DNA from: a virus
DNA: 38,429 nt
Direction: 5' to 3' (one strand)
IMG/VR virus record: IMGVR_UViG_3300002933_000025
Coordinates: 1 to 38,429 of that record
Made by a program: the position numbers and the translations under genes. The notes under the pieces are model-generated. The model was not told the origin of the DNA, made no database searches, and saw only the letters and a program-made list of their open reading frames with translations. Shown piece by piece: positions 1 to 38,429 of this stretch. Every line of letters begins with the position of its first letter. Position 1 is the first letter of the stretch.

Positions 1-65
1 TCTTTTGCCATTTCACGAGCATAAGCTTCTGGATTATTCTTCTTTAAATCTGCTAAACGCTTCTT
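1..65. repeat. 65-bp terminal direct repeat, left copy
   Basis: These 65 bases are identical to positions 38365-38429. The repeat lies inside one reading frame that stays open across the junction, so the contig can be closed to a 38,364-bp circle. The repeat codes for a Lys/Arg-rich stretch of the modular protein. It could be the overlap of a truly circular or circularly permuted molecule, or a repeated module that made the assembler close a false circle. Confidence 0.95.
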
Positions 66-332
66 CTCACTATCAATGCGAGAAAAGACTACAGCATCTA
101 AGTTACCTAAGTCATCGCCTTCTGCCATACCTTGTCCGCCAACACCATCATTTGGTTTTTCTGTTTTAGATTTCTTTACTAGTCGGCCGTGTGCAGTCAG
201 TTCGTAACCACGCGGAACTTTGGCTGGCCACTGCACTACCTGCTTTTTTAGTTTTTGCATTGGTGTTAGTTCGCCGTCGGCTACGCCAGACTTCTTGGAT
301 TCTTTTAGTTTGATAAATTCATGTGATTTCAT
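1..332 (-). CDS. Modular phage protein, N-terminal part (continues across the contig junction)
   Basis: The start codon ATG is at 332-330 and the protein begins MKSHEFIKLKES. The frame is open to base 1 and continues in frame at 38364 on the other end, ending at 36687; joined, it is 669 aa. This N-terminal part has a hydrophilic stretch, a segment ELTAHGRLVKK, a linker GQGMAEGDD, and a charged helical segment (SEKKRLADLKK) that lies in the 65-bp repeat. It starts 4 bases after the stop of the 62-aa gene. No clear Shine-Dalgarno site precedes it, so translation may be coupled. Function is unknown. The linker style suggests a multi-module structural or head-associated protein, which is inference. 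Confidence 0.7.
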   Translation of the reverse strand, partial: MKSHEFIKLKESKKSGVADGELTPMQKLKKQVVQWPAKVPRGYELTAHGRLVKKSKTEKPNDGVGGQGMAEGDDLGNLDAVVFSRIDSEKKRLADLKKNNPEAYAREMAK

Positions 333-336
333 ACTA

Positions 337-525
337 TTATTTATCACTGGGGGCATTTCGACGACGGTCAAGTTCTTGGGTATATTGGTATATAAGCGTC
401 TGTAACTGTTGATGGACAGCATAATAGCCGCGCATACCGGCGGCACGACGCCAAAGTTCCTCTATTTTATCCGCAAGTTCTTGGTCGGTGAATTTAGTAA
501 GATCTGGGGTGAGTGGGTTGAACAT
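337..525 (-). CDS. Small hypothetical phage protein, 62 aa
   Basis: Begins MFNPLTPDLTKFTDQELADK and is charged and mostly helical, ending with an Arg-rich tail (ELDRRRNAPSDK). Short proteins beginning MFNPL are familiar to me from uncultured T4-like phages, but I know no function. It lies directly upstream of the modular protein, 4 bases from its start, so the two are probably co-transcribed. Its last codons and stop contain the sequence GATAAATA, which resembles a T4-type late promoter but may be chance. Confidence 0.65.
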   Translation of the reverse strand: MFNPLTPDLTKFTDQELADKIEELWRRAAGMRGYYAVHQQLQTLIYQYTQELDRRRNAPSDK

Positions 526-616
526 ACTAGTATATAGTTGAGCTTTAGTGTATAATCAAAATAATATAGTTGTAAGTAGTAAGTGCAACGCTAAATAAGT
601 ATAGAGGATAATTATT

Positions 617-1270
617 ATGACTAAAGCATTTGTATATCGTTGGACACACGTTCCTACAGGCCGTTGGTATATTGGTAGCAGAACCAAAACGGGGTGTAAT
701 CCCGACGATGGTTATATCTGTTCGAGCAAAACCATTAAACCCATGATCACAGAAAACCGTGGGGAATGGCAAAGAGAAATACTTGCCATTGGTGAACCAA
801 AAGATATGTTAGAACTTGAAACACGTTACTTGGTATTGTTAGATGCTAAAAACGATCCTATGAGCTATAATCAACACAACAGCGATGGTAAGTTTAGCAC
901 AGTTGGACAAGCACCGTGGAACAAAGGATTACATATACCAAGGGGAAAACCTGCGTGGAATCGTGGATTGACTAAAGACAATAATCCATCAATGGCTAAG
1001 GTATCTGCTAAAAGACAAGGACAGCCGGCTCATAATAAAGGCAAACCGATGAGCGAGGAACAAAAGCTACAAAAGTCTATTACAATGAAGGGAAGACCTT
1101 CACCAAAGAAAGGCAAACCCGGTAAGCCACAAACAGCAGAAGCAAACGCAAAGAGATCTGCAACCTTAAAGGGAAGAGTATCTCCAATGAAAGGCAAAAC
1201 ATATACTATGTCTGAGGAAACTAAGAAAAAGATTTCTGACGCACTAAAGGCCAAAACAAAAGGGACCTAA
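617..1270 (+). CDS. GIY-YIG homing-type endonuclease with NUMOD3-like repeats
   Basis: The only + strand gene. The N-terminal nuclease domain (residues ~1-100) carries the GIY-YIG core as VYRW (6-9) and WYIGS (18-22), followed by an acidic region that should hold the catalytic Glu (ELETRYL). Residues ~110-217 are a Lys/Gly-rich run of NUMOD3-like DNA-binding repeats (NKGKPMSEEQ, MKGRPSPKKGK, MKGKTYTMSEE). This architecture is typical of free-standing homing endonucleases of T4-like phages (Seg type), which cut DNA and spread by repair. A ribosome site AGAGGAT precedes the ATG. It sits alone between divergent and convergent neighbours, as expected for an inserted selfish gene, and its stop lies in a terminator hairpin. 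No intron is apparent. Confidence 0.88.
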   Translation: MTKAFVYRWTHVPTGRWYIGSRTKTGCNPDDGYICSSKTIKPMITENRGEWQREILAIGEPKDMLELETRYLVLLDAKNDPMSYNQHNSDGKFSTVGQAPWNKGLHIPRGKPAWNRGLTKDNNPSMAKVSAKRQGQPAHNKGKPMSEEQKLQKSITMKGRPSPKKGKPGKPQTAEANAKRSATLKGRVSPMKGKTYTMSEETKKKISDALKAKTKGT

Positions 1271-1280
1271 GTCCCTTTTG
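1257..1280. terminator. Bidirectional hairpin terminator between convergent genes
   Basis: A perfect 10-bp inverted repeat, CAAAAGGGAC and GTCCCTTTTG, flanks the 4-base loop CTAA. The stem begins in the last codons of the GIY-YIG gene and the stop codon is in the loop. The A-rich and T-rich stem ends give a U-tract on either strand, so it can stop transcription of the nuclease (+) and of the MoxR-type gene (-). Confidence 0.8.
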
Positions 1281-1306
1281 CGATACTACTATGATGCTAG
1301 TGAATC

Positions 1307-2407
1307 TTACTTGCCACCTGCGGCAATGATATACTTACCATACCTTTTATGAAATTCATCAAAGTTCTTCAACTTACCTGGTACTAGTGGAAGATTATAG
1401 GTTGTCAAAGCTACACGGGCACCCATAACAACCAACTCAGTAGTAAAGTTATCCATCATAAAGCGGAAGAAGTTATCTGCTTGAGCATGCCATTCGCCGA
1501 TCTTTTCTTTACCAAGTTTGGCATAGTTATCTTGCAATTCATAGCACATACTAACAGTCAGCGAGTACATTGCTGATACTTCTTTAACCTTCAACTCTTT
1601 TACTTTACCAAGCAAAATCTCACTTGGGTTAGGCATTTGTCCAGCTACCTTGCGGTGTGCCATAAACTTAACACCCAAACCATCACCTACAGTACCGGCG
1701 ATCAAATCTGACAACTCTGCATCTGTAGCATCTTCGTCATACAAGAACTCTGATACGAAGCTCCATGAACGTGGAGTAGCAAATGCACGTGAACTAGAGC
1801 GTGGGTTAAAATCCATCAAGTCTTGTTTAGCGAAGCCGATGTAACCTACAACGTCTTTATGTACACGATGCTTAACAGCCCATTCGTTCCAAGAATCGTA
1901 GTCTGCACGTACTTCTAAGTGTACGAAACGATTTGCTAAAGGCATTGGCATACGGAAACTTACACCTTTGTCCGACTCACGGTTACCAGCCGCAACAATT
2001 ACAACGTTCGTTGGCAGGTAATAAGTACCAAGTCTACGGTTAAGAATCAATTGATACGCAGCCGCTTGAACAGCAGGTGCCGCAACGTTCATCTCATCTA
2101 AGAACAAAGTTACAACAGGATACTCTGCGGCCATTTCTTCAGTTGGCAATTCAACTGGTTGAGCCCATTCCATTTTACCAGACTCTTTGTTATAAAACGG
2201 AATACCACGTAAATCTGTCGGTTCCATTTGACCTAGACGTAAGTCGATGCACAAGCCACCTAACTCTGTAGTTAAGTCTGCTACCAATTCTGATTTACCT
2301 ACACCTGGAGGACCCCACAAGAAAACTGGACGTTTTACTTTGAAAGCACGTAACAAACGGCTACGGGTTTCACTTGGGGTAACTGTACGATTTTCACTAA
2401 CGCTCAT
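1307..2407 (-). CDS. MoxR/CobS-type AAA+ ATPase
   Basis: A 366-aa AAA+ ATPase. Walker A is GPPGVGKS (32-39), Walker B is LFLDEMN (101-107) and sensor 1 is VAAGNRESD (138-146). The region after Walker B (NVAAPAVQAAAYQLILNR) is typical of MoxR ATPases that remodel protein complexes, often with a VWA-domain partner, and relatives are common in T4-like phages. No VWA protein is visible in this window, so its partner is elsewhere, host-encoded or absent. It has its own upstream gap with a promoter-like site and ends at the bidirectional terminator. The family call is firm; the substrate is unknown. Confidence 0.88.
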   Translation of the reverse strand: MSVSENRTVTPSETRSRLLRAFKVKRPVFLWGPPGVGKSELVADLTTELGGLCIDLRLGQMEPTDLRGIPFYNKESGKMEWAQPVELPTEEMAAEYPVVTLFLDEMNVAAPAVQAAAYQLILNRRLGTYYLPTNVVIVAAGNRESDKGVSFRMPMPLANRFVHLEVRADYDSWNEWAVKHRVHKDVVGYIGFAKQDLMDFNPRSSSRAFATPRSWSFVSEFLYDEDATDAELSDLIAGTVGDGLGVKFMAHRKVAGQMPNPSEILLGKVKELKVKEVSAMYSLTVSMCYELQDNYAKLGKEKIGEWHAQADNFFRFMMDNFTTELVVMGARVALTTYNLPLVPGKLKNFDEFHKRYGKYIIAAGGK

Positions 2408-2465
2408 TTACGACTCCTATATAAAATTTTACTACGGGATTTAACTAATTTCTTACTATACAACT

Positions 2466-2494
2466 ATTATACAATATTGAGAATTAACTGTCTG
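2466..2494 (-). promoter_or_regulatory. Sigma-70-like promoter upstream of the MoxR-type gene
   Basis: On the minus strand CAGACA (2494-2489), 17 bases, then TATAAT (2471-2466). The -10 box is a perfect match and the -35 matches 4 of 6. The gap between 2408 and 2511 holds no gene. Distance to the ATG at 2407 leaves a leader of about 50 bases. Confidence 0.5.
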
Positions 2495-2511
2495 TTGTAT
2501 TTTTGCAACAA

Positions 2512-2862
2512 CTAAAAAATCTTTACTTCATTTGGTGCTAAACGGGCAGAATACATCTTATGCCCACGCTCACGGATTAAATCTGCCATTCCCTGTGGGT
2601 TTGCTTCAAACATCTCACGTACATCTTGCTCGGTAATATCTTCACTCATTGTAACAGTATACACTTCATAATGACGCTGACTGTTTAAACGGGCACGGAG
2701 CAAAACAGCATTTACCATAACATTTAGATTTGGTCCACGGCAGTTTTCATCTTGCAACATAGCCCAGGTTGCTTTTTTATCAATTTCTGTGATGTTGACT
2801 ACAGAATCGATACCTAGCATATCCCAGCTTAACAAGAAAATGTTACCTGAATAATCTTCCAT
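2512..2862 (-). CDS. Hypothetical phage protein, 116 aa
   Basis: I place the start at 2862 (MEDYSGNIFLLSWDM) because its ATG overlaps the stop of the 58-aa gene upstream as TAATG, a coupling signal used throughout this window. An ATG six codons further upstream is possible but would overlap that gene by 19 bases. Mixed alpha/beta composition; the C-terminal half has a helical stretch (EMFEANPQGMADLIRERG) and ends PNEVKIF. No catalytic motif, signal peptide or membrane segment is seen. Function unknown. Confidence 0.7.
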   Translation of the reverse strand: MEDYSGNIFLLSWDMLGIDSVVNITEIDKKATWAMLQDENCRGPNLNVMVNAVLLRARLNSQRHYEVYTVTMSEDITEQDVREMFEANPQGMADLIRERGHKMYSARLAPNEVKIF

Positions 2863-3038
2863 TACTCTGCGGTCTCCCATTGATTGATACGACGCTCAAC
2901 TTCGGCATTAATGATGTCTCTGGCAATACCTACTTCGCCACCTGTTGACTTATTCTTGTTATAAATCTCTGCAAAATGCATCAGGTCTGCGGTAGGTAAA
3001 TTACGAACATATTCTTTGCAAGCATTAGCATTATACAT
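2862..3038 (-). CDS. Small hypothetical protein, 58 aa
   Basis: Begins MYNANACKEYVRNLPTADLM after a ribosome site GGAGATT. Mostly helical and charged. Its TAA stop overlaps the ATG of the next gene (TAATG). It fills the gap between 2863 and 3050, which otherwise would be unexplained. Function unknown. Confidence 0.65.
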   Translation of the reverse strand: MYNANACKEYVRNLPTADLMHFAEIYNKNKSTGGEVGIARDIINAEVERRINQWETAE

Positions 3039-3050
3039 TATACAATCTCC

Positions 3051-3323
3051 TTATCTTGACAAGTTCATTACACGACCTTGGTATTCCATAAAACTAACTC
3101 TCCAAGGAATAAACACAATTTCACCAACACGGCAACCATTACGACGTTCTGTAAACTCTTTGCCATCAAATACATCTCGAGTAACACGGATTTTATAAGC
3201 ATTGTAACGGCATTCGGCCACAGCATTCTGCTCTATTACTTCACCTTCAACAAAGCAATCTTCTCTGTTAACCATTGGTTTGAAGTCATATGCACGAATA
3301 ATGTCTTTAACTTGAACTTCCAT
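3051..3323 (-). CDS. Hypothetical protein, 90 aa, first gene of a small operon
   Basis: The start at 3323 (MEVQVKDIIRAYDF) follows a good ribosome site AAGGAG at 3334-3329. A GTG seven codons upstream would put that site inside the gene, so I reject it. Beta-rich, with several Arg and Cys residues and no membrane segment. A strong promoter lies just upstream, and this gene, the 58-aa gene and the 116-aa gene probably form one transcript. Function unknown. Confidence 0.7.
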   Translation of the reverse strand: MEVQVKDIIRAYDFKPMVNREDCFVEGEVIEQNAVAECRYNAYKIRVTRDVFDGKEFTERRNGCRVGEIVFIPWRVSFMEYQGRVMNLSR

Positions 3324-3353
3324 TGTCGGCTCCTTATTAATCACTATACAAAC

Positions 3354-3382
3354 ATTATAGCATTTTGGTAATTAATGGACAA
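3354..3382 (-). promoter_or_regulatory. Sigma-70-like promoter
   Basis: Minus strand TTGTCC (3382-3377), 17-base spacer, TATAAT (3359-3354), preceded by TGC as an extended -10. It lies about 30 bases before the start of the 90-aa gene at 3323. Confidence 0.75.
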
Positions 3383-3389
3383 CCGAAAT

Positions 3390-3410
3390 ACAGCACGTTT
3401 TAAGTGCTGT
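3390..3410 (-). terminator. Possible hairpin terminator after nadV
   Basis: A 7-bp inverted repeat ACAGCAC/GTGCTGT with a 7-base loop lies about 55 bases after the nadV stop and just before the next promoter. The following T-run is short (TATTT), so it is a weak intrinsic terminator at best. Confidence 0.4.
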
Positions 3411-3464
3411 AAGTCGTTGATTTTAAAAGTAAAAATCTCTAACCCAGTTAAAGCGCCATGTTGT

Positions 3465-4835
3465 TTATTTGTTACTGTTAGCCCGGACTTGATCGAAAGT
3501 ATATTCTGTAACCAACTTACCATCACGGAATACTTCTACTAGAGCACTAGCAGGCCAATCCTCGACACCTGAACTGAATGTTCCATCTTTAGCTTGGTAC
3601 AGGGTTACCCGACCTGCCTTGGACTTCTTACCTGAATCAGTAATCGGATCCTTTTGTACCTTAACCCATTTACCATTGATTTTAGCACTCGAACATTTCA
3701 TTGCAAACTTTTGGGTATCGCGGTCTACAATCTGCAACAACGCACCGCCCATACCAAACGCAATGTTATCTGCTGACCAGCCGTGTATCATAAAGTTGCC
3801 AAGAATAGTACGGATTGTTGATTCGTTTACACCATCACCTTGGATTAAGCGTACATTGTTCAATACTTTGTAGCCTTTGGCGTTTGTAGTGTAACCAAAC
3901 TTCTCGCCCAAAATCTTAATCAACTTTTGATTAACTTCTAATGGATCACCTGAGTCTGGACGAATAACAACGGTAGCACCACTGTCGATTATTTGCTGAC
4001 GCAATTCTTCTCCCCAGAGTCTTTCAACTGCGTTGTAGACATCATAGCTGTCTGAGACAATTGCCACAATGGATCCGGGTTTAGCGAACTGAGTAAGCAT
4101 GTTACGGTATGCATCGACTTCTCCGTCTCTGCCCCAGCTTGTGATTGTTGAGTGTTCTGCGGCAGGGATTGAAAAGCCAGCCATTGGAGCATTGTAAAAC
4201 TCACGAGCGTAAAGGATACCAGACATAGTATCAGTACCCATGAAGTTAACAAGGTGGCTTGCTCCGCCAATTGCCGCACTCTCCATGCTAGATACGCCAC
4301 GAGCACCAAAGTCATGAAGTTTAAAATTAATAGTAGCAGGGTCACCTGTTCTCTCCAGATAGTCTAAAATTGTTTCTTTAATTGATCTCGATTGTGTTGC
4401 TACAGTAGTAGGATACCACACGGCACGAAGTAATGCGGTTTCTAACCAAGTAGTTAACCAAAAACAGTTTGGATCAGTGTTTTCGATTGTAGCCAAAACA
4501 TTTTTAACAGGCACCATTGTCCCTTCAGGTACTGCCCGAATAACGACTGGGAGGAACCCAGCGTGTGTGTCGAGGATATACTGCCATCCATCTCGATTGA
4601 AAGGTTCTCCGTGGGCCGACCATATTTCATCTGCAATGTCGATATCCGCTTGAGTGATTGGTTCAAGTAAGTACTCCTTAATAAAAGCCTGTAAACCGAA
4701 GAATACAGTTTGGTCGTAGCGTCCGCCACGTGATTCGATATATGAATATACACCAGTAGTACCTGCTGGGTATTGTTTGAACATACTCGCTTTGTACGAG
4801 TCTGTATTGAGAATAATGTTTTTACTAAGTTTCAT
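3465..4835 (-). CDS. nadV: Nicotinamide phosphoribosyltransferase (NAMPT/NadV)
   Basis: A 456-aa enzyme that makes nicotinamide mononucleotide from nicotinamide and PRPP, the first step of NAD+ salvage. Family motifs are intact: HDFGARGVSS (174-183, with the nicotinamide-contacting Asp at 175), the catalytic His228 in PAAEHSTITSWG, the PRPP-binding VIRPDSGDP (290-298), IQGDGV (331-336) and FGMGGALLQ (360-368). Length fits phage and bacterial NAMPT. It has its own promoter and a leader of about 55 bases, and lies next to the adenylyltransferase that uses its product. The same pair is known from Vibrio phage KVP40. It may restore NAD+ drained by defence enzymes or boost NAD+ for phage replication; that role is inference. 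Confidence 0.97.
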   Translation of the reverse strand: MKLSKNIILNTDSYKASMFKQYPAGTTGVYSYIESRGGRYDQTVFFGLQAFIKEYLLEPITQADIDIADEIWSAHGEPFNRDGWQYILDTHAGFLPVVIRAVPEGTMVPVKNVLATIENTDPNCFWLTTWLETALLRAVWYPTTVATQSRSIKETILDYLERTGDPATINFKLHDFGARGVSSMESAAIGGASHLVNFMGTDTMSGILYAREFYNAPMAGFSIPAAEHSTITSWGRDGEVDAYRNMLTQFAKPGSIVAIVSDSYDVYNAVERLWGEELRQQIIDSGATVVIRPDSGDPLEVNQKLIKILGEKFGYTTNAKGYKVLNNVRLIQGDGVNESTIRTILGNFMIHGWSADNIAFGMGGALLQIVDRDTQKFAMKCSSAKINGKWVKVQKDPITDSGKKSKAGRVTLYQAKDGTFSSGVEDWPASALVEVFRDGKLVTEYTFDQVRANSNK

Positions 4836-4899
4836 GATAATATCCTTATCTATATAATGCCCTACTCTATCGTTGGGTCTTTTTACTACCTATACACAT

Positions 4900-4929
4900 A
4901 TTATAGCATTATTGCTATTTTATGGTCAA
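4900..4929 (-). promoter_or_regulatory. Sigma-70-like promoter of nadV
   Basis: Minus strand TTGACC (4929-4924), 18-base spacer, TATAAT (4905-4900) with TGC before the -10. It overlaps the end of the adenylyltransferase gap and drives nadV with a ~55-base leader. Confidence 0.75.
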
Positions 4930-4933
4930 CAGC

Positions 4934-6001
4934 TTATGCACCTACAAAATGCTGGATAATTTCATAGTGATCTTCATAGCACATAGCACTATCAAGTTCT
5001 GCTATAGGCACCCAGCGAGCCTTTTCTGCATCATCTGCGCCTTTAACTTTAGGCAATTCTCCGTCTTGCAAGACAATCTTAAATGCGTGTGTAATTGTGC
5101 GACCACGTGTACTGCGCCCAATAGCATCAAATACTCGATTATCTGTGATACTACCAACTAGCACCGGCACAGGTACTTTAATACCAGTTTCTTCTTTAAG
5201 CTCTCGGATAGCAGCATTCTGAATACTTTTATCGGTGTCGGCATTTACAAATCCGCCGGGTAATGCCCATAATCCTCGTCCGGGTTCACTGCGACGTTTG
5301 ATCATTAACACATGTCCTGAGCAGATTGTAACTGCATCTGTAGTAACAAATATTGGAGCATATGGCAAACTAGCATATTGTCTTTTGTATACTTCAACAA
5401 ACTCACGTTCGTTAATAATCTGATTAAATGCTTCAGAACTATTAACTCCGTTACTATGGTAAAAGAATTTGAATAAGAAGTCGTAAGTAGTTTGGGGAAT
5501 AACATTCTTAATAAACTTCATGTGGGTATTAAAGCTCTCAACACCAAGTCGTTTAAAAAACAAATCGCGAATGTTAGTAGCATTAAGCGGCTCAATGGTT
5601 TCTACACTTTCAAATGCCCATTGCGGAAACATGTCTAAATAGAAACTAGTATCATCCTTCTTATGCCCAATGATACCAACTCGGTCTCCATCTTTAATAT
5701 GTTTAGCGGCCAATGCTTGTGTGCGAGCAAGCCATGCTTGGTCATTGTAGATACTGTCTGTGTTCTGTTCAAAACTAATTGAAAAATCAGCGTCTAATAA
5801 TCCGCGAGTAGCGGCATAGAGCATTTCAATGCGTTCGTCTGCTGTGAATGGGTTTTTATAAGTTCTTGGTTGTTTAGCACTACCAACAATGATAATAAGT
5901 TTATTGGCTAGTGTTTTAGCACGAGTGATAATCTCAAGGTGTGCATTGTGGACTGGTTGAAAGCGGCCGATTAAAACGAGTGTATCGTATTTCTTTGTCA
6001 T
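4934..6001 (-). CDS. nadM: Bifunctional NMN adenylyltransferase / Nudix hydrolase
   Basis: A 355-aa two-domain protein. Residues ~1-165 are a nucleotidyltransferase fold with GRFQPVHNAHLE (12-23; the HxxH nucleotide-binding motif as HNAH), PFTADERIEML and NATNIRDLF, which replaces the usual ISxTxxR motif. It joins NMN and ATP to give NAD+. Residues ~200-350 are a Nudix domain with the catalytic core REL-KEETG. The front half of the Nudix box (GGFVNADTD) is longer than usual and lacks the standard Glu. Fusions of this kind (NatV type) occur in large myophages, where the Nudix part acts on ADP-ribose-like substrates. It completes the salvage route begun by nadV. Confidence 0.95.
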   Translation of the reverse strand: MTKKYDTLVLIGRFQPVHNAHLEIITRAKTLANKLIIIVGSAKQPRTYKNPFTADERIEMLYAATRGLLDADFSISFEQNTDSIYNDQAWLARTQALAAKHIKDGDRVGIIGHKKDDTSFYLDMFPQWAFESVETIEPLNATNIRDLFFKRLGVESFNTHMKFIKNVIPQTTYDFLFKFFYHSNGVNSSEAFNQIINEREFVEVYKRQYASLPYAPIFVTTDAVTICSGHVLMIKRRSEPGRGLWALPGGFVNADTDKSIQNAAIRELKEETGIKVPVPVLVGSITDNRVFDAIGRSTRGRTITHAFKIVLQDGELPKVKGADDAEKARWVPIAELDSAMCYEDHYEIIQHFVGA

Positions 6002-6053
6002 ACAAAAATCCTTTGTATATGTGATAACGCAGGGTCTATCCCTTTGTTAATGT

Positions 6054-6060
6054 TATTTAT
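6054..6060 (-). promoter_or_regulatory. Possible T4-type late promoter motif
   Basis: CATAAATA on the minus strand, 50 bases before the adenylyltransferase start. It resembles the TATAAATA/NATAAATA late element of T4-like phages but sits at the start site of the sigma-70-like promoter here, so it may be chance. Confidence 0.3.
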
Positions 6061-6066
6061 GCAACT

Positions 6067-6095
6067 AGTATAACATTATTATAATTAATGGTCAA
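6067..6095 (-). promoter_or_regulatory. Sigma-70-like promoter of the NMN adenylyltransferase gene
   Basis: Minus strand TTGACC (6095-6090), exactly 17 bases, then TATACT (6072-6067). The -35 box starts immediately after the stop codon of the ABC-GNAT gene (6097). Confidence 0.78.
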
Positions 6096-6096
6096 C

Positions 6097-7149
6097 CTAC
6101 TTTTTACCTATATACTCATGTGAGTAGCATACACGGTAAGCATCGCGGACGGTAGTTGTACCCCCGTAGCCGGCCATCTTTCTAGCAGTACCGTCCTTGT
6201 TTAGATAGCTACCCACGCGGCTTTTCTTATTCATGGACGTAGGTCTCCAAAGTGGACTATTTTCGCGATGTTCGCCAAAGCTGGGGTGTGCTGTCTTGCT
6301 AAAGTAGCGTAGACCACGACTAACATAAATTTCGGCGATAGCATCCGAAAATGCTGTACCTATGCCCATGCCTTGAAACTCTGGTAGTATTACAGTACGA
6401 TGTCCACGCCAGTATGAGTGAATATCACGATTGGTACTGTGGATAGCGGCATGGAAACCAATGGGTTTATCATCTAACAGCAAGACATAGTAGTGCGCCG
6501 ACTTACTGATAGCGGTATCTAAATAGTGAAAGCGTGAAAAATATTTCCAATAGTGGACACTTGTGCTTTTGATGGTGAGTGCAAGGTTTGGTCTTGTCCC
6601 CAATCGATGGGGTGACCTCCGGTTTTCTAAGACACAGAGATCCGTGTCATATACGTAGTCTGGATCTAACCATTCTACTATGTCTCTATGGCAACTAGCA
6701 ATGTATAGTGGATCTGTAGTTCCACGACGATCGTAGTACTTGCGGATACTTAATGCAAGACTCTTGGCAGTATCACGGTCAACTACACTAGTAAACTCAT
6801 CGATGGCATTGATACCTTGATCTAAACATAGGGCCATAACAAATCTGTGATGCTCGCCATTGCTTAGTGTATTGGGAGTACGGAACCACGCAGGGATAGT
6901 ACGTAATCCGCAAGCAAGTAATAGTTCTTCACCACGTTCTGCGGTAGAGAAATTCTCAATGACATTGACTTGTGGATTAAATTGAATCTGACTGCTATTA
7001 CCTAGTGTGTTCAGGATAGTGCTCTTACCACTGCCACTTGTACCCACGATCAGCACAATACCATCTGTGGGAAGCTCAGGTATCGCTACCTTTGCCTCCT
7101 TATGGTCTGTGATATCGTACTTCTTTTTAATTTCTTCTAAGTAACTCAT
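6097..7149 (-). CDS. ABC-type ATPase fused to a GNAT acetyltransferase
   Basis: A 350-aa fusion. The N-terminal ABC ATPase has Walker A GTSGSGKST (36-44), an ABC signature LSNGE (95-99), a Walker B ending in NAIDEFTS (114-121) and an H-loop ASCHRD (151-156). There is no membrane segment, so it is not a transporter. The C-terminal GNAT domain (~195-310) has motif A as VILPEFQGMGIG (253-264), which binds acyl-CoA. Its start overlaps the upstream gene by ATGA, and it is the last gene of a coupled trio. Mu Mom is a GNAT-fold DNA-base modifier, so a nucleic-acid modification role is possible. The target is unknown. Confidence 0.85.
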   Translation of the reverse strand: MSYLEEIKKKYDITDHKEAKVAIPELPTDGIVLIVGTSGSGKSTILNTLGNSSQIQFNPQVNVIENFSTAERGEELLLACGLRTIPAWFRTPNTLSNGEHHRFVMALCLDQGINAIDEFTSVVDRDTAKSLALSIRKYYDRRGTTDPLYIASCHRDIVEWLDPDYVYDTDLCVLENRRSPHRLGTRPNLALTIKSTSVHYWKYFSRFHYLDTAISKSAHYYVLLLDDKPIGFHAAIHSTNRDIHSYWRGHRTVILPEFQGMGIGTAFSDAIAEIYVSRGLRYFSKTAHPSFGEHRENSPLWRPTSMNKKSRVGSYLNKDGTARKMAGYGGTTTVRDAYRVCYSHEYIGKK

Positions 7150-7742
7150 AAGATTCCAAAAAAGTTAAAATGATCACGCAAAGTCCAGGTATCTAGATTC
7201 TGTATAACTTGACTGTTGTATGTTTCAAACTCGGGGAATACTGTATTACCGTTTTCGTCTGAGTCTGTCATACCAACTTTGTAGCGTTTAAAAAAATGCC
7301 AAGGATCTGTGTTACGATCGTGCATACCACGTGCATTAAGCAAGTTATTCCCTTTACGAGAGACACGGCAAGTAGGTACATTTAATGCTTGATTAATCGA
7401 CAACTTACCTTCGATTAAGTAATCACGAACCTGCGATGCTGGGATAACGTGTTCAAAGATAGTATCTTTGGCAGCTAAACTTACACCACGTTGATGGTAG
7501 TGACTTTTAATTTTACCTTGTATAGCGTATCCGTGATAACGACGTACCCAGTGATCAATGTCATCTCTATACAAACGAGCTCGCATATCGTCTTCAAATA
7601 CTGTAGTGCGATACAATTCTACTAAGCGTTCTAGTTCTACGGTAGTTGTAGCTAAACAATCGGCATAGGCTTTATCATTGCGTTTAACGCCGGCCTTACG
7701 CTTAGGGCGGTGCTCTTTAAGAGCTTGTTCTAACGTATCCAT
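7146..7742 (-). CDS. Hypothetical protein with an EHVIP motif, possible HNH-like nuclease
   Basis: A 198-aa basic protein. The only motif-like block is FEHVIPASQVRDYL, followed by LNVPTCRVSR and NNLL. A His in a short strand ahead of a Pro, followed by Asn and further His residues (MHDRNTDPWHFF), resembles an HNH (beta-beta-alpha metal) nuclease core, but I cannot assign all three ligands. It is locked between its neighbours by TAATG on the 5' side and ATGA on the 3' side, so the three proteins are surely made together. Confidence 0.6.
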   Translation of the reverse strand: MDTLEQALKEHRPKRKAGVKRNDKAYADCLATTTVELERLVELYRTTVFEDDMRARLYRDDIDHWVRRYHGYAIQGKIKSHYHQRGVSLAAKDTIFEHVIPASQVRDYLIEGKLSINQALNVPTCRVSRKGNNLLNARGMHDRNTDPWHFFKRYKVGMTDSDENGNTVFPEFETYNSQVIQNLDTWTLRDHFNFFGIL

Positions 7743-8956
7743 TAATATAAATCCTTTTTAGCAGGAATGAATGGTGTACTTGCATTCAAGGAAGGAATAC
7801 GTCCATTCCAAGACTTGTTAAGTTGGTGCCAAATAAATGTACCACCAGTGTTCCAGTTCTTAGACATTTTCATGTGCTTAGGCTGGTGCGTTGCAGGCAA
7901 GCCAGCATAGTACTTCTTATGCCAGTTTTCGTAAGCAGTACGCACTTTAGTCCAGAATGGGCTTGACTCGTGGAAGTCTGCGCCAAACAAACTGTGTAAG
8001 TGGTTACCAAGGCTAATCACTTCGTTGTCGGTGTAATCAATACCATCCTCTTTAGCAAGGTTAAACCATGCACACATGATCTCAATTTCTTGCGAATCAA
8101 TTGGACGTGCAGTTGGGATGGTTGTAGTGTACAAGGCAAACTTGCGAATGATATCGCTACTGTACTTGTCAATCTCTGCCATACGACTAATAGCACCTGG
8201 CATGTGAGTATCGCCAAACTTTTCTGCGGTAACAAACAAGTCTGAATCTTCTAAGTACTGTTGTTTAAGTTCTGCTTCAACCCATTTAGGGTCAGCATTA
8301 CCATCAAGGCGCACACCTAATACCATTTGGCGGAATAAGTCGATCTTGTCTAAAGTGAGTTTACCTTTGTCGCTGTTACCGCTGACAAAGTTCATACGGA
8401 TGTCTGCACGGTTTTTAACTTTGTACAGAATGCTTGGCACTTTAACTGTTTTAGGATCTTGCTTAAAAATCATCACAGCAATAAGCCAATATACAATAGC
8501 GGTATGTTGAGCGTCCCAACTTGCAAACAGTTTAGTACCAACTGGGTACAAGTGAGCTAAGTCGCCGCCAGCAACTACTTCGTAGAGTTTAATTGGGTCG
8601 GCTTGCACTTCGCGGAAGTTAGTTAAAATTTCTGCACACCAAGGTAAGTTAAGAATACGTTGGATGGTAATGTCAATTAAAATTTCTGACATATAAGTTT
8701 CACCTGCTACTGCAAGATCTAAATCTTCAAAGCAGGTAATATGAGTATGCTTTTTTTGGAACTCAGCACAAGCATTTGAGATCATGCTACGAGCGCCGGT
8801 TTGTTTGATACGTGGAAGGTTTGAGATTGTGTCGTTAAATCTTGTTCCAAGATCTACGAACTTTGAGCCCTGATGATTATACTGGGCATTTTGTTGAGCC
8901 GCATAAGTTTGTGGTTGTACTTGCGGTTGTACTGCGATGAAATTAGCAACTGCCAT
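7742..8956 (-). CDS. ParB/DGQHR-like protein, 404 aa
   Basis: First gene of the trio. Residues 1-30 are a Gln-rich, probably disordered leader (PQVQPQTYAAQQNAQ). Around residues 90-160 the pattern DITIQRILNLPW, a conserved FREV segment and FASWDAQHTAIVYW resembles ParB/Srx-fold proteins with the DGQHR signature, here changed to DAQHT. The C-terminal ~200 residues are helical with no known motif. ParB-like domains occur as DNA-binding CTPases, nucleases and parts of DNA-modification operons. It has a strong promoter and a 100-base leader. The ParB link is a motif-level inference. Confidence 0.65.
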   Translation of the reverse strand: MAVANFIAVQPQVQPQTYAAQQNAQYNHQGSKFVDLGTRFNDTISNLPRIKQTGARSMISNACAEFQKKHTHITCFEDLDLAVAGETYMSEILIDITIQRILNLPWCAEILTNFREVQADPIKLYEVVAGGDLAHLYPVGTKLFASWDAQHTAIVYWLIAVMIFKQDPKTVKVPSILYKVKNRADIRMNFVSGNSDKGKLTLDKIDLFRQMVLGVRLDGNADPKWVEAELKQQYLEDSDLFVTAEKFGDTHMPGAISRMAEIDKYSSDIIRKFALYTTTIPTARPIDSQEIEIMCAWFNLAKEDGIDYTDNEVISLGNHLHSLFGADFHESSPFWTKVRTAYENWHKKYYAGLPATHQPKHMKMSKNWNTGGTFIWHQLNKSWNGRIPSLNASTPFIPAKKDLY

Positions 8957-9038
8957 TTTAATTCTCCTATTAGATTGTGATTCCCATCGGCGTAGCCCTT
9001 ATTGGCATGTCCTCTGGCAACTTTTTACTACAGTTCTA

Positions 9039-9067
9039 ATAATACACTAAAGGGGTATTGCAGTCAA
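9039..9067 (-). promoter_or_regulatory. Sigma-70-like promoter of the ParB-like/ABC-GNAT trio
   Basis: Minus strand TTGACT (9067-9062), 17 bases, TATTAT (9044-9039). The transcript would have a leader of about 75 bases that contains a 12-codon open frame with its own AGAGG site. Confidence 0.72.
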
Positions 9068-9098
9068 CTACTTTTGGTAAAATGTAGATTAGTGCTTA

Positions 9099-9485
9099 CT
9101 AACCTTGTGATTCTATGTTGTTTAAATACGACACTAAATCGTTCCCGTGTAGAGTAAGCATCATAGCTTCTTCTTCTTCAAAAACTATAAGTTTTTCGCG
9201 TTTAAGCAAGTAGTACATACCTTTAAACTGGCGTTCTAATTGCAATAGATTTTGATTAGTTAGTTCTGCGGGAAGTACGAAGTCGTAGCTGGTAAGTTTA
9301 AGTATAGATTTAACAAACTGCAATCCGGCTAAACTTAATCTAAGACTGTTAGCATCTGTGGGATTCTTCCACCAACGTTTTTGCATGTCTGTAGTCATGC
9401 CTATAGGAAAGCCTGCTTGCTCTATAAAAATTTTAGTAAGTTGACGTTGATTGTAACGTTTAAGGGAAGATGCGGTCGCCGACAC
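9099..9485 (-). CDS. Hypothetical phage protein, 128 aa
   Basis: Helical, basic protein with SLKRYNQRQLTKIF near the start and an acidic stretch (FEEEEAMML) near the end. The best upstream start is GTG at 9485, which overlaps the preceding gene by 26 bases and lacks a good ribosome site; the next in-frame ATG would remove 28 residues. The start is therefore uncertain and translation probably depends on coupling. I recognise it only as a recurring phage hypothetical. Confidence 0.65.
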   Translation of the reverse strand: MSATASSLKRYNQRQLTKIFIEQAGFPIGMTTDMQKRWWKNPTDANSLRLSLAGLQFVKSILKLTSYDFVLPAELTNQNLLQLERQFKGMYYLLKREKLIVFEEEEAMMLTLHGNDLVSYLNNIESQG

Positions 9486-9747
9486 GTAAAATTACAACTG
9501 AAAATTTGTCCGTTTTAAATAAGACATTTAATTTTTTGCAAAGATTGATAGCATGTCCAGAATTTGAGAAGGATACTTTTTTATACTTTGGGCCCGGATA
9601 TGATACTAAAATATTGTGAGTTTTAAGATTAATGGGTTGGTTGTCGTAAAATACTGCCCATATGCCTTCACTGGCTAATACCTGTTCGCTTTTGTATGTT
9701 GTCTTATTTACATGGTCCAACAACACAGTTGGTTTTGGTCGACTCAT
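9460..9747 (-). CDS. Hypothetical phage protein, 95 aa
   Basis: Alpha/beta, basic, beginning MSRPKPTVLLDHVNKTTYK. No catalytic motif is seen. Its end overlaps the next gene by 26 bases. A GATAAATA late-promoter-like motif lies 25 bases upstream of its ATG. Function unknown. Confidence 0.68.
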   Translation of the reverse strand: MSRPKPTVLLDHVNKTTYKSEQVLASEGIWAVFYDNQPINLKTHNILVSYPGPKYKKVSFSNSGHAINLCKKLNVLFKTDKFSVVILRVGDRIFP

Positions 9748-9771
9748 TTCATCTATCCTTGATATACAGTT

Positions 9772-9778
9772 TATTTAT
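9772..9778 (-). promoter_or_regulatory. Possible T4-type late promoter motif
   Basis: GATAAATA on the minus strand in the 49-base gap between two genes, about 25 bases before the ATG at 9747. That spacing would place a transcript start about 15-20 bases before the gene. No sigma-70-like -35 box is seen here, which makes a late element more plausible than at the other sites. Confidence 0.4.
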
Positions 9779-9796
9779 CACCGTAATATACGCAGT

Positions 9797-10006
9797 TTAT
9801 TTAAAACCACCACCATCCATATTAATAACAACGGTATCGTTACTACTGGTCTTACTTAACTCGGCGATTGTGGCCATCAAATCGTAGATTTCGGCGTGTA
9901 AACTACGAGCTTCTTGAGTGTTTAGTGTAAGTAGTTTGCTATTGCTTTGATTCATAGCTCTTACTTTATCATTAAACATTTTAATGTGAAAGGGCAAATT
10001 ATCCAT
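9797..10006 (-). CDS. Small hypothetical phage protein, 69 aa
   Basis: Begins MDNLPFHIKMFNDKVRAMNQ and ends VVINMDGGGFK, both familiar ends of a recurring small protein in uncultured T4-like phages. The middle is helical (EARSLHAEIYDLMATIAEL). Overlaps the previous gene by 8 bases. Function unknown. Confidence 0.72.
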   Translation of the reverse strand: MDNLPFHIKMFNDKVRAMNQSNSKLLTLNTQEARSLHAEIYDLMATIAELSKTSSNDTVVINMDGGGFK

Positions 10007-10238
10007 TTTTTAATGTATCCATAACTTTATGTCTCTTAAATTCTTCAAACATTTCATCCTCGACTTGTGCAATCGCTAGCCCAACATCGCCGTGCCCTTT
10101 GAAATATGCTTCTTTAATCTGTTTTTCTATAGTTTCTGCATTACCCATTGGAAAGCATGTAGCACTCCATAGCACATCGTTAGCATCTTCGACGCTAATA
10201 CCAGGCCAATGCTGTTGTACTAATTCAACCCAATTCAT
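9999..10238 (-). CDS. Hypothetical protein, 79 aa
   Basis: I start it at ATG 10238 (MNWVELVQQHWPG), which overlaps the stop of the upstream gene as ATGA; an earlier ATG is possible but gives a 31-base overlap. Helical and acidic, with two Trp-containing segments. Function unknown. Confidence 0.65.
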   Translation of the reverse strand: MNWVELVQQHWPGISVEDANDVLWSATCFPMGNAETIEKQIKEAYFKGHGDVGLAIAQVEDEMFEEFKRHKVMDTLKNG

Positions 10239-10450
10239 AACTGTAGTGCTTTCCATGTTTTCCATTTTTCGTATGCTTCGCGCATAGCCGGATCTTCAGT
10301 TACTGGTAGATCCATTCCAAGTTTCTTACGAGCACTACCATCATTCATACGCATATTCCAATATGCCATATGAGCTTCGTGTACAGTTAGATTTGGGAAT
10401 TGTTCTTTAATAAATCCTGCACCCGATGCTGGGTCGAGCTCAATTCCCAT
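10235..10450 (-). CDS. Small hypothetical protein, 71 aa
   Basis: Begins MGIELDPASGAGFIKEQFP and is helical and rich in Met and Trp. It overlaps the preceding gene by 11 bases and the following gene by 4 bases (ATGA). No motif recognised. Confidence 0.65.
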   Translation of the reverse strand: MGIELDPASGAGFIKEQFPNLTVHEAHMAYWNMRMNDGSARKKLGMDLPVTEDPAMREAYEKWKTWKALQL

Positions 10451-10916
10451 TTGCTTCCCGCATAGATTCTACCATACGTTCTTGTGTTTTAAATGGACCT
10501 TGATACTCGTAACGATTTAATGTAATAAGTTTAGGGCAATATGCACGAACCCATGTACTAGAGAACTTAATAATGTAATAGCCTGCACAAAAGAAACTCT
10601 TTGACTTACTACCTTTTGTATAGATAGGCAAATAGCGTTGAACGTCTAATACTTGATTTTGCGGCGCAGAGTTGGTAGGGAAACCGTATACTTCATACGT
10701 ATCTAGTTTTTCTTTTTTAGCTTTTTCGGCTTTGGCAAATTCGATATTATACTTTTTGCTTAACAATTTAATACTAGCAAACTGCTCGCGTTTGTTGTCA
10801 TGTATATAAACGACTCCGCCCTCATCAACGGTCATAATATTACCAACCTTGGTCCCTTCGGATTCAACGATCCACATCTTATTCTTTACTACAGGTTTTG
10901 CAATTAGTTCAGTCAT
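10440..10916 (-). CDS. Hypothetical phage protein, 158 aa
   Basis: The start at 10916 (MTELIAKPVVKNKMWIVESEG) overlaps the upstream stop as ATGA, so an in-frame start 23 codons earlier is rejected. The N-terminal ~60 residues are beta-rich, followed by a Lys-rich segment (KAEKAKKEKL) and a Tyr-rich C-terminal half. The opening KPVVKNKMWIVE recurs in marine and freshwater phage proteins. Function unknown. Confidence 0.7.
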   Translation of the reverse strand: MTELIAKPVVKNKMWIVESEGTKVGNIMTVDEGGVVYIHDNKREQFASIKLLSKKYNIEFAKAEKAKKEKLDTYEVYGFPTNSAPQNQVLDVQRYLPIYTKGSKSKSFFCAGYYIIKFSSTWVRAYCPKLITLNRYEYQGPFKTQERMVESMREANGN

Positions 10917-11275
10917 ACTAGTAATCCAATCATTGTTATATATGTTAATGCATGTAGGTATTGGTCCAATCCCAACAACCACCAAAACTTTTCACTTGTC
11001 TGCGGTTGCCAATTAAAGTGTGCATTTAATCGCATCTTAGCCCAGTCAATATGGTAATGTATAATCATATCAGCAACGGCTAACCATAGTGCTAATTCAA
11101 CACTAAGCCAGAAGAAACAAAAGTATGTTCCGATGCCATGTAGTGCGGCATGTATAATCCCACCGGGATGGCCGTACGTACCTTTGTTCTTCCATTGGTA
11201 TTCCCATTGCAAGGGAAAGTCTACAATAAAGTGTTTAGTAAACAGTAGGAAGATTAACACTACTACGATATTCAT
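10913..11275 (-). CDS. DUF3307-type membrane protein, 120 aa
   Basis: About three or four hydrophobic segments. Conserved polar residues within them fit the DUF3307 family: KHFIVDFPLQ (14-23), a His-rich loop HPGGIIHAALHG, a HYHIDW segment and DQYLHAL near the C-terminus. The family is a small integral membrane protein of unknown role found in bacteria and phages. It overlaps both neighbours by ATGA within a string of membrane and small genes. Confidence 0.75.
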   Translation of the reverse strand: MNIVVVLIFLLFTKHFIVDFPLQWEYQWKNKGTYGHPGGIIHAALHGIGTYFCFFWLSVELALWLAVADMIIHYHIDWAKMRLNAHFNWQPQTSEKFWWLLGLDQYLHALTYITMIGLLV

Positions 11276-11463
11276 CGTGCTGGACGCTTCCTACATTCTT
11301 CCTTCATTGCAGGAGTATAGTCTGGACTAATCTCTGCTATACGACAATCGTAAATAGCATCTTTTGGTAATATTGTACCAATGCCATATACCAACCCAAC
11401 CATGAGCCCACCTAATATAATAATTGCAGACCACATAAGTAAATGTTCTTTAAGTGTGGTCAT
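11272..11463 (-). CDS. Small single-span membrane protein, 63 aa
   Basis: One hydrophobic helix at ~residues 10-31 (LLMWSAIIILGGLMVGLVYG) followed by a charged, Cys-containing tail ending CRKRPAR. ATGA overlaps at both ends. Function unknown; the gene group (11272-11784) is three small membrane proteins in a row, a common arrangement for envelope-acting or accessory phage proteins. Confidence 0.65.
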   Translation of the reverse strand: MTTLKEHLLMWSAIIILGGLMVGLVYGIGTILPKDAIYDCRIAEISPDYTPAMKEECRKRPAR

Positions 11464-11627
11464 TTTTTATATAAGAAATAGTTAAGTGCAACGAGGGCAA
11501 TATCAAATGCTACCCCGGACCAATCGCCCTTGCTAAAATCTACTAAGGTAACCATGGACATCCATCCGATAATAAACCAGGTGATTGCTGTGTAGTTACG
11601 AGTATACCATGCTAAAATTGGGTTCAT
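11460..11627 (-). CDS. Small membrane protein, 55 aa
   Basis: Begins MNPILAWYTRNYTAITWFII after the ribosome site AAGGAAA. Two hydrophobic segments (15-28 and ~40-52). The stop overlaps the next ATG as ATGA. Similar short proteins opening with WYTRNY recur in uncultured phages. Function unknown. Confidence 0.65.
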   Translation of the reverse strand: MNPILAWYTRNYTAITWFIIGWMSMVTLVDFSKGDWSGVAFDIALVALNYFLYKK

Positions 11628-11661
11628 ATCTTTTCCTTATTTTGCTGCCGGACGCCGGCGT

Positions 11662-11784
11662 TTAATAATCAGTGCGTTTCAATTCGTTCCATACTCGATC
11701 TTTTCTATCTCGAAGAGCTTGATGCCGATCCACTATAGCTACCAGTATAAAAAGGAGTATTCCGAGAACGTAAGCTATCCGCAT
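11662..11784 (-). CDS. Small membrane protein, 40 aa
   Basis: Begins MRIAYVLGILLFILVAIVDR, one base after the stop of the RNase H gene. One N-terminal hydrophobic helix and a strongly charged tail (RHQALRDRKDRVWNELKR). The gap after it (11628-11661) contains a GC-rich hairpin GCCGG/CCGGC. Function unknown. Confidence 0.55.
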   Translation of the reverse strand: MRIAYVLGILLFILVAIVDRHQALRDRKDRVWNELKRTDY

Positions 11785-11785
11785 A

Positions 11786-12778
11786 TTACTTCTCCGGATA
11801 CGGTGCTTCTAAAAAGCGAACATAGCTATCGGCCATATCTGCCATTTTAATTAAATCATATTTGCCACAGAACTTTAAGAACTGAGCGCCAACCATTGGG
11901 CGATTCAATGGTACTGCACCGTTAGCAATGGTTGTAGCAATCTTAACTTTAATATCTTCTGGCTGTGCAGATAAATCTACTAGTACTACGTTACGTTGGT
12001 AATCATCTAATACACGATGTTCAACATCGTTGTGATCAGTCCAGCGTTGTAGCATCAGGTTATTCCACGCAAAGCCTTTCGCATCTTTGTCGGCAAAGGC
12101 CTCTTCAAGACCAGTCTTAGTCTTAGTTCCTTTCCTACGTACTCCCGGGTAAGCCGAAAATACGTTGTCGGTGGGGTCGCCTCGCATACACTTTTCGAAA
12201 AGAATCCACTTAGGATCCGGAATGACTTTTGCTTCCTTAGTTTTTTTATCTTTGACCGGGGCACCTTTCTTGTCAAAAATGCCTTTAATAGTGTGGAGCT
12301 CATCTGCTATTCCGTTATATTGATTTACATTGTCTGCTAGTAATTGATGAAAGTCACTATCGCTACTTACAATAGTGTGATGATCATCTGGATGACTTTG
12401 AATCCATCCTGCAATTAAATCATCTGCTTCTAAATTTTCGTGTTGCAGTACTGTACAGTTGGTCTTGTTGGCAAGATAATCTTTTAAGTTATCAAACGAT
12501 TCCCAAAAGAGCTTATCTTCTTCTTGTTCTGTTTCTGTTAATGCCGCACGTGCAACAGCACGATTAGCCTTGTATGGTGTATAAAAGTCTTTGCGCCAAC
12601 TACGTCCTTCTAAGAAGAAAATAACGTGATCTGCTTTCTGGTCACGCCATGATTTACTTACACTACCTAAAGTAGTATGTATAGCAAAACCTAGTTTATC
12701 CCAAGTATCTGCTTGTCTGTGGGCTGCGTGTCTAGCACGGAAGAATGTATTTGCGGTGTCGACTAAAAGATATCTCAT
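11786..12778 (-). CDS. rnh: T4 RNase H-like 5'-3' exonuclease / flap nuclease
   Basis: A 330-aa PIN/FEN-type nuclease that removes RNA primers and flaps on the lagging strand. Metal-binding motifs: LLVDTAN (4-10), FFLEGRSWRKDFY with the basic YKANR block, EADDLIAGW and VSSDSDFHQLL, then MRGDPTDNV and AYPGVR of the helix-three-turn-helix. Length is close to T4 Rnh (305 aa). A near-consensus promoter ends only 6 bases before the ATG, so its own transcript would be almost leaderless; read-through from the SGNH gene would supply a normal leader. Confidence 0.9.
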   Translation of the reverse strand: MRYLLVDTANTFFRARHAAHRQADTWDKLGFAIHTTLGSVSKSWRDQKADHVIFFLEGRSWRKDFYTPYKANRAVARAALTETEQEEDKLFWESFDNLKDYLANKTNCTVLQHENLEADDLIAGWIQSHPDDHHTIVSSDSDFHQLLADNVNQYNGIADELHTIKGIFDKKGAPVKDKKTKEAKVIPDPKWILFEKCMRGDPTDNVFSAYPGVRRKGTKTKTGLEEAFADKDAKGFAWNNLMLQRWTDHNDVEHRVLDDYQRNVVLVDLSAQPEDIKVKIATTIANGAVPLNRPMVGAQFLKFCGKYDLIKMADMADSYVRFLEAPYPEK

Positions 12779-12784
12779 ATAGTT

Positions 12785-12813
12785 ATAATAGCATATAACG
12801 ATTACTTTGTCAA
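12785..12813 (-). promoter_or_regulatory. Near-consensus sigma-70 promoter of rnh
   Basis: Minus strand TTGACA (12813-12808, perfect), 17 bases, TATTAT (12790-12785). It overlaps the end of the SGNH gene (stop at 12802). The -10 box ends 6 bases before the rnh start codon. Confidence 0.75.
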
Positions 12814-13566
12814 AGCCTTTTGAACCATATATTGGTATAAAAATTCAGCCCATGCCATATGTGCATCTGCACCAAAATGGTATGAATCCGGTCTAACTGT
12901 ATTAAACCCTCGATTTTTAAGCCAATAATAGTAAGTATAATCTTGATCGTATGGTTCTAGGTAACACCCATCCCAATCATATTCGTTTATTATAAAATCG
13001 ATGGACCGACTTGTAATTTGTTTAGATCGTACAGCTGAAAAATCGCTATAGGTATTAAAAAACAAATGTGGGATTTTTCTAGATTCTAAATCTAAGTGAA
13101 ATTTGTATATGCGATCATGCCAACTTATTAGTTTGCGCTCTCTACTAATATAATCTTGATCTACTACCCATTTTTTATACTTATTTTTTAGAGCAGTGGG
13201 AACATCATCGGTGCCACTAGCAGTGACTTGATAAAATATATCTTCGTATTTCCATTCTTCCCGTTCCCATGTACTCCACCCAATAATAATGTAATCGGGG
13301 GTTACATTATTAAACATACCTTGTACACCAATAAGGTAATCCCATGTAGTTCTAATAATACGATCATTACTACTAGCACTTTCGGCATCGCATTCAAGTA
13401 CTGCACCCATCATATTAGCAATCTCGCATCCATAACTAACCTGTAGATTATCTGGATGTGGTTTACGACCTAATGCCCAATATAATGGATCATCTTGGGC
13501 GAAGCAATACATATTTAATGCTTCGGCACCAGTACTATGGCTATCACCGTTTACATATAAAATCAT
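12802..13566 (-). CDS. SGNH/GDSL-type hydrolase-like protein
   Basis: 254 aa. Block I of the SGNH fold is NGDSHSTG (7-14) with the nucleophile Ser. The C-terminal block V is GADAHMAWAEFL, with the Asp and His of the triad three residues apart as usual. A central strand IIIGWST may be block III. Such enzymes remove acyl groups from sugars or lipids; in phages they act on surface glycans or modify capsid or tail sugars. No signal peptide. It overlaps the Lys-rich gene upstream by ATGA. The substrate is unknown. Confidence 0.75.
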   Translation of the reverse strand: MILYVNGDSHSTGAEALNMYCFAQDDPLYWALGRKPHPDNLQVSYGCEIANMMGAVLECDAESASSNDRIIRTTWDYLIGVQGMFNNVTPDYIIIGWSTWEREEWKYEDIFYQVTASGTDDVPTALKNKYKKWVVDQDYISRERKLISWHDRIYKFHLDLESRKIPHLFFNTYSDFSAVRSKQITSRSIDFIINEYDWDGCYLEPYDQDYTYYYWLKNRGFNTVRPDSYHFGADAHMAWAEFLYQYMVQKALTK

Positions 13567-14021
13567 GAAACTTCAGTACGACCGTCACCTAGATCTTTCT
13601 TATCCATTACACGTGGACGTGAATCGTATGGTTGATTGGCTTCCCATTGTTCAAAGTTCTCTGCTACTACATTCTTACACACGTCTTGGAACCATTGATC
13701 CACTAAGTCTGCATCATCTTTACCTTTGTATCCGGCACGTACTAGATTAGTAACAAACTTTTCATTCCAATCTAATTCGAATGCACCGTTACCGATGTTA
13801 TCTGGGTCTAGTTCTACACTAATAACACTAACCCATGGTTCGCCCTTAGCATCAGCAACCTGACGTGGGGTCATTCCTGTAAAGTCAATCTTTTTAGTCT
13901 TAGGTGCAGTAGTCTTTTTAGCCGCAGGCTTCTTAACTGCTACAGCTTTCTTAGCAACAGGTTTTTTAACTGCAACTTTTTTAGCTACGATTTTCTTTGC
14001 CGCTGGTTTCTTTGTTGCCAT
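13563..14021 (-). CDS. Lys/Ala-rich-tailed hypothetical protein, 152 aa
   Basis: The first ~42 residues are a histone-H1-like Lys/Ala/Pro/Val repeat (units such as AKK, VKKP), predicted disordered and DNA-binding or localisation-like. Residues ~45-152 form a separate acidic domain (WVSVISVELDPDNIGN) of unknown function that I associate with T4-like phages. Follows metK by 2 bases. The tail resembles that of the protein at 22029-22427, which also opens MATKKPA. Confidence 0.68.
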   Translation of the reverse strand: MATKKPAAKKIVAKKVAVKKPVAKKAVAVKKPAAKKTTAPKTKKIDFTGMTPRQVADAKGEPWVSVISVELDPDNIGNGAFELDWNEKFVTNLVRAGYKGKDDADLVDQWFQDVCKNVVAENFEQWEANQPYDSRPRVMDKKDLGDGRTEVS

Positions 14022-14023
14022 AA

Positions 14024-15127
14024 TTAATCCTTAAATAAATCTACTTGTTCCCATGGCAAATACAATTTACCAAAGTGACCGTAGTTTGTGGTTGAGCTAT
14101 AAATTGGACGGAATAAATCAAATTTGTTAATAATGCCTTTAGGAGTAAGATCTATTAACTTTAAAATTTTATTAGTCAGTGCCTCGTCATCGTTACTATC
14201 GCTCTTAATATAAAAACTCATTGGTTGTTCTACACCAATTGCATAACTAATTTGGCACGTAGCCCAAGATGCACGTTCACTTGCTACAATATTCTTGGCT
14301 ATATATCTAGCCATATATGCGGCACTACGGTCTACTTTAGTGGGATCTTTCCCACTAAACGCACCACCGCCATGCGGAGCGGAACCACCATATGTATCAA
14401 CAATTATCTTACGACCAGTTAGACCTGTATCGCCGTCTGGGCCGCCAATAACAAAGCGACCAGTTGGATTAATATAGAATTCTGTTTTATCATCTATATA
14501 TATTTCGGGAATTACTTCTAAAATTACTTCTTTAACTCTTGCACGAACTTCGTCGATGCTAATGTCATCGTTATGTTGCGTACTACATACAATTTTAGTA
14601 ATTTTAAGAGGAAAACCAATATCGTTATATTTGAATGTAACTTGCGATTTAGCATCTGGACCAAGCCATGCAATTTCGCCCGAATTGCGATAACGAGTTA
14701 ATCTTTGTAAAATTTGATGACTATAGTAAATTGCAGCCGGCATATAATTTTCAGTTTGATTGCAAGCATGGCCGAACATTAACCCTTGATCACCTGCACC
14801 AAATGAGTCGGTACCTAATGCAATATCAGCAGATTGTGCATGTAGTAAGTTGGTAATTTCTACAGTCCGCCAATCGAATCCAGGTTGCTCGTATCCGATA
14901 TTTTTAATAACTTGGCGAATAGTTGTATTAACGACATCCGGATCTAAATCTCCTTTGTATTCTCCTGCTACAATGACACGGTTAGTAGTAACCAATGTTT
15001 CACATGCACAACGTAATGATGGGTCCTGTTTTGCCATCACTAGATCTAATACTGCATCGCTAATAGCATCTGCTACTTTGTCGGGGTGTCCTTCGGATAC
15101 TGACTCACTTGTAAATAAATAACTCAC
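14024..15127 (-). CDS. metK: S-adenosylmethionine synthetase
   Basis: 367 aa, slightly shorter than bacterial MetK (~384). It makes S-adenosylmethionine from Met and ATP. Motifs intact: SEGHPDK (11-17), GAGDQG (110-115), and GGGAFSGKD (253-261). The start is GTG, overlapping the upstream stop as GTGA. It lies in the operon queD-(54 aa)-queE-(90 aa)-metK. QueE is a radical SAM enzyme, and methyltransferases also need SAM, so a local supply makes sense. It could also offset SAM loss in the infected cell. Phage metK is not common. Confidence 0.96.
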   Translation of the reverse strand: MSYLFTSESVSEGHPDKVADAISDAVLDLVMAKQDPSLRCACETLVTTNRVIVAGEYKGDLDPDVVNTTIRQVIKNIGYEQPGFDWRTVEITNLLHAQSADIALGTDSFGAGDQGLMFGHACNQTENYMPAAIYYSHQILQRLTRYRNSGEIAWLGPDAKSQVTFKYNDIGFPLKITKIVCSTQHNDDISIDEVRARVKEVILEVIPEIYIDDKTEFYINPTGRFVIGGPDGDTGLTGRKIIVDTYGGSAPHGGGAFSGKDPTKVDRSAAYMARYIAKNIVASERASWATCQISYAIGVEQPMSFYIKSDSNDDEALTNKILKLIDLTPKGIINKFDLFRPIYSSTTNYGHFGKLYLPWEQVDLFKD

Positions 15128-15396
15128 TGTTTTAATTTTCCTATTAAATAATCTATTTCGTTATAATAACGATGTTCTTCTACTGGTTCACCCGGACCAG
15201 TCCATACGGCAGTACCCTTGTAAGCGTGTGTTAACCAAAGTTGACGACCTGTTAAATAGCAACGTCGTGGCCACAACAAGTAAACTGATTTAAACTCTGC
15301 ACGACTATTAAAAATATCGTATTCTTCGTCCATCCACATTCCTGTTATGTTCATTCCGTATAAGCCTTGTGGAAACATTCCGTACCTTACTTTCAC
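15124..15396 (-). CDS. Hypothetical phage protein, 90 aa
   Basis: Aromatic-rich, with the central pattern LLWPRRCYLTGRQLWLTHAY followed by GTAVWTGPGEPV, which I recognise only as a recurring T4-like phage hypothetical. Overlaps queE and metK by 4 bases on each side, so it is made with them. No clear metal motif. Function unknown. Confidence 0.7.
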   Translation of the reverse strand: MKVRYGMFPQGLYGMNITGMWMDEEYDIFNSRAEFKSVYLLWPRRCYLTGRQLWLTHAYKGTAVWTGPGEPVEEHRYYNEIDYLIGKLKQ

Positions 15397-16253
15397 TTAC
15401 CCCAACCATTGCCCCATAAGTCTACGTGTAGACGTGGGCTATAATTAAATCCACGGTCACAGCAAATGTTAGCAATGTTTACTTTGTTTGCTTCATAGGG
15501 ACTAACAATTCCACCTTGTGGCATTAAGTATACAGAGCCTTTAAAGCCATCGTGTCTAAATGCATCAACGGCGCAAACAGCTTCGTTAACGTGATCTTCT
15601 GTTTCAACTACAAACTTAAGATAAACATGTCCGTATGTTTGATAAATGTTTACAACCTTAGGTTTAATAGCATCTTCCCAAGTTTCGCCACTTGCACTTA
15701 ACTTAGCACTAACGCTAAACGTAACTTCACGTCCGGGTAATGCATCTGCCCAGTCAATTAAGTAATCCCGGAAGTCTTCGTGTAATTCCTGAGTACCGTT
15801 TGTTTCAAATGTAATATTTTTTAAGTCTGCCATACGTGGATGACTTAGTAGTTCTGCGTATGCACGTTGCCAACCTAACAATGGTTCGCCTCCGGTGATA
15901 ACTAAATGTACGTCATTGCCATTATTCTGTAACCAACAGTTGTTTGGGGTTAGTGCAAGCATTTGATCTACAAGTTCTTCAGTAGTCAATGTAGGACTAA
16001 GGTGTTTAAATGCAGGATGCCAACTAGCATAACTATCGCACCCTGTTTCGACTAAAGGTAATTCTAAGAATGTATTGTACATATGAACTACTTCAGCTAC
16101 ATCATCTGCACCTGTAGATTTCTCGCCCGGCTTGCAACCAAACCCACTACAGGTAAAGTTACATCCATAGGTTCTAAGGAATACGCTAGGTACTCCAACA
16201 AAACGTCCTTCGCCTTGTAAACTATAAAATAGTTCGCTTACTTTGATTTTCAT
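15393..16253 (-). CDS. queE: 7-carboxy-7-deazaguanine synthase (QueE)
   Basis: 286-aa radical SAM enzyme that converts 6-carboxytetrahydropterin (QueD product) to 7-carboxy-7-deazaguanine. N-terminal YSLQGEG..GVPSVFLR and TGGEPLLGW (SAM-binding GGE motif) are typical. The iron-sulfur Cys motif is unusual: C31 and C35 are spaced CxxxC, the next Cys is C40 (Cx4C instead of Cx2C), and another Cys sits at 72 in a ~40-residue insert (TGCDSYASW). I recall similar split motifs in phage QueE proteins. Coupled to downstream genes by ATGA. Confidence 0.93.
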   Translation of the reverse strand: MKIKVSELFYSLQGEGRFVGVPSVFLRTYGCNFTCSGFGCKPGEKSTGADDVAEVVHMYNTFLELPLVETGCDSYASWHPAFKHLSPTLTTEELVDQMLALTPNNCWLQNNGNDVHLVITGGEPLLGWQRAYAELLSHPRMADLKNITFETNGTQELHEDFRDYLIDWADALPGREVTFSVSAKLSASGETWEDAIKPKVVNIYQTYGHVYLKFVVETEDHVNEAVCAVDAFRHDGFKGSVYLMPQGGIVSPYEANKVNIANICCDRGFNYSPRLHVDLWGNGWGK

Positions 16254-16418
16254 TTAACCATTCCAATGCCGGATCACACCGGCTATAATAACAAAATTAG
16301 TAATAATGTATACTAACACAATCATACTACGAATACAAGCAATTAGATCTGCTTCTTTATTTGATTTGCCTGCTTTTTCGCCTAAAGCCTTTGCCCATAT
16401 GTGCCACAGTTTACGCAA
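16254..16418 (-). CDS. Small single-span membrane protein, 54 aa
   Basis: I start it at TTG 16418 (MRKLWHIWAKALGEK), overlapping the end of queD by 8 bases, because this opening resembles other phage proteins and a GTG 20 codons upstream would overlap queD by 68 bases. Charged N-terminus, one hydrophobic segment (SMIVLVYIITNFVIIAGVI) and a short basic end. Function unknown. Confidence 0.55.
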   Translation of the reverse strand: MRKLWHIWAKALGEKAGKSNKEADLIACIRSMIVLVYIITNFVIIAGVIRHWNG

Positions 16419-16926
16419 ACAAGTCCTCGCACCATTCGCGGTGTCCTTCGCGGAATGCCATATTTGATTGTGTTTCACGTACTTCTACTCTATAACACCA
16501 TAAACGATCTGCTTCTGCCTTACCCCAAAAGTCTGGTATATACACACCGTTTACATATTTGTAAAGCATATCTGCTAAACCTTCGCATCCTAGTCTAGGA
16601 AGAATAGTTAGTTTAGCCATGTTACGATGTTCTAATTCTTTATATAATTCTAATTCGGGATCATCTTCTGCTACTAATAAGGTATGATCAAACTGTGATT
16701 GTAATACGTCTTTAAGTTCTTTGAGTCCACCATAATCAGCAGCCCAGTTACGCACATCTAGGTCGTTAGTTCCAAAATAGAACTTCATACTAAACGCATA
16801 ACCGTGGATTAAGTTACAATGGCTATCAGCCTTCCATTGACGATACGCAACAGGGAAAGCATCTACGTACTCTTTAGTACTTGTCCATTTGTAAGTTACT
16901 GCTGGGTATTGAAGCATTGCTGACAT
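16411..16926 (-). CDS. queD: 6-carboxytetrahydropterin synthase (QueD)
   Basis: 171-aa T-fold enzyme that turns dihydroneopterin triphosphate (from FolE) into 6-carboxytetrahydropterin. Seen: catalytic-type Cys37 and zinc-site region HCNLIHGYAF (36-45), DYGGLKELK (64-72), FDHTLLV (79-85) and RVEVRET (146-152). In most QueD proteins the zinc site reads HGHxY; here the second His is Tyr43. It opens the queD-queE-metK operon behind its own promoter. Confidence 0.92.
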   Translation of the reverse strand: MSAMLQYPAVTYKWTSTKEYVDAFPVAYRQWKADSHCNLIHGYAFSMKFYFGTNDLDVRNWAADYGGLKELKDVLQSQFDHTLLVAEDDPELELYKELEHRNMAKLTILPRLGCEGLADMLYKYVNGVYIPDFWGKAEADRLWCYRVEVRETQSNMAFREGHREWCEDLFA

Positions 16927-16944
16927 TTAAATCTCCTATGTTAA

Positions 16945-16974
16945 ATTATAGCATAGGTTTGCGGAATTTGTAAA
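16945..16974 (-). promoter_or_regulatory. Sigma-70-like promoter of the queD-queE-metK operon
   Basis: Minus strand TTTACA (16974-16969), 18-base spacer, TATAAT (16950-16945) with extended -10 TGC. The leader is about 12 bases plus a site AGGAGAT before the ATG at 16926. Confidence 0.72.
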
Positions 16975-17007
16975 GCGGGACGAATACCAGAAAGGCCGCT
17001 ATAATAC

Positions 17008-17014
17008 TATTTAT
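17008..17014 (-). promoter_or_regulatory. Possible T4-type late promoter motif
   Basis: GATAAATA on the minus strand, overlapping the stop codon of the phosphoribosyltransferase gene and 82 bases before queD. The overlap with a stop codon weakens it. Confidence 0.25.
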
Positions 17015-17562
17015 CGAGTCCACCAATCTTCCCACGGGAATACGCACCAAATTGGATCTTCCATTTTGTTAATGTTTAGTCCAGCATAGTCTATATCTGT
17101 AAACTCGCTTGCATCGTTATTGATTAAGACAGCAGTACGCACATTTCTACCCCAAATCCCATCCCACCGTTCATTGTCAGGCAAACAACTATTCATCCAG
17201 TCTTGCTTAATCCAATTAAGCGTAGCACCGGAATCGTTAATGTCATCTACAACAAGAATCTTCTTAGCGCATAAACTATAGTCAAAGTCGGCTAATACCT
17301 TGTCGGTCTCGGGTACGTAACCAAACGCATCTTCAGCCATCCACAGGTTAGACTCTGGATTAGCATTATCGTCACGGAAACTTACTTTAAGTGTTTCCAT
17401 TGGTACGTCTAGATATTGACTCAGCATAAGTGCGGGAACTAAGCCTCCACGTGTAAGTCCGACAACATAGTCGGGACGCCAATCATCTCGGGCCATACTA
17501 CGAATAATTTCGTGTACCCAACCTTTAACTGTTGAATCTTTGTAAAATACTTTTCTAGACAT
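17011..17562 (-). CDS. Type I phosphoribosyltransferase
   Basis: 183 aa. The PRPP-binding motif is ILVVDDINDSGATL (~101-114), typical of xanthine/guanine/hypoxanthine-type phosphoribosyltransferases. An upstream loop VVGLTRGGLVPA resembles the PPi loop of these enzymes. The base it uses cannot be read from sequence; purine salvage is most likely. In this context a deazapurine base is also possible, but that is speculation. It overlaps the previous gene by 8 bases and ends the folE operon. Confidence 0.85.
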   Translation of the reverse strand: MSRKVFYKDSTVKGWVHEIIRSMARDDWRPDYVVGLTRGGLVPALMLSQYLDVPMETLKVSFRDDNANPESNLWMAEDAFGYVPETDKVLADFDYSLCAKKILVVDDINDSGATLNWIKQDWMNSCLPDNERWDGIWGRNVRTAVLINNDASEFTDIDYAGLNINKMEDPIWCVFPWEDWWTR

Positions 17563-17878
17563 AATGTTCTGCTTCTTTTAAATTGTGTGTTTGTATTTGA
17601 TCTATAAATTTTAATAGGAACATACTTGCGGTACTTGCATCTGCACCATCAAACCTAATTAAAGTTAATCCTGTACCATCTTGCATTTTATAGCTGGCTT
17701 TTGCTTTACCGTATTGTACTTGATTTGTAAAATGTTCGCGACCACGACCGTCCCACCACTTAACTCTAGTAGCAGATCCACCGATCATATTAAACCATTC
17801 GCCCATTTCGTTGGTAAGTTCACTAACCATAAAACGGATTTCGTATGCTACCTTGCATCCGGGAGGAAGTTGTTGCAT
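17555..17878 (-). CDS. Hypothetical phage protein, 107 aa
   Basis: Begins MQQLPPGCKVAYEIRFMVSE and is a compact alpha/beta protein with a conserved-looking end (GADASTASMFLLKFIDQI). I recognise the opening PPGC-VAY-IR as a recurring phage hypothetical. Its ATG overlaps the stop of the 29-aa membrane peptide (TAATG). Function unknown. Confidence 0.7.
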   Translation of the reverse strand: MQQLPPGCKVAYEIRFMVSELTNEMGEWFNMIGGSATRVKWWDGRGREHFTNQVQYGKAKASYKMQDGTGLTLIRFDGADASTASMFLLKFIDQIQTHNLKEAEHYV

Positions 17879-17967
17879 TATTTAATAATATGTCCGTGTT
17901 GATATACAATAAACGTAACCAGGATAAGGACAGTAATGACTATTGCAACTAATTCACTGAGTTTCAT
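17878..17967 (-). CDS. Membrane micropeptide, 29 aa
   Basis: Begins MKLSELVAIVITVLILVTF: one hydrophobic helix covering most of the peptide and a short polar end (YQHGHIIK). The ATG overlaps the upstream stop (ATGA) and its stop overlaps the downstream ATG (TAATG). Coupling on both sides is the main reason to accept so short a gene. Confidence 0.5.
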   Translation of the reverse strand: MKLSELVAIVITVLILVTFIVYQHGHIIK

Positions 17968-18320
17968 TCTGCGTCAGTTAAGGTTAAAACCATTTTAAGT
18001 TGAGCTTGTGCTAGTTCATACCGAGCAAGTGCATCTGCTACAGTAACGCTCTTAGCGGCAAGTTCTTTAATGCGACTTTCTTCGGCCATTTTCTTATGGC
18101 ACCAATCCAATGCACTAATAGCCGCACCGCTTAGGCTAACTTCGGCACTAGAACCAAATGCAAGCCAGTTGCTTCCGTTATAGACTTCACAATGATTGCC
18201 ATTCATGCGAATCATGCCAGTTGCTGGGTTACCACTCGGGTCAGGATAAACGTATGGAGTATTGTTGTGTCCGCTGACGTTTAGATATCCTGCGGTATTA
18301 GAATAGATATTATTGATCAT
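17964..18320 (-). CDS. Hypothetical protein, 118 aa, fibre-like N-terminus
   Basis: The N-terminal half is beta-rich with Gly, Asn and Ser (GNPATGMIRMNGNHCEVYNG), resembling small repeats in phage fibre or whisker proteins. The C-terminal half is a long helix (ALDWCHKKMAEESRIKELA) likely to oligomerise. Overlaps the upstream gene by 11 bases. A virion role is possible but not shown. Confidence 0.6.
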   Translation of the reverse strand: MINNIYSNTAGYLNVSGHNNTPYVYPDPSGNPATGMIRMNGNHCEVYNGSNWLAFGSSAEVSLSGAAISALDWCHKKMAEESRIKELAAKSVTVADALARYELAQAQLKMVLTLTDAE

Positions 18321-18543
18321 TTTCTACTTTACGTAAACGAATACTTAAATCACGCACATCAGTGACGAGTTGATTTTCAATCTTACCCACTAACTTTTGT
18401 AATCGTGAAATGCGAACGTGTGCGTACACCAATGTAGCAACTACTGCGGTAAAGGTTAGTCCCCAACCAGCAATAATACCTGCGATCCAAGTCCAAAGAC
18501 CGTTAACCTCTGAGACGACTGTTTGTAAAGATTCAACGATCAT
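18310..18543 (-). CDS. Membrane-anchored coiled-coil protein, 77 aa
   Basis: One long hydrophobic segment (~16-45, WTWIAGIIAGWGLTFTAVV) followed by a charged heptad-like helix (RLQKLVGKIENQLVTDVRD). The layout resembles small phage membrane proteins, including some holin or spanin partners, but no specific family is recognised. One base after the upstream gene. Confidence 0.6.
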   Translation of the reverse strand: MIVESLQTVVSEVNGLWTWIAGIIAGWGLTFTAVVATLVYAHVRISRLQKLVGKIENQLVTDVRDLSIRLRKVENDQ

Positions 18544-18544
18544 A

Positions 18545-18928
18545 TTATGCCTTTAAACAACTTGCTGTTACAATTTTACCCAAAGCCGCATCAAAATCTT
18601 CTTCATCGTGTATAAGATAAAGATCTGCTGGCTTAACGTCAACCCCGCCGATGCTTAATGTATTGTATGATTGTTGCGGATTAACTTGTACGATCCAGCC
18701 GCCACTGGCCTTTACTACGTTAAAATTAATTGTGGGATTTCCTATGTTCATATGTTGTGCCTGTGTATGTTGATGATTGCTAAAACTATGATGTAATCCA
18801 CTACCATTGTTGTACGGTCCTGTATTTAAAGTGTATGCCACTGGTGGTTTATCCTTTTCTATTGTGATTTTACTGGCCGCTAGCCAGTTTAGTATGCTAA
18901 TACGGAAGTTGCGGAACCATAGTTTCAT
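18545..18928 (-). CDS. Hypothetical protein, 127 aa (paralogue of the next gene)
   Basis: An amphipathic, basic N-terminus (MKLWFRNFRISILNWL), a His/Asn-rich linker (HHSFSNHQHTQAQHM) and a C-terminal domain INFNVVKASGGWIVQV ... HDEEDFDAALGKIV. The C-terminal domain is clearly related to that of the 91-aa protein next to it (FNVMPATGGTVVQI ... PDGEDISERIGQIV). Overlaps it by 4 bases. Function unknown. Confidence 0.65.
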   Translation of the reverse strand: MKLWFRNFRISILNWLAASKITIEKDKPPVAYTLNTGPYNNGSGLHHSFSNHQHTQAQHMNIGNPTINFNVVKASGGWIVQVNPQQSYNTLSIGGVDVKPADLYLIHDEEDFDAALGKIVTASCLKA

Positions 18929-19200
18929 GAACGCAGTAGTTCCATGCTAACAATTTGGCCAATGCGTTCGCTAATATCTTCACCATCAGGAATAACGTGC
19001 GTAATATGGTTATTACGATCTGTTCGACGATCATAGCTACGAATCTGTACTACAGTTCCGCCTGTAGCTGGCATAACATTAAATGACATACCTTCTACAT
19101 CAACAGATCTGGCGCTCACTGCTACATCTTGTGCTACAGTTTGACTATTATACCAGTCATCTCTAACCCACTTAACTACAATTTTCTTTAGCCATTTCAT
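18925..19200 (-). CDS. Hypothetical protein, 91 aa (paralogue of 18545-18928)
   Basis: Similar plan to its neighbour: a basic, Trp-rich N-terminal helix (MKWLKKIVVKWVRDDWYN) and a small domain with FNVMPATGGTVVQI and HVIPDGEDISERIGQIV. The shared pattern FNV-x2-A-x-GG-x-VVQ...D-ED...G-IV marks a tandem duplication. Function unknown. Confidence 0.68.
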   Translation of the reverse strand: MKWLKKIVVKWVRDDWYNSQTVAQDVAVSARSVDVEGMSFNVMPATGGTVVQIRSYDRRTDRNNHITHVIPDGEDISERIGQIVSMELLRS

Positions 19201-19211
19201 CTTGAATATTC

Positions 19212-19667
19212 CTATTGTTTCTTAATATTATATATAACTTCGTTATAAGAATAGATCTCGTTTAACAATGTATCTTTCTCAGTCGACTGATGCCACGCTT
19301 CTTCCTTGGCAAAATATGCGTTTCGATATTTTTTGTATACAGTATCAGACAACAAGCCATATTGCTTATTTTGAATAGCCTGATACAATTCAATTATATT
19401 TTCCTCAGCATTTTCTATTAGTATCGCAGGTGCTTTGAGATTCTCTAATGCAGTCTTTTCTTTTAACCATTTATCGCAATTTTTTTGTAACTCGTCCCGT
19501 GTTTTTAACGGGATATTGTCGTAGTAATGGCCCATAAACTCTTTTTTAGCAGATTCTAATAATTGTTCGCCCCGCTCTGAAAGCTGATCGTACAGGGCTT
19601 CGTTTAATAAACACAGATCGTAATCTGCAGATTCTGGCCCAACACCTAAGTGTGCTAATGGTCTCAT
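19212..19667 (-). CDS. Hypothetical protein, 151 aa
   Basis: Begins MRPLAHLGVGPESADYDLC and is almost all helical and charged, with long amphipathic runs (LQKNCDKWLKEKTALENL). Overlaps folE by 4 bases (ATGA) and so is made with it. No motif recognised. Confidence 0.62.
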   Translation of the reverse strand: MRPLAHLGVGPESADYDLCLLNEALYDQLSERGEQLLESAKKEFMGHYYDNIPLKTRDELQKNCDKWLKEKTALENLKAPAILIENAEENIIELYQAIQNKQYGLLSDTVYKKYRNAYFAKEEAWHQSTEKDTLLNEIYSYNEVIYNIKKQ

Positions 19668-20401
19668 CTTGAGTATTCCTGCTGTAGTTTAATGTTATCA
19701 AAGAACTCTTTCTTTGTATTCATATCAGTTTGGAAAGCACCGGTTAGTACAGTAGTCTGCGTTAACGAACTAGCAGCCATAATACCACGATTTTCGCAAC
19801 ATCCGTGCGTGGCCTGTATATAAACTGCTACATTTTTACTACCTGTGGCGTTGCTTATTTCTCTTGCGATGTCGTTACAGAGCTCTTCCTGTAATGTACC
19901 TCTACGAGCACACCATTGAGCAATGCGAGTATACTTGCTGAGACCAATAAGTCTATCGGCGGCAATGATCCCGATATAAGCGACACCAACAACTGGTTGA
20001 TGATGATGGCTACACATACTACGAAGCTCACTACGTACAACCAACATACCTTTGTAACCATCATCTACCTCATTTGGAAAACTTGTTGCGTCCGGAGCAG
20101 TTTCATACCGACCTGCCATGATTTCTTTAAAATACATTTTAGCTAATCGTTTAGCTGTACCTTGACTATTGGGATCATTTTCGCGATCAATTAGTAATGC
20201 ATCTAGTACCTTTTCAAATGCTTCTGTGGCTTCTTTGATTAGGATTTCTTTATCACCTTCGTGTAAGTATTCTGCAATGTTATCACCTGCCCAAAAACGT
20301 TTCTTATCACGTTTCATTCTAGCACGAATGTTATCGCCTAGGTATCCTTCTGAATACCCTTTTTCGTCCATTATATTAATTAAGTGTTCTTTTTCTGACA
20401 T
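19664..20401 (-). CDS. folE: GTP cyclohydrolase I (FolE)
   Basis: 245 aa. It converts GTP to dihydroneopterin triphosphate, the first step to 7-deazaguanines. Zinc and catalytic residues are intact: SMCSHHHQP (128-136; Cys130, His133) and HGCCENRG (199-206; Cys201), matching Cys110/His113/Cys181 of the E. coli enzyme. The segment DRLIGLSKYTRI is also typical. An N-terminal extension of ~45 residues is present. It starts a long operon ending with the phosphoribosyltransferase. No strong sigma-70 site is seen in the 57-base gap before it. Confidence 0.95.
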   Translation of the reverse strand: MSEKEHLINIMDEKGYSEGYLGDNIRARMKRDKKRFWAGDNIAEYLHEGDKEILIKEATEAFEKVLDALLIDRENDPNSQGTAKRLAKMYFKEIMAGRYETAPDATSFPNEVDDGYKGMLVVRSELRSMCSHHHQPVVGVAYIGIIAADRLIGLSKYTRIAQWCARRGTLQEELCNDIAREISNATGSKNVAVYIQATHGCCENRGIMAASSLTQTTVLTGAFQTDMNTKKEFFDNIKLQQEYSR

Positions 20402-20458
20402 TTATTTTTCCTATTTTGTGTCGTGGATGACTGTATTGTGTTATTGTATAATATCTAG

Positions 20459-21043
20459 TTATACGAAGTCAATAGTTCGTAAGTCCGGATAGTCTTGTAA
20501 TGTTGGTATAGGATCTACCGATGGTAACTTTTCTATACCTAGACGACAAGTTTCTAAGGTTGGGCAGTAGTGATATCCTTCGCCAAAGGTCTTTTGATCT
20601 TGCCAAGGACTAATACGTAGATCTCTACCATCACTACGCATTTTACTTAATTCTCGATATTCCCATTCGTTATCTAGAAGTATAGCACCACCTTTACCTA
20701 GTTGTAAAGGTTTGCCGTGACCGAAACTCAAACATTGTTTCATACCTAGGCGATACATACCTTGTTTTAATACACGGGCACTATCCCAAATGTTAGTATA
20801 TCCAAATGAATACTCGCCCTGGAAGTTCCAGTAGTCCGTTTTCATTTTGTAACGTACACCGAGTTCACGCATTAACTGTGGAATACTAATATAGGTAAAT
20901 GCTGTAAACTCTGTGTAGGTAATACAATCTAGTCTGAAACAAAGTTCGATAGCATGAGTACAACCATCTGTGACAACTGCGTAAGGAGCACCTGTAAATT
21001 CTGCTAGTGCAGATTCAAAGTCGAATAGTGTTTGAAAGCTCAT
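20459..21043 (-). CDS. Short DegT/DnrJ-like PLP aminotransferase-related protein
   Basis: 194 aa, about half the length of DegT/DnrJ/EryC1 sugar aminotransferases (~370-400). The PLP region is kept: YAVVTDGCTHAIEL (cofactor-binding loop), a WDSAR stretch near residue 87, and SFGHGKPLQLGKGGA with the candidate Schiff-base Lys111. The C-terminal domain is much reduced. It may be a minimal active enzyme or a degenerate one. It overlaps galE by ATGA, which supports a sugar-nucleotide role. Confidence 0.72.
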   Translation of the reverse strand: MSFQTLFDFESALAEFTGAPYAVVTDGCTHAIELCFRLDCITYTEFTAFTYISIPQLMRELGVRYKMKTDYWNFQGEYSFGYTNIWDSARVLKQGMYRLGMKQCLSFGHGKPLQLGKGGAILLDNEWEYRELSKMRSDGRDLRISPWQDQKTFGEGYHYCPTLETCRLGIEKLPSVDPIPTLQDYPDLRTIDFV

Positions 21044-22026
21044 TTGCTACAGTACCATTTATATGCACTATCAATGATAGTTTCAATATTACTATACTTG
21101 GGTTCCCACCCTAATTTTTCACGTGCATCTGTAGCATCGGCAACAAGCTCTGCTGGATCGCCCCAACGCTTAGGTCCGTAGTTGATAAACGGTATACCGT
21201 ATTTCTTAACAACATAATCTACGATTTCCTTATTACTTACACCTGTATTAGTACCAAGGTTAAATATACTTGCACCCACACTAGGTGTGCCGTGGAGCCA
21301 ATTCGGGAATAGATATTCAACACCTCGAACGTGGGCCTGTGCGATATCCCATACGTGTACATAGTCACGAATACAAGTACCATCGGGTGTGTCGAAGTCA
21401 TCGCCGTTGATAGTAAACGCACGATTCTGTAAACTTGCTTCTAATACTCGGGCAACAATATGAGTAGCAAAGGGTTCTTGACCTAAATCTGATGTACCTG
21501 GCATAGCACCAGCGGCATTAAAGTAACGGAAGCACATACTAGGTAGTGCATACGCACCCCAATAGTCTTGAAGAATTTCTTCAGTCATTGCTTTAGTTTT
21601 ACCATAAGGACTAATAGGATTCTTACGTGCGTATTCGGGAATAGGTAACCGCTCGGGTTCGCCATAGACACTAGCACTAGAGCTAAACATAATCAATGGC
21701 TTCTTATCGAAGTCCTTGACAAAGTTTAAGAGTTTGATTGTTTTGCTAATATTATTGTCATAGTATTCGCCGGGATCAGACATACTAGGGCTTACAAGGC
21801 TTGTGCCAGCACAATGTACAATAACATCTGGGCTATAATCGTAGATGGTAGCAAGAGCATCATCGTCGGCAAAATCAGAGATAAAGAATCCATCTAAGTC
21901 CTTTAATGTATGTTCACGTCGAACACGGTCAATAACAACAACATTATCACCATTTTGTTTAAATGCTCGCGCAACATGGCTACCAATATAACCACATCCA
22001 CCTGTTACTACAATTCTTCTCGTCAT
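21040..22026 (-). CDS. galE: UDP-glucose 4-epimerase-like enzyme
   Basis: 328-aa short-chain dehydrogenase/epimerase. NAD-binding GGCGYIGSH (9-17), SSSASVYGE, the catalytic pair in SPYGKTK (YxxxK), RYFNAAGA and GTCIRDYVHVWD are all typical of GalE. It likely interconverts UDP-glucose and UDP-galactose or the N-acetyl forms. With the DegT-like protein and the nearby glycosyltransferase it suggests a phage sugar-modification set; it also uses the NAD+ that the salvage genes could supply. Confidence 0.92.
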   Translation of the reverse strand: MTRRIVVTGGCGYIGSHVARAFKQNGDNVVVIDRVRREHTLKDLDGFFISDFADDDALATIYDYSPDVIVHCAGTSLVSPSMSDPGEYYDNNISKTIKLLNFVKDFDKKPLIMFSSSASVYGEPERLPIPEYARKNPISPYGKTKAMTEEILQDYWGAYALPSMCFRYFNAAGAMPGTSDLGQEPFATHIVARVLEASLQNRAFTINGDDFDTPDGTCIRDYVHVWDIAQAHVRGVEYLFPNWLHGTPSVGASIFNLGTNTGVSNKEIVDYVVKKYGIPFINYGPKRWGDPAELVADATDAREKLGWEPKYSNIETIIDSAYKWYCSK

Positions 22027-22028
22027 TA

Positions 22029-22427
22029 TTATGCTTTTTTGATTCTTGTTACAGAAACAGCCAACTTAGTTTCGCCTATACGTTTAGTAACTTTTTTAGG
22101 TTTTTCTTTTGTGGCTTCAACTTCTGCTAGTGCGGCCATAACATCTGCACGTAACTTGTCATCATCTACTACAAACTCTACACGACCATTGGGATAAAGT
22201 GTATGTACACTATGACTACCAACGGTAACAATAGGATCTGCATCTTTGAATTTTTCGTCTTTCTTCTTTAGAGAAGACTTAACTTTATTAAGTAACTTAA
22301 TCGCCTCATCGGCAGATAAATCACCTGCATTGATAGTGAATGTTTTACGATCGTCTTTGCTTAGTTTTTTAGCAGTATCTTTCTTTACAGGTACTGATTT
22401 ACTTTTTGCTGGTTTTTTGGTTGCCAT
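22029..22427 (-). CDS. Lys-rich hypothetical protein, 132 aa
   Basis: Begins MATKKPAKSKSVPVKKDTAKK: a disordered Lys-rich tail like that of the protein at 13563-14021. The middle (INAGDLSADEAIKLLNKV, then TVGSHSVHTLYPNGRVEF) is a small alpha/beta domain, and the C-terminus is again basic. It follows galE by 2 bases. Function unknown; DNA binding is plausible. Confidence 0.62.
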   Translation of the reverse strand: MATKKPAKSKSVPVKKDTAKKLSKDDRKTFTINAGDLSADEAIKLLNKVKSSLKKKDEKFKDADPIVTVGSHSVHTLYPNGRVEFVVDDDKLRADVMAALAEVEATKEKPKKVTKRIGETKLAVSVTRIKKA

Positions 22428-22472
22428 TTTGTTTTGTCCTTAGTTCTGTGTTTTCTTTTACTAAATCACGTG

Positions 22473-22667
22473 TTAATTTTTTATAGTATACGATGTTTGC
22501 TCGCATACTGTCAAGGTCTGCTCGAGTGTGTTTGTAGTCTTTGGGTGCTGTTCTGCTTCACATTTAAGAATCCAATCTTTGTATTGTTGTTGATTACGTG
22601 CATGACTACCATCGCAATATGGAGGATGCAATGTTTTACCGCAACCACACTCAGGCGACCCTATCAT
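22473..22667 (-). CDS. CDGSH-type iron-sulfur protein, 64 aa
   Basis: Start at ATG 22667 (MIGSPECGCGKTLHPPYC), overlapping the stop of the membrane peptide as ATGA; a longer frame upstream is out of phase with those signals. The motif C-x-C-x2-T-x3-P-x-C-D-G-S-H is perfect: Cys7, Cys9, Cys18 and His22 should bind a [2Fe-2S] cluster, as in mitoNEET-family proteins. After it comes a polar helix and a Thr/Cys-containing tail. Redox or Fe-S transfer is the family role; QueE is a possible client, which is speculation. Confidence 0.85.
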   Translation of the reverse strand: MIGSPECGCGKTLHPPYCDGSHARNQQQYKDWILKCEAEQHPKTTNTLEQTLTVCEQTSYTIKN

Positions 22668-22765
22668 TTGCAAAGTTTCTCTATAATACGTCCCACAGCA
22701 ACACATAGATACGTGCCAACAACGCAACCTATACAACTTGCTACGAACCAGAATACTTGTTCCAT
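22664..22765 (-). CDS. Membrane micropeptide, 33 aa, upstream of the CDGSH protein
   Basis: Begins MEQVFWFVASCIGCVVGTYL: one hydrophobic helix with three Cys residues, then a basic end (GRIIEKLCK). Its ATG overlaps the upstream stop (TAATG), and its own stop overlaps the CDGSH start (ATGA). The pair looks like a membrane-anchored mitoNEET split into two frames. Confidence 0.55.
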   Translation of the reverse strand: MEQVFWFVASCIGCVVGTYLCVAVGRIIEKLCK

Positions 22766-22968
22766 TACTCGGGAATCCTAATCCGCAAACCACGCCACTT
22801 AGTATGATCGGAAGTTTCCCACCCATTCTTTTCGGTCCATAATACACGATGTGGCCATGGCCAAGAAGGAGACATTACTTCATACTCACCCTCGTTAACC
22901 GGCTCTACATCTCCGGGAAACCAATCGGTTAATAGAGATTTTACATCTTCACTAGTAAAAGTGGCCAT
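22765..22968 (-). CDS. Hypothetical protein, 67 aa
   Basis: Begins MATFTSEDVKSLLTDWFPG with a Trp/Pro-rich middle (MSPSWPWPHRVLW) and a C-terminal WRGLRIRIPE. The Trp-Pro pattern recurs in phage hypotheticals. ATG overlaps the upstream stop as TAATG. Function unknown. Confidence 0.65.
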   Translation of the reverse strand: MATFTSEDVKSLLTDWFPGDVEPVNEGEYEVMSPSWPWPHRVLWTEKNGWETSDHTKWRGLRIRIPE

Positions 22969-23159
22969 TATTCGTCTTTTTCTAAATCCAATGCTTCATT
23001 AATTACTGCAATCAATTCTTCTCGAGTTGAGCACATAATCTTACAATTCTTCCACTCACTTTCTTTGTCGCGCCCACCTACTTCGATCATGTAACCATTG
23101 TCGTATCGGTTAATTGTAAATGATTCGTTTACTTTATCTAATTTGCTTAGTTGAGACAT
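22968..23159 (-). CDS. Hypothetical protein, 63 aa
   Basis: Start at ATG 23159 (MSQLSKLDKVNESFTINRYD), which follows the ribosome site AGAGGAAAT. In-frame starts further upstream (to 23249) run into the glycosyltransferase gene and are rejected. A small alpha/beta domain (YMIEVGGRDKESEWKN). Function unknown. Confidence 0.65.
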   Translation of the reverse strand: MSQLSKLDKVNESFTINRYDNGYMIEVGGRDKESEWKNCKIMCSTREELIAVINEALDLEKDE

Positions 23160-23187
23160 TTTATTTCCTCTTAATTTAGTTGCCATT

Positions 23188-24366
23188 TTAATATTTGCCT
23201 TCATGAGTGTGCTTGCGATAATCGGTATCCATACGCAACCAAGATTCACCTTGACCTTGTAAAATATCTAGTACACGATCAATACAACCGTCTGTCCAAT
23301 CGCTGATACGACCTTGTTGTGCGTGTGGACGTTGTAATAACGTGTTTAGTTTAGTCATTGCATCTTCTAATGACCAAGGAACGTATAACCGGCTTGCGTC
23401 ATTTGCAAAAGTTTCAGGGAAGCTACGATAAGCAGGATATAAAACATTCGATCCAAGCGTATCTGCTTCTGATACGGTGTTTGAAACCCAGTCTTGTAAA
23501 GCGCAATTAAACAATACACGAGTATCGTTAAGCAAATTATAGTAATCATTCTTTTCTAAATCCTCGTAGACTGTTAATAGTCCACGCTCTTGTAAATCTC
23601 TTGTACGGGCCATATAGCTATCGTTATTAGACTTTAACTTGCCGCCGTTAAACAAACAAAACTCTACCTTGGGCAAGTGGAAGTTATCGTTCCATGCTTC
23701 AATTAAGTCCATATAAAAGTCTGGTTGTTTCTCTTGATCCCACCGTGCAGCAAAACCTACACGCATAGCACGATCTTCAAATGGTTTTAAGTCGCCTTTA
23801 ACACGGTTGCGTACTTCTTCTTTACCAAATGCCAATCCTGAAATATTGTAGATAGGACTTTCCCACCCTGCAATCTTCATGTGCATTACCATTTCTTCAT
23901 TACTAGCTAATGTAATGTCGGCGAAGCTATCAACCATCTTTTCGTAAAGTCCCATCCATTTTTGCATACCCCACACATGGACAAAATCGTCTGGGTCAAT
24001 GGATTGAGCAAGGCAACGCACAGCAATCCTAGGACGATGAGCTTGTGGTATCTGATCCATAATGTAAGGGAGGCTTTCAATTCCCGAAGTAAACATATCT
24101 TCAAAGTAGATAATATCTTCATTGGTTACTTCTCCTTGTTTCATCATTTTGACCAATTTGGCCATTTGTGTCATTGAATAGTAAGTGCGTCCGTGTGCAT
24201 CTAATACTTGCCCGGTTACGATTGCTCGATCTGTGTCTAAAGTTTCACCTTCTACAATAACATAATCGATTCCACGACGCTTAAAAACAGCCTCATTCCA
24301 ATCTTGTAGTTGTAAAGTGTAGCGACCTTTGTATTTTTCCAGCCCAATATAAAATAGTTTACGCAT
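23188..24366 (-). CDS. GT-B glycosyltransferase (group 1-like)
   Basis: 392 aa. The C-terminal half has GFAARWDQEKQPDFYMDLIEAW, a typical start of the second Rossmann domain, and LFNCALQDWVSNTVSEADTLG, which corresponds to the acidic E-x7-E donor-binding region of GT4-type enzymes, here less canonical. It should transfer a sugar from a nucleotide donor; the acceptor could be phage DNA, a virion protein or host glycan. It opens a transcript behind a near-consensus promoter and an intrinsic terminator. Confidence 0.78.
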   Translation of the reverse strand: MRKLFYIGLEKYKGRYTLQLQDWNEAVFKRRGIDYVIVEGETLDTDRAIVTGQVLDAHGRTYYSMTQMAKLVKMMKQGEVTNEDIIYFEDMFTSGIESLPYIMDQIPQAHRPRIAVRCLAQSIDPDDFVHVWGMQKWMGLYEKMVDSFADITLASNEEMVMHMKIAGWESPIYNISGLAFGKEEVRNRVKGDLKPFEDRAMRVGFAARWDQEKQPDFYMDLIEAWNDNFHLPKVEFCLFNGGKLKSNNDSYMARTRDLQERGLLTVYEDLEKNDYYNLLNDTRVLFNCALQDWVSNTVSEADTLGSNVLYPAYRSFPETFANDASRLYVPWSLEDAMTKLNTLLQRPHAQQGRISDWTDGCIDRVLDILQGQGESWLRMDTDYRKHTHEGKY

Positions 24367-24386
24367 AATATCCTCTTTGTCTATAC

Positions 24387-24415
24387 AGTATAGAGAATAT
24401 TTAGGCTTATGTCAA
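24387..24415 (-). promoter_or_regulatory. Near-consensus sigma-70 promoter of the glycosyltransferase gene
   Basis: Minus strand TTGACA (24415-24410, perfect), 17 bases, TATACT (24392-24387). The terminator just upstream insulates it from the preceding gene group. Confidence 0.8.
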
Positions 24416-24426
24416 CTACTATCAAT

Positions 24427-24449
24427 AAAAAACCCACCGAAGCGGGTTT
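24427..24449 (-). terminator. Intrinsic terminator with TTCG tetraloop
   Basis: Minus strand stem AACCCGC/GTGGGTT (one G-T pair) around a TTCG loop, followed by a run of six T. A textbook rho-independent terminator ending the transcript that includes the 49-aa gene and those upstream of it. Confidence 0.9.
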
Positions 24450-24461
24450 GTTATGGGTGGA

Positions 24462-24611
24462 TTAGTTTCCTGTCCACCTTGCTATTAACCCGGTGTTGTT
24501 ATGTTGTCCGTAAATCTCAGCAGGACCTTTGAGTTCATTTTTCCCTTGTTTAACTGGAAAAAACCAAAATCCATTATCCGTAGAATGCCAAAATCTTTTA
24601 CTCTTTGACAT
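24462..24611 (-). CDS. Small hypothetical protein, 49 aa
   Basis: Begins MSKSKRFWHSTDNGFWFFP and ends TGLIARWTGN: basic, aromatic, no membrane segment. It accounts for the gap between 24450 and 24680 together with a short GGGCT/AGCCC hairpin and a repeated GTTTAAC (twice, 3 bases apart) just before the ATG. No good ribosome site is visible, which lowers confidence. Confidence 0.5.
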   Translation of the reverse strand: MSKSKRFWHSTDNGFWFFPVKQGKNELKGPAEIYGQHNNTGLIARWTGN

Positions 24612-24680
24612 TGTTAAACAACGTTAAACATAGTTAGGGCTCTAAGCCCATGTACCATAATTTACGCATTTTGTATAATT

Positions 24681-25199
24681 TCATTTCTCTGTATCTTGTA
24701 TACTATTCATTATAGCATTAACATCTGTGGAACTCAAACTAATCTTGCCCGATATTGCACCTGGATTATGTATGCTTATGGTAGCAGGATTTGTACCTGA
24801 GGTAGTGTATGGCATGTTTGGATCAATACCCCACCATGTACCTGGTGCTCCTGTAGTTGGGTTAGTATACGGAGGTGTATAAGGACTGCCTGCACCTGGA
24901 TTCCACGGACTCGGCGAACCTGCACCTCCCAGAGGTTGCCGACGCATATTGTTTAATTCGTTTTCCATAGTATTAATACGACGATGCAGGTTATTCAAAT
25001 CGTCTTGAAGTTGACGAAACGGACCTGTATTCTTGTTCATAATACCATCATTACTCTCTGGTGCAGTAAGAGCAACAATCATTAACAGTTGGCGTAGCGC
25101 ATTAACAACACGTTCGTCTTTACTGGTTAATGCTTCGTCGAACAAGTCCATAATTCGTTCTAAGTCAAAGTCTGCTTGGTTTTTTTCTCTGCTGGACAT
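24681..25199 (-). CDS. Coiled-coil, Pro/Gly-rich hypothetical protein, 172 aa
   Basis: Residues ~1-50 are helical and charged, ~60-90 a coiled coil (LQDDLNNLHRRINTMENEL), ~93-135 a Pro/Gly/Thr/Tyr-rich linker (PYTPPYTNPTTGAPG) and the end a Ser-rich segment. The build suggests a scaffold or adaptor. No family is recognised. 2 bases after the MazG-like gene. Confidence 0.62.
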   Translation of the reverse strand: MSSREKNQADFDLERIMDLFDEALTSKDERVVNALRQLLMIVALTAPESNDGIMNKNTGPFRQLQDDLNNLHRRINTMENELNNMRRQPLGGAGSPSPWNPGAGSPYTPPYTNPTTGAPGTWWGIDPNMPYTTSGTNPATISIHNPGAISGKISLSSTDVNAIMNSIQDTEK

Positions 25200-25201
25200 A
25201 A

Positions 25202-25579
25202 TTATTCCTTAACAAATGGTCCTAACACTGGTGCAGTCCAGCCTACCGGTTTAAGTACTTTGCCATCTTCGCGCTTACGCACCTTGCCTGTTTCGTGATC
25301 GATCTTGGCAAAGTTAGTACGCATGACTTCTTTCCACGCACCTTCAGCATCAAACCCTGCGCTATGAATAGCACCAATAGTAACAACTAGAATATCGATA
25401 AGCGCATCTAACTGTTCTACTGGATCGCACTCATCAACTGCTACCTGTAGTTCAGCCACTTCTTCTTTGATTAAGTTTAGATATAGGTCGTACTGATCTT
25501 CATTAATTTCATTGTTTACTCTGCCTACAGTTTGATCGCAAGCCTTCATAAATTTTTCTTGATCGCGGAATGGGTTCAT
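25202..25579 (-). CDS. MazG-like all-alpha NTP pyrophosphohydrolase
   Basis: 125 aa. Start at 25579 (MNPFRDQEKFMKACDQTV) after the site AAGGATTAAA; an earlier ATG adds a hydrophobic stretch that is probably not translated. The metal-binding pattern is LIKEEVAELQVAV (EExxE) and LDALIDILVVTIG (ExxD-like, with D), as in MazG/dUTPase-type enzymes. It likely cleaves nucleoside triphosphates to monophosphates, shaping the nucleotide pool or ppGpp-like signals. Confidence 0.8.
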   Translation of the reverse strand: MNPFRDQEKFMKACDQTVGRVNNEINEDQYDLYLNLIKEEVAELQVAVDECDPVEQLDALIDILVVTIGAIHSAGFDAEGAWKEVMRTNFAKIDHETGKVRKREDGKVLKPVGWTAPVLGPFVKE

Positions 25580-25628
25580 TTTAATCCTTAATAATGTTAA
25601 ACAAACTATGAAACGGAATACAGTAAAC

Positions 25629-25714
25629 AGAAAATCTAATAGCATCACTTAAGGTGCTAAAAGATTTTCTTGTGCGGGTACCGCAAGTCATGTAGTAGCT
25701 AACTGTGTAGTTAG
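25629..25714 (-). ncRNA. Three adjacent stem-loops in a 131-base gap (structured RNA candidate)
   Basis: In minus-strand order: stem CTAACT/AGTTAG with loop of 4 (25714-25699), containing the stop of the gene before; stem CTTGCGG/CCGC-CAAG with one bulge and a 3-base loop (25687-25669); and a long arm AGAAAATCT/AGATTTTCT (25670-25629) enclosing a second stem TAGCA/TGCTA. No T-run follows, and no T-arm or acceptor stem makes it a tRNA. It may be a processing or stabilising element or a regulator of the MazG-like gene. Confidence 0.45.
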
Positions 25715-25977
25715 TCTCTGTCACGTGGCTTCCAGTTAGTATCGCGTGGTTTGAAGTTAGTACGATCACGCTTAGGAGTACGCCATTGATCCCAAGGTTC
25801 ACGTCCACGAACCATTTTAAGATACTCACCATATGGAGTACGTTCATTGTACAGATTTTTTTCATCGTACGGGTAACCAAAATCTCTGCAGAATTGCTCG
25901 TAACGCTCCAAATCTTCAAAGATTGTTTTTACTTCGGGTTTAAGACGAAGGTACTTAGTTAGCCATTCTTGGGCCAT
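25711..25977 (-). CDS. Hypothetical phage protein, 88 aa
   Basis: Begins MAQEWLTKYLRLKPEVKTIF after AAGGAG, a familiar opening of T4-like phage hypotheticals. The last ~25 residues are basic with repeated R-D-[TR]-N-[FW]-K-P-R-D units, perhaps binding nucleic acid. Its stop codon lies in the first hairpin of the structured gap. Function unknown. Confidence 0.7.
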   Translation of the reverse strand: MAQEWLTKYLRLKPEVKTIFEDLERYEQFCRDFGYPYDEKNLYNERTPYGEYLKMVRGREPWDQWRTPKRDRTNFKPRDTNWKPRDRD

Positions 25978-25988
25978 GATAAAACTCC

Positions 25989-26459
25989 TTAGATTACAAT
26001 TGATTGGGTTGGACGGGTAAGGTTATAAGAAATTGTGCATCCGTTTTCACCGTCCTCGGATACATCAATTGTTACTGCACGGTTTGGATACTGTGCAGAA
26101 ATTTGGGTATATAAGTCATCTGCTAACATTTCGCAAGACTTAAAGTTTAATTCTAAAACGGAACCTTGACTATTGTTATTGGAGGTATTCCAGTTATACA
26201 AGGACTCGAGCCAACGTTTAAATTGGATGAACTCGATGTCGCGATCGTTGTGGAACACATCGATCCACACCCTGAAGTGAAACATATGGCGATGAGGATT
26301 AGCCAAAAACGATACATCATATTCCCCTGCGGTATTTAATTTAGGATCTGTTGCGGCAGCAGGATAGCAATGAATACCTTCCTTTTGAAACGTAACCCAA
26401 ATTTGTCTTTGGGCAGAATTCATAATGCGATCTGTTACTTGTCTTTGTTCTTGATTCAT
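25989..26459 (-). CDS. Second T-fold (QueD-like) protein, 156 aa
   Basis: Not canonical QueD, but the order of motifs fits the T-fold of QueD/PTPS: a His cluster HRHMFHFRVWIDV (56-68), NDRDIEFIQFKRWL (71-84, like the vDF-LK helix), SCEMLADDL (108-116, like the PT-EN-A motif) and VTIDVSEDGENG (129-140, like V-V-ET). It overlaps the next gene by ATGA and sits in the transcript with dpdA. It could act on a late 7-deazaguanine intermediate; DpdL, a predicted 7-carboxy-7-deazaguanine decarboxylase in phages, is one candidate identity. Family call moderate, reaction unproven. Confidence 0.6.
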   Translation of the reverse strand: MNQEQRQVTDRIMNSAQRQIWVTFQKEGIHCYPAAATDPKLNTAGEYDVSFLANPHRHMFHFRVWIDVFHNDRDIEFIQFKRWLESLYNWNTSNNNSQGSVLELNFKSCEMLADDLYTQISAQYPNRAVTIDVSEDGENGCTISYNLTRPTQSIVI

Positions 26460-26971
26460 TTAATTACTTCGTCTTTAGTGTACTTCGACCAATCCGTAAA
26501 CTTACTACGGTCCTTTAAATCATGTAAGCTGTGACACCAAACACCTGGGTTAGTAGCCGCAAAGTCTTTGTCGTCGAGCTTAATTGTAGCATTATATCCT
26601 AGCATTTGTAAATACGGCAATTTCACCGAAATCATTGGGATGAAGTTGTTATACTCACATAACGGCCCTTCTACTAATCCTTCTGAACACTTAACATCGA
26701 TATCCAATGTACATAGTAATCCTAATCGTAATGCAACAAGGATCATATTTTCCCAAGATTTCCAAACTGCGGAATCATTGATCGCTGGATTAGGGAAACT
26801 TTGGTTTGCACCAAAGTAAACATGTCGGCACTCATTTTTATGAGCCATAAGTAAGATGGTTTCGGTATCCTGTACGCCTACAACAAATAGAGTACGCATA
26901 CCAAATGCCGGTGTATGCTCTACTTCTGTGCCTATAAAGAAATTAACTTCTTCGTGTCCTGCTCTAATCAT
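26456..26971 (-). CDS. Hypothetical protein, 171 aa, in the dpdA gene group
   Basis: Alternating strands and helices (FFIGTEVEHT, RTLFVVGVQ, HVYFGANQSF, CTLDIDV, FIPMISVKLPY, NATIKLDDKDF) suggest an alpha/beta barrel-like fold. It has conserved-looking Cys and His residues, e.g. NPGVWCHSLHDL near residue ~145, but no radical SAM CxxxCxxC. It is coupled to the T-fold gene downstream and overlaps the DUF465 gene upstream. I recall relatives in phages near 7-deazaguanine genes but no assigned function. Confidence 0.65.
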   Translation of the reverse strand: MIRAGHEEVNFFIGTEVEHTPAFGMRTLFVVGVQDTETILLMAHKNECRHVYFGANQSFPNPAINDSAVWKSWENMILVALRLGLLCTLDIDVKCSEGLVEGPLCEYNNFIPMISVKLPYLQMLGYNATIKLDDKDFAATNPGVWCHSLHDLKDRSKFTDWSKYTKDEVIK

Positions 26972-27164
26972 GATTTGCTTTGCTTTCCCTGAATGCTAGT
27001 TCTTCTTTAAGTTTAACAATATCGTCTTTGATATGCAACCTTTGTTTCTTCAATTTGTTTAATAGTTCATCTTGGAATGCTCCAGACTTTTCCAAACCAT
27101 CAATCTTCTTGTCTAACGTTGCATGTTCTTTTTCTAAATGGATAATACGTTTTGGGATTGTCAT
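26964..27164 (-). CDS. DUF465/YdcH-like small coiled-coil protein, 66 aa
   Basis: Single long charged helix, HLEKEHATLDKKIDGLEK ... LNKLKKQRLHIKDDI, matching the YdcH/DUF465 family pattern (bacterial proteins of unknown role). Good ribosome site AAGGAAAT before the ATG. Overlaps the next gene by 8 bases. Confidence 0.82.
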   Translation of the reverse strand: MTIPKRIIHLEKEHATLDKKIDGLEKSGAFQDELLNKLKKQRLHIKDDIVKLKEELAFRESKANHD

Positions 27165-27165
27165 G

Positions 27166-27474
27166 TTATTTCCTTGTAATTGTTATATTAGACACACGTT
27201 CGTCTGACCTATGATATATTACTGTTGATGCTTGTGCAACTCCTGGGAGTGCCATACCACCTATAAGTAACCAACACCACCATGGCATATCCCATATACT
27301 ATCAAAAAATATACCAAAGGTCATACACCACATAAAATATACCAGTACAAACATAAGAGACATAATGCAATAGGTAAATGCCGCAAAGCATAGCCCCATT
27401 TCGCGTAATACAAAAGTACAGGCAATTAAACCTACCCACCACCACCAAGCAATATGATTAAAGATCCAATCCAT
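27166..27474 (-). CDS. Multi-span membrane protein, 102 aa
   Basis: Three to four hydrophobic, Trp/Met/Phe-rich segments (from WWWWVGLIACTFVL onward) and a short polar C-terminus. Its ATG overlaps the dpdA stop as TAATG, so it is translated after dpdA. Function unknown. Confidence 0.7.
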   Translation of the reverse strand: MDWIFNHIAWWWWVGLIACTFVLREMGLCFAAFTYCIMSLMFVLVYFMWCMTFGIFFDSIWDMPWWCWLLIGGMALPGVAQASTVIYHRSDERVSNITITRK

Positions 27475-29084
27475 TATTCGTTCTCTAAGTTATCTAATGC
27501 TGTTTCATCTAATCCAGAATCGTCAATATGATGTTCTTCCTCTTGCTCAACTTCAAACAATGCATTAAACATAGTCTGGCTGTTTAATGCTTTTTTACCT
27601 TTAAAGCCACGTGTACCTACAATTTCCATCCAGTAGTTACTGTACGTTTCAATAATAGCTTCTGCGGTTGCACGATCCGGGGCAGAAAAGATTGCTTCTA
27701 CAATATCTTCAAAGTATTCGCCGCCTGGGCCAGTACACCGCATCATGGCAGGATGTTCTCCTGCATCAAATCTACGGTTAGCTTCTTGTACCGCAGTTAA
27801 ATGTAAGTAAACATTATGTCCCATTAACAATGCATAGCTAAATGAATCCCAAGATGTTTTGCCCCATTTACCATTCTTGTTTACATCTGGCAATACATCA
27901 TACATTTCTGGATCTTTAAAGTTTTCTTCTGTAAGTGTAACACCTGCTTTAGGTACACCCGGTTTATAGATACAGATATCTTTTACTGTTAGCATGTCGC
28001 TAATAGGACTGTCTTGCCAACGTGGGTAAATACCATCTGCTACTACAGCATCTGACCACTTGCGTGTATCTGCTGCAAACTTTTTATCATCGCAACTTGG
28101 CGCCATTCTGTACGACCACTTACTGTTGTTTTCAAATACATTTTCAAAATATACTTGTCCATTAGCAGTCGCTAGGAATGGGCTGGCACAGTCGAAACTA
28201 ATTGTAAACGCAGGATTCACGTGTTTTCGAATAGCTCTTTGAATAACAGTTAATAGTACCGCCCATTCTAGCTTGCTTGTACCCAAGAAGTGCATCCAGT
28301 CATGTACGCCTTCTTGTAGTAAATTATCGTATCGTAATGCTACTAGTCTGCGAAGTACTAAATGTACATCACACATATTCTGACCGCCCATAGACCAACC
28401 ATTAAAGTGAGTATCTGGATATTTAACAGGATCGCAATAATCCTTCATAATCTCGTACCACTCGTCTGCATCCTTATGGTTCGCGCCTTGTAGAACATTT
28501 AAGAACTTAGCGCCTCCATTGGCAACACCCTTGCGATGTTTCATGAAATAATCGTTATTGAACTTAGTAGCTTCTACTGCTTCTGTAAGCGTTTTAATGC
28601 CACACTTGTCACTAGCGTTCTTATCATGAATGACCCAAGTTGGAATATCAAGGATCATGCCATAATCAGCAATACCGTCAAGCCAAGCCAAAACTTGTTC
28701 ACGTTTTTTCTGGGCTTTCGGGCATCCTGAATGGGCCTTCCAATCGCCTTCCCATAACCCTTTAGCAATCTGGAATCCACCGGAGTCGCCTAAGATTAGT
28801 GTGTTGGGATCTCGATTGCGTACCATATCCTCTGACCAATCCTGCTTATTAAGGTCGAGGTTTGCGTGGCCACCGGAGTAAAGCGACCACTTATAAGGAA
28901 ACAATGCTTTCTGACTATCAAGCCAGTTAAGTTGTTCCATATCTGTTAACCCCTGCGGAAAACGTGCAGGATCTACATATTCTTCATTACGTTGCTTACC
29001 AATAAAGGTAGCATAGAAACCACTGATAGCTGGTAAGAACACAGCATAGTCTAGTTGTTTTGCGGTTAGGTTATCTTGTTCCAT
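27474..29084 (-). CDS. dpdA: DNA 7-deazaguanine transglycosylase DpdA (TGT-like)
   Basis: 536-aa TIM-barrel enzyme of the tRNA-guanine transglycosylase superfamily. Motifs: LILGDSGGFQ (96-105, Asp100 matching the catalytic/substrate Asp of TGT), FLNVLQG (194-200), GWSMGG (229-234), HFLGTS (265-270) and ISFDCASP (295-302, Asp298 matching the nucleophile). It lacks an obvious Cys-rich zinc site and is longer than bacterial TGT (~375), as in phage DpdA. Phage DpdA swaps guanine in DNA for a 7-deazaguanine, protecting against restriction. Pathway partners folE, queD and queE are all in this window. Confidence 0.88.
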   Translation of the reverse strand: MEQDNLTAKQLDYAVFLPAISGFYATFIGKQRNEEYVDPARFPQGLTDMEQLNWLDSQKALFPYKWSLYSGGHANLDLNKQDWSEDMVRNRDPNTLILGDSGGFQIAKGLWEGDWKAHSGCPKAQKKREQVLAWLDGIADYGMILDIPTWVIHDKNASDKCGIKTLTEAVEATKFNNDYFMKHRKGVANGGAKFLNVLQGANHKDADEWYEIMKDYCDPVKYPDTHFNGWSMGGQNMCDVHLVLRRLVALRYDNLLQEGVHDWMHFLGTSKLEWAVLLTVIQRAIRKHVNPAFTISFDCASPFLATANGQVYFENVFENNSKWSYRMAPSCDDKKFAADTRKWSDAVVADGIYPRWQDSPISDMLTVKDICIYKPGVPKAGVTLTEENFKDPEMYDVLPDVNKNGKWGKTSWDSFSYALLMGHNVYLHLTAVQEANRRFDAGEHPAMMRCTGPGGEYFEDIVEAIFSAPDRATAEAIIETYSNYWMEIVGTRGFKGKKALNSQTMFNALFEVEQEEEHHIDDSGLDETALDNLENE

Positions 29085-29697
29085 AGAACTTTGTTTGCTC
29101 GATTAATTTAAGGTCTTGCCTGAAGTAGTCTTGTACTTTATTAAGGTATTTAGAATCGTTTAGAGTATTGATAAAAATTTCTTTGTAGTTACGTCTAATA
29201 GGACTATCGTCGCTTACATGTTGCTTTTCATAATTGTGATATCTATTAGGCATTCCGTGTTCTGTTAAAAAGTTGCTAAAGTTTTGACGATAGTTCTCAT
29301 CAAACCAAAAGAATATACAACGATTTAAATCTAGGCCTTCTAAGAAGTATACTTGTTTCTCGGTGTGGTCGTCAAATGCAATCTTGTCAAATATTAACTC
29401 TAACATCTGTTTAGAGAAAGCATCCATTGGCCAATCTCTATGATATAGATACAAGTACTCGGCCATACCACTTGCCCAACGCTCAACGGGATCACGCAAA
29501 ACAACCATTGCAGTTTTATGATATAAGTTATCTGCGTGATAATTGTAATTTTCCCAGCCCCAATCTTGTAAATTGGGCTTAGTCCACGATGTAGCGTTCT
29601 TAGGAATATTTACATACATTAGGTCTGTGTCCGACTTTGACCAACATTCGCCAAACACATGACCGCGAGGTTCGTAGTAGTTTACAAACCCATCCAT
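29071..29697 (-). CDS. Sulfotransferase-like protein, 208 aa
   Basis: Two PAPS-binding signatures fit: YVNIPKNATSW (28-38, 5'-phosphosulfate loop) and VVLRDPVERWASG (65-77, 3'-phosphate motif). The rest is helical and Tyr-rich. It would transfer sulfate, usually to a sugar or hydroxyl group; the acceptor is unknown. It overlaps dpdA by 14 bases, so they are made together. A role in tail/capsid glycan or base modification are both guesses. Confidence 0.78.
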   Translation of the reverse strand: MDGFVNYYEPRGHVFGECWSKSDTDLMYVNIPKNATSWTKPNLQDWGWENYNYHADNLYHKTAMVVLRDPVERWASGMAEYLYLYHRDWPMDAFSKQMLELIFDKIAFDDHTEKQVYFLEGLDLNRCIFFWFDENYRQNFSNFLTEHGMPNRYHNYEKQHVSDDSPIRRNYKEIFINTLNDSKYLNKVQDYFRQDLKLIEQTKFYGTR

Positions 29698-29699
29698 TG

Positions 29700-30434
29700 T
29701 TACTTAGTTTGTGCTGGTAACATGTAGTGGTAAACAGCAAGTCCGGAATCTACAGTAATTTCGGCAACACCTTCATCACTAATCTTAAATGTTTTGTCTC
29801 CTGGCAAACTTAGAATACTATTTACAACACTAACTGGCCAGTTTAACTGTTTAGACAATGTGCCGGATGTTGTTGCAAACGTAAAGCTACCGGCATGGCT
29901 TGCTTGATCACCAAAGAAGAACTTTAGTTCGCCATTTTCTGTCTTACTAGAGAATGTAGTGGCATCAGAGTGTGCTTGTGCTTGAAATTTTAGTTTCTGA
30001 ATTGATTGTACTGTTGGGCTAACTTCTACTCCCCATTTAACTTGCTTCATCTTAACATTCTTTAATTGATCGTTAATAACAGCAGTACTCATAAAGCGAT
30101 AGTTATTTTTAAAGTCGCCTGAATCATTTTCAAAGTTTACACCACTTGGTACATCATTGCCTTCTGCATCTTTTTGTTTAGTTACACTAATCTTAGAGTT
30201 ATCTCTATATACTGGAAGATTAAGGATTGTATTTAAACGATCTAAGTTAGGCATACCGAATACGCCAACAAAGTCCGGAAGTGGGTTTTTAAATTCTGCA
30301 TTTAGTACAACTGTTTTAGTTGCTTGATCAAACGCATTTACTGTGGTATTGGATTCAGTACCAGTAATTTTAATCATATCGATTACGCCAAGTGCATAAG
30401 TGTGTTGTACGATATCTTTTAAGTAGTCAAACAT
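29700..30434 (-). CDS. 45: Sliding clamp (T4 gp45-like)
   Basis: 244 aa, close to T4 gp45 (228). The clamp is a beta-rich ring around DNA that holds the polymerase and, in T4, helps late transcription. Position next to DNA polymerase, length, and beta-strand pattern (DMIKITGTESNTTVNAF, FVGVFGMPNLDRLNTIL) fit; sequence identity to gp45 is low, which is normal. It has its own promoter and a site GGAGAAT. Confidence 0.82.
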   Translation of the reverse strand: MFDYLKDIVQHTYALGVIDMIKITGTESNTTVNAFDQATKTVVLNAEFKNPLPDFVGVFGMPNLDRLNTILNLPVYRDNSKISVTKQKDAEGNDVPSGVNFENDSGDFKNNYRFMSTAVINDQLKNVKMKQVKWGVEVSPTVQSIQKLKFQAQAHSDATTFSSKTENGELKFFFGDQASHAGSFTFATTSGTLSKQLNWPVSVVNSILSLPGDKTFKISDEGVAEITVDSGLAVYHYMLPAQTK

Positions 30435-30458
30435 TTTGTATTCTCCATTAGTGTGTTA

Positions 30459-30487
30459 ATTATAGATAAGTATTTAGACAAAGTCAA
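30459..30487 (-). promoter_or_regulatory. Sigma-70-like promoter of the sliding clamp gene
   Basis: Minus strand TTGACT (30487-30482), 17 bases, TATAAT (30464-30459). The -35 overlaps the stop of the methyltransferase gene. Leader about 20 bases. Confidence 0.8.
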
Positions 30488-31416
30488 ACATTAACTTGTT
30501 TTATTTCGCCTAAGACTTGATGTGCTTTAACCGTTTCCAGTATACCCGGTTTACGAATCTCTAACCAAGACACGGTTGTATCTCTAGATTCGTCATTGAC
30601 AATTTCATAACCCAGACTTTCACACATTGGTATTAGCATCGATCTTGGTATGTAACTCATAAAGAAATTTTCAGCCATTCCGGCGCCGCCTGGGCGATCG
30701 CCGTCGTTATAGCTAAACATAAACACCCCGCCTGGGCGCAGTAAGTTTTTAACTTCTTTAAGATATTCTTTTACTGTGTCTAGACTACAGTAATTTAAAA
30801 AGTTCCAACAAAAGACAAAGCCAAATTGATTCTGCGGCAAGGTACTCATATCGTAACCTTGTATTAAGTAGACGCGAATCCGACGACGATATACTTCGGT
30901 AAAGTCTTTTGTTGCACTTTCTGTAAACTCTCTAAATTGATCTACAATGTACAGAGGATCTGCTGCTACCATATGTTGAGTCCACTCGCCGTCGCGGCAT
31001 CCGATCTCAAGTGCAGGATATTTCCAATTGGTATATAATCGAATTTTGTTTAATATATCGGCTTGTACTTCATCGCTCAGTGGCATTATTCTAACATTGC
31101 GAACTTGTTCAATGGCATTATATTTTAATTCTAAATTATAATTTTCAGTAAACAATTTGCCGCTTTCTGTGGCAATATTTTGATCAATATGATCAATTAA
31201 TGCAGTATACTTGGTATAATTGATAGTCAGTGCAGAATGCATACGTTCTAAATCTTGAGTTAAATCTGTAATCTCAAGATTAAATCCGGCATCTTCTACT
31301 GTAGAATTAATACCATTTAATTCTGTACTAATACGATCTATACCCAGAGATATTGCTGTAGTATTGTAGACTAGTTTTAGATGTTCACGAAGTTCGACTA
31401 ATTTAGATAGTTTCAT
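30484..31416 (-). CDS. SAM-dependent methyltransferase with N-terminal coiled coil, 310 aa
   Basis: Residues ~1-125 are helical, with a coiled-coil stretch (LEITDLTQDLERMHSAL). The C-terminal ~180 residues are a class I methyltransferase: LEIGCRDGEW (SAM-binding motif I), FGFVFCWNFLNY and LLRPGGVFMFSYND (motif IV-like end). It uses the SAM that metK could provide. The acceptor is unknown; class I phage methyltransferases often act on small molecules, sugars or proteins. Confidence 0.8.
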   Translation of the reverse strand: MKLSKLVELREHLKLVYNTTAISLGIDRISTELNGINSTVEDAGFNLEITDLTQDLERMHSALTINYTKYTALIDHIDQNIATESGKLFTENYNLELKYNAIEQVRNVRIMPLSDEVQADILNKIRLYTNWKYPALEIGCRDGEWTQHMVAADPLYIVDQFREFTESATKDFTEVYRRRIRVYLIQGYDMSTLPQNQFGFVFCWNFLNYCSLDTVKEYLKEVKNLLRPGGVFMFSYNDGDRPGGAGMAENFFMSYIPRSMLIPMCESLGYEIVNDESRDTTVSWLEIRKPGILETVKAHQVLGEIKQVNV

Positions 31417-31419
31417 AGG

Positions 31420-34080
31420 TTACTCGAAGCTGAACAAATCATCAAAGGTTGTTTTAATATCTGTACTTTCAGCAATACGCCATTCAAGTACACCTAGTAA
31501 ATTTTCTACCTTTTGGTCTACGATAGTTGATTCCATTAAACTATCGTCGAATGGTAAATCTTTAAACCACTGTGGAATATGACTTTCATCGGTTGGGTAA
31601 CCTACACTAGTGTAACCTACGGGATTATCCTTTAGCTTACATACAATGGTTTTCATACCGTCAATGATACTAGTGGAATAGTTATCGCCATGCATACGTT
31701 TCAAGTTATTCCAGTTCATAGCGGCTCTAACGTGTCCGGGCATGTTTGCTTTACCTAACCGTGCTTCTTCGGCAGTATACTTGGTTAAGTTGTTTACACG
31801 TTTGGGTGTACCTTTTTCCCAAGCTGGTCGTTCTGCAAACTTTAATTTAAAGTCTTTAACTTTAACAATAATGTCTTCTTTACCGGCACCTGTTAATACA
31901 TCCATGAGCAATTCGCTTAAGAACTCTTGTACTATCTTAGGTGTATCAGACCTCTTCAAATCTAGTCCCATTGCTTTCATTTTGCCAGGTTTTCCGTGTG
32001 TATCCAGACGATTACCTTCCATATCGTAAACTAAAATGCCGTAACGCTTTTTCTTAATAAATAGACCTTTACTTGCAATAAGTTCACGACCACCTTTGAT
32101 GATAGCACCCATATCCCTCGGGCAATGGCAAGCACGTTCCATAAATCCCGGGAATGACTCATTTACAGAGTCTGCAATAGTATCATATAACTGTACACAG
32201 ATATCCTTGTTCCATTCCATACGTCCTGCTTCTACATCCTCTTTGATTTGCGGCCAGGCTGAGAAATAGACCGAGTCCGTGTCCCCGTAGATGACCGACG
32301 TCCCTGTGTGATTGTAGTCCCCGGTAATAGCTTCGTTAACGTGTGCATCCATGTGCTTGGCAATAATACGGCCCGTAAGTGTCGTACTTTGACCAATGCG
32401 TTGATCGAAGAAGCGGCAGCCCGGATTGAGGATTGCCCCATAGAGCGAATTGAGGTTAATCTTCTTGACGAGTTGTCTTTTGTCCCAGAACGCCGTGTCT
32501 TCCGGAGATGTTGCGGCTTTCTTTTTAGCTTGCATTTCTTTACGTTCTGCATACCACCTTTCTAACAGTCCGGGAATAATTCCTTTTGTGTTATGTTTAA
32601 ATATTGTACCATTAGCACTAAACGTCCATGGTTGGTTACTGTCAAATACCAAGCGCCAAACGTCTGCGGCACTCATTATATCACTGCTTCCATCTTGCCA
32701 ATCTAATGTAATCTCTGTACCGATATCACCATTCATTACCGCCTGATATTCTAAACTACCAAACATGTTTTCCCAAGCATCAGCAAAACTTGCGCCAGCA
32801 TCCATCTTCTCTTTGATATAGTGATCAGTCATTACAGGACGTAACTGTCCTACAATGGTTTCTGGGCCCATGTTAAGAGCACGGATCGCTGATGGGTAGA
32901 GCGAGTTGATATCAATGGCTCCGATGTATTCGTGCATGCCTTTTTTGGGGTAAGCAACATAGGCACCTGCCGCTTGCGTGTTTCCTTGATCATCTCTTGC
33001 TCTCCTGTTAGGCACAACCAAACCACGGCTGTGTGATTCGTTAATAATAGCTTGTTCTGTTACCGCTACCGCACCCATAGTGGTTTGTAGCAATACAGTA
33101 TTATCGTGAGCCAATTCATTAGCTAAGTCTAAGAAGCGTAATTTCTTATCTAGTTTAGCTAACAGTAGGGTATCTTGTCTATTATAGTCAATAAACTTTG
33201 AGAATTCTTTGTTATATAGTTGATCCAACGTACCTTCGTAGGCTAATTTAGATCCAACTTCTTCATACTCGCCGATGGCATCTAAACTATAACTATGACG
33301 TTCTTCGTATGTGTACTTACGATACAGTTGCATATAATCTAAATGCACTCGACCTAGTAAGTCGAATGTTAGTTGTTCTGCACCAAAGCGTTCAAATGTA
33401 CGTTGCTTAGGTAGTTGACCCCACAAGCATAAACGACGAGTGTCATCTTTGGACAATACCTTAGTAATACGCATGGTAGTATAAGGAATATCAAAGCCCT
33501 CACTGTTCCAACCGGATAGGATATCTGCGTCTTGAATTACATCTAGGAACGTGTCAAGCATATCAGCTTCACGTTCGAATAAGAAACAATTATCGTAAGT
33601 ATCGCAGATTTCTTGTGCAGTTTCCCAAGAATAACTCTTAGGTGGAACAACAAGTGTAACCATTTTATCCATCCAGTCTAAGTACACTGAGATACTAGTG
33701 ATTGGGTTAAATGGGTCTTCGGGTTTTGAATAGCCTCTTAGTGGATCAAAGTCCACCTCAATATCGAAAAAAGCTGTTTGTAGTTTTGGTGATGTGGCAC
33801 CTAGGTAATTATCTTCTAAGCAACGGAAAATAGGATTAATATCACTTTCCCATAACTTCTTGCCTGAGTTGATACGTTGTTCCTTATGGAACTCTTTACC
33901 GTTTTTTGTACTAAAGCGTGACACGGCGGTGTCATAGATGGTGCGGAACTTGCCTTTAGGATCATCGTAATAGAATACATAGTTAGCGGGATATTCTTTA
34001 TATACACGCTCACCGTCGATACGTTCTACTACATGAATGCGATCTTTGTCGCGATCAAACAATGCGTCTACGTAAGACAT
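31420..34080 (-). CDS. 43: Family B DNA polymerase (T4 gp43-like)
   Basis: 886 aa, near T4 gp43 (898). 3'-5' exonuclease motifs: FFDIEVDF (Asp106/Glu108), SGWNSEGFDIP (Asp197) and YNRQD (299-303). Polymerase motifs: A DINSLYPSA (390-398), B KKINLNSLYG (539-548) and C YGDTDS (598-603). All catalytic residues are present, so it should be active and proofreading. It is near the clamp gene, but clamp loader, helicase and primase are not in this window. Confidence 0.98.
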   Translation of the reverse strand: MSYVDALFDRDKDRIHVVERIDGERVYKEYPANYVFYYDDPKGKFRTIYDTAVSRFSTKNGKEFHKEQRINSGKKLWESDINPIFRCLEDNYLGATSPKLQTAFFDIEVDFDPLRGYSKPEDPFNPITSISVYLDWMDKMVTLVVPPKSYSWETAQEICDTYDNCFLFEREADMLDTFLDVIQDADILSGWNSEGFDIPYTTMRITKVLSKDDTRRLCLWGQLPKQRTFERFGAEQLTFDLLGRVHLDYMQLYRKYTYEERHSYSLDAIGEYEEVGSKLAYEGTLDQLYNKEFSKFIDYNRQDTLLLAKLDKKLRFLDLANELAHDNTVLLQTTMGAVAVTEQAIINESHSRGLVVPNRRARDDQGNTQAAGAYVAYPKKGMHEYIGAIDINSLYPSAIRALNMGPETIVGQLRPVMTDHYIKEKMDAGASFADAWENMFGSLEYQAVMNGDIGTEITLDWQDGSSDIMSAADVWRLVFDSNQPWTFSANGTIFKHNTKGIIPGLLERWYAERKEMQAKKKAATSPEDTAFWDKRQLVKKINLNSLYGAILNPGCRFFDQRIGQSTTLTGRIIAKHMDAHVNEAITGDYNHTGTSVIYGDTDSVYFSAWPQIKEDVEAGRMEWNKDICVQLYDTIADSVNESFPGFMERACHCPRDMGAIIKGGRELIASKGLFIKKKRYGILVYDMEGNRLDTHGKPGKMKAMGLDLKRSDTPKIVQEFLSELLMDVLTGAGKEDIIVKVKDFKLKFAERPAWEKGTPKRVNNLTKYTAEEARLGKANMPGHVRAAMNWNNLKRMHGDNYSTSIIDGMKTIVCKLKDNPVGYTSVGYPTDESHIPQWFKDLPFDDSLMESTIVDQKVENLLGVLEWRIAESTDIKTTFDDLFSFE

Positions 34081-34148
34081 TTATTCTCCAATTGTGTGTA
34101 ACTTTGAGCTTACACTTACTCTACATACCCGTTAAGCGGGCGAGTCTT

Positions 34149-34177
34149 ATTATACTACGACAGCAACATTCTAGCAA
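34149..34177 (-). promoter_or_regulatory. Sigma-70-like promoter of DNA polymerase
   Basis: Minus strand TTGCTA (34177-34172), 17 bases, TATAAT (34154-34149). The leader (~60 bases) holds a small hairpin CCCG/CGGG and a ribosome site TTGGAGAAT. The promoter overlaps the end of the membrane protein gene upstream. Confidence 0.65.
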
Positions 34178-34445
34178 GGCCAATGCAATCAATTGTAATT
34201 AAAAAAGCATAGTTAGCTAGTAAACCAAAACTACCGCGGGTCCAACAAGTCCATGCCGCAGCAAAACATCCACTAATAAAAATGGAGTACAATGGAATAA
34301 CTGGAACTGTTGGAACTGTACTAGCAAAGATAACAGCACTAACAACACTACATGCCCATGCAAAAACTTCGGCGCAAAACCGTAACGGGTAATCGTTAAA
34401 ATCTTTCTTAATATATACCCAAGTGTTGTTGAATAATTCTATCAA
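34155..34445 (-). CDS. Membrane protein, 96 aa
   Basis: Begins with a TTG start overlapping the upstream stop (TTGA). Two or three hydrophobic spans with Cys, Trp and Pro-rich loops (STVPTVPVIPLY). The opening pattern NTWVYIKKDFN...PLRFC recurs in uncultured phage membrane proteins next to DNA polymerase. Function unknown. Confidence 0.68.
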   Translation of the reverse strand: MIELFNNTWVYIKKDFNDYPLRFCAEVFAWACSVVSAVIFASTVPTVPVIPLYSIFISGCFAAAWTCWTRGSFGLLANYAFLITIDCIGLARMLLS

Positions 34446-34702
34446 AGTGTTTTACCAACAGTTTCGAGAATTGTATTTAATTCGTCATGATCTGCATTAG
34501 TTTCACCTAACTTAGACTTTTGGGCAATCTTAATTGCTTTTTTAAGTGTAGCTGGTTTGATTTCCATTTCTTCTGCGATGGCTTTAACAGTATCGGACAG
34601 TCCTGCATTAAGATCTTCAATCTCTTGTAATACTGCCATACCTTCGTTAATGATCTGAGTCAGCTTGGCTTTTTGTTCGTTGCTAAACATACGTGTTGAC
34701 AT
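34442..34702 (-). CDS. DsbA-like small DNA-binding protein, 86 aa
   Basis: Charged, helical: NEQKAKLTQIINEGMAVLQE, ... DTVKAIAEEMEIKPATLKKAIKIAQKSKLG, which looks like a helix-turn-helix. Similar proteins of this size and position are annotated in T4-like phages as double-stranded DNA-binding (DsbA) proteins linked to late transcription. Assignment is by resemblance of layout and length; a HTH regulator is an alternative. Own promoter. Confidence 0.58.
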   Translation of the reverse strand: MSTRMFSNEQKAKLTQIINEGMAVLQEIEDLNAGLSDTVKAIAEEMEIKPATLKKAIKIAQKSKLGETNADHDELNTILETVGKTL

Positions 34703-34727
34703 TTGAATCTCCTGTGTAATTGATTTA

Positions 34728-34756
34728 TTATATAGTATTTAATTGTAGATTACAAG
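34728..34756 (-). promoter_or_regulatory. Sigma-70-like promoter of the DsbA-like gene
   Basis: Minus strand TTGTAA (34756-34751, 4 of 6), 17 bases, TATAAT (34733-34728). It lies in the gap 34703-34864, which also holds a GC-rich hairpin GCCCGG/CTGGGC near 34825 and no convincing gene. Confidence 0.6.
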
Positions 34757-34864
34757 AGAGTTTGAATTAATTGCTCACTTTAACTAACACATTCCGGAGC
34801 ACGACTTCCATATGTCAGTAGCCCAGCAGCCGGGCATACACACCGTTAATAACAGCAAACGGGC

Positions 34865-35344
34865 CTAAGGTGTATTCTTTAAAAACGTGTCAGCTAACTG
34901 TTTGCACAGTTGGCGTAATTTTGGATTCTCTGTAACATCAATTAACATTGATTCTTGAGTTGGATCAACGTATCCACAATAGATATCTTTTATTCCGTAA
35001 ATTTCTTTAATAACGTGATCGCAGTTTAATCCCGCACGATCTTCCATTTCTTGATTGCAAGGACTTAGCGTAGTGACCATAATACATTCGGGACTAATAT
35101 CATCCCCACATGCTTCTATGGCCGCACGTTCTGCGTGTACACGTAGTCCTACTTCGTTCTTGTGATTAACGCCAAATATCTTGCGTCCATTTGGGAATAC
35201 AACACAAGCACCAACCATGCCATAGTACTCAGGATCGCGTTCTTGTCCAGCAAGAACTTGCTCGCAACATTCGGCAAGTATAGAGTCTAACTCCACTCTT
35301 TGTTCTTCTTTAGACTGGTGAGAAAGGATTTCGTTTATAATCAC
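34865..35344 (-). CDS. Zinc-dependent deaminase (cytidine/deoxycytidylate deaminase-like)
   Basis: 159 aa. Zinc-binding HAE (70-72 in RVHAERAAIE) and TLSPC (92-96) are the deaminase signature; the second Cys is at 108 (Cx11C) rather than Cx2C, a variant seen in RibD-type and some phage deaminases. Start uncertain: GTG 35344 overlaps a 26-aa open frame by 35 bases, and GTG 35296 is an alternative. It probably acts on a cytosine- or pyrimidine-type nucleotide. Confidence 0.75.
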   Translation of the reverse strand: MIINEILSHQSKEEQRVELDSILAECCEQVLAGQERDPEYYGMVGACVVFPNGRKIFGVNHKNEVGLRVHAERAAIEACGDDISPECIMVTTLSPCNQEMEDRAGLNCDHVIKEIYGIKDIYCGYVDPTQESMLIDVTENPKLRQLCKQLADTFLKNTP

Positions 35345-35390
35345 TATCGTCGCCTTCTTGAGTTTCGGGATATACTGGGTATTCGTTCAT
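35310..35390 (-). CDS. Possible small protein, 26 aa
   Basis: Begins MNEYPVYPETQEGDDSDYK. The ATG overlaps the upstream stop as ATGA, the coupling signal common in this window, but the frame overlaps the deaminase start. It may be a real small acidic peptide, or a leader that sets deaminase translation. Confidence 0.35.
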   Translation of the reverse strand: MNEYPVYPETQEGDDSDYKRNPFSPV

Positions 35391-35881
35391 CGATTGGATC
35401 CTAATATTTTTTTAGTAAGTTTCCAGTCATTAAATGTTGTATGTATTACAGTTAAAAAACTATCCAATTCTTCTTGATTATTAAACACCATAGTTTTTCG
35501 TAACTGTTTATCATTGTACTTATCTTTTTGCGGGAAGGGTCTTACTCTACCGAATATGTTAAAATTCCATTGTCCCTGATATGTATTAATTAATTCCGCA
35601 GGAGTTAATGTTTCAACCCAATCGATTTGATTAAATTCAGACAGTACAATAATAGAACCCACCAGGTAATAAGATCCAACTTCTGGAGATTTAACAACTG
35701 GATATTTTTTTAAAAAATCTTGTAAACTACTGTATGGTGGTTCGAGATTTTTGTGTACTGTTAAATTTCTGCTTACTAACCGATGAATTAAACCCAGGCG
35801 AATATTAGTAGCTTGTTCATAAAGAACACTATCGGATTTATCATCAAAGAATGATTGATCTAAAAGTTCTATTATTTCCAT
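35387..35881 (-). CDS. Hypothetical protein, 164 aa
   Basis: Mixed alpha/beta with an acidic N-terminus (MEIIELLDQSFFDDKSD) and a basic C-terminus. Contains a possible strand pair YYLVGSIIVLSEF and a Trp-rich loop. No family or motif recognised; it lies between the zinc-peptidase-like gene and the deaminase. Confidence 0.6.
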   Translation of the reverse strand: MEIIELLDQSFFDDKSDSVLYEQATNIRLGLIHRLVSRNLTVHKNLEPPYSSLQDFLKKYPVVKSPEVGSYYLVGSIIVLSEFNQIDWVETLTPAELINTYQGQWNFNIFGRVRPFPQKDKYNDKQLRKTMVFNNQEELDSFLTVIHTTFNDWKLTKKILGSNR

Positions 35882-35887
35882 TGTGTA

Positions 35888-36256
35888 TTACTCTGGATTT
35901 TCTTCAGAGTAGTTACGCATAATAATACCAGCTTCAGCGTTAGCTTCATTTTCTTCTTCACTACCAGTCGCGCCACTTTCGTTGTTTAAACGATCTTCAA
36001 CATCTTGTTTGTAATGTACAAGTTCATGCGCTAGTGTACGCATAGCATCTTTAGGATGACGTCCCTTAGTGACTAAGTAGATGCATTTTTCTTCTGGATT
36101 AAAGCAACCAAATGTCATGCCATCTGCACCAGGAATACGATCTACTACTTTAACTACAGGTAACTGTTTAATATCTAAATGCTTTTGTACAAATGGCAAA
36201 AACGATTTAATAAAATCGTTCCCGTGTGACTCGTGCATTACTTCAAAGATTTTCAT
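35888..36256 (-). CDS. Zinc metallopeptidase-like protein, 122 aa
   Basis: Start at 36256 (MKIFEVMHESHG), overlapping the Dps-like stop as ATGA. The HExxH motif is HELVH (77-81), and an acidic helix EEENEANAEA (100-109) can give the third zinc ligand (Glu-zincin style). Short for a full protease, so it may process a specific phage protein. It is in the same transcript as the modular protein and the Dps-like protein. Confidence 0.75.
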   Translation of the reverse strand: MKIFEVMHESHGNDFIKSFLPFVQKHLDIKQLPVVKVVDRIPGADGMTFGCFNPEEKCIYLVTKGRHPKDAMRTLAHELVHYKQDVEDRLNNESGATGSEEENEANAEAGIIMRNYSEENPE

Positions 36257-36690
36257 TTTGCAGTAGCTCTTAATTGCCAACTATGTTTGCGATGTGCATC
36301 CATACGCTCTGCCAGGAAGTTACTGAAACCATGTTCGCCTGCGGCTTCAGCCATATCGTATACACGTTTTAATACTTTAACCATGTTGTCTGAATCTTGT
36401 AATAACTCAGCAACCATCTGCTCTGCAGGTACTACACTTGTTTCATCATCAATTTGACTTAGTACACTAAAGCGACTATTACTACCAGGAGCATAAGCAC
36501 CCAAGCTACGAATCTTTTCAGCAAATGGATCAATGGCCGCATACACTTCAGAATTAATGGTATCAAACAATGCGTGTAGTTCTTGAAAGTTAATACCCTC
36601 AACGTTCCAATGAAAGAAGTGTGCCTTTAGATAAAAACTAAATTCACTTGCAAATGCTATCTTAGCGGCTTTGATTAATGCTTCGTTCAT
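36253..36690 (-). CDS. Dps/ferritin-like protein, 145 aa
   Basis: Ferroxidase residues line up with Dps: HWNV (His27), ELHALF (His39), IDPFAEK (Asp54, Glu58). Length (145) fits Dps subunits. Dps forms 12-mers that store iron and protect DNA from peroxide. In a phage it could guard DNA in the infected cell or be packaged. ATGA overlaps with both neighbours. The N-terminal Lys tail that binds DNA in E. coli Dps is missing. Confidence 0.85.
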   Translation of the reverse strand: MNEALIKAAKIAFASEFSFYLKAHFFHWNVEGINFQELHALFDTINSEVYAAIDPFAEKIRSLGAYAPGSNSRFSVLSQIDDETSVVPAEQMVAELLQDSDNMVKVLKRVYDMAEAAGEHGFSNFLAERMDAHRKHSWQLRATAK

Positions 36691-38429
36691 TTTATATTCT
36701 TAACACTCTCTGATAATTCGTTTACTAAACTATTTAGTCGTGTATTTTTTTCGTTCTGTAAACGAGTCCAATAGGATTCTGCCACACTTTGTGGTTTTTT
36801 CTTCAAGCGTGACATTTCGTTGTTGTAGCTTTTATCCCAAAGTGCATATTCACCTTTGTTGAACCTGGTGCTATACGGATTAGTATAGGTTTTTCCTAAT
36901 TTATAAGCATTTCTTGCAGCAATTTTACCATTGGATGGAGTTGAACCTGCATAGTCGTCATTTTTGGATTCTGGCAATACACCTTGTGGACCGTTGATTC
37001 TTGAACGCCCGTAATTCTTTGCTGTATTCTTCATAGCATTTTGTGTATTTTTAGGAATCTTACCTGCCTTAGTAATATCTTGTGATTTACCGTGCCGCAA
37101 TCCGCCAGTTAGGCTATCTGGTTCGCCGTGTCCGTGTGTATTGCCTTCGCGACCGAATGTATTAGCGTCTCCAGCTTTACGAGCGTGTTCAACAGCTTCA
37201 TCGCCAAACTTTGCTCTAATAGTTCCTAATATTTCACTGGCTCTATCAGATGCTTCTTGAGATTCGTCATCATGGCCATAATCACCATATTCAAAAGCAT
37301 CGCGAACAGCATCGGCGTAATCCATAATCAACGTATTCAACTCACCGCCTGTTGGTTTATGACGCCAACCTTCTTCCACTGATTCATTAGGCACACAGTT
37401 GTTTACACGAACACCACCTTTGATCTTAGTGCCTTCTTTGTGCTTACCTGCCCAACACTTAGCGTCTAGGCGTTGTTTAACTTCTGCTATACCTTGCTCT
37501 GATACGAACGATGTTCCTGCCATTCTCTTACCAACCTTGCATCCTTGATTACAATTATCTTCTGCTTCTTTACGGGTATTGTGTTGGGACTTAACAGCAC
37601 CGCTTTTAGCATCATACACTACGTATTGCCATTGGGTGTTTATACTTTGCTCGTCTAAATCTTTTGCTGGTCGCAATGCTTTTACATAATGGGGTGGCAG
37701 TTTGTTTAAGAATTTTCGTGCTTCCTCTTCGGAACGGAATATTTGTTCAGCTGGGGTATTTTCAGGTTGTTTATCCCAATATTTTGCAATCCAAGTTCCT
37801 GCAATTGGAGCAACTTCTTCCGCTACACCTTGCTTCTTACGAGCATCAAATCCTAGTTTAAAACTACGTGGCTCTGGAGGAGATGGAATAGTAGGATTAT
37901 CATAATATGCATCGCTGTATGCGGCTTTAACATCCTTGTTGCCATCGCCATAATGCCAGCCAATTTGCCAACTGTAGTCATCCATATCCGGAACTGTTTC
38001 ACGATCCTTAAGCATTAGTTCTTTTCTTAGTGCTTCTGCTTTGGGATCTTGCTTTGGTGTTTTAAAGCGATCAAAAATGCCTTCTTTGACACCTTGTTCT
38101 TTAACAGGATGAGACTTACCATCAAACTCAAACGAGTCTTTGCCTGCTTTAGAAGCATCATCTTGTGCCTTCCACCAGGCACGATCACGCTCTTCGGCTC
38201 GAGCTCGTTCAGCGGCCTGTTTCTGTTTATTATGCTCAATTTCGTAGTCTGATACTGCTTTAGACTTCTTGTTATCATCACCACCGCCCCACATACCTAA
38301 GCCAGCCTCCGCCACATCTTGCTCTTCGAATGTGCTTACAGGTGGAATACGACTGCGTGATTTTTCTTTTGCCATTTCACGAGCATAAGCTTCTGGATTA
38401 TTCTTCTTTAAATCTGCTAAACGCTTCTT
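36687..38429 (-). CDS. Modular phage protein with QGVAE-type linkers, C-terminal part
   Basis: The frame is open from 38429 and joins in frame with 1-332 across the contig junction (669 aa in total; ATG at 332). Domains are separated by short linkers of the type xQGVAE: EQDVAEAG, EQGVKEG, KQGVAEE, EQGIAEV, ESVEEG, PQSVAES. Between them lie small modules, for example QRLDAKCWAGKHKEG with NNCVPNES, and an Asn/Gly-rich stretch. No enzyme motif. I recognise these modules from uncultured phage proteins of unknown, probably structural, role. Followed closely by the Dps-like and peptidase genes. Confidence 0.72.
   Translation of the reverse strand, partial: KKRLADLKKNNPEAYAREMAKEKSRSRIPPVSTFEEQDVAEAGLGMWGGGDDNKKSKAVSDYEIEHNKQKQAAERARAEERDRAWWKAQDDASKAGKDSFEFDGKSHPVKEQGVKEGIFDRFKTPKQDPKAEALRKELMLKDRETVPDMDDYSWQIGWHYGDGNKDVKAAYSDAYYDNPTIPSPPEPRSFKLGFDARKKQGVAEEVAPIAGTWIAKYWDKQPENTPAEQIFRSEEEARKFLNKLPPHYVKALRPAKDLDEQSINTQWQYVVYDAKSGAVKSQHNTRKEAEDNCNQGCKVGKRMAGTSFVSEQGIAEVKQRLDAKCWAGKHKEGTKIKGGVRVNNCVPNESVEEGWRHKPTGGELNTLIMDYADAVRDAFEYGDYGHDDESQEASDRASEILGTIRAKFGDEAVEHARKAGDANTFGREGNTHGHGEPDSLTGGLRHGKSQDITKAGKIPKNTQNAMKNTAKNYGRSRINGPQGVLPESKNDDYAGSTPSNGKIAARNAYKLGKTYTNPYSTRFNKGEYALWDKSYNNEMSRLKKKPQSVAESYWTRLQNEKNTRLNSLVNELSESVKNIK
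38365..38429. repeat. 65-bp terminal direct repeat, right copy
   Basis: Identical to positions 1-65. See the left copy. The reading frame of the modular protein passes through it unbroken. Confidence 0.95.

Follow-up and report, generated by a model that had tools for sequence, protein, structure and literature searches.

We found a phage gene cluster that very probably directs a QueC-free form of 7-deazaguanine DNA modification, with a second QueD-like T-fold protein (TF) as the tailoring enzyme. The cluster lies in a 38 kb IMG/VR fragment (38,429 nucleotides, hereafter "the window") from a large uncultured phage. All named pathway genes of the window, i.e., those for FolE, QueD, QueE, a TGT/DpdA-like transglycosylase, TF and the protein U171, are located on the minus strand (Table 1). 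An initial annotation had proposed FolE, QueD, QueE and a DpdA-like transglycosylase, and these agree with our Pfam, NCBIfam and structure matches. Its gene list holds for the dpdA group, but overlooked a glycosyltransferase (GT) and hence the probable decoration with a sugar.

Taken as a whole, the explanation that we moderately favor is as follows. FolE, QueD and QueE would produce 7-carboxy-7-deazaguanine (CDG), which would be processed by TF and not by QueC, the enzyme that converts CDG to preQ0. The likeliest single reaction for TF would be a metal-dependent decarboxylation of CDG to 7-deazaguanine, as predicted for DpdL. We assign this specific reaction to TF only tentatively; TF is possibly the predicted DpdL decarboxylase. 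The DpdA-type transglycosylase would then swap guanine in phage DNA for the TF product. In the lineage of the window, a dedicated GT would add a sugar to the modified base, resulting in a bulky anti-restriction mark. Our observations comprise the genes, their folds and conserved residues, the exclusion of QueC, and the association of TF with DpdA and GT; from them we infer what TF acts on and produces, as well as the insertion into DNA and the glycosylation.

Table 1. Features of the window related to the predicted DNA modification
Feature	Coordinates	Strand	Evidence or remarks
S-adenosylmethionine synthetase	14024..15127	-	PF02773, PF02772, PF00438, E <= 1e-32; adjoins QueE
QueE, 7-carboxy-7-deazaguanine synthase	15393..16253	-	NCBIfam QueE models, E ~1e-11, under cut-off
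QueD, 6-carboxytetrahydropterin synthase, HGY phage variant	16411..16926	-	PF01242, E 1.6e-13
Phosphoribosyltransferase	17011..17562	-	PF00156, E 5e-14
FolE, GTP cyclohydrolase I	19664..20401	-	PF01227, E 5e-41
Short DegT-like aminotransferase	20459..21043	-	PF01041, E 2e-9
NAD-dependent epimerase, GalE-like	21040..22026	-	PF01370, E 5e-46
GT, GT-B-type glycosyltransferase, core partner of TF	23188..24366	-	Homology to X1 protein; PDB profile matches
MazG-like pyrophosphohydrolase	25202..25648	-	PF01503, E 3e-10; within same block as TF
TF, second QueD-like T-fold protein, candidate QueC-replacing tailoring enzyme	25989..26459	-	AlphaFold model; PDB structure match
U171, protein without assigned function	26456..26971	-	Tied to window-type transglycosylase (88/98 loci)
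TGT/DpdA-type transglycosylase, divergent, 536 aa	27474..29084	-	Predicted structure; PDB matches

The block has the order PolB-clamp-TGT-U171-TF-GT-FolE-(QueD)-QueE. Because it recurs in ~150 viral loci, either whole or cut by contig ends, its arrangement is not due to chance. Among 102 unique TF loci with at least 8 kb on both sides, TGT/DpdA occurs in 95, FolE/QueD/QueE in 99, both in 92 and at least one of the two in all 102; part of the TF loci were retrieved via a TGT query, and another set via TF alone. TF is the constant neighbor of four types of transglycosylase: the window type, a DpdA2 type (in phages X1, ACP17 and BUCT-ZZ01), the short type of phiST and the type of 9g DpdA.

Searches of the PDB with profiles only were not useful for TF, the transglycosylase or U171, and recognizing the folds required structure prediction, which was applied to sequences from the window and from related loci. 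The AlphaFold model of TF (pLDDT 90.5; element order b-b-a-a-b-b) has E. coli QueD as its best PDB match (4ntk, E 9e-5, probability 1.00). Based on this model, we are confident that TF is a T-fold protein, as the initial annotation had suggested. TF corresponds to phrog_17812, annotated as function unknown, and no NCBIfam model matches it; CGPG_00067 of phiST is another member of the TF family. Like the QueD/6-pyruvoyl-tetrahydropterin synthase family (PF01242), TF combines the T-fold with a zinc-binding His triad and a pterin-binding Glu: H30, H56, H58 and E135, which are equivalent to H16, H31, H33 and E110 of QueD, are invariant in 46 sequences. Unlike that family, TF is not matched by PF01242 and lacks the catalytic residues; the aligned sequences have no Cys at or beside the position of Cys27 and no Asp-His pair corresponding to Asp70-His71. 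Given these residues, TF should be able to hold a metal and the pterin-like ring, whereas QueD chemistry is not expected of it. In phage Roos, the TF gene has a TGT-like gene and one for a Vut_1 transporter (E 2e-42) as neighbors, and FolE and QueD are missing from the entire genome. Since TF persists there, it probably acts downstream of the pterin steps. The earlier choice of TF as the best local candidate for a tailoring enzyme is supported.

The initial annotation also reported no QueC in the window, and we found that this absence extends across the TF-bearing group. Given that the window is a fragment, the evidence for this claim comes from complete genomes of related phages and from large contigs. 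QueC was not found genome-wide in 11 of 12 named phages that have TF, and the twelfth has a single partial QueC-like match; thus, none of the 12 encodes a full-length QueC. No convincing QueC was present among 54 related IMG/VR records. The same search detected the positive controls, 9g and nt-1, at E < 1e-53. By contrast, QueC occurs in all eight tested phages that have QueD/QueE without TF, and is full-length in seven of them. TF and QueC therefore exclude each other. Candidates above the cut-off arose in contigs G007, G009, G010, G011 and G013, and the four that were retrieved are NAD synthetases; another, in G040, lies inside a NadE-like ORF. Our inspection covered these matches and that of D479; weak matches also arose in G054, G034, G035 and W08. 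The candidate in Vibrio phage D479 is a partial PP-loop protein (E 6e-9) with SGIDS in place of SGGxDS. Its co-occurrence with TF counts against our favored explanation. QueF, whose control was detected, has no credible match in 25 TF-bearing records.

The key residues of the pathway enzymes had been described as intact, which is true for only part of QueD. In E. coli numbering, the window's QueD retains Cys27, Asp70-His71 and Glu110, whereas Tyr replaces two of the three His residues of its zinc site (H16 to Y and H33 to Y). The HGY change and the loss of H16 are shared by QueDs of the QueC-bearing phages Iggy, R5C and RHph_N17, so the protein represents a phage variant of QueD. QueE has the phage-type motif CNFTC...GCDSY and is 47% identical to QueE of BUCT-ZZ01.

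The transglycosylase is predicted to adopt the TIM-barrel fold of TGTs. Its model has a pLDDT of 90.5, and all 17 PDB matches found by Foldseek at E <= 0.001 are TGTs (best E 1.7e-6, probability 1.00), with modest TM-scores of at most 0.55 by target length. Two catalytic aspartates, D100 (in GDSGGFQ) and D298 (in SFDCASP), are invariant in 39 homologs, and hhalign aligns the FDC motif with FDCVMP of E. coli Tgt. We observed no Pfam match at E <= 0.1 (including PF01702), none in PHROG or NCBIfam, and no invariant Cys cluster in A2/A8 that would correspond to the Cys3-His zinc site of tRNA TGTs. Because this site and a Pfam TGT match are lacking, the predicted activity, an exchange of guanine in DNA as in DpdA, is drawn from the fold and a few motifs. 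Using hhalign, the window's protein (TGTw) connects to a DpdA2-like protein, TGTx (97.8%), and TGTx to the DpdA2 of nt-1 (100%); the direct comparison of TGTw with nt-1 was negative. Through TGTx it may group with the DpdA2 type, in line with the initial view of a DpdA-like enzyme that is not a tRNA TGT. Neither of the outcomes named at that time as contrary, a grouping with tRNA TGTs or a QueC elsewhere combined with a TF lacking pterin-site residues, was found.

The GT has no Pfam match of its own, but Xanthomonas phage X1 encodes a homolog, WEM34306 (24%, tblastn E 1e-11), that matches the group 1 glycosyltransferase domain PF00534 (E 8e-12), and a profile of the GT matches glycosyltransferases in the PDB, from E 0.0013. 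It accompanies TF in 97 of 98 loci with the window-type transglycosylase, in 8/8 with the DpdA2 type and in 3/3 with the 9g type; none of 12 loci with the short phiST-type DpdA has it. In the unrelated phages PA5oct, ACP17, X1, BUCT-ZZ01 and Phosso, the GT adjoins TF or is within ~1-2 kb of it, and compact GT-TF-TGT modules also occur in bacteria. Given that the GT is linked to TF as tightly as the transglycosylase is, the final base is probably decorated with a sugar. The GalE-like epimerase may supply sugar nucleotides, and the DegT-like protein, whose gene usually lies between those of GT and FolE where the locus is complete, may be another sugar-nucleotide enzyme. The GT could instead act elsewhere, on the virion, LPS or nucleotide sugars, but such a role is harder to reconcile with its staying close to TF in phages that are unrelated, and on balance we expect it to act on the modified base. 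A point against our explanation is that, if TF does no more than decarboxylate CDG, C7 of the resulting 7-deazaguanine offers no evident hydroxyl or amine as a handle for the GT; the sugar would then have to be attached as a C- or N-glycoside, unless TF makes another product.

Such a product is the basis of a different explanation, in which TF is no decarboxylase and converts CDG, either free or after its insertion into DNA, into a derivative whose handle, e.g., an alcohol, is used by the GT. With the three longer DpdA types, 108 of 109 loci have both GT and TF, as would be expected if TF makes the acceptor, and a match in BFVD has TF within a protein named alcohol dehydrogenase N-terminal. 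However, the partner domain of that fusion is putative, short-DpdA clusters have TF without a GT, and TF, at ~115-156 aa and with no nucleotide-binding domain, would need a partner for a reduction. We consider this explanation rather doubtful. It is also unlikely, to a slightly greater degree, that the DNA contains plain dCDG or dDG, with the GT, GalE and DegT-like genes nearby by chance and belonging to an unrelated glycosylation of host surface or virion. GalE- and DegT-type enzymes do have many other roles in phages, and the short-DpdA clusters manage without a GT, but the proximity of GT and TF in unrelated phages and the compact bacterial modules speak against coincidence.

Two further explanations involve QueC, and both appear very improbable. 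In one, TF helps QueD upstream: it contributes the zinc site missing from the HGY QueD, the two proteins form a mixed active site, and a host QueC completes preQ0. TF does have exactly the zinc His residues missing from the phage QueD and lacks the Cys and Asp-His that QueD retains. We nonetheless disfavor the mixed site, as Iggy, R5C and RHph_N17 combine an HGY QueD with QueC and have no TF, and Roos has TF without QueD. The mutual exclusion of TF and QueC is a further objection, and it is likewise not explained by the initial suggestion of preQ0 via a host QueC. In the other, least probable explanation, the remainder of this phage's genome encodes QueC, and the product is ordinary dPreQ0. 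A 38 kb fragment leaves room for such a gene, but no full-length QueC is seen in complete TF-bearing genomes or in related contigs, which reach 417 kb, and the four retrieved matches from large contigs are the NAD synthetases noted above.

Phages 9g, CAjan and nt-1 use a DpdA/preQ0 pathway for DNA modification (PMC6884629). The window's system resembles theirs in its phage-encoded FolE, QueD, QueE and TGT-superfamily DpdA, but has neither QueC nor QueF, and has the additional T-fold protein and glycosyltransferase. Mycobacterium phage Bipper also lacks QueC, and 7-carboxy-7-deazaguanine was suggested as its possible base; there the absence is an exception (PMC6884629), whereas here it is a property of a group and tied to TF. 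The proposed role of TF is similar to that of DpdL in being a QueC-independent step acting on CDG. DpdL was reportedly predicted to be a CDG decarboxylase by Cui et al. in 2023, in connection with dCDG and dDG. To our knowledge, that scheme has no glycosyltransferase part. Cellulophaga phage phi38:2 was included in the DpdL study (PMC11515303). If our proposal is right, the GT would be a GT-B-type enzyme that glycosylates a modified phage base, as in phage T4. The T4 alpha- and beta-glucosyltransferases act on 5-hydroxymethylcytosine DNA; the base is therefore different, the window's GT family resembles PF00534, and its acceptor is a proposal. We know of no glycosylated 7-deazaguanine derivative in DNA.

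TF represents a conserved, uncharacterized enzyme family that probably stands in for QueC when phages make 7-deazaguanines, and bases with a sugar are predicted as a new class of substitute for guanine in DNA. As a broader conjecture, which we regard as quite possible, glycosylated 7-deazaguanine might occur in the DNA of hundreds of large phages and, more rarely, be encoded at bacterial and archaeal loci, with a base made by QueE and TF without QueC, its insertion by diverse DpdAs and a sugar cap added by the GT. Cultured phages encode both architectures (PA5oct/Paride, X1, ACP17, BUCT-ZZ01 and phiST). Bulky guanine modifications would bear on the escape of such phages from restriction enzymes, and on the misrepresentation of some viral DNA in sequencing libraries.

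We now note properties of other genes in the block. U171 overlaps TF by 4 nt, and Pfam, PHROG, NCBIfam and a profile search of the PDB yielded no credible family or fold, consistent with its initial description as a coupled unknown. By eye it is similar to WEM34305 of X1, but hhalign ruled out homology. The S-adenosylmethionine synthetase may supply a cofactor. The phosphoribosyltransferase possibly salvages guanine freed by the transglycosylase; such enzymes adjoin QueE also in BUCT-ZZ01 and, by sequence, in PA5oct.

The second QueD-like protein, a T-fold protein called TF here, has homologs in 27 of 50,697 phage records and in at least 597 confirmed viral contigs. TF is at most a few kb away from FolE, QueD or QueE in phages PA5oct, phiST, ACP17, RHph_I1_18, BUCT-ZZ01 and Phosso, and likewise in Bakedbeans, X1, Ahp1, D479 and MA9V-3. 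Of 260 unique TF loci, 239 have a TGT/DpdA gene no more than 10 kb away, and 183 have FolE/QueD/QueE in that range. Where at least 8 kb is available on both sides (102 loci), TGT/DpdA is present in 95, FolE/QueD/QueE in 99, both in 92 and either in all 102. Some loci were retrieved with a TGT query; the subset retrieved by TF alone gives the same pattern. The partner position is filled by four dissimilar TGT/DpdA types (window type, DpdA2 type, short phiST type and 9g-DpdA type), and therefore the constant of the system is TF, not any one DpdA. This gene association is strong. The QueC-free deazaguanine DNA-modification gene system is real and widespread; its chemistry is a prediction. Next to TF in short-DpdA clusters is a P-loop kinase-like gene, as in phiST and MA9V-3.

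The initial annotation had listed FolE, QueD, QueE, a second QueD-like protein and a DpdA-like enzyme but no QueC in the window, a 38,429 bp viral record without a completeness estimate that may be a fragment. FolE and QueD were confirmed by Pfam. QueE also stands, with weak matches to NCBIfam QueE models, below the cut-off, and 47% identity to the protein annotated as QueE in Synechococcus phage BUCT-ZZ01. In an alignment with E. coli QueD, whose numbering is used here, the window QueD retains Cys27, Asp70-His71 and Glu110, and has Tyr at H16 and H33. Because the QueDs of the QueC-bearing phages Iggy, R5C and RHph_N17 also have HGY for HGH, and Phe or Tyr at H16, the window gene is a variant phage QueD type, not a broken gene. 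A PAPS-reductase-family gene adjoins FolE in Xanthomonas phage X1, and four large relatives (L162-L165) carry an NAD synthetase gene within about 1 kb of QueE.

The QueC model PF06508, which picks up QueC of 9g and nt-1 at E < 1e-53, matched in 8/8 tested phages with QueD or QueE and without TF (one, Moby, partially). It found no full-length QueC in 12 TF-bearing named phages, in agreement with the claimed lack of QueC; D479 has a partial PP-loop match. In this modest sample, with kinship ignored, TF and QueC thus seem to exclude each other, as would fit TF working in QueC's place. A search of 54 IMG/VR records for QueC gave few, weak matches; those inspected were rejected as QueC, being NadE-like. 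No credible QueF was found in 25 TF-bearing records.

That TF is QueD-like was borne out by its model (pLDDT 90.5; element order b-b-a-a-b-b), for which the top-scoring PDB structures are E. coli QueD and 6-pyruvoyl-tetrahydropterin synthases (E 9e-5, prob 1.00). PF01242 gives no match to TF. All 46 sequences share the zinc triad H30, H56, H58 and the substrate Glu E135, as well as H70, R73, E76, S108, E110, D136 and E138; the aligned TF sequences lack the catalytic Cys and Asp-His of QueD. TF thus resembles QueD in fold and binding site, and should not perform QueD chemistry. TF also forms the C-terminal part of longer proteins, in Bakedbeans (gp176), MA9V-3, L271 and L265; long TF-containing BFVD proteins carry the names AAA domain and alcohol dehydrogenase N-terminal.

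The substrate of TF is likely the deazaguanine rather than the pterin, judging by Faecalibacterium phage Roos and by bacterial modules. In Roos, three genes lie in a row, namely TF, one judged TGT-like by visual inspection (motif DSGLF, no Pfam match) and a Vut_1 transporter gene, and neither FolE nor QueD occurs anywhere in the 54 kb genome. Compact glycosyltransferase-TF-TGT modules on Aurantimonas and Magnetospirillum contigs have no FolE/QueE within 10 kb; a QueD-like gene is close to the Magnetospirillum module. Such modules occur at L357, L359, L360, L361-L363 and L365, on Magnetospirillum, Aurantimonas, Methylobacterium and Rhodospirillaceae contigs. Vut_1 (YhhQ-like) transporters adjoin TF at L360 and L175, loci with neither FolE nor QueE detected close by, which suggests base import in place of synthesis.

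The 536-aa transglycosylase has no match in Pfam, PHROGs or NCBIfam. All 17 PDB matches of its AlphaFold model (pLDDT 90.5) at E <= 0.001 are tRNA-guanine transglycosylases (best E 1.7e-6, prob 1.00). Its hhalign alignment with E. coli Tgt is weak (16%), yet in register, pairing NVLQG/IIQG, GWSMGG/GYAVGG and FDCASP/FDCVMP; D100 and D298 do not vary among its homologs. At profile level it matches the X1, ACP17 and BUCT-ZZ01 transglycosylase family at 97.8%, and that family matches nt-1 DpdA2 at 100% (E 2e-78). By these matches the protein is therefore a divergent DpdA-like TGT, as initially proposed, and judging by sequence not a tRNA-type TGT.

The X1 member of the glycosyltransferase family is a PF00534 protein (E 8e-12) to which the window gene is homologous, and the family profile reaches PDB glycosyltransferases at E 0.0013. 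Among loci that extend 6 kb or more to either side of TF, the gene accompanies window-type transglycosylases in 97/98, DpdA2-type in 8/8, 9g-type in 3/3 and short phiST-type in 0/12. Between it and FolE, the window encodes a GalE-like epimerase along with a DegT-like protein. The simplest reading is that a sugar is attached to the deazaguanine, the predicted acceptor; the modified base is plausibly sugar-decorated in the window lineage. Between the clamp and transglycosylase genes, a protein with sulfotransferase-like motifs (IPKNATSW, RDPVERWASG) and no Pfam match could, from these motifs, be a further decoration enzyme; a similar gene has that position in 64 of the mapped loci.

Phage dCDG and dDG have reportedly been described by Cui et al. 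in 2023 (NAR), with a predicted decarboxylase, DpdL. If DpdL is the TF family, the role of TF was already predicted, and what is new here lies in the analysis of its fold and residues, its exclusion of QueC, its occurrence with several DpdA types and its link to the glycosyltransferase. The preQ0/dG+ pathways were described earlier, and Bipper, which lacks only QueC, was flagged as possibly modified with 7-carboxy-7-deazaguanine (Hutinet et al. 2019, PMC6884629).

Coordinates of genes in the window and in related loci
Locus	Positions	Strand	Feature	Match
Window	15393-16253	minus	QueE	
Window	16411-16926	minus	QueD	Pfam, E 1.6e-13
Window	19664-20401	minus	FolE	Pfam, E 5e-41
Window	23188-24366	minus	Glycosyltransferase	
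Window	25989-26459	minus	TF	
Window	27474-29084	minus	DpdA-like transglycosylase	
Window	29071-29697		Sulfotransferase-like	
Window	36253-36690		Ferritin/Dps-like	PF00210, E 1e-20
L002 (phiST)	9323-9802		P-loop kinase-like	AAA_18, E 9e-7
L171 (Bakedbeans)	9212-10363		Long TF protein	
L172 (X1)	5855-6388		PAPS-reductase family	
L175	11204-11875		Vut_1 transporter	
L176 (MA9V-3)	9395-10276		Long TF protein	
L176 (MA9V-3)	10276-10746		P-loop kinase-like	Recognised by sequence
L360	9393-9917		Vut_1 transporter	Below Pfam cut-off
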